NCBI RefSeq assembly: GCF_050003625.1
Contig: NC_134400.1
Span: 53,138,066 to 53,202,065, forward strand
Reading direction: 5' to 3'
DNA length: 64,000 nucleotides
Source of the DNA: Haematobia irritans
Lineage: Eukaryota > Arthropoda > Insecta > Diptera > Muscidae
The notes beneath the pieces were generated by a model. The model did not search any database, was not told the DNA's origin, and saw only the letters and a list, made by a program, of their open reading frames with translations. The position numbers were made by a program, and so were the translations under genes. Positions 1 to 64,000 of this stretch are shown here, in pieces (position 1 is the stretch's first letter; every line of letters begins with the position of its first letter).

Positions 1-815
1 GCGGACAAAGGCACAATATAAACTTTTTTTATATAAGGATCAGAGAATTCAGTAGTATTTCTACGAATAAAGTACATAACTGAATAAGCTTTTGGAAGAA
101 TATAATTTAAGTGACAAATAAAACTTAACTTATAATCAAACAAAACACCAAGATCAAGTTTCTCATAAACATTACACAACCTCTGATTAAGAAAGCAATA
201 TCGTGAATTAATAAAATCCCTACATATGTGAAATGTAAGAAGCGAACACTTAGAAAAATTGAGGGGTAAACCATTTTTGGAGCACCACTCACACAATCTA
301 TCCAAATCATTCTGTAGTAACGCCGTATCATTTAATGAGCGAATCCGCATAAATATTTTCAAATCATCAGCATACATAAGATGCCTTACGTGCAAAAAAC
401 ATGAACTAATGTCATTCACAAATATAATGAATAACAACGGGCCTAGCACACTGCCCTGTGGTATACCAGATGAAGGACTGTACGAATCCGAATAATAACC
501 CTCACAACAGACCGAACATACCCTACCCTTTAAATATGTTCTGAACCAGTCAACCAATTCAAGACTAAAACCAACCCTGTGCAATTTATATAACAGTAAA
601 TCATGGGGAACACGATCAAATGCTTTAGAAAAATCCGTATATATTGAATCCACTTGATAACCCATTTCGAAGTTATCAATGCAAAATCTTGTAAAAATAG
701 CTAAATTGGTGGTTGTAGATCTACCAGGAACAAATCCATGCTGGGCCGGACTAATAAAAGACTTCAAAACAAAAACCAACTTATCACACATGATATGTTC
801 AAACACTTTCTTTGT
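1..815 (-). pseudogene. LINE (non-LTR retrotransposon) reverse transcriptase fragment, runs off the window
   Basis: On the reverse strand one frame stays open from about 815 to the window edge and reads as a LINE reverse transcriptase. In order it shows KVFEHIMCDKL, the QHGFVPGRSTT block, the catalytic TDFSKAFDRVPHDLL block, SGIPQGSVLGPLLF and the active-site MYADDLKIF, followed by the thumb region with DLGVLFDYKLSF. No stop is visible in the RT core, so the copy may be fairly young, but its upstream endonuclease part is missing. It abuts a mariner-type terminal repeat at 808-846, so the 5' side is truncated or cut by rearrangement. The motifs resemble CR1/Jockey-group LINEs; the clade is not settled. 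It is different from the LOA-type LINEs elsewhere in the window. Confidence 0.8.
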
Positions 816-846
816 TAGACCGGGGACTTATCAGCCAACCTGTTAC
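808..846 (+). repeat. Solo 3' terminal inverted repeat of an irritans-type mariner
   Basis: The stretch contains GACCGGGGACTTATCAGCC, which matches in reverse the GATAAGTCCCCGGTC end of the Himar1-like element at 47719. The stretch TTCTTTGTTAGAC before it also matches the 3' end of that element at 48963. No transposase lies next to it, so it is a solo end or a remnant left by deletion. Confidence 0.7.
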
Positions 847-860
847 TTGTATTCTCCTCT

Positions 861-1183
861 TCTTTGGCTCGGAATCAATACCAAAATTTTAAAGTAAAGA
901 CAAAATCTTTGGAATCGGCATGCTTTTTTTCAGTGTAAGTGTCGCCTGGTAAATCATATTTTTTACTAACATTGTGTTTCATCCCAGGGCGTTATCCGAT
1001 TGTAGAAATACAAAAAAATGTCTCCATTAAAAGTATTTGTATCTGGAAACGCAGACCTTTAGATGGCTCCCAGCAAATTTGAAGTAGTTGAGATGGTAAC
1101 ACAAATGTTTGTGTACATAGTGGTGAAGGGTATAATATAGTCGGCCCCGCCCGACTATAGACTTTACTTACTTGTTTCTTATA
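861..1183 (+). mobile_element. DINE family B 3' end fragment with adjoining short repeat
   Basis: The right end carries GTGGTGAAGGGTATAATA, the subterminal inverted repeat of family B. It is followed by the hairpin AGTCGGCCCCGCCCGACT and the terminus ACTTGTTT. The left part (861-960) is a short repeat (TTGGCTCGGAATCAAT...CAAAATCTTTGGAA) that recurs at 7983-8085, 23252-23345 and 41523-41600. The whole unit is an inverted copy of 7733-8085. Confidence 0.7.
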
Positions 1184-1293
1184 TATTGAGCATTCTTAAT
1201 GACTTTTTTCTAAGCTTCCGATCACCATCGTACATCTCATCGCTGAAGTATTAATAACCCACTTAAAAGGTTTAATAAGCAAACGCTAATATA

Positions 1294-2227
1294 AAGGGTG
1301 ATTTGTTAAGAGCTTGATAACTTTTTAAAAAAAAAAAACGCATAAAATTTGCAAAATCTCATCGGTTCTTTATTTGAAACGTTAGATTGGTCCATGACAT
1401 TTACTTTTTGAAGATAACTTCATTTAAATGTTGACCGCGGCTGCGTCTTAGGTGGTCCATTCGGAAAGTCCAATTTTGGGCAACTTTTTCGAGCATTTCG
1501 GCCGGAATAGCCCGAATTTCTTCGGAAATGTTTTCTTCCAAAGCTGGAATAGTTGCTGGCTTATTTCTGTAGACTTTAGACTTGACGTAGCCCCACAAAA
1601 AATAGTCTAAAGGCGTCAAATCGCATGATCTTGGTGGCCAACTTACCGGTCCATTTCTTGAGATGAATTGTTCTCCGAAGTTTTCCCTCAAAATGGCCAT
1701 AGAATCGCGAGCTGTGTGGCATGTAGCGCCATCTTGTTGAAACCACATGTCAACCAAGTTCAGTTCTTCCATTTTTGGCAACAAAAAGTTTGTTAGCATC
1801 GAACGATAGCGATCGCCATTCACCGTAACGTTGCGTCCAACAGCATCTTTGAAAAAATACGGTCCAATGATTCCACCAGCGTACAAACCACACCAAACAG
1901 TGCATTTTCCGAGATGCATGGGCAGTTCTTGAACGGCTTCTGGTTGCTCTTCACTCCAAATGCGGCAATTTTGCTTATTTACGTAGCCATTCAACCAGAA
2001 ATGAGCCTCATCGCTGAACAAAATTTGTCGATAAAAAAGCGGATTTTCTGCCAACTTTTCTAGGGCCCATTCACTGAAAATTCGACGTTGTGGCTCGTTA
2101 GTAAGTCTATTCATGATGAAATGTCAAAGCATACTGAGCATCTTTCTCTTTGACACCATGTCTGAAATCCCACGTGATCTGTCAAATACTAATGCATGAA
2201 AATCCTAACCTCAAAAGAATCACCCTT
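1294..2227 (-). mobile_element. DD41D (rosa-type) Tc1/mariner element, internally deleted
   Basis: A 934-bp element flanked by TA on both sides (1292-1293 and 2228-2229). Its ends begin AAGGGTGATT on both sides. It encodes a transposase on the reverse strand. A second copy lies at 22143-23075 with the same ends but a different internal deletion, so neither is autonomous. Confidence 0.85.
1401..2114 (-). pseudogene. DD41D mariner-like transposase, N-terminal deletion
   Basis: A 237-residue reading frame of a Tc1/mariner-superfamily transposase (cut-and-paste DDE/D nuclease). The first catalytic Asp is in FSDEAHFW, the second in QQDGATCH, and the third in CDLTPLDYFLWG. I count 41 residues between the second and third, which defines the DD41D (rosa) group. 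The start MNRLTNE is the true N terminus because the other copy at 22257 begins the same way. It then jumps straight to PQRRIFSEWALEKL, so roughly a third of the protein, the DNA-binding helix-turn-helix region, is missing in frame. All three catalytic residues remain. Without the DNA-binding domain it should not recognise its ends. Confidence 0.85.
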
Positions 2228-2228
2228 T

Positions 2229-2599
2229 ATCTCAAAATACCAAAATATTCCATACCTTTTTTATATTCCCTTGTTGCATACCTGCTAAAAAGATACAACA
2301 GCCCACGCCAACGCCAACTATACAACTGAAGCATGCCAAACAAAACCTGGCAAAACCCAAACATTCCTAGAACAACAAAAACACATGTGCCTTCATTGAA
2401 AACAACACTCTATACAGCCAAACAAACCATCCGCGAATAACAAACACATACACACACAAACCACTGAAAGAACAAAAATAAAAACAACCCCACGCTCAGA
2501 TATACACAACATAGTAGCACTTGCTACCATTTCTCATTATTGCATTGATCTCAATGCATGCTGTCAAACCCAAACAAAATTCAAGTAACATCATTATTA
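2229..2599. other. Unassigned AT-rich sequence
   Basis: Lies between the DD41D element and a MITE. It contains C/A-rich tracts (around 2440-2460, ACACACA) but no frame, hairpin or repeat that I recognise. Confidence 0.4.
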
Positions 2600-3330
2600 C
2601 CCCAGCAAAAAAAATTGGAAGTTCTTCCAAAGGCACAACTTTAAAAGCACTTCCAGAAGATGCACTCCCAATGATGTTCTTTATTTTAACTACCCATGAA
2701 GTTCTTTTAATTCAATTTTTTATAACTTAGTTTTTTCATACTTTTAATGGGTAATTTTAACTTTTTTTGTTTCAAATATGTTAAATTCATAAAATGATAC
2801 AAATCATTTAAATTTTGTCGAAAAAAATGCTAAATCCAATCTAAAACAAGTATATACGGCCGCAAGTTCGGCCAGGCCGAATCTTATTTACCCACCACCA
2901 TGGATTGCGTAGAAACTTCTACGAAAGACTGTCATCCACAATCGAATTACTTGGTTTGTGGTATCTTAAAACTTCTTAACATCGTTTTCTAAATTGTGAT
3001 TTAGTCCATACATGGTATATATTAGACAAAAAAGTTATGTATAGTTAAGTCTACAAATAATTACGAATCGATATGGACTTTTTGTACGCAGAGAGCCAGA
3101 ATTGAAATATGGGGGTCGCTTATATGGGGGCTATATACAATTATGAACTTGATATGGACCAATTTTTGTGTGATTGGGGATCGATTTGTCTGAGGGCCAT
3201 ATATAACTATAGACCGATATGGACCTATTTAGGCATGGTTGTTAACGACCATATACTAGCACAATGTACCAAATTTCAACTCACTCGGATGAAATTTGCT
3301 CCTCCAAAAGGTTCCAAAACCAAATCTCGG

Positions 3331-4400
3331 GATCGGTTTATATGGGGCTATGTACGATTATGGAGTGATATGGACCACTTTTGGCATGGTTGTTAAATAT
3401 CATATACTACCACCACGTACCAAATTTCAAGCAGATCGGATGAATTTTGCTTCTCCAAAAGGCACCGGAGGTCAAATCTGGGGATCGGTTAATATGGAAG
3501 CTATATATAATTATGGACTGATAGGAACCAATTCCTGCATGGTTGTTGGATACCATATACTAACATCACGTACCAAATTTCAACCGAATGGGAAGAATTT
3601 TGCTCTTCCAAGGGGCTCTGGCGGTCAAATCTGGGGATCGGTTTATGTGGGGCCTATACATAATTATGGACCGATATCGACCAATTTTTGCATGGGAGTT
3701 TGAGGCCATATATTAACACCACGTACCAAATTTCAACTGAATCAGATGAATTTTGGTCTTCCAAGAGGTTCCGGAGGTCAAATCTGGTGATCGGTTTATA
3801 TGGGGGCTATATATAATTATGAACCGATGTGGACCAATTTTTGCATGGTTGTTAGAGACCATATACTAACACCATGTACCAAATTTCAGCCGGATCGGAT
3901 GAAATTTGCTTCTCTTAGAGGCCTCTCAAGCCAAATCGGGGGATCGGTTTATATGGGGGCTATATATAATTATGGACCGATGTGGACCAATTTTTGCATG
4001 GTTGTTAGAGACCATATACTGACACCATCTACCAAATTTCAGCCGGATCGGATGAAATTTGCTTCTCTTAGGGGCCTCGCAAGCCAAATCGGGGGATCGG
4101 TTTATATGGGGGCTATATATAATTATGGACCGATGTGGACCAATTTTTGCATGGTTGTTGGACACCATATACTAACACCATGTACCAAATTTCAGCCGGA
4201 GCGGATAAAATTTGCTTCTCTTAGGGGCCTCGCAAGCCAAATCGGGGGATCGGTTTATATGGGGGCTATATATAATTATGGACTGATGTGGACCAATTTT
4301 TGCATGGTTGTTAGAGACCATATACTAACACCATGTACCAAATTTCAGCCGGATCGGATGAAATTTACTTCTCTTAGAGGCCTCGCAAGCCAAATTTTGG
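3331..4400. repeat. Tandem array of about seven 153-bp units in DINE A
   Basis: The marker GATCGGTTTATATGGGG recurs at about 3331, 3482, 3636, 3789, 3942, 4095 and 4248. The last spacings are exactly 153 bp. Because 153 is 51 codons, the forward frame stays open over 294 residues (3800-4684), with the repeating peptide MGAIYNYGPMWTNF. I treat this frame as a by-product, not a gene. Confidence 0.85.
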
Positions 4401-4541
4401 GGTCCGTTTATATGGGGGCTATACGTAAAAGTGGACCGATATGGCCCATTTGCAATACCATCCGACCTACATCAATAACAACTACTTGTGCCAAGTTTCA
4501 AGCCGATAGCTTGTTTCGTTCGGAAGTTAGCGTGATTTCAA

Positions 4542-4590
4542 CAGACGGACGGACGGACGGACGGACGGACGGACGGACGGACGGACGGAC
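4542..4590. repeat. GGAC tetranucleotide microsatellite
   Basis: About eleven GGAC units at the conserved microsatellite site of the DINE A core. Copies at 16096, 39865, 41309, 56097 and 61303 are much shorter. Confidence 0.9.
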
Positions 4591-5037
4591 ATGCTCAGAT
4601 CGACTCAGAATTTCACCACGACCCAGAATATATATACTTTATGGGGTCTTAGAGCAATATTTCGATGTGTTACAAACGGAATGACAAAGTTAATATACCC
4701 CCCATCCTATGGTGGTGGGTATAAAAATTGTGAATTTTTGAAAATATTTGAGGTCAAACGTTTCCGACAGGCACTAAAATCCATTAAAAATTATAAAAAA
4801 TTATAAAAATTATTTATTTGACAAAATATCACAGAATTTTTCAATTTACATCCAAAACATTGAATTCGGATCACACCTAAAGAAGTGATGCAAATTCAGT
4901 GCAACGCTGTTGAAATGGAGAACTTCCGTCCTATGACAAGCCCATGTTAAATTCATCGCTTCTGCGTCAATTTTGCACCACTTCCGGATCCAAAAAGAAC
5001 ATTTCCATTACTTTTTTGCCGACACTTTTTTTCTGGG

Positions 5038-5668
5038 TACATTAATCACATTCCACTTTGCCGAGAATGATCTCTGTACTACCCATTAGTTCATGGTATC
5101 TGATGACAATTTATTTTAAGAACAATATTCGTAAAGACACATAAGTTTAAGAACGATGCACTATGGCGCCCCTAATTTTTTGGCCAAAAATCAAAATTCA
5201 AAATTTATTACTGTCATACGATAATAAATACTTTCAGATGTAAGAAAATATAGTTTGTTAAAATATGTTATACGCAAAAAACCCGCTATTCGACAGGGCT
5301 GACAACATGTGCATTTTTCTGCATTTTAACTATAGCACGTGTTGTGATTTTTAACATATCAAGAACATTTTTCAAAGTAAAGTGAAAATATATTACACAT
5401 ATTTATAATATGGAAATGAAAGATGATGGTAAGTACTTTAATTATCAAAAAACAAAATGTGAAAATGTTAATGTGATATGAAATAATAGTACTATCATAT
5501 AATCTCAAATTTAAAAAATCAAACATTTTCGTAAAATTAAATGGAATAAAACCAAAAAATTCCACCATATTCCACCTTGGCTTTAAAACAGACATCTCAC
5601 GTTTTAAATTCCGATTGTATCGTCTGCTTTTATCTGCTTTTTGAAGAATAAATGCGTTTTCATTTTAG
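5038..5668. other. Unassigned sequence upstream of a dubious exon
   Basis: AT-rich, with no clear repeat match. A short ATG frame at 5410 runs into a GTAAGT donor-like site at 5429, but its phase does not fit the open stretch at 5669. I see no convincing gene. Confidence 0.35.
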
Positions 5669-5869
5669 GCTCTTTTTGTTTCAAAATTTGATTACTTTTT
5701 TAACCATATTGCTAAAAACTATGGAGATCTTAGCATTTCAGCGGAATATATTAAATATGTTAAAATAAAAGAACGAAGTTATTGTGTAAAATTGGATCAA
5801 AAGTGGCAAAAAGTAGGCAGGCAAATCGACAGATTTAATTTACACAATAATGCGTGGCTTCAGGGATAA
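5669..5869 (+). CDS. Possible terminal exon or coding remnant, unknown product
   Basis: After a plausible acceptor (CATTTTAG ending at 5668), 66 codons are open to a TAA at 5867-5869. The peptide begins ALFVSKFDYFFNHIAKNYGD and ends HNNAWLQG. It is rich in Lys, Tyr and Asn, has no transmembrane stretch, and matches no family I can name. It has the look of a real exon because the frame begins right at the acceptor and uses mixed residues. However, the upstream candidate exon (5410-5428) is in the wrong phase and would give an early stop. It could be a remnant of a transposase or host gene cut by the mariner inserted at 5913. Low confidence. Confidence 0.2.
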   Translation, partial: ALFVSKFDYFFNHIAKNYGDLSISAEYIKYVKIKERSYCVKLDQKWQKVGRQIDRFNLHNNAWLQG

Positions 5870-5912
5870 CTTTTGTTCAAACCTCGCCAAATCGCATAAA
5901 AATTGGGATGTC

Positions 5913-6720
5913 TACGAGGGCAGTTCGGAACTTTTTAGCCTAGCACAAATAGCGCGGTATAAACAGAAAAAAATTAAGTGTTTTGGAAACTTCCATCTAT
6001 GTTAAATTTTGTTTCGATCTGTTTTTTTACAATGGAAAAATTAGAAATGCGTGCTTTCATTAAATATTTGCATAAGAAAGGTTTATCGGGACAAGAAATT
6101 CATAATGATACGGTGAATGTGTTAGGTGAAAGTGCTCCTTCATATGCAACAGTAAAAAATTGGGTTGCTGAATCTATACGTGGTCGTACAAGCATTGAAG
6201 ATGAACCACGTAGTGGACGTCCAAAAACAGAAACAACAACAGAAATTGTAGCCAAAATGCAAGATATGGTATTAAATGATCGACGAATAAATGTGCGTGA
6301 AATTGCTAATATCATGGGTATCTCAAATGATCGAGTCCATTTAATTTTGCATGAAGAACTACAGATGAAAAAGCTGTCTGCCGCATTTGTTAACAGTCGA
6401 TCAAAAACGCATAAAAATGAACATTTCTCAAGCTTGTTTGGATCGTTTTAAGCGAAATAAAATGGATTTTAAGCGTCGTTTCATAACTGTTGATGAGACA
6501 TGGATCCACTACTATACTCCAGAGACAAAATAACAATCCAAACAATGGACTGAAGCTGGAGGAAGTGCCCCAAAGAAGGCAAAAACAATTCAATCGGCTG
6601 GTAAGGTTATGGCAACGGTTTTTTGGGACTTCAAAGGTATTTTATTGATTGACTAACTGCAAAAAGGTAAAACAATAAATTCAGAGTACTATTGCAACCT
6701 TTTGGATCAATTAAAATCAT
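5913..6720 (+). mobile_element. Mariner element (DD34D), 3'-truncated
   Basis: The left end is TACGAGGGCAGTTCGGAA, matching both ends of the second copy (25574-28697). The right half is lost: mariner sequence stops near 6720 and DINE B units follow directly. Confidence 0.8.
6032..6720 (+). pseudogene. Mariner transposase pseudogene
   Basis: The frame starts MEKLEMRAFIKYLHKKG at the conserved mariner N terminus, then shows the first helix-turn-helix and the linker motif RSGRPKTETTTE. After KKLSA an 11-bp deletion (compared with the copy near 28015) shifts the frame. Past the shift the sequence still encodes RFITVDETWIHYYTPETK with the first catalytic Asp, but there is a stop right after it (TAA near 6530) and another in the VFWDFKG region. 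The second and third catalytic Asp are absent because the element is truncated. Non-functional. Confidence 0.85.
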
Positions 6721-6721
6721 C

Positions 6722-7350
6722 GAAATCGGTTCAGAAAATAATCGAAATCGGTTCAGATTTAGATATAGCTCCCATATATATGTATAGCCCGATTTTCCCA
6801 AATTTGGCCATAGAACCCTTATTTATTAACCGATCTTACTCAAGTTTGGCTAGATCCAGTCCTCTATAGTACTAAATATATGTGCAAAATTTCATCGAAA
6901 ACGGTTCAGATGTAGATATAGCTCCCATATATATATGGCCCGATTTTGAAAAATTCGCCCCTAATAACCTTATGTTTGACCATACGCCTCATTTCTTAAC
7001 TGATCTCAAATCTTGCACAAGGTAACCTTTCGTGGTATTAATAAAACCCGCAAAGTATTATGCAAATTGGTTCAGATTTAGATATAGCTTACATATATAT
7101 CCATCGCTTTATTTTCCAAAATTTGGCCATAGTACTCTTATTTATTAAACAATGTTACTCAAATTTAAAATTTTGATGTACTATCCGATCGTATTTAGAC
7201 GCACTTGTAGCTCTTACATACGAATATTGCTCGATTTTTACAAATTTGGATTTATTACCCACATTAATTGACCGATTTTCTCTTTTTTAATAATGGTCTC
7301 AATATTAGTGGCATACTAACTCCGTAGGTGCAATATCAACACAGCCAGTG
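6722..7350 (+). mobile_element. DINE family B internal tandem fragment
   Basis: Repeated ATCGGTTCAGATTTAGATAT and GCTCCCATATATAT blocks mark degenerate family B units. Neither terminus is present. Confidence 0.65.
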
Positions 7351-7732
7351 ATGCTAGAAGTAGGGGAAATTCCTTATATGTAGGATTTTCCAATATTTAG
7401 CGTCTTGTAGGGATATAGGGCCACAATGTAGGCGCATTTTCACTCAACACAATTTGTAATAATTTGTACATTTTGGTGGCTCTAGAGGAGGAAATTAGAA
7501 GCCGGCAAGGCTTGATCTTTAACAATGTGTGTTAACAACAGTTACCACTCGTGGCAAACAAAATCTAACAAAATTTTAAGATTACCACAAATCTACCAAA
7601 ACAAATATTTCTATAGAAATTTTTGTCAAAACTTTATTCCTGTAGAAAATTTTGTCAACATTTTACTTCTAGAGAAAATAGATTTCGATTTGCATCTACA
7701 TAAGTGTAGTAACAAACCGAAATCTAAAAACA
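7351..7732. repeat. Minisatellite remnant and unassigned sequence
   Basis: 7590-7685 carries several degenerate copies of the 29-bp unit (TTTCTATAGAAATTTTTGTC). The remainder is unassigned. Confidence 0.5.
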
Positions 7733-8085
7733 AGTAAGTAAAGACTAAAGTCGGTCGTGGCCGACTATATTATACCCTTCACCACTATGTAAACAAACAT
7801 TTGTGTTACCATCTCAACTACTTCAAATTTGCTGGGAGCTATATAAAGGTTTGCGTTTCCAGATACAAATATTTTTAATGGAGAAAATTTTTTGTATTTC
7901 TACAATCTCTAGAATTAAAATTTAAATCGGATAACGCCCTGGGATGAAACACAATGTTAGTAAAAAAATATGATTTACCAGGCGATACTTACACTGAAAA
8001 AAAAGCATGCCCGGTTCCAAAGATTTTGTCTTTACTTTAACAATTGTGGTATTGATTCCGAGCCAAAGAAGAGGAGAATACGAGT
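7733..8085 (-). mobile_element. DINE family B 3' end fragment
   Basis: An inverted counterpart of 861-1183. It has the terminus ACAAGTAAGTAAAG, the hairpin AGTCGG/CCGACT (7749-7766) and the subterminal repeat ATACCCTTCACCACTA, followed by the same short repeat with GGTTCCAAAGATTTTGTC. Confidence 0.7.
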
Positions 8086-8371
8086 AAGTATACTTTTAAG
8101 ACACTATTTTCTTTTCAATTTAGGTTTTGTGTACTTGCTTCTAGGAAGCAAGTTTTAATTTTTCGTTTTTTCAGCTTTTTTTCTTCATAATGCATCAAAG
8201 TCCCTTAAAAAAAGTTAACGACAACTTTATTTCCCAAATTCAGACTCAACTCCCAGTAGAAGTTTTGTTATGTTTCAAGTAAAAAACGTCTTTAAAATAA
8301 AGTGTTGAAAAACGTGTCCTATTTTTGAACGATTTTTCGCTTTGTAGTCAAGATGCAAAAAGACAACAAAT
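8086..8371. other. Unassigned sequence left of a piggyBac-like element
   Basis: No frame or repeat recognised. It forms the target flank of the TTAA insertion at 8372. Confidence 0.35.
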
Positions 8372-8375
8372 TTAA

Positions 8376-9667
8376 CCCTGCTACTATGTTAGAAAAAACT
8401 TACAGATTTTATGTTGGGGTCATATCATGACCCACACTTAATTTTTAAAATAAAATGAAATGTGTATCTAATTAAAAGGTTTTTTATAGTTTGTGATCAT
8501 CGGAATAGGTTGTTGTTACTGGAATTTTCTGTCGTTGAGACGAACATACCGTTTATTTTGCCAGTTATGCTTTTATTGGAAGTTTTTCTTTAATGAAAAA
8601 CTTTACACTTTTTAATTTACTCGCGCCTTTTTGTTGTAAAAAAGTTGTATGTAGGTGGTAATGGGAGCTACCGTGGCGCAATGGTTAGCATGCCCGTTTT
8701 ACAAAGGGTCATGGGTTCAACCCCAGTTTCGACCAAACACCAAAGTATTTTTTCAGCGGGTGGAATAATATATCTTCTGCTGGTGACATTTCTGAAATTC
8801 AAAGCTTCTCTATGTGGTTTCACCGAAATGTGGAACCACGTGCAGATTTGGATTCATCGTCCCAAATAAGTATAAAAACAATATTCAGTTCTTCATCAAC
8901 AGAACCATAAAAAAAACTAACTTATTACATACAAACATTCACCCATTAGAAAATGTAATTTTTATACGGAAATCGCGATTTATATCAATTCAGTAAATCG
9001 TGAACAATATTAAAAGTCGTGCACCGATTGTAATGAAATAAAGCTCATTTTATTCGAAATATATTAAACTAACTATTTCTGAACCAAGACTGTGATTTTC
9101 GACCCATTTTTATTTTGTAGGAATTTTTAAAGAACAATTTTTTTTTGTTAAAAATTTCAATTTTTTTCAAAACTTGAACGATATCTCTAAAACTACTTAG
9201 AAAATTGAAAAGCAATGTAAAGACGGCTTAAAGATAATATTCTTTGGGATTTTCGGTTTGTTTTTATTTAAAATGGTGAACCGTTTTCAAATTTTTCCAA
9301 TATATGTAGTGAAGTGCCTTAATTATGAAAATAACGGTATATCTCGAAAAGTCAAACTGATGGATAAAAACCAAGTGTATATTTGGATTCAGCGACCTCA
9401 AATTACTAAAATTTGCTATAAATTTCAAATCAACACAAAAAAGTTCGTGTTTGTTCCCCTGTGTAATATATGGGGTCATAAAATGACCCCAAGCCAAGAA
9501 TAAAAAGCCCTACGAACATAAAATTTTAACAAACCCAATTGAATTCAGTACATTTCACCAATTCATGCACTGAGTAGTAAGATCTTTTAATTATATTCCA
9601 CCACAAAGAAATGGGGTAATAATAAATTCGATTTGGGTCATCAAATGACCCCAACATAATAGCAGGG
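8376..9667. mobile_element. Non-autonomous piggyBac-like element with TTAA target duplications
   Basis: It is flanked by TTAA at 8372-8375 and 9668-9671. The ends are inverted: CCCTGCTACTATGTT on the left and AACATAATAGCAGGG on the right. Subterminal palindromes lie near both ends: GGGTCATATCATGACCC on the left, GGGTCATAAAATGACCCC near 9474 and GGGTCATCAAATGACCCC near 9633. TTAA duplication with CCCT ends is the piggyBac hallmark. No transposase motif was found; the 81-codon frame at 9258 has no family features. A SINE fragment lies inside. Confidence 0.75.
8663..8860 (+). mobile_element. tRNA-derived SINE, 3'-truncated
   Basis: It begins GGGAGCTACCGTGGCGCAA with an A-box-like TGGCGCAATGGTTAG and a B-box-like GGGTTCAACCCC. 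A body follows that matches the full copy at 47328-47668 (CAGCGGGTGGA, GCTGGTGACATTTCTGA, CAAAGCTTCTCTA). The LINE-shared tail is missing. It is inserted in the piggyBac-like element. Confidence 0.8.
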
Positions 9668-9789
9668 TTAAAGACAATTTCATTAATTTTAAAGATTTTT
9701 TCTGAATTATTAAAGTCAAGTTGACCTTACCCCATAAAATTTTTCTTTCATGTTATGATACCCATTTTTAAGGCAAATCACTTAATTAT

Positions 9790-9953
9790 AAGGACAATAC
9801 GACTTCACTGAAAAGTTTATCGACTTTTGGACAAGGAAATAAACTTTATATTAGAGAAATGCGTCTTCTATGCTAAGTAAAATTCGCATTCGTAATTTAA
9901 GGACATGAAATCTTTGGCCTCACGACAATATTTTTGTCAGTGCAGTGGCGATT
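9790..9953 (-). mobile_element. Short MITE (family E)
   Basis: An inverted copy of 63326-63470. It shares GACATGAAATCTTTGGCC, TCACGACAATA and the AGAGAAATGCGTCTTCTAT block. One end reads CACTGACAAAAATATTGTCG. Non-coding. Confidence 0.6.
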
Positions 9954-10599
9954 TTACAAGGATATTGGTTAGATCTCGCCAAGATATGTGGTCAAATGTG
10001 GGTTGTGATATATTATTTGGTCAAGTCGGGCGACTTGGAGCCTTATTTAAAACTCAACCGTTCTGTTGAACTCCGTTCAACAAACCTTTTTATTTTTAAA
10101 AATTTAACATGAATTGAATTGAAATGAATTACGATTAACAGAATTACCTTATATTTATAAGAAAGTTTTAGATACAAATTGAATTCTTTTGTCAAAGTAT
10201 GGTCACTCTAATGCTTTTCCTATTACATAGGAAAAGCTTTCACTCAATTTATTTGTTAATAATTATTTGTCCTTCTCTAAATGAATTTACATTGTACTAA
10301 ATCATTATGTCTGCCATTGTTGTAAATATTAACTTCACTCGTGTTGAAACCCCTCTACTGGTAAGAAGCTGCTGTTCGGAATAAATTCCTATTGGACAAT
10401 TTAAACTGAAAACCTGCTTTTTCTCTGTTTCATTTTTTTTTTTCAATTTATACTGTTCTGGGAGCAAACAAATTAACAAATACAGTCCATTCCAGCCTGA
10501 GCCGTCTCGGAACTGTACACGTTCTGTGGAAATTCTGGCAATACAGTGCTTAGGATATGTCTAAGATATGGGGAAATCATCACAGAATTTTGTATAAAG
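9954..10599. other. Unassigned sequence
   Basis: AT-rich, without convincing frames or repeats. Short poly-A/T tracts occur near 10430. Confidence 0.35.
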
Positions 10600-11666
10600 T
10601 CAGGGAATTTTGGCCATATTTGTATAAACCGGAAAAACGAATATATGGAGGCTTTATCTAAATCTGAACCAAATCAGATCAAACTTGACACACCTAAATA
10701 TCATATTAAATATATTCTCTGTGGAAACTATTCAGTCAATTGGAGGAAAATCCCATTGAAAATGGGTCTAAAATATGAAACAGTCAACCATATTTCCCCA
10801 ACTCTGGTGTACGTATATATGGGAGCTATATATAATATGAACCGATTTTGACTAAGTTTGACTTGCATAGTTAGAATAATAATTCTGCAATCTCTGCAAA
10901 ATTTCACGTAAATGGGAGCATAACTTTGGCCCCCGTGGTCATATGAGTGTCAATCGGGCGAAAGATATATATGGGAGCTATATCTAAATCTGAACCGATT
11001 TCAACCAAATGTGGCACTCTTACCGATACTATTAAACGTACTCTGGCTTTTGAGGTCATATAAGTGCAAATCGGATGAAAGATAGATATGGGAGCTATAT
11101 CTAAATATGAACCGATTTCAATCAAATTTACCAAGCATTGGTAGAATGCCAACTCTACTCTCTGTGCAAAATTTCACGAAAATCGGTAGTAATCTTTGGC
11201 CTCTGGTGCCATATGCGTCTAAATCGGACGAAAGATATATATGGCTATATCTAAATCTGAACCGATTTGGTTTATATTTTTCGAGACTCATAAAATATTC
11301 GGATGTACGGAATTTGAAGAACATCGGTTGATAAACACGTCAATTATGACCAGATCGGGGAAAAATATATATGACAGCTATATCTAAATCTGCACCGATT
11401 TTTTCCAAAATCAATAGCGACTGTCTTTGTTACAAAAAACGACACTATGCCAAATTTGAGGACGATCGGACTTAAACTGCGACCTGTACTTTGCGCACAA
11501 AAATACATGAACAGACAGACAGACGGACATCGTTAAATCGACTCAGAATTTAATTCTAAGACGATCGGTATACTAAACGATGGGTCGCAGACTTTTCCTT
11601 CTTGGCGTTACATACAAATGTACAAACTTATTATATCCTGTACCACAGTAGAGGTGAAGGGTATAA
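10600..11666 (-). mobile_element. DINE family B, 5' end plus tandem units
   Basis: On the reverse strand it begins ATACCCTTCACCTCTAC (11665 inward). It then has the TTGGCGTTACATACA region, the core with GACAGACAGACGGAC (11512-11527), and units marked by GGAGCTATATCTAAAT. The hairpin end is missing on the left. Confidence 0.7.
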
Positions 11667-11768
11667 ACAGAATAAGAATTGATAGAATGGTGCAAATTAT
11701 TTAATTTTTTTTTTGAAAATTATTTATTTGGCAAAATATCACAATATTTTTAATTCACATCCAAAATA

Positions 11769-13021
11769 AAGGGTGATAGGGTCAAAATTTGGTCAATATA
11801 AACTTGACGTATTTCTTTCAATTTTGCATTTAAAAAACCTGAACACCCCTCATTTTGAAGTTGTGTGTGTGTAGAATGTTGCTCCTATTTTGATTTTGGA
11901 ATTCACTCTTCAGTTGTCAAAATGCCGTCCAAGCAAGAAGAGCAGCGTATCAAAATTTTGCTCGCGCATCGCGAAAATCCGAGCTACTCGCACGCAAAGC
12001 TGGCAAAATCGCTAAAAGTTGCCAAATCAACCGTTACATGTAATTAAAGTGTTTGGGGAACGTTTGTCGACAGCCAGGAAGTCTGGATCGGGGGGAAATC
12101 GAAAACCGGAAGCCGCTGAGACGACAAAGAGAGTTGCCGGTAGTTTCACGCGAAACCCTAACCTCTCTCTCCGAGATGCCGCAAATAAGCTGGGTATATC
12201 GTCTACAACCGTGCATCGAGCCAAAAAACGAGCCGGACTATCGACTTACAAGAAGGTAGTGACTCCAAATCGCGATGATAAACAAAATACGACGGCCAAA
12301 GCGCGATCCCGGAGGCTGTACACAACGATGCTGACGAAGTTTGACTGCGTGGTAATGGACGACGAAACCTACGTTAAAGCCGACTACAAGCAGCTTCCGG
12401 GACAGGAGTTTTATACGGCAAAAGGAAGGGGAAAGGTAGCAGATATTTTCAAGCACATAAAACTGTCAAAGTTCGCAAAGAAATATCTGGTTTGGCAAGC
12501 CATCTGTACCTGTGGCATGAAAAGCAGCATTTTCATAGCTTCCGGGACTGTCAACCAAGAAATTTACGTGAAAGAGTGTTTGAATAAACGTCTGCTGCCT
12601 TTCCTGAATAAATACGGTTGTTCCGTGCTGTTTTGGCCGGATTGTCATTACGGTAAAAAGGCCATGGAGTGGTACGCCGCCAACAACACGCCAGAGCTCC
12701 GCCCAATTGAGAAATACTGGGCTATTGTCAAGCGGAACCTAAAGAAGACCAAAAAAACTGCTAAGGACGAGGAGCAGTTCAAGGCAAACTGGCTTTCTGC
12801 GGCGAAGAAGGTGGACAAGGTGGCTGTACAAAATCTGATGGCAGGTGTCAAGCGTGAGGCCCGGCAATTCGGATTTGGAAAAGCGAAAGCCTAACTGAAT
12901 ATTTTTCCTGAATTTTATACTAATTGAACTTGAAAAAGAAATTTAATTTGATTTTTTTAATAAACGATTTCACCGATTTACACGCGTTTTCCCTTGACCA
13001 AATTTTGACCGTATCACCCTT
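11769..13021 (+). mobile_element. DD37E Tc1-like element, defective copy
   Basis: TA duplications lie at 11767-11768 and 13022-13023. Terminal repeats begin AAGGGTGATAGGGTCAAAAT and, inverted, AAGGGTGATACGGTCAAAAT. It is 1253 bp long, close to the expected size for one transposase gene. Confidence 0.85.
11922..12894 (+). pseudogene. DD37E transposase pseudogene
   Basis: It begins MPSKQEEQRIKILLAHRENP and runs through the helix-turn-helix region to KSTVT. There a 2-bp loss (compared with the intact copy near 32943) shifts the frame; the protein resumes in another frame as VIKVFGERLSTARKSG. The first catalytic Asp (VVMDDETY) and the second (FWPD) are present. Two in-frame deletions follow: LAS after the second Asp, and the VQVVPKDKNPPN block. 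The spacing to the final Glu (RPIEKYW) is thereby shortened by 15 residues, which should abolish catalysis even if the frameshift were bypassed. Confidence 0.85.
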
Positions 13022-13172
13022 TAGTCAGTGCAACGCCTGCGGAAATGGTGGACATCCGTCCTATGACAATCCCATGTTAAAGTCATCGCTTCTGCGCCAA
13101 TTTTTCGCCTCTTCCGGATTCAAAAAGAATATTTTCACTACTTTTTCGGTAATGCTGTTTTTGCTGGGATGT

Positions 13173-14802
13173 TAGTGGTAATCAGTGATATGCTCATTAG
13201 GCAAATATGATTGCATGGAAAAAGTTGTATACTCAATAACAATATTTTGATCGTTGCATATTACCAAGGCAAATTTCCCTATATCGACCATGAAGAAAGT
13301 GTAGTTTTCTCTTAAATCTTATTAGGCAACACCAGTAATGAGATAAATGTTCCCTGTAATCTTATTATTTTGTTTTCACCACAGTGTAGTATGATTCATA
13401 GCTCCATCATCATCATCACCATCTTAACCACTTCAAATGCGTTTGTCTGCCTGACAACGGCAAGTCAAACAAAACGACTGAATTACCCATAATCCTCCCC
13501 AAAGCAAACTAATTAAGAAATTCAACCAAGAGGCTGGTCCAAGCTGAATGTCTAGCTAGGTCGCAAATGTCGTCTCTTGGCCATTAAGAGCTCGTTCACG
13601 TGAATGCAAAACTTTTACTAATTAGACGTGATAACGCAAACTGAGGGGCCTGTAGAATAGTGGTGCCCCTTGGCCTGTATGCGTAGTATCCAAAAAGGCC
13701 AAACGTTTGCATTAGCACTCCATTGGTTGCAATCCAAACGAAGCAGAAGAAGTCGCCAGATTATTTTTAAGACGCTTTAATTGTGAGCCACATCGACGCA
13801 TACGGAAACGCTAAACGAATGACAATCGCAACACTCATCCATGCCAGCAACTGGAATTGAAACCAAATTCACATTTGTATGCAAATCAAGTAAGCTACTA
13901 AGCAACATTCAGCAAGAAACCAATTCAATATGGTCTTGTTTTTCGACTTTATGTGATAGCGGTTAAAGGATGAATAAATCGATGGCAAGACGAGGATGGG
14001 CCTATCAGTATAGTCGGAAACGGCATGATCGTTCAATAGTTGATCCAATGACTACAGGCTAGCTAAGGCGAAATATTGGCAAGTTCAAATAGGAAGTCAT
14101 AGTTATGTGATCATTAAACTGTTTAAAAGCCACCAAAAGCATTTGCATCTGAATCTAAATAGAAAAAATATCACAAAAAGATTTTCAATTTGAAAGTTAA
14201 ATGAAGTTAAAAAAGTAATCAATCAATAATTTAACGACAAAATCAAATAAAAATAAATAATAATTGAAAACGTTTTTAATTAAAATATTAGTTATTCCAA
14301 TTAATATTTTAATTAAATAATAAATATTTTAAATTCGAAATATTATTGGAAATTTATAATAATAAGTTTCTATATCCATAAATTCACAAGCATTCTTTTC
14401 TCATTAGTTTGGTTTTAAATCAAAACAGCAGATGCACTCTAATAAAATTACAAGAAAAATATTTCCTCCAAAGGTGAAATATCCAAATGTTTAATGAAAT
14501 TAAACAAATTATATTCGACTAAAAACATCATTGAGTTTTGCAATAAAAATCAATTAAATTTTTACACAAAATAATATTATAATAATATAATTGAACTAAC
14601 AATATATTGTTGTTAAAGAAAATTTTTAAGTTAAACAAAATTTTTGTTGATATAACAAAATTGGTTGCTAATGTGACAAAATATTACTAAAATCGTAATC
14701 GTATTTACAAATTACCTTGTTAGCTCAAATTTAAACATAATTTTAATTGTATTGACAAGAAAATGAATTGATATTTTTTGTGTGTAATTGGATGAATTAA
14801 AA
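13173..14802. other. 1.6-kb stretch with no recognised feature
   Basis: 13173-14130 has balanced composition and no matches to the other repeats here, so it may be single-copy intergenic DNA. 14130-14790 is very AT-rich with many TAATATTT tracts. No frame longer than background is present on either strand. Confidence 0.5.
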
Positions 14803-16162
14803 ACAAGTATATACGTCCGTAAGTTCGGCCAGGCCGAAGCCTATGTACCCTCCACCATGAATTGTGTGGAAACTTCTACGAAAGACTGTCATCCACAATC
14901 GAAGTACTTGGGTTGTGGTATCTTAAAACTTCTTAACATCGTTTTCTAAATTGTGAGTCAGTCCATACGTGGTAGAGGGCCAGAATTGAAATATGGGGGT
15001 CGCTTATATGGGGGCTATATACAATTATAAACTTGATATTGACCAATTTTTTGTGATTGGGGATCGATTTACCTGAGGGCTATATATAACTATAGACCGA
15101 TATGGACCTAGTTAGGCATGGTTGTTAACGGTCATACACTAGCACAATGTACCAAATTTCAACTGACTCGGATGAAATTTGCTCCTCCAAGAGGCTCCAA
15201 AACCAAATCTAGGGATCGGTTTATATGGGGACTATATATGATTATGGACTGATATGGACCACTTTTAGCATGGTTGTTACCAAATTTCAACCAGATCGGA
15301 TGAATTTTGCTTCTCCATAAGGCACCGGAGGTCAAATCTGGGGATCGGTTTATATGGGGCTATATATAATTATGGACTGATATGAACCAATTCCTGCATG
15401 GTTGTTGGATAACATATACTAACATCACGTACCAAATTTCAACCGAATCGGATGAATTTTGCTCTTCCAAGGGGTTCCGGAGGTCAAATCTGGTGATCGG
15501 TTTATATGGGGCCTATATATAATTATTGACCTATATGGACCATTTTTTGCACGGTCATTAGAGACCATATACTTAAACCATTATACTAAATTTCAGCCGG
15601 ATCGGATGAAATTTGCTTCTCTTAGAGGCTCCGCAAGCCAAATCGGGGGATCGGTTTATATGGGGGCTATATAAATTTATTGACCGATGTGGACCAATTT
15701 CTGCATGGGTGTTTGAGGCCATATACTTACACCATGTACCAAATTTTAGCCGGATCTGATGAAATTAGCTTCTCTTTGAGGCTCCGCAAGCCAAATCGGG
15801 GGATCGGTTTATATGGGGGCTATATATAATTATGCCGATGTGCACCAATTTTTGCATGGTTGTTAGAGATCATATGCTGACACCATGTACCAAATTTCAG
15901 CCGGATCGGATGAAATTTGCTTCTCTTAGAGTCTCCGCAAGCCAAAGTTGGGGGTCCGTTTATTGGGGGCTATACGTAAAAGTGGACCGATGTGGCCCAT
16001 TTGCAATACCATCCGACCTACATCAATAACAACTACTTGTGCCAAAATTCAAGTCGATAGCTTGTTTCGTTCGTAAGTTAGCGTGATTTCAACAGACGGA
16101 CAGACGGACGACGGACAATAGAGCAATATTTCAATGTCTTACAAAAGGAATGACAAAGTTAA
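14803..16162 (-). mobile_element. DINE family A, cut at its 5' end by a piggyBac-like insertion
   Basis: The left terminus has AACAAGTATATACG and the hairpin TTCGGCCAGGCCGAA. Units of about 153 bp follow, then a short GGAC tract at 16096. The element stops at GACAAAGTTAA; intact copies continue with TATACCCCC. The TTAA here is the insertion site of the next element. Confidence 0.75.
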
Positions 16163-17123
16163 CCCTCTAATGCCCAACCCCGCCTTTAGGCGGTCTACTA
16201 TAAAACGGGACGCTTTTAGTAAGACACATTAAAAAAACAACAAAAATGGGTATAATAAGAACAAAACTTAGTCAAAACTCTACAAGAGATTTTACAGAAC
16301 ACACTGGATTTTACCATAATGATTTTTCTGGTTTCGTTCTCTTGCTTTTGTGTCGTAAACCTAGACTATTTGATCAGATAGCAGAAAAAATGGGGCATTC
16401 GGATCACCGCAGTCGTTATCGAATTTTTCTACTCGAAGTTGAATACGATAGGTAGCATGCTATCGAAAACGAAGTATGTAGTGATTTTTGAGCAGGAAAA
16501 CGGTAAACAAAAAGAAAAAAGTTGGTGAAAATGTAATTATTATTCTATTTTGGCAAAATACATTTAAGAAAATATAATATTACTCGCATTTAGGGAAACG
16601 GATCAAAGAAAGGAATGCTCAGTAGCCGCTTCAAAAAAAAAAACTTATGTTTTCATTAACATGTTTAAAAGCTTCTTTTGACAAATCAAAACGACTATGG
16701 ATGTTAAAAACACAATTAGTTAAAAGCACTCACTTCAAAATAGAATCACTTACTCTACTTCAGGAAATGCTAAAGGACTGCTTTTTTCACGCATATTTTT
16801 CCTTGTTAATGCCACTTTGTTCTCATCCTTTGAATCCGAAGACGAGGAAAAAAACACTTGGATTCATAATATATTTTTACACATATATTTTAAAACACAA
16901 AAACAATATAAATAACTCAGAAATAACATAATTTGATAACAAAAAATTATTTTGAAATTCTACTCTCTTCCAATTTCTTATTACCACATGTTTACAGCAA
17001 TGTAAAAAAAAGTAGTAGACAAAATAAATTACGATCGAATGCGGTGATCCAAAAATTTAATGCGATCGAAATGTTTCTCTATACGAAACAGAACTCGATG
17101 TCGTCATGCGGTGATTTGGCCCC
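16163..17123. mobile_element. piggyBac-like left end plus unassigned sequence
   Basis: TTAA (16159-16162) is followed by CCCTCTAATGCCCAA and the hairpin CCGCCTTTAGGCGG, the arrangement of piggyBac-type ends. No matching right end is seen before the LINE at 17124, so the element is truncated or deleted. The 69-codon frame at 16246 resembles nothing I know. Confidence 0.45.
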
Positions 17124-17357
17124 AGGTCCGCCAGTAATCTAAAGCTATATGCCCCTAAAATTCGCTTACGCCTTACACAAAATGAAGGATACTTAATTGA
17201 TACCTTTTCCTCCGCATCATGACAGCTCATACAATAGTCATTATACTTCGCACCAACAGTTTTTGCAAATTCGCCTATCAGCCAACGACCCGTTATAACA
17301 GATATCAGGAGTCATATCTGACGTCTTGAGAACACTAGCATAACTAGCGGTTTAAAT

Positions 17358-19098
17358 TTAAATGGGCCACATTTGCTTGGTGCCGTTACAACCCTTGCAA
17401 TTCTCCCATTGAACACGTACCATCATAACAGCCTTCTCACGCAGTAAGAGCTTGCAGGTAGCCAGAGGCATACCAACAGATTCTAGTTCCCCTGGAATAT
17501 GTAAGGTAGTTCCTGGCCTTGCCAACTCATCTGCTTCGCAGTTCCCCGGTATGTTCCTATAGCGAGACCCCCATATTAGGTGAATATTGTACTGAACAGC
17601 AATCTCGTTGAGAGATTTGCGACAGTCGATGACCGTTTTCGAGTTAAGGAACACAGAGTCCAAGGATTTTATTGCAGGTTGACTGTCTGAGTATATATTA
17701 ATGCCAACATTTTTTGGAACATTATTTCTCAGCCAAATCGCCACCCCACTTATTGCTAATATTTCAGCCTGAAAAACACTACAGTATTAGGAAATCTTTT
17801 CGCTATTCGAAGTTCCAGATATACTCCGAAACCCACTTGTCCATCCAATTTAGAGCCATCAGTGTAGAAATCTATATATTCTTTATTCCCCGGGGTCTGT
17901 GTGCACCACTCTTCACTGTTGGGAATTAGAGTTTCAAGTGGTCTCGCCAGAGTGTAATCCACTACGTTAGGTACATCTGGCATTGTTTTGATGACCGAAC
18001 TGTGGCCGTACCTTTTTTCCGACCACAGCGATAGCTCGCGCAACCGCACAGCCGTTGTTGCAGCTGACTGTTTGGTCAAAATGTCTAAAGGCAATAGACG
18101 TAGCATGACATTAAGGGAGTCTGTTCCTGTCTTACTAAATGGGCCTGAGATACATAAGCTCGCCATACGCTGAACTTTATCTAAACAAGTCGGTTTCTGA
18201 AGTGCCGGCTACCAGACTACAACACCATATAGCATTATAGGTCTAACCACTGCCGTGTATAGCCAATGCACAATTTTTGGTTTTAGTCCCCACTTTTTCC
18301 CTATTACCTTTTTGCACGAGTACAAAGCTACAGTTGCTTTTCTCGCCCTTTCTTCAATATTAAGCTTAAAGTTCAGCTTCCTGTCCAAAATAACGCCAAG
18401 GTATTTTGCACACTCACCAAAGGGAATTTAATACCACCTAAGGATATGGGAGTTTTGCGATCTTTGCAGTACATGACTAGTTCTGTCTTTGCAGGATTTA
18501 CACCAAGACCATTGTCTTTCGCCCATTTCTCAGTCATCCGAAGGGCCCTCTGAATAATATCTCTGATTGTGGATGGGAATTTTCCCCTGACTGCTAGAGC
18601 TACATTGTCTGCATACGCCACCACTTTTATCCTTTCTTTTTCTAGGAAAACCAGAAGGTTGTTTATAGCAATATTCCAAAGAAGAGGTGATAGAACTCCT
18701 CCTTGGGGAGTGCCTCTGTTCACATACCTTTGTACATACCTTGGGGAGTGCCTCTGTTCACATAACTTTGTATGTTTGCTTGTCCTTGTGTGGCCGAAAT
18801 ACGTCTCCTCAATAGCAGTTCGTCTCGAACTGCTATTGAGGAGCAAACTTGAATCGACACTAGTTCTAAGCAAACTTGAATCGACACTAGTTCTAAGATA
18901 AATATCTATCATCCTCTCCAGAGTCTTAAGTAGTAATGAGGATAAGCTGATTGGTCGGAAATCCTTCGCATTCGAGTGAGAGGCTTTTCCCGCTATAAAT
19001 ATGAAAACGACTTTTGTTTCCCTCCACTTTCCTGGAATATATGCTAAGTTTATACATCCTGTATATATCGCCAACCAGGGGATAATTCTGTCAGTCAC
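17358..19098 (-). pseudogene. LOA LINE ORF2 remnant: reverse transcriptase and RNase H parts
   Basis: The reverse-strand pieces encode, in order, the RT region (19098 to 18373: DFRPISLSS, NRGTPQGGVLSPLLW, VVAYADNVALAV), the linker and RNase H start (18166 to 17756: DFYTDGSKLDGQVGFGVY), and the RNase H remainder (17744 to 17358: IYSDSQPAIKSL, NCEADELAR). The RT catalytic YADD is mutated to YADN. The FLDIEGAFNN block holding the other catalytic Asp is deleted. Small tandem duplications (RTSVDSSLL twice) add to the damage. Non-functional. Confidence 0.85.
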
Positions 19099-19467
19099 TG
19101 CTTGTAACTCCGCCGGAGTAATTCCATAAGGTCTAGGGATTTGAATGGTCCAAAGCTATTTAACGCCCATTTTATTCTAGATTCCGATAGAATTTCATGG
19201 TTCAACCGTCTGATTTCCAGGAAAATGTGTGTCCAATAGTATCTCCAGCATCTCCTCACTGGACGTTGTCCAATTGCCCTCCGATGGTTTAATGAAACCT
19301 GGAGCGGAGTTAGTGGATGCTAGACCTTCCGTAGTCAGGAAGCCTCGGACGAATTCTCAATACTGCTGCAGTGATCATTCCAAGAGTTATGCTGAGCCAT
19401 TCTCAGTTCTCGCTTGTATCCTCTCAGATTCTTCTTGTAAGCTTCCTGCAGGATTTCCTCATATTAC

Positions 19468-20060
19468 TTAACTCCGTAGACCACCATGGTGGTCGATTTT
19501 TCCCCTTGGCTTCCCTCTAGGGTATGCAGCTTTCAGTGAGATGTTGAAGGCCTTAGTAATCTGCTCCACTGCGTGTTCGATATCTTGCACAGTGCTTATA
19601 TTTGTCTCCGGATTGGAATAGGTATAGGGAATCAATGGTCTTGGTGGTATGAACATCAAATTTGAAACTGATGTAGCGATGATGAGAAGCGAAACCTCTT
19701 GTCTGGTTTTAGTAACGAAGGTTGGGGCATCTCCCTTATTGCAAACTAACAAATTAGTACGCAAAATAAACTCTAGGAGTAACTCTCCTCTTGTATTAAT
19801 GTCACCGCTTCCCCATATACTATGATGTGCATTTGCGTCGCATCCCATAATGAGTTTTGTCTTTGTTTCCAATGACTCCAATGACTATTTGCATTTGGCT
19901 ATTTCTAAACTGGCTACGACAATGTCTGCATTGTACATTGAAGGAAGCCGAAACAAGTTAAGCTCTTTTTTAAGCAATTATACAGTTTGAACCCCGTAGT
20001 ACTTAACTCACATATTTTGTTTCTATAAACATATGGTTCTTGAATAAGAACTATATCATG
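19468..20060 (-). pseudogene. LOA LINE ORF2 remnant: endonuclease part
   Basis: 19881 to 19468 encodes KLIMGCDANAHHSIWGS and NKGDAPTFVTKTRQEV of the apurinic-type endonuclease. The C-terminal SDHRYISF motif is deleted. The N-terminal IVLIQEPYVYRNKICEL stretch lies at 20060 to 19995, fused in frame to the ORF1 tail. Confidence 0.75.
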
Positions 20061-21572
20061 TCCCCTTTCTTCAGGAGATGAAAGGGGACAAGCAGATTTA
20101 TCTGGAGGATCCGTAGGACCATCGAAATTTTCAACAACCGTCACATCAGCCGTTTCAATCGAGTCATCAAGAATGTCCACTTCACAGATCTCGGTGACTC
20201 TCGCAATAACCATAGGTTCAACTTTGGTGAATTTTGAAGCAGTATAAACCTCTCGCATATCTGGAGGATCCGTAGGATCATCGCAATTTTCAACAACCGT
20301 CACATCAGCCGTTTCAATCGAGTCATCAAGAATGTCCACTTCACAGATCTCGGTGACTCTCGCAATAACCATAGGTTCAACTTTGGTGAATTTTGAAGCA
20401 GTATAAACCTCTCGCATATCTGGAGGATCCGTAGGACCATCAAAATTTTCCACAACCGTCACATCAGCCGTTTCAATCGAGTCATCAAGAATGTCCTCTT
20501 CACAGATCTCGGTGACTCTCGCAATAACCACAAGTTCAACTTTGGTGAATTTTGAAGCAGTATAAACCTCTCGCATACGGTGTCTATCCATATCTGCATC
20601 TTTGGTATCTCCCTCGACTTCGCAAGAAGATCTACTTATTTCTGATTCAGACAGAGGCTTGTCCATTTCTGAATCCTTTAGCTGATCGTTTTTATATACC
20701 TTCATTTGGATATAATGAAAGCCATAACATACACGGCGCTGCGACTTTGCTAGATGTGGCAAAGACTGAGTGTTCAATATAAACACTGCATGCCGTCTTG
20801 GTCCATCCACTTCATCCAAACGGACTGCATTGCATTGTTTCAGTCTGTTTAAAATAGATTCAGGGTCAGGAGCGTTTGCAGGTATCCACGCATGTGCTCA
20901 AGGTCTAGCCGGTATGTCTTTCTTCTCGACTAACTCTAGAACAGCTCCTTCCCAAACTTCACCAATTAGTATCAGAGCAGCTTTAAAACATTCTTTAGAC
21001 TTCTGGTCCTCAAATGCGACTAGCTTGAATCGTCCTTGATACCAACCAGCCTTTCGGTGTCGAGGATCTGGGCCGGGAAACTTTTCCAGCACCTGTGAGT
21101 AGACGCCAGGCAAAGCATTCTCAATTTCCCCCCACTTGAGCTTTGGAACAATACCGTCCACTGCTCCCCTATTAACAATCGCCATCACAAGACCGTTTTT
21201 TACAACTGAGGCAAACGATCTTTGATCCCGTTTGGAAGATGGCAGCTCATTCGGTGATCGTTCCCATTTTCCAACGTCAAGAATTCCATGAACCCATTTT
21301 AAGGAATCGCTTTGCTTAGCCGACGACGTGCTTGGGTCGACTGATCCTAATTTCTTTAGGATAAACAAAGCATTTATGCGTTCCTTGAATCTCTTTCGTG
21401 AAGGATTAGCTCCTTTAGATGTCGTTACCTTAGAAAAGGTTCGACTTGCCAAAGTGTCGCCACCTGTCGACCCGTCTACACGTCGACTAATTGGACCTAA
21501 TTCTTGGTCATTGCCCAAATTTATAACTTCAGTCGATGCCCGTCCACTGGGCCCTGAAGTTGGCAACCCCAT
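20061..21572 (-). pseudogene. LOA LINE ORF1 remnant with triplicated tail
   Basis: 21572 to 20898 covers the N-terminal half through the DUF4780-like segment (GWYQGRFKLVAFEDQ, GEVWEGAVLELVEKKDIPARP) and ends at a premature TGA. A further frame (20819 down) covers DEVDGPRRHAVFILNTQSLP and the acidic tail. That tail contains three tandem copies of a 53-residue unit, whereas the intact ORF1 has one. The last copy leads directly into endonuclease sequence through a deletion. Confidence 0.8.
20101..20577. repeat. Three 159-bp tandem units in LINE ORF1
   Basis: TCTGGAGGATCCGTAGGA starts at 20101, 20260 and 20419, so the period is exactly 159 bp (53 codons). The equivalent region of the intact element (about 53697-53855) has one unit. 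Confidence 0.9.
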
Positions 21573-21706
21573 GGATGGCTGAATTTCTCTGCATGGTGGC
21601 TAAATGTTCCACCACACTTGAAATTCGTAATAAGTACTTATTAGGATCATTAAATTGATCCAATATTAAAACACACGTCCGTTCAGTTCGACGGTTGAAT
21701 GACGAC

Positions 21707-22142
21707 CCTTCACAGTAAGTTTGGATCCTCAACTTGTGATCCGGAATTACTACAAACTTGAATCATCTCCAATGAATTTTACTTGTGTTTGTCATTGGGC
21801 GGAAATACTTTGTTTTTAGGACCATTTGCTTTGCTTTAGAAGTTGTGCCGTGGAAGTTCATATGAATGAATAAAATTTAAAAAAAAAAATATTTTTTTTC
21901 ACCATTTCACTTTTTATTTTTATCAATATATTTTATAACACTTTTATGTTCCAATTATCTAATTTTCACAATTTGAAAAACTTTTTCGCTCCGACCGGGG
22001 ATTGAACCTGGCTTGTTTGGCACCATAAGAGAACGCCTTTGAACGCTTAGCCAAAATGCCATTGAACACGAGGTGTCTAAACGTCAACTGAATTATTTGT
22101 CACATAATCGTAATCTGACACCAAGCCATAACATTCTAACTA
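21707..22142 (-). repeat. Unassigned flank with a tRNA-like SINE head
   Basis: On the reverse strand, about 22072 to 22000 reads TTTTGGCTAAGCG (A-box-like) and later GGTTCAATCCCC (B-box-like), followed by an A/T-rich body. A cloverleaf is not convincing, so I call a SINE remnant rather than a tRNA gene. Confidence 0.4.
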
Positions 22143-23075
22143 AAGGGTGATTCTTTTGAGGTTAGGATTTTCATGCATTAGTATTTGACAGATCACGTGG
22201 GATTTCAGACATGGTGTCAAAGAGAAAGATGCTCAGTATGCTTTGACATTTCATCATGAATAGACTTACTAACGAGCAACGCTTGCAAATCATTGAATTT
22301 TATTACCAAAATCAGTGTTCGGTTCGAAATGTGTTTATCGACAAATTTTGTTCAGCGATGAGGCTCATTTCTGGTTGAATGGCTACGTAAATAAGCAAAA
22401 TTGCCGCATTTGGAGTGAAGAGCAACCAGAAGCCGTTCAAGAACTGCCCATGCATCCCGAAAAATGCACTGTTTGGTGTGGTTTGTACGCTGGTGGAATT
22501 ATTGGACCGTATTTTTTCAAAGATGCTGTTGGACGCAACGTTACGGTGAATGGCGATCGCTATCGTTCGATGCTAACAAACTTTTTGTTGCCAAAAATGG
22601 AAGAACTGAACTTGGTTGACATGTGGTTTCAACAAGATGGCGCTACATGCCACACAGCTCGCGATTCTATGGCCATTTTGAGGGAAAACTTCGGAGAACA
22701 ATTCATCTCAAGAAATGGACCGGTAAGTTGGCCACCAAAATCATGCGATTTGACGCCTTTAGACTATTTTTTGTGGGGCTACGTCAAGTCTAAAGTCTAC
22801 AGAAATAAGCCAGCAACTATTCCAGCTTTGGAAGACAACATTTCCGAAGAAATTCGGGCTATTCCGGCCGAAATGCTCGAAAAAGTTGCCCAAAATTGGA
22901 CTTTCCGAATGGACCACCTAAGACGCAGCCGCGGTCAACATTTAAATGAAATTATCTTCTAAAAGTAAATGTCATGGACCAATCTAACGTTTCAAATAAA
23001 GAACCGATGAGATTTTGCAAATTTTATGCGTTTTTTTAAAAAAAAAAGTTATCAAGCTCTTAACAAATCACCCTT
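22143..23075 (+). mobile_element. DD41D (rosa-type) element, second copy
   Basis: TA at 22141-22142 and 23076-23077. Left end AAGGGTGATTCTTTTGAGG, right end inverted AAGGGTGATTTGTTAAGAGC. It is 933 bp, nearly the same length as the first copy but with a different internal deletion. Confidence 0.85.
22257..22962 (+). pseudogene. DD41D transposase pseudogene
   Basis: The start MNRLTNEQRLQIIEFYYQNQ keeps more of the N-terminal helix-turn-helix than the copy at 1401-2114. A deletion after SVRNV then joins it out of frame to the catalytic region. In the second frame (22315-22962) YRQILFSDEAHFW, QQDGATCHTA and SCDLTPLDYFLWG are intact, so all three catalytic Asp are present. The last two are separated by 41 residues. 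Translation from the true start would read through the junction in the wrong frame. Confidence 0.85.
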
Positions 23076-23077
23076 TA

Positions 23078-23479
23078 CATCTCTACATGGTCTTTATTAG
23101 TATGAATGAAAAATATGATAACACGGAATCAAATGCATTTTTTTTATCAAATATGTTTTCAAAAGATTGTTTTTTTATATTGTAGTTTTTTCCCATATAA
23201 CCTCAATGATCCATTTTTGAACCTAAAATTCTTAATGTTAATTTAATTATCCGCTTCTTTGGCTCGGAATCAATGCCAAAATCATTAGTGTAAGGACAAA
23301 ATCTTTGGAACCGAACATGCTTTTTTCCAGTGCATTTTGGAAACAGGGACTAAAAACTAATTAGGGGCTTACTGGAATAAATGAAGGACACCCTGGAAAG
23401 AACAACATATACCGCACATCAAGGCGAACGCTGGTGTGTTTCCGCCTACTACCATAGACAAGGAACCCTGGATACTTGT
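23078..23479. other. Short repeat and unassigned sequence
   Basis: 23252-23345 is a copy of the short repeat seen at 861-960 (GGCTCGGAATCAATGCC ... AAATCTTTGGAACCGA). The rest is unassigned. Confidence 0.45.
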
Positions 23480-24621
23480 TATACCCTCCACCATAGGATG
23501 GGGGTATATTACTTTTGTCATTCCGTTTGTAACACATCGTAACATATATTCTATTTAGATCGTGGTGAAATTCTGAGTCGATCTAAGCATCCGTCCGTTG
23601 AAATCACACTAACTTCCGAACGAAAGAAGCTATTGACTTGAAACATGGCATATTTAAGTAGTTGTTAGTGATGTAGGTCGGATGGTATTGCAAATGGGCT
23701 ATATTGGACCATAATTATATATCGCCCCAATATAAACCGACCCCCAGATTTGGCTTCCGGAGCCTTTAGGAGGAGCAAAATTCATCCGATCCGGTTGAAA
23801 TTTGATACGAGGTGTAAGTATATGGTTTCTAATAACCATGCAAAAATTGGTCCATATCGGTCCATAAATATATATAGTCCCATATAAACCGAAACCCAGA
23901 TTTGACCTCCGGAGCATCTTGGAGGAGCAAAATTCACCCGCTCCGGTTGAAATTTGGAACGTGGTGTTAGTATATGGCCGCTAACAACCATACCAAAATT
24001 GGTCCATATCGGTCTATAGTTATATATAGCCGATCCCCAATCACGCAACAAATGCTCCATATCGGTTCATAATCATGGTTGCCACTCAAGCCAAAAATAA
24101 TCTAGCAAAATGTTATTTCTATAGAAAATTTTGTCAAAATTGTATTTCTATAGAACAATTTGTTAAAATTTTATTTGTATAGAACATTTTGTCAAAATTT
24201 TACTTCTATAGAAAATTTTGTCAAAATTTTATTTCTAGCTGATGGCCTTAGCAGCCAATGCTACTTTTCTTTCTTTTTTTATCATACATTTACTGTATGA
24301 TTAAAATAAACAATAAATAAATAATTTTATTTCTATAGAAATTTTTTTCAACATTTTTTGCTATAAAAAGTTTTGTCAAACTGAATTATATACGTATTTA
24401 ATCGGCCTTTTTTAGATTAATATATACCACGTATGGACTAACTTACAATTTAGAAGACGGTGTTAGGAAGTTTTTTGAGATAACTCGCCATCGGCAAGTG
24501 TTACCGCAACCCAAGTAATTCGATTGTGGATGACAGTCTTTAGTAGTAGTTTCTACGCAATCCATGGCAGAGGGTACATAAGCTTCGGCCTAGCCGAACC
24601 TACGGCCGTATTTACTTGTTT
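23480..24621 (+). mobile_element. DINE family A, complete ends, minisatellite inside
   Basis: Left end TATACCCTCCACCATAGGAT, then the core, about two and a half tandem units, a 29-bp minisatellite (about 24100-24375), the second subterminal repeat, the hairpin TTCGGCCTAGCCGAA and the terminus TTTACTTGTTT. One of few copies in forward orientation. Confidence 0.75.
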
Positions 24622-25573
24622 CAACATAACCTAATATGCATCCTTAATTCAGCAAAGTAAATTTAAAGGAAGGTGTTATTGTTGCTATTGTAAACTAGGA
24701 TGCTACGAGTATTGTAGACTCAGGAACTACTTGGGGTCACCGAATACTTTATCAACTGTGAGGGTATACTGAGCTACTTCAAAGTTTTATTCATCTCTTC
24801 GGCAATGCCAAATACCAAATCCTCGGTAAATATCGAATACTCGCTCGGTCATGACAGTCGTTCACATTTTATTTACTTAATATGTACAAGATCAACTGCC
24901 AACTTGAATCAACACTAAATCAGCTTATAGACTACGTCACATGGCCAATGTTTTCCAGTTTCAACCTCAGTCCGTTGGCCAGTTCATCCATCAAGCCAGG
25001 TTATAAATGCAATTTTATTGGCTATTGAATTGATTCCAAACTGTTCCGCAACATCCACAATAAACTCAACGCACCTCTGTGACGCAAAGCATACACATTT
25101 TCGATAAGAGCAGCAAAGCAGAGCGGAGCGGTATATTGAAGAAAACGTCATCGTCATAAGTCATTATTCATTAGTTTTCAGTTTTCAAATTCAAACTTTA
25201 TTCCCCTTGGGGGTATGAAAATCAAGTTCAAATAACCAGCACAAAAGGCAATACGACATACTAACTTGCAGCAAGCGTTAGAGCAAGCTTCTAAAGTTTA
25301 AGCCGATCGTTGTATAAGCAGGCGATTACATGTGGGGGACACCACACATTTTCAAAACTCTTCCGCATTAATGTGAATAGATGGTATCCATACTTCCTCA
25401 TCATACGAATGAGTGGAGTGTATGGTGAGAGTGAGTGAGTGAGTGAGTGAAATTTCTACACTTTAAACCAACTAATACGACATGTTTGGACTACGAGCTT
25501 AAGTCCGAACCAACTTTGAATGCATAGTAGGGTGTACAATAAATAGATATATATTTTATTAACAGATTATTAT
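24622..25573. other. Unassigned stretch with a GAGT microsatellite
   Basis: No frame or interspersed repeat recognised. 25428-25450 is a short run of GAGT units. It could be single-copy intergenic sequence. Confidence 0.45.
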
Positions 25574-25744
25574 ATACGAGGGCAGTTCGGAAACTTCTTA
25601 GCCTAGCACAAAAAGCGCGGTATAAACAGTGTTTTGTGTTTTGGAAACTTCAATCTCTGTTATGAACACAAGTTAAATTTTGTTTCGATCTGGCAACTCC
25701 TTCATATAGAAACAGGTGTTCAAAAAAGACGCATCCGCAATTTT

Positions 25745-26777
25745 TTATACCCTGCGCCACACTGTGGAACAGGGTATTATAAGTTAGTGCATATGTTTGC
25801 AACACCCAGAAGGAGACGAAGTAGACACATGGTGTCTTTGGCAAAAATGGTCAGGGTGGGCTCCTGAGTCGATGTAGCCATGTCCGTCTGTCCGTGAACA
25901 CATTTTTGTAATCAAAGTCTAGGTCGCAGTTTTAGTCCAATCGACTTCAAATTTGGCACAAGTATGTGTTTTGGCTCAGAATAGAACCCTACTGATTTTG
26001 GAAAAAATCGGTTCAGATTTAGATATAGCCCCCATATATATATTTCGCCCGATATGGACTTATATGGCCCCAGAAGCCAGAGTTTTACCCTAATTTGCTT
26101 AAAATTTTGCACAAGAAGAACAATTAGTACTATAGTAAATTCTGCCAAATTTTATTGAAATCGGTTCTGATTTAGATATATCTCCCATATATAGTTTTCG
26201 CCCGATTTACTCATATGACCACAGAGGCCAATTTTTGACTCGGATTTAGTTGAAATTTTGCAAAGGGAGTAGAATTAGCATTGTAGCTATGCGCGCTAAA
26301 TTTGGTTGAAATCGGTTCTTATTTAGATATAGCTCCCACATATATGTTTTTCTGATTTCGACAAAAATGGTCAAAATACCAACATTTGCCACTGCTTAGT
26401 CGAAAAGTTGTAAAAATTACCCTAATTTCCCTAAACTTCTAATACATATATATCGAGCGATAAATCATAAATAAACTTTTGCGAAGTTTCTTTAAAATTG
26501 CTTCAGATTTAAATGTTTCCCAAATTGTTTTACTAACATTGTGTTCCACCCAAGTGCATTAGCCGACTTAAATTTTGAGTCTATAGATTTTGTAGAAGTC
26601 TATCAAATTCTGTCCAGATCGAGTGATATTTAAATGTATGTATTTGGGACAAACCTTTATATATAGCCCCCAACACATGTGACGGATGTGATATGGTATC
26701 GAAAATTTAGATCTACAAAGTGGTGCAGGGTATAACATAGTTGGCCCCGCCCGACTTTAGACTTTCCTTACTTGTTT
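25745..26777 (+). mobile_element. DINE family B, complete, nested in mariner
   Basis: It begins TTATACCCTGCGCCACACTG with the inverse CAGGGTATTATAA. The core TGAGTCGATGTAGCCATG with GTCCGTCTGTCCG follows, then tandem units with TTTAGATATAGC. It ends with GTGCAGGGTATAACA, the hairpin around GGCCCCGCCCGACT and CTTACTTGTTT. It lies just before the mariner start codon. Confidence 0.8.
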
Positions 26778-27403
26778 ACAATGGAAAAATTAGAAATGGG
26801 TGCTGTCATTAAATATTTACATAAAAAAGGTTCATCGGGACAAGAAATGGATAATGATATGGTGCATGTGTTAGGTGAAAGTGCTCCTTCATATTAACAG
26901 TAAAAAAATGGGTAGCTGAATTTAAACGTGGTCGTACAAGCATTGAAGATGGACGTCCAAAAACAGCAACAACAACAGAAATTGTAGCCAAAGTGTATTA
27001 AATGATCGACGAATAAAAGTGCGTGAAATTGCTAATATCATGGGCATCTCAAATGATCGAGTCCATTTAATTTTGCATGAAGAACTACACGCAAAAAAAT
27101 TATTCTTTCCTCCCAAACGAAATTTTAGACAAACGAAGTTCGTTTCTCATTTCCTTTTCGTTGAATGGAAGTGTATTTGGAAGAAAAGTATATACTTTAT
27201 GTGATAAACGTTTATTCTTTTCCAAAATGTAAAAACAATTTCATAAAGACTAACTAAAAAAAAAAATTCTGGCTAATTGCATTTTCCCCTCACATCTTTC
27301 TCACTTCCACGAAGTTTTTAGTTCTTAGCACCTTTTTCTGTAATACAAACAATGTAGAAGAAATTATACGATTTTATAAATTTTTAAATTTTTTTACCTT
27401 TCG

Positions 27404-27478
27404 CCTGGACGGAGAATCGAACCGCGGACCATGCAATTTGTAAGCCAACACACTATCCACTGAGCTATGTAGCCGTTA
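27404..27478 (-). repeat. tRNA-like sequence (SINE head or decayed tRNA)
   Basis: The reverse strand reads TAGCTCAGTGGATAG (A box) and, about 30 bases on, GCGGTTCGATTCTCC (B box). The would-be acceptor arms pair poorly, so a functional tRNA is unlikely. Confidence 0.45.
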
Positions 27479-27588
27479 TTGTCATCAATAGACAATTACC
27501 TATATAAGTTATATTTATATGGCATAGCTTGCGGCGCCCACGAGCCGATTAAACAAAGTTTATTTCACAGAAAAATTCATTTAGTTGA

Positions 27589-27664
27589 ACACCATGGAGC
27601 AGTGGTTGCTACGTCTGACGTGCATGCCAAGGGTCGTGGGTTCGATCCCTGCTTCGACCAAAGT
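27589..27664 (+). repeat. tRNA-derived SINE head
   Basis: CCATGGAGCAGTGGTTGC (A-box-like) and GGGTTCGATCCCTGC (B box), ending GCTTCGACCA as in the SINE at 47328. A T-rich tract follows instead of the SINE body. Confidence 0.5.
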
Positions 27665-28697
27665 TTTTTTTTGTTTTTTTTTTACATATATTCCAGATAT
27701 GTTAGGAAGATTCCAAAAAAATGTTTAACATTACATTGTAGTATATTAAAATTTGAACTGTAAAATGTGTCTTATTAAAAACCTAGAGTCAGAAAAGAAC
27801 AGTGTTTGACATAAACGAAATGGACTGTGTTGTTGGTTCAAAAATAACTTTTTTTATTAAAAAAAATAACACTTTGTAACAAACGAAGTTTTTTGGTGAT
27901 AAAAGTGTATACTTTTCGAAGCAATTCAAAAAACTCTAACAAAAGAAAAACGTTTTCGGTACACGTTTTCCAAACATTTTTTTTCTTTGCGTGTACAGAT
28001 GAAAAAGCTTTCTGCAAGATGGGTGCCGCATTTGTTAACAGTCGATCAAAAACGCATAAGAACGAACATTTCTCAAGCTTGTTTGGATGGTTTTAAGCGA
28101 AATAAAATTGATTTTAAGCATCGTTTCATAACTGTTGATGCCACATTCAATCGGCTGGTAAGGTTATGGCAACGGTTTTTTGGGACTTCAAAGGTATTTA
28201 TAGATTGACTATCTGCAAAAGGGTAAAATAATAAATTCAGAGTACTATTGCAAACTTTTGGATCAATTAAATGTACAAATTCGAGAAAAACGTCCTGGCT
28301 GACAACACAAAAAATAATTTTTCATCAAGACAACGCACCAGCGCACAAGAGTGTTTTAACAATGGCTAAAATCAACGAATAAAAGTACGAGTTGCTTGAC
28401 CACCCACCTTATTCTCCTGATTTAGCTCCCAGTGACTTTTACTTGTTCCCAAATCTAAAAAAAAAAATCCTTGCTGGCAAGCGTTTTACCTCAAATGAAG
28501 ATACAATTACAGTTGTAAACCACTATTTTGAAGACCTTGAGGAAAACTATTTTAATCAAGGGATAGAATTGCTAGAAAAGTGTTGGACTAAGTGTATTGA
28601 AGTTTCAGGAGATTATATTGAAAAATAAAAATATTTTTGGAAAAACTAACTATTAACTTTCATTGATAGGCTAAGAAGTTTCAGAACGCCCTCGTAT

Positions 28698-29162
28698 TAT
28701 GTTTACAAACCACCAAAAGAATTTGCAATGTAAAACACCCCAAAGGTGAATAAAATTTTTGTGGAACGTTATGGTGGTTTTGGTGCAAACCAAAACGAAC
28801 ACAAAGTTCTTCACTCATATATATTTGTATGTGTTAACTTTTGAATACTGAAGTCAATCCCAAATTGACAAAATTATATTGACTTAATAGGAACGATTAA
28901 GGGGCTTATACACACCTCAAATTTTTCTGCAGATTTTACTTCTGGTGCTTCTATATGCCATTTTGCTTGACTTTGGAAAACTAAAGGTATTTTGGGGTCA
29001 AAAGTAGGTGTAGCAATTATGGTGTTTATCGGTCCTTGTTTCCATGGGATCGTATCATATGAATCGATCTGTTTGTGAAAGCATCTACCATCAAATCCCC
29101 CTTGCATTTTATACATTTACAAGTATCCCGCTACGACGAAGAGTTTCCAAATGAAACTGTTA
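28698..29162. repeat. Degenerate DINE family F fragment and unassigned sequence
   Basis: 28905-29065 resembles the family F unit at 61700-61900 (TTTTACTTCTGGTGCTTCTA, GGTATTTTGGGGTC). The rest is unassigned. Confidence 0.4.
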
Positions 29163-29164
29163 TA

Positions 29165-30076
29165 CAGTGAAACCTCTCAAACTTGCAAACTTCGAAGAAC
29201 GGACATCTCTCTAAAGTGGATAATTTCCATGAGACGTTTGACATATTATCACATTAACAACTCACAAGTAGTGGGAGCCACCCTGGTGCAATTGTTAGCA
29301 TGTCCGCCTTCGACCGCACACCAAAAATTTTTCAGCGGTGGATTATCCCATCTCAGTAATGCTGGTGACATTTCTAAGTCCTTCAAAGCTTCTCTAAGTG
29401 GTTTCACTGCAATGTGGAACGCTGTTCGGACTCGGCTATAAAATGGAGGTCCTAATCATTGAGGTAAAGATAGAATCGGGCAGCACTCAGTGATAAGAGA
29501 GAAGTTCACCACTGTGGTATCACAATGGACAGTGAGCCTGATACATCGGGCTGCCCTAAACATGAAACATGGTTTGGATGATCACATTCTTCCTCTGAAT
29601 TTTGATGAAGATGGTCCGTCGATATACCATTTTCATTTCTCGAGTATTTAAAAGGCGATTTGTTTGAGATACGAATTATAAGTTTTTTTATACCCGTAAA
29701 TTAATTTTCTGATGGCGGTTTGTATCGAATGATATCATGATCACAGGTCTCCTGGTTTTCTATTCTCAAATGTTCATCGTATTGAACCTCGCCATCAGGC
29801 CTTTTCATTCAGTTTGTAAATTATTAACAATTTTAGAGCATATGAAATTAGGTCCAGGAAATGTTCGGTTGTTCCACGAATTTAGATATTAAAATTTCAA
29901 TCATTTTATTTTTATTTTTCATATTTAATATCCCAAAAAAAGTCTTTGGGATTTTTGAGAGGAATTTTAAGTTGAGTCGGGAATTTTTTGGCAATGAAAG
30001 CGTTCCAATTTGGGGAAAAGAGCTAAAAAATACTGGCAACACAGACGGTGCGTGCCAATTCTGAGGGGTTTCACTG
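29165..30076. mobile_element. TA-flanked TIR element with pogo/Tigger-like ends
   Basis: Ends CAGTGAAACCTCTCAAAC and, inverted, CAGTGAAACCCCTCAGAA, with TA at 29163-29164 and 30077-30078. The CAGTGAAACC start and TA target are typical of pogo-like elements. No transposase remains. A SINE lies inside. Confidence 0.7.
29273..29566 (+). mobile_element. tRNA-derived SINE lacking its B box
   Basis: It starts GGGAGCCACCCTGGTGCAA. After ATGTCCGCC about 40 bases with the B box are missing and it resumes at TTCGACCGCACACC. The body and the tail with TGGTATCACAATGGAC and ATCGGGCTGCC match the copy at 47328. Loss of the B box should block RNA polymerase III transcription. Confidence 0.8.
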
Positions 30077-30161
30077 TAATGGACTCACGGTGGTGGATAT
30101 TTAAGCATCAGTCCTGTCGAACTTAAGGCTGTATATACTTATTTATTTAAAATTTGTATTT

Positions 30162-31177
30162 TTATACCCTGCGCCACACTGTGGAACAGGGTATTATAAG
30201 TTAGTGCATATGTTTGTAACACCCAGAAGGAGACGAGATAGCCACATGTCTTTGGCAATAATGCTCAGGGTGGGTCCCTGAGTCGATCTAGTCATGTCCG
30301 TCTGCCCGTTGGTCCGTTGCACAAGAAGAACAATTAGTACTATAGTTAAGTGTGCCAAATTTTATTGAAATCGGTTCAGATTTAGATATAGCTCTCATAT
30401 ACATCTTTCGCCCGATATAGACTTATATGGCCACAGAAGCCAGAGTTTTAGCCCAATTTGGTTGAAATTTTGCACTAGGAGTACAATTAGTAGTGTAGTC
30501 AAGTGCGCTAAATTTTATTGAAATCGGTTCAGATTTAGATATAGTTCCCATATATATCTTTCGCCCGATTTTCCGTCATATGACCACAGTGGCCAATCTT
30601 TTACTCCGATTTAATTGAAATTTTGCACAGGGAGTAGAATTAGCATTGTAGCTATGCGTGCCAAATTTGGTTGAAATCGTGCGTGCGTGAAATCTATGCG
30701 TGTCAAATTTGGTTGAAATCGGTTCAGATTTAGATATAGCTCCCATATATATGTTTTTCTGATTTCGACACAAATGGTCAAAATACCAACATTTTCCTTG
30801 TAAAATCGCCACTGCTTAGTCGAAAGGTTGTAAAAATGACTCTAATTTTCCTAAACTTCTAATAGATATATATCGAGCGATAAATCATAAATAAACTTTT
30901 GCGAAGTTTCCTTAAAATTGCTTCAGATTTAAATGTTTTTTTTTACTAACATTGTGTTCCACCCTAGTGCAATAGCCGACTTAAATTTTGAGTCTATAGA
31001 TTTTGTAGAAGTCTATCAAATTCTGTCTAGATCGAGTTATATTTAAATGTATGTATATACATATAGCCCCCCAACACATTTGACGGATGTGATATGGTAT
31101 CGAAAATTTAGATCTAAAAAGTGGTGCAGAGAATAATATAGTCGACCCCGCCCGACTTTAGAATTTCCTTACTTGTT
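30162..31177 (+). mobile_element. DINE family B, complete
   Basis: Very similar to 25745-26777: left TTATACCCTGCGCCACACTG, about three units, right hairpin around GACCCCGCCCGACT and CTTACTTGTTT. Confidence 0.8.
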
Positions 31178-31416
31178 TTTTAATATTATATTGTACCATC
31201 CCAGTGCATTAGCCGACTTAAATTTTAAGTCCATAGATTATAAATTTTGTTCAGATGCAGTCAGATTTAACTTTATGTATTTGGGACAAAAACCTTTATA
31301 TATAGCACCCAACACATTTGACGGATTTGATATAGTATCGAAAATGTGGATTTACAAAGTGATGGAGGGTATAATATAGTCGGCCCCGCCCGGCTTTAGA
31401 CTTTCCTTACTTGTTT
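31178..31416 (+). mobile_element. Second DINE B 3' end directly after the first
   Basis: It repeats only the last about 230 bp of family B (CCCAGTGCATTAGCCGACTT ... GGAGGGTATAATATAGTCGG ... CTTACTTGTTTT), giving two 3' termini in tandem. Confidence 0.75.
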
Positions 31417-31699
31417 TGTTGCGTAAATAAAGAAAATTTTTATTACTCATGCATTATGCCTCAAATATGACACTTTGTGAGATTCTTTGAATCTCATAGT
31501 GTGTTCCCTACAATCTGGTATATAAATAGAATCGAGTGACTGTACTCGAAAAAAACTACTTCAATCCAAAGAAGTTAACCTTCCTCTAAGAATTTCGGTA
31601 TTGTTTGCGATCCAAAGATGCGGCTTCTTTAAAATGATTACATTTTTAAGGAAATACATGCAAAGAAATATTTCTTATCTCCCAAATGAAAATTTAGAC
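31417..31699. repeat. Unassigned flank with a TIR-element fragment
   Basis: 31660-31699 matches the end of the element at 27088 (ATGCAAAGAAATATTTCTT, TCTCCCAAATGAAAATTTAG). 31575-31640 resembles a short repeat at 56325-56410. Confidence 0.45.
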
Positions 31700-31883
31700 T
31701 AAAGGGTGATACGGTCAAAATTTGATCAAGGGGAAACGCGTGTAAATCGGTGAAATCGTTTATTTAAAAAATCAAATTAAATTTCTTTTTCAAGTTCAAT
31801 TAGTATAAAATTCAAGGAAAATATTCAGTTAGGCTTTCGTTTTTCCAAATCCGAATTGGCGGCCTCACGCTTGACACCTGCCA

Positions 31884-32730
31884 TCAGATTTTGTACAGCC
31901 ACCTTGTCCACCTTCTTCGCCGCAGAAAGCCAGTTTGCCTTGAACTGCTGCTCGTCCTTAGCAGTTTTTTGGTCTTCTTTAGGTTCCGCTTGACAATAGC
32001 CCAGTATTTCTCAATTGGGCGGAGCTCTGGCGTGTTGGGAGGGTTCTTGTCCTTGGGAACCACCTGCACGTTGTTGGCGGCGTACCACTCCATGGCCTTT
32101 TTACCGTATTGGCAAGATGCCAAATCCGGCCAAAACAGTACGGAACAACCGTGTTTCTTCAGGAAAGGCAGCAGACGTTTATTCAAACACTCTTTCACGT
32201 AAATTTCTTGGTTGACAGTCCCGGAAGCTATGAAAATGCTGCTTTTCAAGCTACAGGTACAGATGGCTTGCCAAACCAGATATTTCTTTGCGAACTTTGA
32301 CAGTTTTATGTGCTTGAAAATATCTGCTACCTTTCCCCTTCCTTTTGCCGTATAAAACTCCTGTCCCGGAAGCTGCTTGTAGTCGGCTTTGACGTAGGTT
32401 TCGTCGTCCATTACCACGCAGTCAAACATCGTCAGCATCGTCGTATACAGCCTCCGGGATCGCGCTTTGGCCGTCGTATTTTGTTTATCATCGCGATTTG
32501 GAGTCACTACCTTCTTGTAAGTCGATAGTCCGGCTCGTTTTTTGGCTCGATGCACGGTTGTAGACGATACACCCAGCTTATTTGCGGCATCTCGGAGAAA
32601 GAGGTTAGGGTTTCGCTTGAAACTACCGGCAACTCTCTTTGTCGTCTCAGCGGCTTCCGGTTTTCGATTTCCCCCCGATCCAGACTTCCTGGCTGTCGAC
32701 AAACGTTCCCCAAACACTTTAATTACATTT
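31884..32730 (-). pseudogene. DD37E transposase, left arm, broken
   Basis: On the reverse strand it begins inside the N-terminal domain (FGERLSTARKSGSGGNRK), so about 44 residues with the first helix-turn-helix are absent. The catalytic VVMDDETY, FWPDLASC and ELRPIEKYW residues are intact, with 37 residues between the second Asp and the Glu. Near the C terminus one A is lost from an A7 run, shifting the frame after KKTKK. The sequence otherwise tracks the right arm almost residue for residue. Confidence 0.85.
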
Positions 32731-32826
32731 GCACTTAAAAAACCTGAACACCCCTAATTTTGAAGGTGTGTGTGTGTAGAATGTTGTTCCTATTTTGATT
32801 TTGGAATTCACTCTTCAGTTGTCAAA

Positions 32827-33846
32827 ATGCCGTCCAAGCAACAAGAGCAGCGTATCAAAATTTTGCTCGCGCATCGCGAAAATCCGAGCTACTCGCACGC
32901 AAAGCTGGCTAAATCGCTAAAGGTTGCCAAATCAACCGTTACAAATGTAATTAAATTGTTTGGGGAACGTTTGTCATCAGCCAGGAAGTCTGGATCGGGG
33001 GGAAATCGAAAACCGGAAGCCGCTGAGACGACAAAGAGAGTTGCCGGTAGTTTCAAGCGAAACCCTAACCTCTTTCTCCGAGATGCCGCAAATAAGCTGG
33101 GTGTATCGTCTACAACCGTGCATCGAGCCAAAAAACGAGCCGGACTATCGACTTACAAGAAGGTAGTGACTCCAAATCGCGATGATAAACAAAATACGAC
33201 GGCCAAAGCGCGATCCCGGAGGCTGTATACGACGATGCTGACGATGTTTGACTGCGTGGTAATGGACGACGAAACCTACGTCAAAGCCGACTACAAGCAG
33301 CTTCCGGGACAGGAGTTTTATACGGCAAAAGGAAGGGGAAAGGTAGCAGATATTTTCAAGCACATAAAACTGTCAAAGTTCGCAAAGAAATATCTGGTTT
33401 GGCAAGCCATCTGTACCTGTAGCTTGAAAAGCAGCATTTTCATAGCTTCCGGGACTGTCAACCAAGAAATTTACGTGAAAGAGTGTTTGAATAAACGTCT
33501 GCTGCCTTTCCTGAAGAAACACGGTTGTTCCGTACTGTTTTGGCCGGATTTGGCATCTTGCCATTACGGTAAAAAGGCCATGGAGTGGTACGCCGCCAAC
33601 AATGTGCAGGTGGTTCCCAAGGACAAGAACCCTCCCAACACGCCAGAGCTCCGCCCAATTGAGAAATACTGGGCTATTGTCAAGCGGAACCTAAAGAAGA
33701 CCAAAAAAACTGCTAAGGACGAGCATCAGTTCAAGGCAAACTGGCTTTCTGCGGCGAAGAAGTTGGACAAGGTGGCTGTACAAAATCTGATGGCAGGTGT
33801 CAAGCGTGAGGCCCGGCAATTCGGATTTGGAAAAGCGAAAGCCTAA
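32827..33846 (+). CDS. DD37E Tc1-like transposase, intact
   Basis: A 339-residue cut-and-paste transposase, the only uninterrupted DNA transposase in the window. Residues 1-110 carry two helix-turn-helix-type segments (AKLAKSLKVAKSTVTNVIK and LRDAANKLGVSSTTVHRAK) for binding the terminal repeats. The catalytic triad is D148 (VVMDDETY), D241 (FWPDLASC) and E279 (ELRPIEKYW). I count 37 residues between D241 and E279, placing it in the DD37E group known from mosquitoes and other insects. The C terminus is basic (REARQFGFGKAKA). The frame is open for 19 codons upstream, but M1 at 32827 matches the start of the copy at 11922. Its own 5' terminal repeat is missing, so mobility would depend on the two outer 3' repeats. 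Confidence 0.85.
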   Translation: MPSKQQEQRIKILLAHRENPSYSHAKLAKSLKVAKSTVTNVIKLFGERLSSARKSGSGGNRKPEAAETTKRVAGSFKRNPNLFLRDAANKLGVSSTTVHRAKKRAGLSTYKKVVTPNRDDKQNTTAKARSRRLYTTMLTMFDCVVMDDETYVKADYKQLPGQEFYTAKGRGKVADIFKHIKLSKFAKKYLVWQAICTCSLKSSIFIASGTVNQEIYVKECLNKRLLPFLKKHGCSVLFWPDLASCHYGKKAMEWYAANNVQVVPKDKNPPNTPELRPIEKYWAIVKRNLKKTKKTAKDEHQFKANWLSAAKKLDKVAVQNLMAGVKREARQFGFGKAKA

Positions 33847-33975
33847 CTGAATATTTTTCCTGAATTTTATACTAATTGAACTTGAAAAAGAAATTTAATT
33901 TGATTTTTTAAATAAACGATTTCACCGATTTACACGCGTTTTCCCTTGACCAAATTTTGACCGTATCACCCTTTA

Positions 33976-34496
33976 ATCATATAATAGCCCCCATATAAAC
34001 CGATCCAGAGACTTAGTTTTGGAGCCTTGGAGGAGCAAATTTCATGCGAGTCAGTTGAAATTTGCTACATTGTGCTAGTATATGGTCGTTAACAACCATG
34101 CCTAACTAGGTCCATATCGGTCTATAGTTATATATAGCCCTCAGATAAATCGATCCCCAATCACACAAAAATTGGTCCATATCAAGTTCATAATTGTATA
34201 TAGCCCCCATATAAGCGACCCCCATATTTCAATTCTGGCTCTCTACGTACCGTGCAAAAGTCCATGTCGATTCGTAATTATTTGTAGACTTACACCTATA
34301 CATAACTTTTTTGTCCAATATATACCACATATGGACTAACTCACAATTTAGAAAACTATGTTAAGAAGTTTTAAGATACCACAACCCAAGTAATTTGATT
34401 GTGGATGACAGTTTTTCGTAGAAGTTTCAACGCAATCCATGGTGGAGGCTACATAAGATTTGGCCTGGCCGAACTTACGCCCGTATATACTTGTTT
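33976..34496 (+). mobile_element. DINE family A, 3' half
   Basis: Family A units lead into GCAATCCATGGTGGAGGCTA, a hairpin variant (TTTGGCCTGGCCGAA) and the terminus TATACTTGTTTT. The 5' half is absent. Confidence 0.7.
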
Positions 34497-34926
34497 TTAA
34501 TAAAGAAGTAGGCTCTGCTGTAAAAATCAGTAAAAATTTGAAATTGAAAAAATATAAAATTTTTGTCATACCAGTCTGCGAGCTGGAATTAGATCAGGAC
34601 CAAGAGACCGGTGATCGTCTTACAAATGTTCGAGAAATAAAAATGTGAATTCGGTCACCATGTAATAATATTGGGAGCCAAATCAATTGGAAGTTGAATC
34701 ATCTTCTATATTTATGGGATATATTGTCCAAATTAGTGATGCGTACTGATAAGAGGGTAACATTTAGACCCCAGTCCTCACGTCTTAGCCAAGCTGACTA
34801 AAATTAAAAAATAAATTAGCTCTTGGGCGCCAAAAAGTAAAATCCTGTGTCAGTTTCTAGTCCAAATGCTCCATGTGAGCCCTTTTGTATTCCAAGGAAT
34901 AAACAGAAGCAAATTTCGTTTGTTTT
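34497..34926. other. Unassigned sequence
   Basis: A short open stretch near 34500-34648 ends KYKIFVIPVCELELDQDQ and RLTNVREIKM. It has protein-like composition but no recognised family or start, so I do not call a gene. Confidence 0.3.
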
Positions 34927-35955
34927 TATACCCTTCACCACTACTGTGGTACAGGGTATAATAAGTTTATGCATTTGTATGTAACGCCAAGAAATAATTG
35001 TCATAGACCCATCTTTTAGTATACCGATCGGCTTAGAATTAAATTCTGAGTTGATTTAGCGATGTCCGTCTGTCTGTCCGTCTGTCTGTATATGTAATTT
35101 TGTGCACAAAGTACAGGTCGCAGTTTAAGTCCGATCGTCTTCAAATTTGACATAACGTCTTTCTTCGGGTAGAAGACAATCGCTATTGATTTTGGAAAAA
35201 ATCGGTTCAGATTTAAATATAGCTGCCATATATAGTTATCACCGATTTGATCATAATTCACGTATTTATGAACCGACGTTCTTCAAATTTTGCACATCTG
35301 AATGTTTTATTAGTCCCGTAAAAACTGCCAAATATCAGCTAAATCGGTTCAGATTTATATATAGCTCTCATATATATCTTTCGTCCGATTTGGACTTATA
35401 TGGCCCCAAAAGCGAGAGTTTTGCCCTGATTTGCTTCAAATTTTGCACAACGAGTACGTTTAATAGTATCGTTAATTGTGCCACATTTAGTTGAAATCGG
35501 TTCAGATTTAGATATAGCTCCCATATATATCTTTCGTCCGATTTGGATTTATACGGCCCCAAAAGCCAGAGTTTTGCCCTCAGTTGCTTGAAATTTTGCA
35601 CAAAGAGTACGTTTTATAGTATCATTAATTGTGCAAAATTTAGTTGAAGTCGGTTCAGATTTAGATATAGCTCCCATATATATCATTCGCCCGATTTGGA
35701 CTAATATGCCCACAGAGGCAAAAGTTTTACTCTGATTTACGTGAAATTTTGCAGAGGGAGTAGAAGTGAACTTGAAACTTTGCACAGGCAGTAGAATTAA
35801 GGTTCTGCATATGCGTGTTTATTTTGGTTGAAATCGGTTCAGATTTTGATATAGCTCCCATATATATCTTTCGCCCGATTTTCCGTCATATGACCACAGA
35901 GGTCAAAGTTGTTATCCGATTTACGTGAAATTTTGCACAGGGAGTAGCAGGGGAG
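34927..35955 (+). mobile_element. DINE family B, 5' end and 153-bp units
   Basis: It starts TTATACCCTTCACCACTAC, then ACAGGGTATAATAAG and the core with GTCCGTCTGTCTGTCCGTC (35066-35090). Units start at about 35343, 35496 and 35649, exactly 153 bp apart. The 3' end is replaced by a family A fragment. Confidence 0.8.
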
Positions 35956-35956
35956 A

Positions 35957-37471
35957 CGTAGTTTTGGAACCTTGGAGGAGCAAATTTCATGCGAGTCAGT
36001 TGAAATTTGCTACACCCAGAAAAAAGTGCCTTCGAAACTAAAGGAAAAATTTTTCATCAATATAGTTTATCCATTTTATTTCCATTAAGGTAAAATTTTG
36101 TGAGAAATAATAAAATTTACTCGTTTCAGTAAAAATATCCTATACTGTAAGCAGTTAGGAATAGTTCATTAACTAGAATAAGGCATGGAATTTTACTCAT
36201 ACTATTTTCTTCGCTGGGTATAAGAATTTACTACTGAACAAGAAAATGTTATTCACCGATAACAAAGCATTCGTAAAAATAAACAAAACCCGAACTAAAA
36301 CCAAGTTTCCTCAAAATTAGTAAAATTTCTTATAAAATGATAATTGCGACTTCCTTTATAATAGAAAGTTTTTCATACATACGAACAACACTTGGCATAG
36401 AAAAATATTTTAGTTCATTCGTACTAAGAAGTATGCAATCCAATCAAAACTTAAGGAAACACACTTGTTAGAATATAGGAAATTTTCCTATTTTTCTATT
36501 GTCTACCTGTAATCGATACCTGTCATCGCAATCGATGTGTTTGCGCGTGGGTGTAATCGATATGTTTGCGCGTGGGTTGTTTTTTTAGTTGGAATCGCGT
36601 TGTTGTGGTATACGGAAAGATTGTTAAAAAATAATATTGTAAAATAATATAATAAATAACAAATAAAATATATAAAATATTTATTATTTTAAATTAGTGA
36701 GAAAAATTTTCGTTTTTTGAAAATAAATCTATCAATGTTCGTGATGGTATATAAAGAAAGAAAACACCAGCAGAATAACAACCCTTTCATTTGTCTTCAT
36801 TTTGGAATCTTCAATTATCAGGTAATATTCAGTGACGCTAACCTTTTGTAACAAAAATGGTTTATGATTTTTTATATTTGTAGGTATTGAAATTGTAAAA
36901 GGAGGACAAAATCGTTAGGCAGCAACTTATTAAAAGTGAAAAGTACAAGAAGAAGAAAAAGTGCGTTTTACAGTTGATAATATCACATGGAAATTGGAAA
37001 CAGCGGAATAATAAACTAATATTTCAAGGAGATTCGATGCTGTTGATTCTTAATAAGTATATTCAATGTATTAATAAAACATGTCTTTTATTGAAGATAA
37101 AATTGCTCATATAAATAAATAAAATTGTATTTAAAAACGAAGGTAAGCAGTTCTAATTAAGAAGTAAAAGTTTTACCACAAATGTGTAAGATTTGTCCAA
37201 ATGAATGAAAAAATTTCAATAAAATCATTCCATATATGAATTCAAATCAGTTAATTTTTTCCATTCTGTAGTATAGTGGTACATAAATATAGGAAAATGT
37301 TAACTAATATATGGAATGCATTATACCTAATTTCTACGAAAATCACATCGTTCAAACAAATAAAAATGTCTTTGGCGCTATACGAAGTTCAACTTTCTTC
37401 ACAATGAGTTCATTTTAACTTAAAGAAGGGGTCACTTTTTTCTGGGTGTACATTGTGCTAGTATATGGTCG
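35957..37471 (+). mobile_element. Small DINE A fragment split by a TIR element
   Basis: 35957-36012 and 37449-37471 join to the sequence found intact at about 34010-34093 (TTTGCTACATTGTGCTAGT). Confidence 0.75.
36013..37448. mobile_element. TA-flanked 1.4-kb TIR element, no transposase
   Basis: Both ends carry the perfect 16-bp inverted repeat CACCCAGAAAAAAGTG, with TA at 36011-36012 and 37449-37450. The interior has a direct repeat around 36533-36583 (TGTTTGCGCGTGGG twice with ATCGAT motifs), an intron-like pair (CAG|GTAATA near 36820 and TTTGTAG near 36884) and AATAAA signals near 37074-37130. No frame encodes a recognisable protein. Confidence 0.75.
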
Positions 37472-38628
37472 TTTTTTATTTTAACGATTCACTATGCTTC
37501 TTTTGAAAAAATACAAACAATTGCATGATTTATTCTACGGAAAAACTCCACAAAAGCATCCAAATATATGGAAATTCCACCAAATCCCCGACTCAAAAAT
37601 TTCGACCCCAAACCAAGAAAAAATATCCCTAACTTGGGAAAATACCCAGTACAAGTCGGTGTCCAACACTTTTTTACAGTGTATGCAACTACTAATTTTT
37701 GTCGCATTGTTTTGTGTCCAATAGCTGTGAATGATGTGAGAGCTCATGTTACGAAATCAAACGCCGAATGGACGGAATGATGAAAAATGCTGCCACAAAA
37801 GAAAACAAAAACTGTCACTCATGCAAAGTCAACGTCAACAACTTTGATAGGCACAATGAATGGTGTTGATTGTGGTCACTCAATTCCTCTTGGTTGGAAC
37901 TGGAGGAACGGACGACAAACAATATCAGATATGGGAAATTAGAAACTCTGTTGCCAGTGAATGTCGTACACTAAATCGCAGCACACAATGCCCTACATAG
38001 TGCAACATTGTAGAGGGCAAAATGCCATGCCATGCGATAGAATTCGTTGAACTCATTGACTGATTCTAACATAGATATTTGATCACCAACTATTGTATCA
38101 CAATGGATTGAATAGTCGTCTATGAAAGCCTTAAATATTGGGCAATCACTAACCAAACCTTAATTAGATATTGGGATTTGAAAGAGATACGATGACCACC
38201 TGTTTGCCATAAACCATTAACAAATGGTGGAAAAATGAAAAGTTTATTGTTTTACAAACATAAGTTGAGTTTCTCAAACATTAAAAGTAAAATTCATTCA
38301 AACTCTCTCGCTAGTTATTACTGTAAAAGTACGCGAACAGACCTACAACATGTATCGAGTTTTATTAATTCTGCAGTTTTATTGCAGCTCCAATTGCTGC
38401 GCTATGTTCAGTGCATTTATTTTTCGCTATGTCGCCATTTCTTCTGTTTTATCCGGGCAAACGAAAAACGTAAATTTCCAAAACTACCACAAAACACATC
38501 AACAGTTTTAGGTAGCAAATAAATGTGTGAGTGTGTGTGACGACATGAGAGTGTGCCTTGCTTTTTGGCCCATTATGCCGACGGTGGGAGGCGCAATGCA
38601 ACGGAGAAATTTTATCATGTAAATATGA
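37472..38628. other. Unassigned, possibly single-copy sequence
   Basis: Only short frames on both strands, none with recognisable motifs. A GTGTGTGTG tract near 38524-38540. Confidence 0.4.
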
Positions 38629-38806
38629 ACGAAATTTCGGTCAGGCCGAATCGTATGTACCCTCCACTTTGGATTGCGTACAAACTTCAACTAAAGACTG
38701 TCGTCTATAATCGAAATACTTTGGTTGTCGTGACAATTGCCGGTGGCAAGGCATCTTAAAAATTCTTAACATTGTCTGTCATATTGCCAGAAAGAAAGAT
38801 ATGGAG
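38629..38806 (-). mobile_element. DINE A 3' end fragment, abutting a second copy
   Basis: TTTCGGTCAGGCCGAA hairpin remnant, then GTACCCTCCACTTTGGATTG. It is followed at 38807 by another complete family A terminus in the same direction. Confidence 0.7.
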
Positions 38807-40020
38807 AAACAAGTATATACGGCCGTAAGTTCGGCCAGGCCGAAGCTTATGTACCCTCCATCATGGATTGCGTAGAAACTTCATCTATGCACTGCCATCC
38901 ACAATCGAATTACTTAAGTTGCGGTAACGCTTGCCGATGGAAAGGTATCTTAAAACCTCCTAACACCATCTTCTAAATTGTATGTAAGTCCATACGTGGT
39001 ATATATTAAATCAAAAAAGATCGATCCAATACGTATATAATTCAGTTTGACAAAGAGGACATACAATTTTGACAAAATTTTCTACAGAAATAAAATTTTA
39101 ACAAAATTTTCTATAGAAATGAACCGATATGGACCAATTTTTGTGTGATTGGACCAATTTTGGTATGGTTGTTAGCGACCATATACTAACACCACGTGCC
39201 TAATTTGAACCGGATTGGATGAATTGTGCTCCTCCAAGAGGCTCCGGAGGTCAAATCTGGAGAATGTTTTATATGGGGGCTATATATAATTATGGACCGA
39301 TATGGACCAATTCTGGCACGGTTGTTAAAGATCATATACTAACACCATGTTCCAAATTACAACCGGATTGAATGAAATTTGCTTCTCTTGGAGACTTCGC
39401 AAGCCAAATCTGGGGATCGGTTTATATGGGGGCTATATATAATTATGAACCGATGTGAACCAATGTTTGCATGGTTGTTAGAGACCATATACCAACATCA
39501 TGTACCAAATTTCAGCCGGATCGGATGAAATTTGCTTCTCTTTTAGGCTCCGCAAGCCAAATCTGGAGATCGGTTTATATGGGGGCTTAATATAATTATG
39601 GGCCGATGTGGTCCAATTTTTGCATGGTTGTTAGAGACCATATACCAACACCATGTACCAAATTTCAGCCGGATCGGATGAAATATGCTTCTGTTAGAGG
39701 CTCCACAAGCCAAATCTGAGGGTCCCTTTATATGGGGGCTATACGTAAAAGTGGACCGATATGGCCCATTTTCAATACCATCCGACCTACATCGATAACA
39801 ACTACTTGTGCCGAGTTTCACGTCGATAGCTTGTTTCGTTCGGAAGTTAGCGTGATTTCAACAGACGGACGGACGGACGGACGGACATGTTTAGAACGAC
39901 TCAGAATTTCACCACGACCCAGAATATATATACTTTATGGGGTCTTAGAGCAATATTTCGATGTGTTACAAACGGAATGACAAAGTTAATATACCCCCAT
40001 CCTATGATGGAGGGTATAAA
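38807..40020 (-). mobile_element. DINE family A, complete
   Basis: Hairpin TTCGGCCAGGCCGAA (about 38831), subterminal repeat, short minisatellite, about three units of about 153 bp, GGAC tract (39865), core, and the end CCTATGATGGAGGGTATAAA. Confidence 0.8.
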
Positions 40021-41454
40021 AAGATCGATCCAATACGTATTTAATTCAGTTTGACAAAGTAGACATAAAATTTTGACAAAATTTTCTACAGAAAAAAAAT
40101 TTTAACAAAATTTTCTATAGAAATAAAATTTTCACAAAATTTTCTATAGAAATAAAATTTTTGACAAAATTTTCTATAGAAATAAAATCTTGGTAGATTA
40201 TTTTTGGCTCGAGTGGCAACCATGATTATGAACCGAATAAAATTTGAACAAAATTTTCTATAGAAATAAAATTTTGACAATGATGAAAATTTTATTATGA
40301 ACCGAATAAAATTTTAACAAAATTTTCTCTAGAAATAAATTTTTGACAAAATTTTCTATAGAAATAAAATTTTGGTAGATTATTTTTTGCTCTAGTGGCA
40401 ACCATGATTATGAACTGATATGGACCAATTTTTGTGTGATTGGACCAATTTTGGTATGGTTGTTAGCGACCATATACTAACACCACATTCCTAATTTGAA
40501 CCGGATCGGATGAATTTGCTCCTCCAAGAGGCTCCGGAGGTCAAATCTGGAGAACGTTTTATATGTGCGCTATATATAATTATGGACCGATGTGGACCAA
40601 TTTTTGCACGGTTGCTAGAGACCATATACCAATACCATGTACCAAATTTCAGCCGGATTGGATGCAACTTGCTTCTCTTTGAGGCTTCGCACGCCAAATC
40701 TGGAGATCGGTTTATATGGGGGCTATATATAATTATGGACCGATGTGGACCAATTTTTGCATGATTGTTAGAGACCATATACCAACACCATGTACCAAAT
40801 TTCAGCCGGATCGGATGAAATATGTTTCTCTTAGAGGCTCCACAAGCCAAATCTGGGGATCGGTTTATATGGGGGCTATATATAATTTAAGGACCGATAT
40901 GGACCAATTTTTGCATGGTTGTTAGAGACCATATACCAACATCATGTACCAAATTTCAGCCGGATCGGATGAAATTTGCTTCTCTTTGAGGCTCCGCAAG
41001 CCAAATCTGGGGATCGGTTTATATGGGGGCTATATATAATTATGGACCGATGTCGACCAATTTTTGCATGATTGTTAGAGACCATATACTAACACCATGT
41101 ATCAAATTTTAGCCGGATCGGATGAAATATGCTTCTGTTAGAGGCTCCACAATCCAAATCTGAGGGTCCCTTTATATGGGGGCTATACGTAAAAGTGGAC
41201 CGATATGGCCCATTTTCAATACCATCCGACCTACATCGATAACAACTACTTGCGCCAAGTTTCAAGTCGATAGCTTGTTTCGTTCGGAAGTTAGCGTGAT
41301 TTTAACAGACGGACGGACATGCTTAGATCGACTCAGAATTTCACCACGACCCAGAATATATATACTTTATGGGGTCTTAGAGCAATATTTCGATGTGTTA
41401 CAAACGGAATGACAAAGTTAATATACCCCCATCCTATGATGGAGGGTATAAAAA
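40021..41454 (-). mobile_element. DINE family A, tandem partial duplicate
   Basis: It restarts at GATCGATCCAATACGTAT as inside the preceding copy. It repeats the minisatellite (40050-40380), about four units, the core and the same end (ATGATGGAGGGTATAAAA). The hairpin end is not repeated, so this is a tandem partial duplication. Confidence 0.75.
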
Positions 41455-41689
41455 TGTCGAATTAAATACCTACTTAAACCACTTTAGTTATTGACCGTTT
41501 TATATAGACTGAAAGACGCTTGCTGGGTTCCAAAGATTTTGTCTTTACACTAATGATTTTGAATTGATTCCGAGGTAGATAATTGTAATTCTCTCTCAAA
41601 TTTGAGATTTCCGTACTTGATGATAGGAAACAAATCTTAAGATATATAATCAATAGGACCAATATAGACAAACATTTTTAGATTTTCAA
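41455..41689. repeat. Short repeat copy and unassigned sequence
   Basis: 41523-41600 matches the short repeat GGTTCCAAAGATTTTGTC ... GATTCCGAG. The remainder is unassigned. Confidence 0.4.
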
Positions 41690-44190
41690 TATAAATAAAA
41701 TCTTGAGAAACTTATGAAAACATTGTTAACATCTTCGATTGAAATCAAATTTTCAGAAATTTTTCCGTAGAAAAAATTGAGAATTTTGAAAGTGAAATAA
41801 AAGTTTCGGCATAGAAAAAAGTTGAGTAAATTTTCTATAGAAATAAAATTTTCAGAAAATTTTCTGTAGACATACAATTTTCAGAAAATTGACTATAGAA
41901 ATAAAATTTTCAAATAAAATTTTCAAAAAAATTTCTATAGAAATACAATTTTCAAAAGATTGTATGCAGAAATTTTGAGAAAATTTTATATATATAAATA
42001 AAATTGTCAGTAAATTTTTATAGAAATTAAATTTTATCTAGAAATAACATTTTCTGTAGAAATAAGATTTTGAGAAAATATTCTATAGAAATAAATTTTC
42101 AGGGAAAAAACTGAGAAAATTTTCCATACAAAAAAATTCAGTAAATTTTCTTTAGAAATAATATTTTGAGAAAATCTTCCAATAATTGTCTACAGAACTT
42201 AAATTTTCAGAAAACTTTTTATAGGTAAGAACTGAGAAAATTTTCTACATAAATACAATTTTGAAAAAGTTTTCTATTGAAATAAACTTTTGAAAAATTA
42301 TTCTATAAAAATAAAAATTTCTACGGAAATAACATTTTGAGCACATATTCTGTAGAAATAAAATTTTCAGTAAATTTTAGGTAGAAATAAAATTGAGGAA
42401 AATTTTATGTAAAATTTTAAAGAAATTTTCTATAAGCAAAAATTATCGGAAAATTTTCTATCGAAATAAAATTTTCTATAGAAATAAATTAGGAAAATTT
42501 GCTAAATTTTGAAATAGCTTGCCACATATCTAAAATTTTGGGAAAATTTTCTATAAAAATAAAATTTTTGGAAAGTTGTCTTCGGAAAAATTTCTGTAGG
42601 AATACATTTTGAGAAAATTTTGTATAGAAATAAAATGTTCAGAACATTTTCATAGAAAAAAAAGAGAAAATTTTCGATAGAAAGAAAAGGATAAATTAAC
42701 CAACAGAGGAAACGTATGTTTGTCAAATTTATTAGGGTAAAGCTCCTTAGATTTATGAAAGCAAAGTCGACTATCATACATCTTTTTTCGGAAGGTGCGA
42801 GTATAATTGACATTGTTTAATGAATTACCCGAATTTATTCTGATAATTGGTGGGTAGTTTCGCTGCAAGTAGCACTTAAAGAAATTAAGTGCACTAAATA
42901 AATTTTAATGCTATGTCATTTTAATGCATTTTAATGTTATGTCAATACTTGTCCTATACGCGTTTGGTTCGAGTATTAAACTAATCTGGTAAATAGTTCG
43001 ATTTCCTCAGTAGCTATTTTCCTACAATTTATAATCTTTGGTTTAGTCAACGTGTGGTTTCAAGTTGAAATCAAAACAAAAAAAGTGTCTGAAATGAAAA
43101 CAACAAAAGTGATTGAAGAAGAAGTAAACACTAACAAAACAAATAAAAATTAAATTTTGTTTAAGATAAAATTTTGAGAAAATGTAGAAATAGAATTTCC
43201 GAAAATTTGGAAAAATTCTATAAACAAAAATTTCAGAAAATGTTCTATCGAAATAATGTTTTGAGAAAACTTTCCATAGAAATAAAGAAATTAAATTTAA
43301 AAAAAAAAAATTAATAGAAGTAAAATTAAAAAAAAAAATCTTTTGGAATGACATTAACGAAAACTTTCTATACAAAATACAGAAAATATATAGAAATTTC
43401 CTGTACTAAGACAATTTTCCAAATTTTGAGAAAACTTTCCATAAAAATAAAATTGTGAAAACTTTTTCTGCAGAAATAAAATTTTGAGTAAACTTCTATA
43501 GAAATAAAATGTTGAGAAAATTTTCTATAGAAATAAAATTTATGAAAATTTTCCATAGAAAAAAAAAACTGAGAAAATTTTCCAACCAATTTAAAAAAAT
43601 ATTGCCAATAGAAACAAACCATTAAGAAACTGAAAAATAAACAAATAAAAATATAACATTTTGATAAAATTTTCTGGAGAAATAAAATTTCCAAACAAAC
43701 AAATATTTTACAAAATTTTCTATCTTAATTTTATTTTTTTGAAATAAAGTCAAAACAATTTCCAAATTTTGAGAAGATTTTCTATAGAAATAAAGAAATT
43801 AAATTTTCAGAAAATTTTTCTACAAGAATAAAATTGTGAAAAACATTTTCTGTAGAAATAATATTTTCAAAAAATTTTGATTAGAAATAAAGCATTTAAA
43901 CATTTTCTATAGAAACAAAATATTGAGAAAATCTTCTACATAAATAATAAAACTTTTCAGAAATTTTCTTTTGAAATAACATTAACAAAAAAATTTTCAT
44001 ACAAACAAATTTTTAAGAAACCTTCTTTAAAAAGAAATGCAGAACATTTTCTATCCAAATAAAATGTTCTATAGTAATAAAATTTTGAAAACTGATTCTG
44101 TAGAAAAAAAAATTTGAATAAATTTTCTATAGAAATAAATGTTTGAGAAATTTTCTACAGAAATAATATTTTGAGAAAAATTTCTATAGA
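41690..44190. repeat. 2.5-kb degenerate 29-bp minisatellite
   Basis: Dozens of diverged copies of a unit like TTTTCTATAGAAATAAAATT plus a short GAGAAAA/GACAAAA spacer. In the cleanest region (59206-59380) the period is exactly 29 bp. An unrelated stretch (about 42690-43090) interrupts the array. Frames such as FYRKFSQNFISIENF are by-products of the repeat. Confidence 0.85.
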
Positions 44191-44199
44191 AATAAAGAA

Positions 44200-44560
44200 A
44201 CCACTGACAAACCCTTGGAGCAAAAGACGGCACTTGCAGCACATTGCACTTTAACAGGACACAAACCAAACCTTAAGGACGTAGATATTTTGACGCAAGA
44301 AACCAACTATAAGAGGAGATTTACACTGGAGATGTTACATATTATAAATGTACCTACAGATAGACGGATGAATTTTAAGACTGATACAGACCATTGTGCA
44401 CATATTTATAGAAATATTGTACACAAATATATCAAATTAGCCTTTAGTTGTAAATTTACTCGTTTGCGAATAAGTTCATTGTTCTTTACTTCTAAAAGTA
44501 ATTATCAATATTTTTGGATTTTGATATATATTATTGTTTATTAATGTGTAAAATGTTCTC
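44200..44560 (+). pseudogene. Penelope-like element endonuclease fragment
   Basis: The frame reads KTALAAHCTLTGHKPNLKD, then VDILTQETNYKRRFTLEMLH. This pattern (AxHxxxTGHxPxxxxVxIL ... NYxxRxxLEMLHI) is what I know from the C-terminal GIY-YIG nuclease of Penelope-like retroelements. It is only a C-terminal piece and there is no RT nearby in the same family. Family assignment is from motif memory. Confidence 0.5.
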
Positions 44561-45222
44561 TGTTATTTGTTTAATGAAATTTCCCTGAAGACGAACATCG
44601 GAGATTAGTGTTCTTTATTTTTTAGTGTTCTTTATTTGCTTTCCCATGTACAAGACCACGAAGGTCTCATATTCCAGCATGGGAAGTTTAAGATCATAAT
44701 GTACAATTAAATAAATATTATATAATTACAATTTAAAGTTAACTTAAATTATTTAATTAAAAGAAAATCTATAAGCAAAATAACATTAGTATATTAAATT
44801 GAAGGAAGTTTAGAATTTAGAATAGATTTAAATTTGAAAATAGTAAAAAGATGAAAAATAAAATAAAATAAAAATAATAACAGGTAAAGGGAAAAAATAT
44901 TAAAATTTAAATTTGAAAATAAAAGCAAAAGAAGAAAAAGTAAAATAAATTTTAATAACAAATAACGGAAAGGTATAAATAAAAGTACATATTGCATAAA
45001 TAAAAATCAACATTATTTTAAGATTTAAAATTGGAAAGCAAACAATATAGAAAACAAAAAGAGAGAATCAAATTTAATTATTACTCAAAAACGAGATAAC
45101 ATTATTCTTAAAATCAACTGCGTTATTTATACATTGAATATTATGAGTAAGTGAGTTCCACAGACGGATGGAGTTAATAAAAAATTGCCATTCTGAGACC
45201 AAACAACTATGACGAAGTAAAA
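44561..45222 (-). other. A/T-rich probable 3' UTR of the adjacent LINE
   Basis: On the reverse strand, AT-rich sequence downstream of the LINE frame includes a small stem AGACC...GGTCT (about 44652-44666) and repeated AATAAAGAACACT. It could be the LINE 3' UTR and tail; the boundary is unclear. Confidence 0.4.
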
Positions 45223-46268
45223 TTAATCTTTAAAATAAATAATCCTATGCAGGAAAATAAGGACGCTTAACTTAAGAAGATTGTGAAAAGTCATATTATA
45301 TAAACATTCGGAGAAAGCTGAAATACTATCATATCTTCGTATACCATATACGTAGCGAGTAATGCTATCGAACGTCCTATTCAGTCTCTGCATGCTTAGA
45401 GCATCGCACTTAGCAAAAAGTTCACAACCGTATAGCATAATAGGCATCAAAAATGATTTGGCTAAGATAACCCTTATTCATAGAGGACTACAATGTTGTG
45501 ATCGTCACAGTGTCCTAAGTATTGAATAAACTCGTCCACACGTGGCAGCAATCTGATCGGACCACGTCAGAGTACTGTTGAATATTACCCAAGATTCCTG
45601 GCACGCTCTACTATCTCAATCGTCTGATTATCTATTTTTATGTCGACATTAATCCTAGACCTCACTGTTCGCCCTTTAATCACCAAACACTTAGATTTCA
45701 TTGGATTAATAGTAAGGCCATTGGCCGATGCCCACATTGATATCCTTTCCAGGTCCTCATTCAATAATGCCTCACAGCTACCAATTGATGACAGTTCGCA
45801 CCCAATATATAACTGAATATCATCTGCATACATTCGCATCCGACAGTGCCTTACTTGCATAGGTAGATCATTAGAATATAGGGAGAAGAGCAAGGGTCCC
45901 AATATAGAACCTTGCGGAACACCCCTGTTTACCACCCGCATTTGTGATCGCTTGTCCCCAATCCTAACATATTGATACCTATCTGAAAGGTATGATGAAA
46001 TCAATCTTGTTGATGTAATCGAAAACCCAAAGAAATTGTGTAATTTAGCACCAAGTAAGTCATGGTCTACGGTGTCAAATGCTTTAGAATGATCTAAAAG
46101 CACTAATAACACATACCTCCTTTCATCTATAAAGCGCCTAATATCCTCCGACACGTCAACAAGTGCAGTAGTACAGCTATTTTTCTCCCGAAAACCAGAT
46201 TGTACATCCGTTAACAAGGCATTTCGGAGATGTTTCGAAATAATGGATAATTTTAAATAAAAATACAA
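45223..46268 (-). pseudogene. LINE reverse transcriptase pseudogene, 5'-truncated
   Basis: The reverse strand from 46268 encodes VQSGFREKNSCTTALVDV, then LLDHSKAFDTVDHDLL with a catalytic Asp, RGVPQGSILGPLLFSLYSND and the active-site RMYADDIQLY. A frameshift after ERARNLG (about 45585) moves the thumb region (TLTWSDQIAATCGRVY) to another frame. Stops follow before MMPIMLYGCELFAKCDAL (45450 to 45223). The motif style is that of CR1/Jockey-group LINEs and differs from the LOA copies and the fragment at 1-815. Confidence 0.8.
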
Positions 46269-46734
46269 CTCAACAAAAACAACAACATATGTTTTTATTC
46301 ATATGACCTCAAGCCGAACTAAACAAATATAAGAAATAAAATTTAAGAAAAGTTTTCATAGAAAATAACTGAGAACATTTTCAATTTCAAAAAAAAAACA
46401 AAGTTTCAAAAAAAAAATATAGAAATAAACTTTTGAGAAATTGTAAAATAAATAAATTAATAAAAAAAATACTAATTTTTTGTATAAATAGAATATCCGA
46501 AAATTAATAAAATAAGTAAAAATAAAATAAAATTCCGTAGAAATAAAATTTTGAGAAAATTTTCTGTAGAAACAAAATTTTGCATAGCAAAAAATTCTGA
46601 AAATGGTCTATCGAAATAATATTCCATAGAAATACAATTTTGAAAAAAAATCTGTAGAAATAAAATTTTAGATAGAAAAAAAAATTTTTCAGGAAATTTT
46701 ATAGAGACAAATATTAAAAATTTTCTATAGAAAT
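46269..46734. repeat. Degenerate 29-bp minisatellite copies
   Basis: Diverged AAAATTTTCTGTAGAAA-type units run into the DINE A end at 46735. Confidence 0.6.
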
Positions 46735-46837
46735 AAAATGTACAGAATTTCACCATTATGGGGTCTGAGACTAATATTGCATTACAAACAGAATGTCAAA
46801 GTTAGTATACCCACTATCCTATGGTGGAGGGTATAAA
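46735..46837 (-). mobile_element. DINE family A 5' end fragment
   Basis: ATTTCACCATTATGGGGTCT ... CAAAGTTAGTATACCCACTA ... CCTATGGTGGAGGGTATAAA: the family A 5' terminus on the reverse strand, without tandem units. Confidence 0.7.
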
Positions 46838-47312
46838 AACATACCACATTGGAGTGAAGAAACCAAAGCAAAATGAAATCACCTCCACACGTAAAAGCAA
46901 ATGAAAAATAAAACAATAAGAGTTGAGACGCTTAAGGTTTTTCTGCGGTTTCGTATGGGACAACGTACAACAAAAGCGATCAGTAACGACAACTGGATGG
47001 TTGACGAGAATACGACATGACATTACTGCTACACCACAATAAAAAGCCAACAAAGCATATTTTGTTTCGTTGATGCCGCTGCCGCTGACAATGTCATTGT
47101 TGCTACTGTTGTTAGGAAACATGAAAGCTTTTGGCTTAAAATGGACAAACTTGCAATTGCAGGGGTAATCAAATGTACCCTCCAATCATATTGGAAAAAA
47201 TTTGGAGTAATAACAAGTGTATGAGGCAGAAATTTCGACCGGACCACATCAAATTTTCCTAAAGACCTCTCCTATTTAAGGATTACTAGGTTTATTTAAA
47301 GATTGTTGCCAT
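46838..47312. other. Unassigned sequence
   Basis: No repeat or gene recognised. The reading frames here lack family motifs. Confidence 0.35.
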
Positions 47313-47327
47313 AGACGCAAACTGATG

Positions 47328-47668
47328 GTTAGGTTAGGTGGCAGCCCGATGTATCAGGCTCACTTAGACTATTCAGTCCATTGTGATACCACATTGGTGA
47401 ACTTCTCTCTTATCACTGAGTGCTGCCCGATTCCATGTTAAGCTCAATGACAAGGGACCTCCTTTTTATAGCCGAGTCCGAATGGCGTTCCACATTGCAG
47501 TGAAACTACTTAGAGAAGCTTTGAAACCCTCAGAAATGTCACCAGCATTACTGAGGTGGAATAATCCACCGCTGAAAAACTTTTTGGTGTGCGGTCGAAG
47601 CAGGAATCGAACCCACGACCTTGTGTATGCAAGGCGGGCATGCTAACCATTGCACCACGGTGGCTCCC
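47328..47668 (-). mobile_element. Full-length tRNA-derived SINE with a LINE-shared tail
   Basis: A 341-bp element flanked by a 15-bp target duplication AGACGCAAACTGATG (47313-47327 and 47669-47683). On the reverse strand it starts GGGAGCCACCGTGGTGCAA with the A-box-like TGGTGCAATGGTTAG and the B box GGGTTCGATTCC, so the head is tRNA-derived. A body of about 170 bp follows. The last about 70 bp (TGGTATCACAATGGACTGAA ... TCGGGCTGCCACC ... AACCTAACC) match the 3' end of the LOA LINE at 49990-50075. It should be transcribed by RNA polymerase III and mobilised by the LINE's enzyme. Confidence 0.9.
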
Positions 47669-47718
47669 AGACGCAAACTGATGAAAACGCTAACAAATAA
47701 TTCTTATATTTACATAAA

Positions 47719-48994
47719 ACAGGATGGGTGATAAGTCCCCGGTCTGACACATAGATGGCGTCGCTAGTATTAAATGCATATTAATTTTATATAGAACCAA
47801 CCTTCAAATGATTCGTGTTAAAATTTGACGTCTGTAAGTCAATTAGTTTGTGAGATATAGCGTCTTTTGTAAAGCAACTTTTGTTATTGTGAAAAAAATG
47901 GAAAAAAGGAATTTCGTGTTTTGATAAAATACTGTTGTCTGAAGGGAAAAAATACGGTGGAAGCAAAAACCTGGATTGATAACGAGTTTCCGGACTCTGC
48001 CCCAGGGAAATCAACAATAATTGATTGGTATGCAAAATTCAACCGTGGTGAAATGAGCACGGAGGACAGTGAACGCAGTGGACGCCCGAGGTGGTTACCG
48101 ACGAAAACATCAAAAAATCCACAAAATGATTTTGAATGACCGTAACATGAAGTTGATCGAGATAGCAGAGGCCTTAAAAATATGAAAGGAACGTGTTGGT
48201 CATATCATTAATCAATATTTGGATATGCGGAAGCTCTGTTCAAAATGGGTGCGAGCTCACATTTGACCAAAAACAACAACGTGTTGATGATTCTGAGCGG
48301 TGTTTGCAGGTGTTAACTCGTAATACACCCTAGTTTTCCATCGATATGTGACAATGGATGAAACATGGCTCCATCACTACACTCCTGAGTCCAATCGACA
48401 GTCGGCTGAGTGGACAGCGACCGGTGAACCGACTCCGAAGCGTGGAAAGACTCAAAAGTCCGCTGGCAAAGTAATGGCCTCTGTTTTTTGGGATGCGCAT
48501 GGAATAATTTTTATCGATTTTCTTGAGAAGGGAAAAACCATCAACAGTGACTATTATATGGCGTTATTGGAGCGTTTGAAGGTCGAAATCGCGGCAAAAC
48601 GGTCCCATATGAAGAAGAAAAAAGTGTTGTTCCACCAAGACAACGCACCGTGCCACAAGTCATTGAGAACGATGGCAAAAATTCATGAATTGGGCTTCGA
48701 ATTGCTTACCCACCCACCGTATTCTCCAGATCTGGCCCCTAGCGACTTTTTCTTGTTCTCAGACTTCAAAAGGATGCTCGCAGGGAAACAATTTGGCTGC
48801 AATGAAGAGGTGATCGCCGAAACTGAGGCCTATTTTGAGGCAAAACCGGATGAGTACTACCAAAATGGTATCAACAAATTGGAAAGTCGTTATAATCATT
48901 GTATCGCTCTTGAAGGGAACTATGTTGAATAATAAAAACGAATTTTGACAAAAAAATTGTTTTTCTTTGTTAGACTTATCAGCCAACCAGTTAC
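47719..48994 (+). mobile_element. Himar1-like mariner (irritans subfamily)
   Basis: The left end ACAGGATGGGTGATAAGTCC continues CCCGGTCTGAC. The right end, inverted, is GTAACTGGTTGGCTGATAAG and lacks the following CCCCGGT block. Length about 1.28 kb, as for Himar1. Confidence 0.85.
47898..48932 (+). pseudogene. Himar1-like mariner transposase pseudogene
   Basis: It starts MEKR with a one-base loss that shifts frame at once, then continues KYCCLKGKNTVEAKTWIDNE and the GRP linker. Further small losses occur near 48095 and 48115, a TGA stop at about 48184 (EALKI then stop), and a TAG before the first catalytic block. From 48348 the frame is clean to the end: MTMDETWLHHYTPESN with the first Asp, FHQDNAPCHKSLRTMAK with the second, and YSPDLAPSDFFLFSD with the third (34 residues apart, DD34D), ending CIALEGNYVE. 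The catalytic half is well preserved and very close to Himar1; the N-terminal half is destroyed. Confidence 0.9.
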
Positions 48995-49001
48995 TTAACT
49001 A

Positions 49002-49586
49002 CCCGTCAAAAAATTTGCAAGTTTTTCTCAAGGCACAACTTTAAAAGAACTTCCAAAAATGCCCTCCCAAAGATGTTCTTTATTTTACAGGCACAAGAAC
49101 TTGTTTTGAGTCAATTTTTTTATAACTCGCTTTTTTCATATTTTTTCATATTTTTTAACGGGAAATTTATTTTGTTTTGTTTCAAATAGGTTAAAAACAG
49201 ATTAAGAATTAATAAAATGGTACAAATTATTTAAATTTAGCCGAAAAAATGTTAAATCCTTTCTAGATATATTGCCAATTTTTGAAAATATTTGATGACG
49301 AACCTTTCAAACAAGCGTAATAATGCTTTAAAAATCATAAATAATTTCAAAAATTATTTATTTGTCAAAATATCACAAAAAAATCTTAATTCACATCCAA
49401 AACACTGAATTAACCTCACACCTTAAGAAGTGATGCAAATTCAGTGCAGCGGCTGTTGAAATGGTGGACATCCGTCCTATGACAAGCCCATATTAAATTC
49501 ATCGCTTATGCGTCAATTTGGCACCACTTCCGGATCCAAAAAGAACATTTCCCCTACTTTTTTGGCGACGCTTTTTTTTTGCTGGG
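49002..49586. mobile_element. Family C MITE, uninterrupted copy
   Basis: TA at 49000-49001 and 49587-49588. Left CCCGTCAAAAAATTTGC, right inverted CCCAGCAAAAAAAAAG. It serves as the reference that shows where other copies are split. Confidence 0.7.
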
Positions 49587-49588
49587 TA

Positions 49589-49884
49589 TAGGGTCAAAAC
49601 GACTTCATTGAAAAAACTTTATATCAGAGAAATGCTTCTTCTATCCCAAACAAAAAATTGGAAGTTGTTCCACAAATATTTCTTTTAAAGCGCGTCCCGG
49701 AATCCCCCATTAAGTTTATTCCACTTCCGATGCAGTCCTTTTGGACGGGACCCCGAACCCCGGGATCTCCTATCGATTTTTTTTCACTTCCGATGCAGTT
49801 CTGTTGTCCAAAAGTCATAGAAAGTACGAAATTAGGCCGTTTTAAGTGAAAATTTAAGTTTTGCACAATTAAATTTAAATAAAA
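49589..49884. other. Unassigned with a short family E-like piece
   Basis: 49595-49650 resembles part of family E (AAACGACTTCATTGAAAAAA, AGAGAAATGCTTCTTCTAT). The rest is unassigned. A near-direct repeat at 49728-49807 (CACTTCCGATGCAGT twice) is present. Confidence 0.4.
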
Positions 49885-49989
49885 ACAAGTATATACGGCC
49901 GTAAGTTCGGCCAGGCCGAATCTTATGTACCCTCCACCATGGATTGTGTAGAAACTTCTACGAAAGACTATCATCCACAATCGAATTAC
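49885..49989 (-). mobile_element. DINE family A 3' end, split from 55031-56230 by the LOA LINE
   Basis: AACAAGTATATACGGCCG, hairpin TTCGGCCAGGCCGAA, GTACCCTCCACCATGG. It stops at ATCGAATTAC, which is repeated at 55021-55030 where the same element continues. Confidence 0.8.
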
Positions 49990-50128
49990 GTAGGTTAGGT
50001 TAGGTTAAAGTGGCAGCCCGATTAAGATTCAGGCTCACTTAGACTATTCAGTCCATTGTGATACCACATTAACTAAAAGTACCTATTACATATGGGCACT
50101 TCTAGTTTTAACCGCTGAACCTTCTTGA

Positions 50129-53100
50129 TTATTTTTCTTTGTTGAACCAACCAGATTGTTCCAAAAACATTAGCAGACTGCTTAAGTTAACGTTTTCCAG
50201 ATCCGCCAGTAATCTGAAGCTATATGCTCCTAAAAGTTGCTTGCGCTTTACACAAAATGCAGGACACTCACACAAGAGGTGTTTAATTGATTCTTTTTCC
50301 TCCGCATCATGACAGCTCATACAATAGTCATTATACTTCGCGCCAATAGTTTTTGCAAAATCTCCTATCAGGCAGCGACCCGTTATAGCAGATATCAGGA
50401 GTGATATCTGACGTCTCGAGAACATTAGCATATCTAGTGTGCGGTTTAAGTTGAAATGGGGCCATATTTGCTTGGTGTCGTTACAACCCTTGCAATTCTC
50501 CCATCGAACATTTGCCATCATAACAACCTTCTCACGCAGCATGAGCTTGCAGGTAGCTAGGGGCATACCAACAAATTCTAGTTCCCCTGGAATATGTAAG
50601 GTAGTCCCTAGCCTTGCCAACTCATCGGCTTCGCAGTTCCCCGGTATGTTCCTATGGCCAGGCACCCATATTAGGTGAATATTGTACTGCTCAGCCATCT
50701 CATTGAGAGATTTGCGGCAATCGATGGCCGTTTTCGAGTTGAGGAACACAGAGTCCAAGGATTTTATTGCAGGTTGACTGTCTGAGTATATATTAATGCC
50801 CACATTTTTTGGAACATTACTTCTCAGCCAATTCGCCACCTCTCTTATTGCTAATATTTCAGCCTGAAAAACACTACAGTGATTAGGTAATCTTTTCGCT
50901 ATTTGAAGTTCCAAATCATTAGAATATACTCCGAAACCCACTTGTCCATCCAATTTGGAGCCATCAGTGTAGAAATCTATATATTCTTTATTCCCCGGGG
51001 TCTGTGTGCACCACGCCTCACTGTTGGGGATTAGAGTCTCAAACTTTTTGTCGAAAAGTGGACTCGCCAAAGTGTAATCCACTACGTTAGGCACATCTGA
51101 CATTGTTTTGAGGACAGAACTGTGACCGTAACCTTTTTCCGACCACAGCGATAGTTCGCGCAACCGCACAGCCGTTGTTGCAGCTGACTGTTTGGCCAAA
51201 ATGTCTAAAGGCAATAGATGCAGCATGACATTAAGGGAATTTGTTCCTGTCTTGCTGAATGCGCCTGAAATACACAAACACGCCATACGCTGAACTTTAT
51301 CTAAACCAGTCGGTTTCTGAAGTGCCGGCCACCAGACTACAACACCATATAGCATTATAGGTCTAACCACTGCCGTGTATAGCCAATGCACAATTTTTGG
51401 TTTTAGTCCCCACTTTTTTCCTATTGCCTTTTTGCACGAGTACAAAGCTACAGTTGCCTTCCTCGCCCTTTCTTCAATATTAAGCTTAAAGTTCAGCTTC
51501 CTGTCCAAAATAACGCCAAGGTATTTTGCACAATCACCAAAGGGAATTTCAATACCCCCTAAGGAAATAGGCCTAACCGTGGGAGTTTTGCGATCTTTGC
51601 AGTACATGACTAATTCTGTCTTTGCAGGATTTACCCCAAGACCATTGTCTTTCGCCCATTTTTCAGTCCTCCGGAGGGCCCTCTGAATAATATCTCTGGT
51701 TGTGGATGGGAATTTTCCCCTGACTGCCAGAGCTACATCATCTGCGTATGCCACCACTTTTATCCTTTCTTTTTCTAGAGTAGCCAGAAGGCTATTTATA
51801 GCAACATTCCAAAGAAGAGGTGATAGAACTCCTCCTTGGGGAGTGCCTCTGTTCACATACTTTTGTATGTTTGCTTGTCCTAGTGTGGCTGAAATACGTC
51901 TCTTCATTAGCAGTTCGTCTAACAGCCTGAGTATACATGGATCAACATTCAGAGTTGTCAGTCCATTTAATATCGAGCTCGGATGGACATTATTGAACGC
52001 CCCTTCGATGTCTAGAAACGCCACGATTGTGTATTCTTTGACAGATAGTGAGCTTTCAATAAAGCTGACTAGTTCATGTAGTGCGGTCTCAGTAGACCTG
52101 CCCTTCGAGTATGCATGCTGTCGTTTCGAGAACAAACTTGAATCGATGCTAGTTCTAAGATAAATATCTATCATCCTCTCCAGAGTCTTAAGTAGGAATG
52201 AGGATAAGCTGATTGGTCGGAAATCCTTCGCCCTCGAGTGAGAGGCTTTTCCCGCTTTAGGTATGAAGACGACTTTTGTTTCCCTCCACTTTCCTGGGAT
52301 ATATGATAAGTTGATACATCCTTTATATATCACCGACAACCAGGGGATAATTTTGTCAGTTACAGCTTGTAACTCCGCCGGAGTAATTCCATCAGGTCCA
52401 GGGGATTTGAATGGTCCAAAGCTATTTAACGCCCATCTTATTCTAGTTTCCGATACAATTTCCTCGACAGGAAACGACCGCTGAGCAACTGCGGCACCGC
52501 CAGTACATGGTTCAACCGTCTGATTTCCAGGAAAATGTGTGTCCAATAGTACCTCCAGCGTCTCCTCACTGGACGTTGTCCAATTGCCCTCCGATGTTTT
52601 AATGAAACCTGGAGCGGAGTTAGTGCATGCTAGAACCTTCCGTAGTCTGGAAGCCTCGGACGTATTCTCAATACTGCTGCAGTAATCATTCCAAGAGTTA
52701 TGCTGAGCCTTTCTCAGTTCTCGCTTGTATCCTCTCAGAATCTTCTTGTAAGCGTCCCAGTCCTCAGAAGCTCTGGTGGACTTTGCCTTGTTAAAGAGCT
52801 TCCTGCAGGATTTCCTCATATTACTTAATTCCGTAGACCACCATGGTGGTCGATGTTTCCCCCTTGGCTTTCCTCTAGGGCATGCAGCTTTCAGTGAGAT
52901 GTTGAAGGCCTTAGTAATCCGCTCCACTGCGTATTCGATATCTTGCACATTTCTCATATTTGTCTCTGTTATTTCCGGTATCATCATATTGAACGATTCC
53001 CTATACCTATTCCAGTCAGCTTTCCTAACATTTGGCGGAAATATGATCTTGGTGATATGAACATCAAATTTGAAACTGATGTAGCGATGATCTGAGAAGC

Positions 53101-53734
53101 TGTGTTCACTTAAAACCTGCCACTCAGATATCATTTCATTCAGTTCTTGCGAGGCCAAGGTGATGTCCAAAACCTCTTGCCTGTTTTTAGTGACAAAGGT
53201 TGGGACATCTCCCTTGTTGCAAACTACCAGATTAGTACGCAAAATAAACTCTATTAGCGACTCTCCCCTTGCATTAGTATCACTACTTCCCCATATACTA
53301 TGATGTGCATTCGCATCGCATCCCATAATGAGTTTCGTCTTTGTTTTCCGTGACTCCTCCACTAAGGTCTTAACGGCATATGGAGGCATCTCCCTGTCAT
53401 GTCCCATGTAGACCGAAGATACCCAATATTTGCATTTGGCTATTTCTAAACTGGCAACGACAGTGTCTGTATTGCACATTGAAGGAAGCAGAAACAAGTT
53501 GAGCTCGTTTTTAGCAATTATACAGGCTCGATTTACATCATTACCACTATACTGCAATAGTTTGAACCCCGGAGTACTTAATTCACATATTTTGTTTTTA
53601 TAAACATATGGTTCTTGAATAAGAACTATATCTATGTCCCCTTTCATCAGGAGAACTTTTAAGGCAGCACATGCAGCCTTACAATGATGAAGATTTATCT
53701 GGAGGATCCGTAGGACCATCGAGATTTTCAACAA
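50129..53734 (-). CDS. LOA LINE ORF2: endonuclease, reverse transcriptase, RNase H
   Basis: A 1201-residue polyprotein without stops. Residues 1-225 are an AP-type endonuclease that nicks the target: N14 (LQINLHH), E41 (LIQEPYVY), D140/N142 (GCDANAHHSIWG) and H216 (SFSDHRYIS). Residues about 440-760 are the reverse transcriptase: DFRPISLSS (504-512), FLDIEGAFNN with D574, GTPQGGVLSPLL (630-641) and VVAYADDVALAV with the 665/666 Asp pair. Residues about 915-1045 are RNase H with D924 (FYTDGS), E959, D985 (IYSDSQ) and D1037 (CEADELAR). A CCHC-like cluster lies at 1138-1157. This domain order is that of the LOA/I group; the endonuclease style favours LOA. It overlaps ORF1 by 56 bp in another frame, suggesting reinitiation or frameshifting. 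A second start lies 5 codons on. Confidence 0.9.
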   Translation of the reverse strand: MLKISMVLRILQINLHHCKAACAALKVLLMKGDIDIVLIQEPYVYKNKICELSTPGFKLLQYSGNDVNRACIIAKNELNLFLLPSMCNTDTVVASLEIAKCKYWVSSVYMGHDREMPPYAVKTLVEESRKTKTKLIMGCDANAHHSIWGSSDTNARGESLIEFILRTNLVVCNKGDVPTFVTKNRQEVLDITLASQELNEMISEWQVLSEHSFSDHRYISFKFDVHITKIIFPPNVRKADWNRYRESFNMMIPEITETNMRNVQDIEYAVERITKAFNISLKAACPRGKPRGKHRPPWWSTELSNMRKSCRKLFNKAKSTRASEDWDAYKKILRGYKRELRKAQHNSWNDYCSSIENTSEASRLRKVLACTNSAPGFIKTSEGNWTTSSEETLEVLLDTHFPGNQTVEPCTGGAAVAQRSFPVEEIVSETRIRWALNSFGPFKSPGPDGITPAELQAVTDKIIPWLSVIYKGCINLSYIPGKWRETKVVFIPKAGKASHSRAKDFRPISLSSFLLKTLERMIDIYLRTSIDSSLFSKRQHAYSKGRSTETALHELVSFIESSLSVKEYTIVAFLDIEGAFNNVHPSSILNGLTTLNVDPCILRLLDELLMKRRISATLGQANIQKYVNRGTPQGGVLSPLLWNVAINSLLATLEKERIKVVAYADDVALAVRGKFPSTTRDIIQRALRRTEKWAKDNGLGVNPAKTELVMYCKDRKTPTVRPISLGGIEIPFGDCAKYLGVILDRKLNFKLNIEERARKATVALYSCKKAIGKKWGLKPKIVHWLYTAVVRPIMLYGVVVWWPALQKPTGLDKVQRMACLCISGAFSKTGTNSLNVMLHLLPLDILAKQSAATTAVRLRELSLWSEKGYGHSSVLKTMSDVPNVVDYTLASPLFDKKFETLIPNSEAWCTQTPGNKEYIDFYTDGSKLDGQVGFGVYSNDLELQIAKRLPNHCSVFQAEILAIREVANWLRSNVPKNVGINIYSDSQPAIKSLDSVFLNSKTAIDCRKSLNEMAEQYNIHLIWVPGHRNIPGNCEADELARLGTTLHIPGELEFVGMPLATCKLMLREKVVMMANVRWENCKGCNDTKQIWPHFNLNRTLDMLMFSRRQISLLISAITGRCLIGDFAKTIGAKYNDYCMSCHDAEEKESIKHLLCECPAFCVKRKQLLGAYSFRLLADLENVNLSSLLMFLEQSGWFNKEK

Positions 53735-54908
53735 CCGTCACATCAGCCGCTTCAATCGAGTCATCAAGAATGTCCTCTTCAGAGACATCGGTGACTCTCG
53801 CAATAACCATAGGTTCAACTTTGGTGAGTTCTGAGGCAGTAGAAGCCTCCTCACGCATACGGTATCTATCCATGTCTTCAAATGTCTTGGTATCCCCCTC
53901 GACTTCGCAAGAGGATCCGCTTACTTCTGATTCAGACAGAGGCTTGTCCATTTCTGAATCCTTTAGCAGATCGTTTTTATACACCTTCATTTGGATATAA
54001 TGAAAGCCATAACATACACGGCCCTGGGACTTTGCTAGATGTGGCAAAGACTGAGTGTTCAATATAAACACTGCATGCCGTCTTGGCCCATCCACTTCAT
54101 CCAAACGGCCAACCTTCCAATCAGCTGTTGGAAGATCTGGATTGCATTGTTTCAGTCTATTTAAAATAGATTCAGGGTCAGGAGGGTTTGCAGGTATCCA
54201 CGCATGTGCTCTTGGTCTAGCCGGTATGTCTTTCTTCTCGACTAACTCTAGAGCAGCTCCTTCCCAAACTTCACCAATTAGTATCAGAGCAGCTTTAAAA
54301 CATTCTATAGACCTCTGGTCCTCAAATGCGACTAGCTTAAATCGTCCTTGATACCAACCAGCCTCTTGGTGTCGAGGATCTGGGCCGGGAAACTTTTCCA
54401 GCACCTGTGAGTAGACGCCAGACAAAGCATTCTCAATTTCCCCCCATTTTTGCTTTGGAACCATACCGTCCAATGCTCCTTTATTAATGATAGCCATCAC
54501 AAGGCTGTCTTTAGCAACTGAGGCAAACGATCGTTGATCCCTTTTGGAGGATGGCAGCTCATCCGGTGATCGTTCCCTTTTTCCAGCCTCAAGAATTCCT
54601 TGAGCCCATTTTAAGGAATCGCTTTGTTTAGCCGACAACGTGCTTGGGTCGATTGATCCTAATTTCTTTAGGATAAACAAAGCATTTCTGCGTTCTTTGA
54701 ATCTCTTTCGTGAGGGATTACCTCCTTTTGATGCCGTTACCTTGGAAAAGGTCCGACTTGTCAAATTGTCGCCACCTGTCGACCCGTCTACAGGTCGACT
54801 AATTGGGCCTAACTCTTGGTCACTGCCCAAATCTATAACTCCAGTCGATACTCGTCCACTGGGCCCTGAAGTTAGCAACCCAGTGGATGTCTTTGAATTT
54901 CTCTGCAT
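53679..54908 (-). CDS. LOA LINE ORF1: DUF4780-like RNA-binding protein
   Basis: A 409-residue protein, the expected nucleic-acid-binding chaperone that packages the LINE RNA. The N-terminal 130 residues are Ser/Lys/Arg-rich and look disordered (NPSRKRFKERRNALFILKKL). Residues about 140-312 resemble the DUF4780 domain found in LOA-type ORF1 proteins (GWYQGRFKLVAFEDQRS, GEVWEGAALELVEKKDIPAR, PRRHAVFILNTQSLPHLA). The C-terminal 95 residues are acidic (EEDILDDSIEAADVTVVENL). No CCHC knuckles are seen, unlike many ORF1 proteins. The start is the first ATG after the short 5' UTR. The decayed copy at 20061-21572 has a triplicated tail. Confidence 0.85.
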   Translation of the reverse strand: MQRNSKTSTGLLTSGPSGRVSTGVIDLGSDQELGPISRPVDGSTGGDNLTSRTFSKVTASKGGNPSRKRFKERRNALFILKKLGSIDPSTLSAKQSDSLKWAQGILEAGKRERSPDELPSSKRDQRSFASVAKDSLVMAIINKGALDGMVPKQKWGEIENALSGVYSQVLEKFPGPDPRHQEAGWYQGRFKLVAFEDQRSIECFKAALILIGEVWEGAALELVEKKDIPARPRAHAWIPANPPDPESILNRLKQCNPDLPTADWKVGRLDEVDGPRRHAVFILNTQSLPHLAKSQGRVCYGFHYIQMKVYKNDLLKDSEMDKPLSESEVSGSSCEVEGDTKTFEDMDRYRMREEASTASELTKVEPMVIARVTDVSEEDILDDSIEAADVTVVENLDGPTDPPDKSSSL

Positions 54909-55030
54909 GGTGGCCTAATATCCCACCACACTTGAAATTCGTAGTAGGTACTTATTACGATGATTTTATCCGCTATTAAAAAACACGTCCGTTCCGTTCG
55001 ACGGTTGAAATAAGAATCCCATCGAATTAC

Positions 55031-56230
55031 TTGGGTTGTGGTATCTTAGTACATACGCGGTATATATTAGACAAAACAGTTATGTATAGGTAAGTCTACA
55101 AATAATTACGAATCGATATGGACTTTTTGCACGATACGTAGAGGGCCAGAATTGAAATATGGGGGTCGCTTATATGGGGGCTATATACAATTATGAACTT
55201 GATATGGACCAATTTTTGTGTGATTGGGGATCGATTTATCTGAGGGCTATATATAACTATAGGCCGATATGGACCTAGTTAGGCATGACTGTAACTGACT
55301 CGGATGAAATTTGCTCCTCCAAGAGGCTCCAAAACCAAATCTCAGGATCGATTTATATGGGGGCTATATATGATTATGGACTGATATGGACCACTTTTGG
55401 CATGGTTGTTAAATATCATATACTACCACCACGTAACAAATTTCATCCAGATCGGATGAATTTTGCTTCTCCAAAAGGCATCGGAGGTCAAATCTTGGGA
55501 TCGGTTTATATGGGGGCTATATATAATTATGGACCGATTTCGACACATTTTTGCATGGGTTTTTGAGGCCATATATTAACACCACGTACCAAATTTCAAC
55601 TGAATCAGATGATTGTTGGTCTTCCAAGAGGCTCCGGAGGTCAAATCTGGTTATCGGTTTAAATGGGGGCTATATATAATTATGAACCGATATGGACCAA
55701 TTTTTGCATGGTCATTAGAGACCATATACTAACATCATGTAACAAATTTCAGCCTGATCGGATGAAATTTGCTTCTCTTAGAGGCTCCGGAGGTCAAATC
55801 GGGGGATCGGTTTATATGGGGGCTATATATAATTATGGACCGATGTGGACCAATTTCTGCGTGGTTGTTAGAGACCATATACTAACACCATGTACTAAAT
55901 TTCAGCCGGATCGGATGAAATTTGCTTCTCTTAGAGGACCCGCAAGCCAAATTTTGGGGTCCGTTTATATGGCGGCTATACGTAAAAGTGGACCGATATA
56001 GCCCATTTGCAATACCATCCGACCTACATCAACAACTACTTGTGCCAAGTTTCAAGTCGATAACTTGTTCCGTTCGGAAGTTAGCGTGATATCAACAGAC
56101 GGACGGACATGCTCAAATCGACTCAGAATTTCACCACGACCCAGAATATATGTACTTTATGGGGTCTTAGAGCAATACAAACGGAATGACAAAGTTAATA
56201 TACCCCCCATCCTATGGTGGAGGGTATAAA
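55031..56230 (-). mobile_element. DINE family A, main part of the copy split by the LOA LINE
   Basis: It continues from 49989: units with GGGGGCTATATATAATTATG, a short GGAC tract (56097) and core, ending CCTATGGTGGAGGGTATAAA. Confidence 0.8.
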
Positions 56231-56439
56231 AATTCATCCACGCTGGGATTTGAACTTGTGCCGTTTGACTTTTTCACTTCAATGGAAGTTCCTTTGAGAA
56301 GGTTTTGCAAATTATGATAAATTTTAAATAATACTTAGATCCAAAGATTTTAACCTTCCTTTAAGGATTTTGGTATTGATTCCGATCAAAAGATGGGACT
56401 TCTTTAAAATAAATACATTTTTCAGCGACCTATATCGCT
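56231..56439. repeat. Unassigned with a tRNA-like trace and short repeat
   Basis: About 56235-56260 in reverse gives AAGTTCAAATCCCAGCGTG, a possible B box. 56325-56410 holds a copy of the ATTTTGGTATTGATTCCGA repeat. Confidence 0.3.
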
Positions 56440-56450
56440 TTAAATCTAGG

Positions 56451-57685
56451 TTAGGTTAGGTTAAAGTGGCAGCCCGATGAAGATTCAGGCTCACTTAGAC
56501 TATTCACTCCATTGTGATACCACATTAACTAAAAGTACCTATTACATATGGGCACTTCTAGTTTTAATCGCTGAACCTTCTCGATTATTTTCTTCTGTTG
56601 AACCAACCAGATTGTTCCAAAAACATTAGCAGACTGCTTAAGTTAACGTTTTCCAGGTCCGCCAGTAATCTGAAGCTATATGCCCCTAAAATTTGCTTAC
56701 GCCTTACACAAAATGCAGGACACTCACGCAAGAGGTGTTTTATTGATTCCTTTTCCTCCGCATCATGACAGCTCATACAATAGTCATTATACTTCGCACC
56801 AATAGTTTTTGCAAAATCGCCTATCAGGCAGCGACCCGTTATAGCAGATATCAAGAGTGATATCTGGCATCTCGAGAACACTAGCATATCTAGTGTGCGG
56901 TTTAAGTTTAAATGGGGCCATATTTGCTTGGTGTCGTTACAACCCTTACAATTCTCCCATCGAACATTTGCCATCATGACAGCATTCTCACGCAGTAAGA
57001 GCTTGCAGGTAGCCAGAGGCATACCAACAGATTCTAGTTCCCCTGGAATATGTAAGGTAGTTCCTAGCCTTGCTAGCTCATCTGCTTCGCAGTTCCCCGG
57101 TATGTTCCTGTGGCCAGGCACCCATATTAGGTGAATATTGTGCTGATCAGCCATCTCATTGAGAGATTTGCGGCAGTCGATGGCCGTTTTCGAGTTGTGG
57201 AACACAGAGTCCTAGGATTTTATTGCAGGTTGACTGTCTGAGTATATATTAATGCCATATTGCTTGGAGCATTACTTCTCAGTCAATTCACCACTTCTCT
57301 TATTGCTAATATTTCAGCCTGAAAAACACTACAGTGATCAGGTAATCTTTTCTCTATTCGAAGTTCCAGATCTTTAGAATATACTCCGAAACCCACTTGG
57401 CCATCCAATTTGGAGCCATCAGTGTAGAAATCTATACATCTTTTATTCCCCGGGGTCCGTGTACACCACGCCTCACTGTTGGGAATTAGAGTCTCAAACT
57501 TTTTGTCGAAAAGTGGTCTCGCCAGAGTGTAATCCACTAAGTTAGGCACATCTGGCATAATTTTGAGGACCGAACTGTGACCGTAACTTTGTTCCGACCA
57601 CAGCGATAGCTCGCGCAACCGCACAGCCGTTGTTGCAGCTGACTGTTTGGCCAAAATGTCTAAAGGCAATAGATGCAGTATGACA
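56451..57685 (-). mobile_element. LOA LINE, 5'-truncated copy
   Basis: It starts (3' end) TTAGGTTAGGTTAAAGTGGC and is flanked by the duplication TTAAATCTAGG (56440-56450 and 57686-57696). It is 1.2 kb long, covering the last third of ORF2 and the full 3' UTR. This is a typical incomplete reverse transcription product. Confidence 0.9.
56585..57669 (-). pseudogene. LOA LINE ORF2 C-terminal pseudogene
   Basis: 57669 to 57283 encodes LPLDILAKQSAATTAVRLRE through RNase H DFYTDGSKLDGQVGFGVYSK. A frameshift near 57265 and a TAG at KSLDS (about 57213) break it. 57205 to 56585 encodes the rest: NCEADELARLGTTL, the Cys cluster YNDYCMSCHDAEEKESIKHL and the end MFLEQSGWFN. The RT and endonuclease are absent by 5' truncation, so it was never functional. 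Confidence 0.85.
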
Positions 57686-57696
57686 TTAAATCTAGG

Positions 57697-58063
57697 ATAA
57701 ATAAAATGAAAATTATGATATAGATCTCATTTATCGAATTTTCAATTCCTTTATATTAATAAAGCAATTCACATACAAACAAATGTCATTTAAAAATCCA
57801 AATTATAACGGATATTTCAAAGTAAAAATTGTTTTTTAGTTCCAAAAAAAAACTTTAAACCAAAGATACCAAATCCTCAAACTAAGTCTTAGCCTATATT
57901 TGAAGCGTTTTTATCTTAATTCTAAAGATTCAATATTTCAGTTAATTTAAGGACGATTTCTTTACATCAAAAACGTGTTTCTTTACTTAAAAAAAAAAAT
58001 TCCTTAGTTCAAAGACATGCGTCCCTCCCAAATTTCCAAAATTTGTGTCCTAAATTTAATAAA
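57697..58063. other. Unassigned AT-rich sequence
   Basis: No frame or clear repeat. Loosely similar short words to the CAAAGAT... repeats at 31580 and 56330. Confidence 0.35.
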
Positions 58064-58307
58064 AACAAGTATATACGGCCGTAAGTTCGGCCAGGCCGAA
58101 GCTTATGTACCCTCCACCATGGATTGCGTAGAAACGTCTACTGAAGCCGATGGCAAGGTATCATAAAACTTCCTGACAACGTAATATATACCACAAAAGG
58201 GCCGATTAAATACGTATATAATTAAGTTTAAAGTTTCTATAGAAATAAAATTTTGACAACATTTTATATAGAAGTAAAATTTTGACAAAATTTTCTATAG
58301 AAATAAA

Positions 58308-59186
58308 GGAGTTAGCATAAAGGAGTTAGCATAAAGGGCCCAAAATTGAGTTATCTCTCCCAGCCAGATCTATACTAAAGGCTGTGGAAAGGTTCATTCG
58401 CCCGAACCGAAACATGTACAGTCCAGGCGTGTATAGATTTGTATCTGGCGTTTTCTTTTCAATGGCTCTATTAACCATGTTCCTTAATCTATATCTGTCC
58501 ATAAAGCTCGAATAATAATTGTATAATTAGATATAATGCATTTGGACGTCAATTGCCTGTTTCGGTATCAGGCTAACATGTAATATAATAAGCAACGATG
58601 AGCCCGTCGTATAACTAGGAAAAACACGACTAATGTACGTGTTAGAATTGTTGTTGTTTCCTGGAAACCAGTTTCTGTTAATTGTCATATGTTGTAGTTG
58701 ACTGTAGAAACAATAAGCATTGTTCGACTGTTCACCACTTAGGTGAATTCTAACAAATAAGCTTTCTAAAAATAAATTTCGTGTTGTTGCATTACTATGT
58801 AACAAAACGAAATAAAAATAAGATTAAGGGACTTGTAAGTTATATGAAAAGATGATGTACAGTGGGAGAAAAGATGATTCAATTTGTAAGAGGAAATTTC
58901 CCAAATGTTTTCTCCATAAGGAGTTAGCATAAAGGGCCCAAAATTGAGTTATCTCTCCCAGCCAGATCTATACTAAAGGCTGTGGAAAGGTTCATTCGCC
59001 CGAACCGAAACATGTACAGTCCAGGCGTGTATAGATTTGTATCTGGCGTTTTCTTTTCAATGGCTCTATTAACCATGTTCCTTAATCTATATCTGTCCAT
59101 AAAGCTCGAATAATAATTGTATAATTAGATATAATGCATTTGGACGTCAATTGCCTGTTTCGGTATCAGGCTAACATGTAATATAA
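58308..59186. mobile_element. LTR-like element: 267-bp direct repeats around 331 bp
   Basis: 58322-58588 and 58920-59186 look identical (GGAGTTAGCATAAAGGGCCC ... GGCTAACATGTAATATAA). The 331-bp middle has no frame, no clear primer-binding site and no polypurine tract. GAAATAAA occurs on both outer sides, but it is also part of every minisatellite unit here. The left repeat begins with an extra GGAGTTAGCATAAA. It may be a TRIM-type miniature LTR element or a Penelope-like tandem repeat. Confidence 0.55.
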
Positions 59187-59189
59187 GAA

Positions 59190-59400
59190 ATAAAATTTGG
59201 AAAAAATTTTCTATAGAAATAAAATTTTGACAAAATTTTCTATAGAAATAAAATTTTGTCAAAATTTTCTATAGAAATAAAATTTTGACAAAATTTTCTA
59301 TAGAAATAAAATTTTGACAAAATTTTCTATAGAAATAAAATTTTGACAAAATTTTCTATAGAAATAACATTTTGACAATGTTTTCTATAAAAATAAAATT
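59190..59400. repeat. 29-bp minisatellite, clean copies
   Basis: Seven nearly identical units with TTTTCTATAGAAATAAAATT spaced exactly 29 bp. Confidence 0.9.
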
Positions 59401-60091
59401 TTGGTAGATTATTTTTGGCTCGAGTGACACCACGATTGTGAACCGATATGGACCAATTTTTGTGTGATTGGGGATCGGCTATATATAACTATAGACCGAT
59501 ATGGACCAATTTCGGCATGGTTATTAGCGGTCTTATACTAACACCACGTTGCAAATTTCAACCGGATCGGATGAATTTTGCTCCTCCAGGAGGCTCCGGA
59601 GATCAAATCTGGGGAACGGTTTATATGGGGGCTATATATAATTATGGACCGATATGAACCAATTCTTGCGTGTTTGTTAGAAACCACATTCTAACACCAT
59701 GTTCCAAAATTCAACCGGATCGGATGAATTTTACTCCTCCAAGAGGCTCCGGAGGACAAATCTGGGGATCGATTTATATGGGGGCTATATATAATTAAGG
59801 ACCGATATGGACCAATTCTTGCATGGTTGTTAGAGACCATATACTAACACCAGGTAACAAAATTCAATCGGATCGGATGAATTTTGCTCCTCTAAGAGGC
59901 TCCGGAGGTCAAATCTGGGGATCGGCTTATATGGGGGGTATATATAATTATGGGTCGATGTGGACCAATTTTTGCATGGTCATTAAAGAACATATACCAA
60001 CACCATGTACCAAATTTCAGCCGGATCGGATGAAATTTGCATCTCTTAGAGGCTCCGCAAGCCAAATCGGGGGATCGGTTTATATGGGGGC

Positions 60092-61016
60092 CATTAGCGT
60101 AGCTAGACAATTTTCCTAGGGGGGGCTATAGCCCCCCTAGCTAAAATTTAATAGACTAAAAATGAATAAAAAAATCAGACATCAAGATAACTAGACAATA
60201 AAAATTTGGGTGTTGTTCTAATGGCACAACTTTAAAAGCACTTCCAAAAATGTCCTCACAAAGAAGTTAATAATAAAAACTTCCTGTGTAGTTAAAATAC
60301 ACAGGAAGTTTTTTTTTAATTCCGGACTTTATTGTTCTTTTTTTCATATTTTAATGGGAAATTTTTGTTGTTTTTTTTTTTTTTAAATAGGTTAAAAATA
60401 ATTATTTTATTAATTCTTTTTAACCTATGTGAAAAAAAACCAAAAATTTTAGAATGCTAAATCCATTATAGAAAAATCGAAAATTTTTGAAAATATTCCT
60501 GGGCAAACGTTTCAGAAATGTTGAAATGGTAGACATCTGTCCTATGACAAGTTCATATTACAATCATCGCTTCTCCGCCAATTTTGCACTCCCCCCAGAC
60601 CCAAAAAGAACTTTTTCACAAATTTTTTGGCTTTTTTGCAGCATCATTAATATATAAATTTATGAAAGAATAGTTTTAATATCATTACTATTTTTTGAAT
60701 TAAGTTGACTAAAAATCAGACTAATAAAGGAGCTTTAGTTATTAAACTAAACATAAATTTAGGAACTTAAATCATACGTTCAATCACAGTTTTATTTTAT
60801 AAATTTCAGACTTCAAGAAATAAAACTGTATATTGCCATCGGCAACTGCTAACACAACCCAAGTAATTTGATTTTGCATGAAAGTCTTTAGTTTATATAT
60901 ATTTAATTTTATATAAAAACAATTGAAAATCGTAAATAGGTTTTAAAATTCTGGGGGGGCTAAAATTTTTCTGGGGGGGTCTAAGCCCCCTCCCCAGAGG
61001 CCTTCCTACGCTTATG
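60092..61016. mobile_element. hAT-like non-autonomous element with 8-bp duplication
   Basis: Duplicated ATGGGGGC at 60084-60091 and 61017-61024. Ends CATTAGCGTAG and, inverted, CATAAGCGTAGG. Subterminal G/C palindromes lie near both ends (GGGGGGGCTATAGCCCCCC and GGGGGGGTCTAAGCCCCC). 8-bp duplication and CA-type ends fit hAT. It contains a family C MITE (60190-60640) and a short DINE A scrap (about 60835-60900). Confidence 0.75.
60190..60640. mobile_element. Family C MITE inside the hAT-like element
   Basis: GGCACAACTTTAAAAGCACT, TTTTAATGGGAAATTTTTG and AAATGGTAGACATCTGTCC match the copy at 49002-49586. The ends are eroded. Confidence 0.6.
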
Positions 61017-61456
61017 ATGGGGGCTATATATAATTATGGACCGATGTGAACCAATTTCTGCATGGTTGTTAGAGACCCTATACTAACATCATGTACTAAA
61101 TTTCAGCCGGATCGGATGAAATTTGCTTGTCTTAGAGCAATCACAAGCCAAATTTGGGGGTCTGTTTATATGGGGGCTATACGTAAAAGTGGACTGATAT
61201 GGCCCATTTGCAATACCATCCGACCTACATCAATAACAACTCTTTGTGCCAAGTTTCAAGTCGATAGCTTGTTTCGTTCGGAAGTTAGCGTGATTTCAAC
61301 AGACGGACGGACGGACGGACATGCTCAGATCGACTCAGAATTTCACCACGACCCAGAATATATATACTTTATGGGGTCTTAGAGCAATATTTCGATGTGT
61401 TACAAACGGAATGACAAAGTTAATATACCCCCATCCTATGGTGGAGGGTATAAAAA

Positions 61457-62936
61457 TTATGCTAGAACCAATTCACAAAACGACTGTTGGCTAGTGTAGT
61501 GAAGCAGTCGTGCTGAAATTTTGCACAAAGTCGTCTTTTGTCTGCAGGCAGGTTAAGTTCGAAGATGGGATATATCGCTCCAGGTTTTGATATAGTCCCC
61601 ATATAAACCGACCTTCTAATTTGAGGTCTTGGGCTTATAGAAAGTGTAGTTTTTATGCACTATGCCTGAAATTGGAAATCTAGAAGTATATTACGACCAT
61701 AATGAGGTGTGCCGAAAATGGTGAATATCGGTCCATGTTTTGATATAGCTCCCATATAGACCGATCTCCCGATTTTACTTCTTGGGCTTCTAGAATCCGT
61801 AGTTTGTACCCAATTTGCCTAAAATTGGAAATCTAGAGGTATTTTGGGACCATAAAGAGGTGTGCCGAAAATGGTGAGTATCGATCCATGTTTTGGTATA
61901 GACCCAAATATACCAATCTCCCGATTTTACTTCTTAATCAATAGTTTTTATCCAATTTGCCTGAAATTCGAAATCTAGAGGTTTTTAGGACCATATATCG
62001 GTGTACCGAGTTTATTGTGTATCGATACAGTTTAGCTTCTTATAAACCGGCCCTCCGATTTGAGATCTAGAATCTAGAACTACAATTATATGTGCTAAAT
62101 ATTGTGTATATTCGTCCATTTTCTTCGTATATCTCCCATAAGACAGATCTCCCGATTTAACTCCTTGGGTTTCTAGAAATCGTAATTTTTATCCGATTTG
62201 CCTGAAATTGTAAATATATTGGTATTTTAGACCCACAAAAAAGTATACATATAGGATTTACTTTTTATCAGTCCATTTGCTAAGGCCTCCATATAGACCG
62301 ATTTCACTACTTGAGGCTACAGAAAGTGCACTGATCATGAAAATTGCGTTATTTCAAAAAGGCGTTATTTCAAAAATTTCTTGCACACTTACAACATATG
62401 TTTATGAAAAAAAAATAGTTCTTATTAATCCAGAATCTGATCTAGTCTTCATAGGTAAAATCTTTAAATTTATCTTCGGGAAGTGTGCTGGTTGAACTGA
62501 TCTGCTTGGGAATAGAATATTTGTCATACCCCCCTGAAATTTTCAAAGAAAACTGTTATATTTGATTCATGGTGGTGCACAAAAAAAAATTCACGAAAAT
62601 TTTTCCAATTAATTAATTTAATTAATTTATTTATTTTAATTGAGTTTTAAAAAATATTCAATTAAAAATGTAATTGATTCAACAAATTTTTTAATTGAAA
62701 CAAAAATCAATCACAAAAATAATAGTATCAATTAATTTTTTAATTGGATCAATTAACTTTTTAATTAACCTTCAATTAATTTTTTAATTGATACTATCAT
62801 TTCTGTGATTGAAGACATTTCAATTAAAATTTAATTGGATCAATTAATTTCGTGATTGAATCTGAAAATTTTTTTTTTTTGTGTGGGTATTTAAAATTCG
62901 GCCTGGCCGAACTTACTTCTGTATATATTTGTTTTT
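61457..62936 (+). mobile_element. DINE family F, split by a fold-back MITE
   Basis: Units with GTTTTGATATAGCTCCCATA, GACCGATCTCCCGATTTTAC and GGAAATCTAGAGGTATTTT. The 3' subterminal repeat is cut: CATGGTGG before the MITE and GGGTATTTAAA after it. The hairpin TTCGGCCTGGCCGAA (about 62898) and TATATATTTGTTTT end follow. It shares the hairpin with family A but has different units. Confidence 0.65.
62578..62885. mobile_element. AATTAATT-rich fold-back MITE
   Basis: Ends CACAAAAAAAAATTCACG and, inverted, CACACAAAAAAAAAAAATT. The interior is built from TTAATTGATAC/ATCAATTAATTTTTTAATTG palindromes, so it could fold along most of its length. No coding capacity. Confidence 0.65.
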
Positions 62937-63325
62937 TGATCATCTTGAGTTGCATGCACACAAATAAATAATTCTTTTCTCCGAAACGAAACTTTAGACC
63001 AATGAAGATTTCTCCTATTGGTAAAAATGTGTCTTTAACTGCAAAAAATCTATGGTTATGGTTCCCGATTACCCTAAATAAATAGAAATTTGACTTCTGG
63101 CCGGATATTCATATTTCATCCAATATGGTATGCGATGTTAGTAAATGTTCTCCAACAATCATGCAGAAATTGGTCTATATCGTTCCATAGTTAGATATAG
63201 CCGCCATATAAACCGACAGCCCAAGATTTGACTTGTGAAGCCTCATGGAGGTACATCTGATGCGATTGAAATTCGGAAAATATGGGATTTGGATTTACTT
63301 ATACTTATTACGTGGCCGATTGTAC
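62937..63325. repeat. TIR-element fragment and DINE A unit fragment
   Basis: 62960-63000 resembles the end of the element at 27088 (ATTCTTTTCTCCGAAACG). 63095-63290 is a diverged family A unit (CATGCAGAAATTGGTCTATA, GCCGCCATATAAACCGACAG). Confidence 0.5.
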
Positions 63326-63470
63326 ACTGAAAAAACTATTGTCGTGAGGCCAAAGATTTCATGTCCTTAAAATACGAAAGTAAATTTCGCTTAGAATAGA
63401 AGACGCATTTCTCTGATATAAAGTTTTTTCCCTTGTCGATAAACTTTTGAATAAAGTTATTTTGTCCCTA
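63326..63470 (+). mobile_element. Short MITE (family E)
   Basis: CACTGAAAAAACTATTGTCG, AGGCCAAAGATTTCATGTCC and AGACGCATTTCTCTGATATA, the inverted partner of 9790-9953. Confidence 0.6.
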
Positions 63471-63482
63471 TAGTTGAGTGAT

Positions 63483-63578
63483 AAAACTAGAAGTGCCCAT
63501 ATGTAATAGATATTGTTAGTTAATGTGGTATCACAATGGACTGAATAGTCTAAGTGAACCTGAAACTAATCTAACCTA
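63483..63578 (+). mobile_element. LOA LINE 3' end fragment (96 bp)
   Basis: AACTAGAAGTGCCCATATGT, TAGTTAATGTGGTATCACAA and CTAACCTAAC match the 3' UTR and tail of the intact LINE (50115 to 49990 reversed). Since the CTAGAAGTGCCC part is LINE-specific, it is a severely 5'-truncated LINE and not a SINE. Confidence 0.8.
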
Positions 63579-64000
63579 ACATGGCTTTAATAATTCTGAA
63601 AAATTCTTCAAAACTAATGAAATCATCTTTAAAATTGTTGGCGTTTTGTATCTGCTTTATTTTAAAGACATTTTCCTTGAGGCATAGCATAATTTCTACG
63701 TGAAGTCGAGTCTGGAAATGTAAGTGCAATATTAAATTTATAATACTTTCAAAGCAATGTAACTTTTCGAAGACGATCGCTGCTACGAAGGGACAGGAAA
63801 TTTGGGCTTATTTAGGAAAATTCGATACACTGGCAGAAAAAGTTTCGTTAATATGATGAATTTCTACGTTGTATGAAAGAAATTCTGCATTAAAATCAGC
63901 TAACGTAGCATTTCGTTAAAACCTGGGCTGTGGAGTCGGAGTCTGAAGATTTTGCTGGAGTCGGAGTCGAAAAATTTTATTTCTATAGAAAATTTTTGCA
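63579..64000. repeat. Unassigned end of window with GGAGTC and minisatellite traces
   Basis: 63927-63971 has GGAGTCGGAGTC-type short repeats. 63975-64000 begins a 29-bp minisatellite unit. No gene is seen. Confidence 0.4.

Follow-up and report, generated by a model that had tools for sequence, protein, structure and literature searches.

The horn fly, Haematobia irritans, is a pest of livestock. A 64-kb stretch of its genome (the window) contains several copies of a LINE and of a tRNA-related SINE. The full-length LINE, about 5.03 kb in length, lies on the minus strand (49990-55020) and carries two genes, both of which are open, so that the element is intact as the sequence-only reading of the window had described it. 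ORF1 (53679-54908, minus strand) encodes a protein of 409 amino acids with a DUF4780 domain, and ORF2 (50129-53734, minus strand) encodes a protein of 1201 amino acids with endonuclease, reverse transcriptase, and RNase H domains. The LINE is flanked by a target duplication, one copy of which lies on its 5' side (55021-55030; ATCGAATTAC on the plus strand) and the other on its 3' side (49980-49989). A 5'-truncated copy with the same tail (56449-57685, minus strand) is likewise enclosed by a duplication, at 57686-57694 and 56440-56448 (TAGATTTAA on the sense strand). Another LINE 3' fragment in the window, some 90 bp long and with its tail partly deleted, lies at 63482-63571 (plus strand), and a diverged LINE copy in several pieces, without the 3' end, lies at 17122-21699 (minus strand). 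Further reverse transcriptase fragments (RVT_1) were seen on the minus strand at 3-806 and 45585-46268.

The SINE is represented by a copy of 341 bp, SINE A (47328-47668, minus strand), which possesses a tRNA-related head and the 3' end CCTAACCTAAC. The copies of its target duplication lie at 47669-47683 on the 5' side (AGACGCAAACTGATG on the plus strand) and at 47313-47327 on the 3' side. SINE A is adjoined by a mariner-like element (47720-48960) whose transposase is partly open (Transposase_1, 48348-48932). For a second copy, SINE B (29273-29556, plus strand), a target duplication was looked for by eye and none was seen. A decayed tail at 38083-38158 (plus strand) looks like a SINE remnant, because the TCACCAA upstream of it is found in the SINE and not in the LINE. 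An older, tailless SINE copy is represented by its 5' part at 8663-8836 (plus strand). Two further tRNA-like heads in opposite orientations, at 27400-27480 and 27590-27659, possibly belong to other SINE families; the latter matches the SINE head at 77%, and the former was recognised by eye only. The window additionally contains many copies, partly in tandem, of a degenerate repeat around ATGGGGGCTATATATAATTATGGACCGATATGGACC (BLAST, by eye), with blocks near 3000-4310, 14970-15860, 39120-41220, 55340-55870, and 59430-59980.

Copies of the LINE elsewhere in the genome include others with open genes. Of 22 copies, nine, counting that of the window, can be aligned as a single piece across almost their full length at 91-100%. 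Several of the 20 copies that were fetched are truncated; an ORF2 of at least 1195 codons is open in six of these 20, the copy in the window not being counted, and in three of the six (L040, L043, and L058) an ORF1 of about 408 codons is open as well. The best species-labelled protein matches to the LINE, at 52-53%, are in Drosophila grimshawi, D. rhopaloa, and D. obscura; four other matches reach 60-63%, and a search with the ORF1 protein matched four proteins, one of them from Haematobia irritans. A comparison of ORF2 with viral contigs gave six stretches, none of which was confirmed. The order of endonuclease, reverse transcriptase, and RNase H in ORF2, together with the presence of two open reading frames, is the layout of the LOA clade, which takes its name from an element of Hawaiian Drosophila, and is also found in certain other I-group clades. 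The LINEs of Drosophila that bear an RNase H are of the I and LOA types. On these grounds, the LINE described here likely belongs to the LOA clade.

The SINE has the features of its kind: it is short (341 bp), non-coding, and present in many copies with target duplications. An A box (TGGTGCAATGG) and a B box (GGTTCGATTCC) are present in the majority sequence of 50 rows, comprising 49 loci and SINE A, which is itself also one of the loci (L009). Given these two boxes, the SINE RNA would be expected to be made by RNA polymerase III. Compared with the Rfam tRNA model, SINE A scores 19 bits (E 0.32), which is below the gathering score of 29; a scan of the whole window against Rfam returned no match, and ARAGORN called no tRNA within the 64 kb.

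The two elements share their 3' terminus. The shared tail occupies 47328-47395 of SINE A, including a pentamer repeat, and 49999-50070 of the LINE, where the repeat extends to 49993 (both on the minus strand). When the two ends are aligned, 66 of 67 aligned columns are identical, with six further gapped positions, and the first 42 bases are identical and ungapped. The local alignment score is 108, as compared with a maximum of 26 when the last 150 bases of the LINE were dinucleotide-shuffled 1000 times, and the SINE body without its tail scores just 24 against the LINE. The sequence-only reading had described the SINE tail as nearly the same as the end of the LINE, which this alignment confirms, and had placed both to within a few bases. 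It had also attributed the same tail to SINE B. This holds for the sequence that remains, since all 42 aligned bases of SINE B are identical, but not for the tail as a whole: the alignment includes 16 gapped positions, an 11-bp deletion has taken out most of the first of two predicted hairpins (hairpin 1, see below), and a single CCTAA stands in place of a pentamer array.

We searched for the tail in the 1.173-Gb assembly of Haematobia irritans (Muscidae). A 39-bp core of the tail occurs exactly 23,925 times, and the backwards pattern used as a control occurs 0 times. Patterns consisting of the tail and the adjoining bases of either element identified 24,904 exact SINE-type 3' ends and 4,600 exact LINE-type ends, a ratio of about 5 to 1, with 0 matches to either backwards control; these patterns are shorter than the core, so their sums may not agree with the core count. 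The tail is therefore part of both families across the genome. Places matching the core were picked irrespective of their flanks; 100 were listed, and the first 20 of them are all SINE-like. Eighteen of them were recognised by BLAST; the other two (L062 and L072) each have a target duplication and are assigned to the SINE on about 9-12 bp of SINE body alone, followed by the tail. A search with SINE A produced 3766 candidates, and all 40 of those scored, SINE A included, reach base 339-341 of 341; these 40 are 98-100% identical and nearly full length, and three further rows are partial. The tail pattern had 0 matches in viral contigs and in other genome contigs, a set from which records of near relatives were possibly left out. 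SINE-type tails also lie within a few kb of the LINE copies L051, L052, L054, L055, and L056, and in L046 a SINE-type tail (5576-5647) lies inside the 3' region of the LINE.

Target duplications delimit the retrotransposed unit in both families. The SINE A search supplied 30 loci, SINE A among them, of which L037 was left out as a local duplicate of L018; the remaining 29 and 20 more from the core list form the SINE set of 49 loci. A duplication scoring at least 9 is present at 32 of these 49 loci, as compared with 0.6% of permuted pairs, and is 9-16 bp long with a median of 13 bp; the remaining 17 loci are without a duplication at this threshold. In 31 of the 32, the duplication follows directly upon the CCTAA-type repeat, give or take shared bases, which indicates that the repeat, and with it the tail, is retrotransposed together with the rest of the element; in the one exception, L012, 15 non-repeat bases separate the two. 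Half of the SINE duplications (16/32) start with TA, a dinucleotide that makes up 8% of the dinucleotides in the window, so TA is in excess at the SINE junction. Among 22 LINE copies, 20 fetched and two in the window, 12 have a duplication at a score of at least 8 (control 2.5%), a count in which at least three calls (L039, L045, and L049) look spurious and which is weakened by the inclusion of flanking sequence in the search query. Thus, in the comparison of target duplications that had been proposed alongside that of the 3' ends, the repeat precedes the duplication in both families, and the duplications lie outside the shared repeat. Two SINEs (C3:53295064-53295405 and C3:34829108-34829448) lie within or next to the tail of a copy in the opposite orientation, the first with flanking matches on both sides and the second on one side. 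One SINE sits between partial matches to the oppositely oriented copy, 293-341 and 262-310, whose overlap of 18 bases we read as a clean target duplication.

A TACG insertion motif was considered for the LINE and rejected. All 20 fetched copies ended in CCTACG, but the query contained the ACGTA flank of the copy in the window; among 20 LINE ends picked by pattern and inspected by eye, none ended in CCTACG, 13 had CCTA followed by other bases, six ended otherwise, and one was unreadable. The CCTACG ends are therefore an artefact of sampling with a query that included flank.

The tail is predicted to form a structured element in the RNA of both families. In the minimum-energy fold, an outer stem closes a three-way junction, and the structure further comprises an inner UCAC/GUGA stem together with hairpin 1 (UGGACU-GAAU-AGUCUA) and hairpin 2 (GCCUGA-loop-UCGGGC). 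The z-score of the fold energy is -3.3 for the SINE, a level reached by 1 of 500 shuffles, and -3.8 for the LINE (3 of 500). Pair probabilities, computed for the complete SINE RNA and for the 400 bases at the 3' end of the LINE, are 0.77-1.0 for both hairpins in both RNAs. Those of the inner stem are 0.43-0.88 in the SINE and 0.53-0.84 in the LINE, weak at one end in both, and those of the outer stem are 0.27-0.47 in the SINE, where it would be half formed, and 0.5-0.85 in the LINE.

Hairpin 1 is identical in the SINE and the LINE; in hairpin 2 the stem is kept and the loop is mostly different. The loop is TACA in 44 of the 49 SINE loci, those from the SINE A search having been found with the loop in the query (among the core-list loci, TACA is present in 16 of 20 by eye), and it is ATCTTAA in 12 of 20 LINE ends; six other LINE ends have loops of lengths 6 to 11, and two are unreadable. 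All sampled tails were selected for the stem sequence. The flank of the LINE is joined to the loop of the SINE at just 8 exact genomic sites, which, together with the difference between the loops, argues that the SINE tail was not newly copied from the LINE tail of today. The separation of the two tails is thus old enough for the loop to have diverged, while the stems and hairpin 1 still agree.

These results support the interpretation offered by the sequence-only reading, that the SINE and the LINE are a pair in which the LINE enzyme recognises the shared tail. We read them as a pair of the stringent type, both moved by target-primed reverse transcription, and assign this a probability of about 0.8. 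Both families share a 3'-terminal sequence that ends at the target duplication, with the repeat abutting it. From this we infer that the SINE is mobilised by the protein of this LINE. The divergence of the second loop bears on whether it is this LINE that moves the SINE. A third LINE family with a TACA loop might do so instead, the LINE in the window being a related element whose tail is similar; differences between the SINE and this LINE do exist in the hairpin 2 loop and in the bases after GCCAC (CCACCTAA at the junction in the SINE), and the rarity of sites that join the LINE flank to the SINE loop would also be explained. However, none of the first 20 of the 100 listed tail carriers belongs to a third family, and 6 of the 100 listed core places coincide by eye with LINE-type places, so we regard such a family as unlikely. 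It is rather improbable that the LINE acquired its tail from the SINE, or both from a third source, in which case the pair would work alike. None of the present results polarises the direction of transfer, and the preponderance of SINE-type over LINE-type ends could be read in favour of this history; against it, the LINE needs its own tail for movement, and the reviewed cases are described as transfers from LINE to SINE (PMC3747384). There is next to no chance that the likeness reflects the insertion of a LINE fragment into one particular SINE copy. Nothing was found in favour of this, and it is refuted by the presence of the tail at the end of thousands of SINE-type copies and by its position within the target duplications.

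The tail repeat, AACCT, is the TTAGG repeat on the other strand, and it could therefore mark insertion into telomere-like DNA rather than the tail of an RNA. Ten tandem units of TTAGG have 310 overlapping matches genome-wide (backwards control 1), and the first 100 listed extend over C1 into the beginning of C2. Those on C1 form 23 interstitial clusters with short runs of 50-100 bp, none of which lies within 3 Mb of either end, and C1 therefore gives no sign of TTAGG telomeres; a dipteran would be expected to lack them. Such clusters are compatible with ordinary microsatellites or with slippage at the tails of elements. Both this distribution and the duplicated target sequences, which are not TTAGG arrays, make insertion into telomere-like DNA very improbable. 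A different connection would be that the enzyme of the LINE uses the (CCUAA)n of LINE or SINE RNA as a telomerase-like template, to which a TA-ended target anneals and is extended with TTAGG. We consider this distinctly improbable; were it true, the ancestral telomere repeat would continually be scattered along the chromosomes by the pair, which could now and then also heal broken ends.

In the mechanism that we propose for a stringent pair, the SINE RNA would end in a copy of the LINE tail, comprising the two predicted hairpins followed by (CCUAA)n. The ORF2 protein, by analogy with other LINEs, would bind the shared tail in either LINE or SINE RNA and nick the target, whereupon the new 3' end would anneal to the repeat, often through TA. 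Copying would then start in the CCUAA repeat on either RNA and lead to full-length or 5'-truncated insertions flanked by duplications some 8-16 bp long. Hairpin 1, which has a GAAU loop, would be expected, on the predicted fold, to be a better candidate for the specificity element than hairpin 2, because hairpin 1 and its loop are identical in the two families and the loop of hairpin 2 is not; given this difference, strict recognition of the hairpin 2 loop is improbable. In L2-type LINEs of the zebrafish, the part of ORF2 that lies between the endonuclease and the reverse transcriptase binds the stem-loop of the tail, the stem being recognised generally and the loop specifically (PMC4176376). 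The matching region of the horn fly ORF2, residues about 285-360, is rich in lysine and arginine by eye and holds many invariant columns in an alignment of the protein from the window with 11 chosen from 120 listed matches.

Stringent SINE/LINE pairing is itself already known (UnaL2, HaRTE1/HaSE1, and PxLINE1/PxSE5), the eel SINE partner of UnaL2 being named UnaSINE1. A dipteran case is the Gecko SINE and MosqI LINE of Aedes aegypti, in which the tandem-repeat tail of the SINE resembles the tail of an I-clade LINE; both the clade and the tail are other than those of the horn fly pair. The tail of UnaL2, an L2-clade LINE of eel, consists of a stem-loop and a TGTAA repeat and is shared with an eel SINE (PMC3747384). 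UnaL2, ZfL2-1, and ZfL2-2 resemble the horn fly LINE in having a stem-loop followed by a short tandem repeat (PMC4176376, PMC3747384), whereas the horn fly LINE has the endonuclease, reverse transcriptase, and RNase H order, two open reading frames, two predicted hairpins, and a CCTAA repeat; in the zebrafish LINEs binding has been seen (PMC4176376), and the horn fly pair is known from sequence and predicted fold. In Helicoverpa armigera, HaRTE1 is paired with HaSE1 and HaSE3, and HaSE1 is a tRNA-derived insect SINE that has, as here, target duplications and a microsatellite tail, its LINE-like 3' end being 43 bp long with 82% identity (PMC3272025). That pair differs in having an RTE-type LINE, a trinucleotide tail, and a lower identity (PMC3272025). 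PxSE5 of Plutella xylostella is another insect SINE with a LINE-related tail (43 bp, 84%), with a 13-bp target duplication on PxLINE1 and a tetranucleotide repeat; unlike the SINE described here, PxSE5 is derived from 5S rRNA and is paired with a different LINE (PMC8010984).

Among other flies, SINEs are described as almost absent from Phormia regina in a paper on that species, and the whole word SINE, in the singular, does not occur in the main text of the Stomoxys genome paper. The main text of a 2013 review of SINEs and LINEs, apart from its figures, has no word starting with LOA (PMC3747384), and no SINE with a LOA tail was seen among the titles and abstract openings of the papers listed from the open-licence literature, 25 of 457 in the largest search, a scope outside which Repbase reports fall. 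The horn fly pair is thus possibly the first instance of a LOA-clade LINE with a SINE partner. If the LINE does belong to this clade, stringent tail recognition would be extended to a clade without a SINE partner in the literature searched. How the protein of a LINE selects its RNA can naturally be tested on SINE/LINE pairs whose tail is defined. With near-identical tails that differ mainly in one loop, several open LINE copies, and about 24,900 SINE-type ends, the horn fly pair makes the specificity element directly testable.
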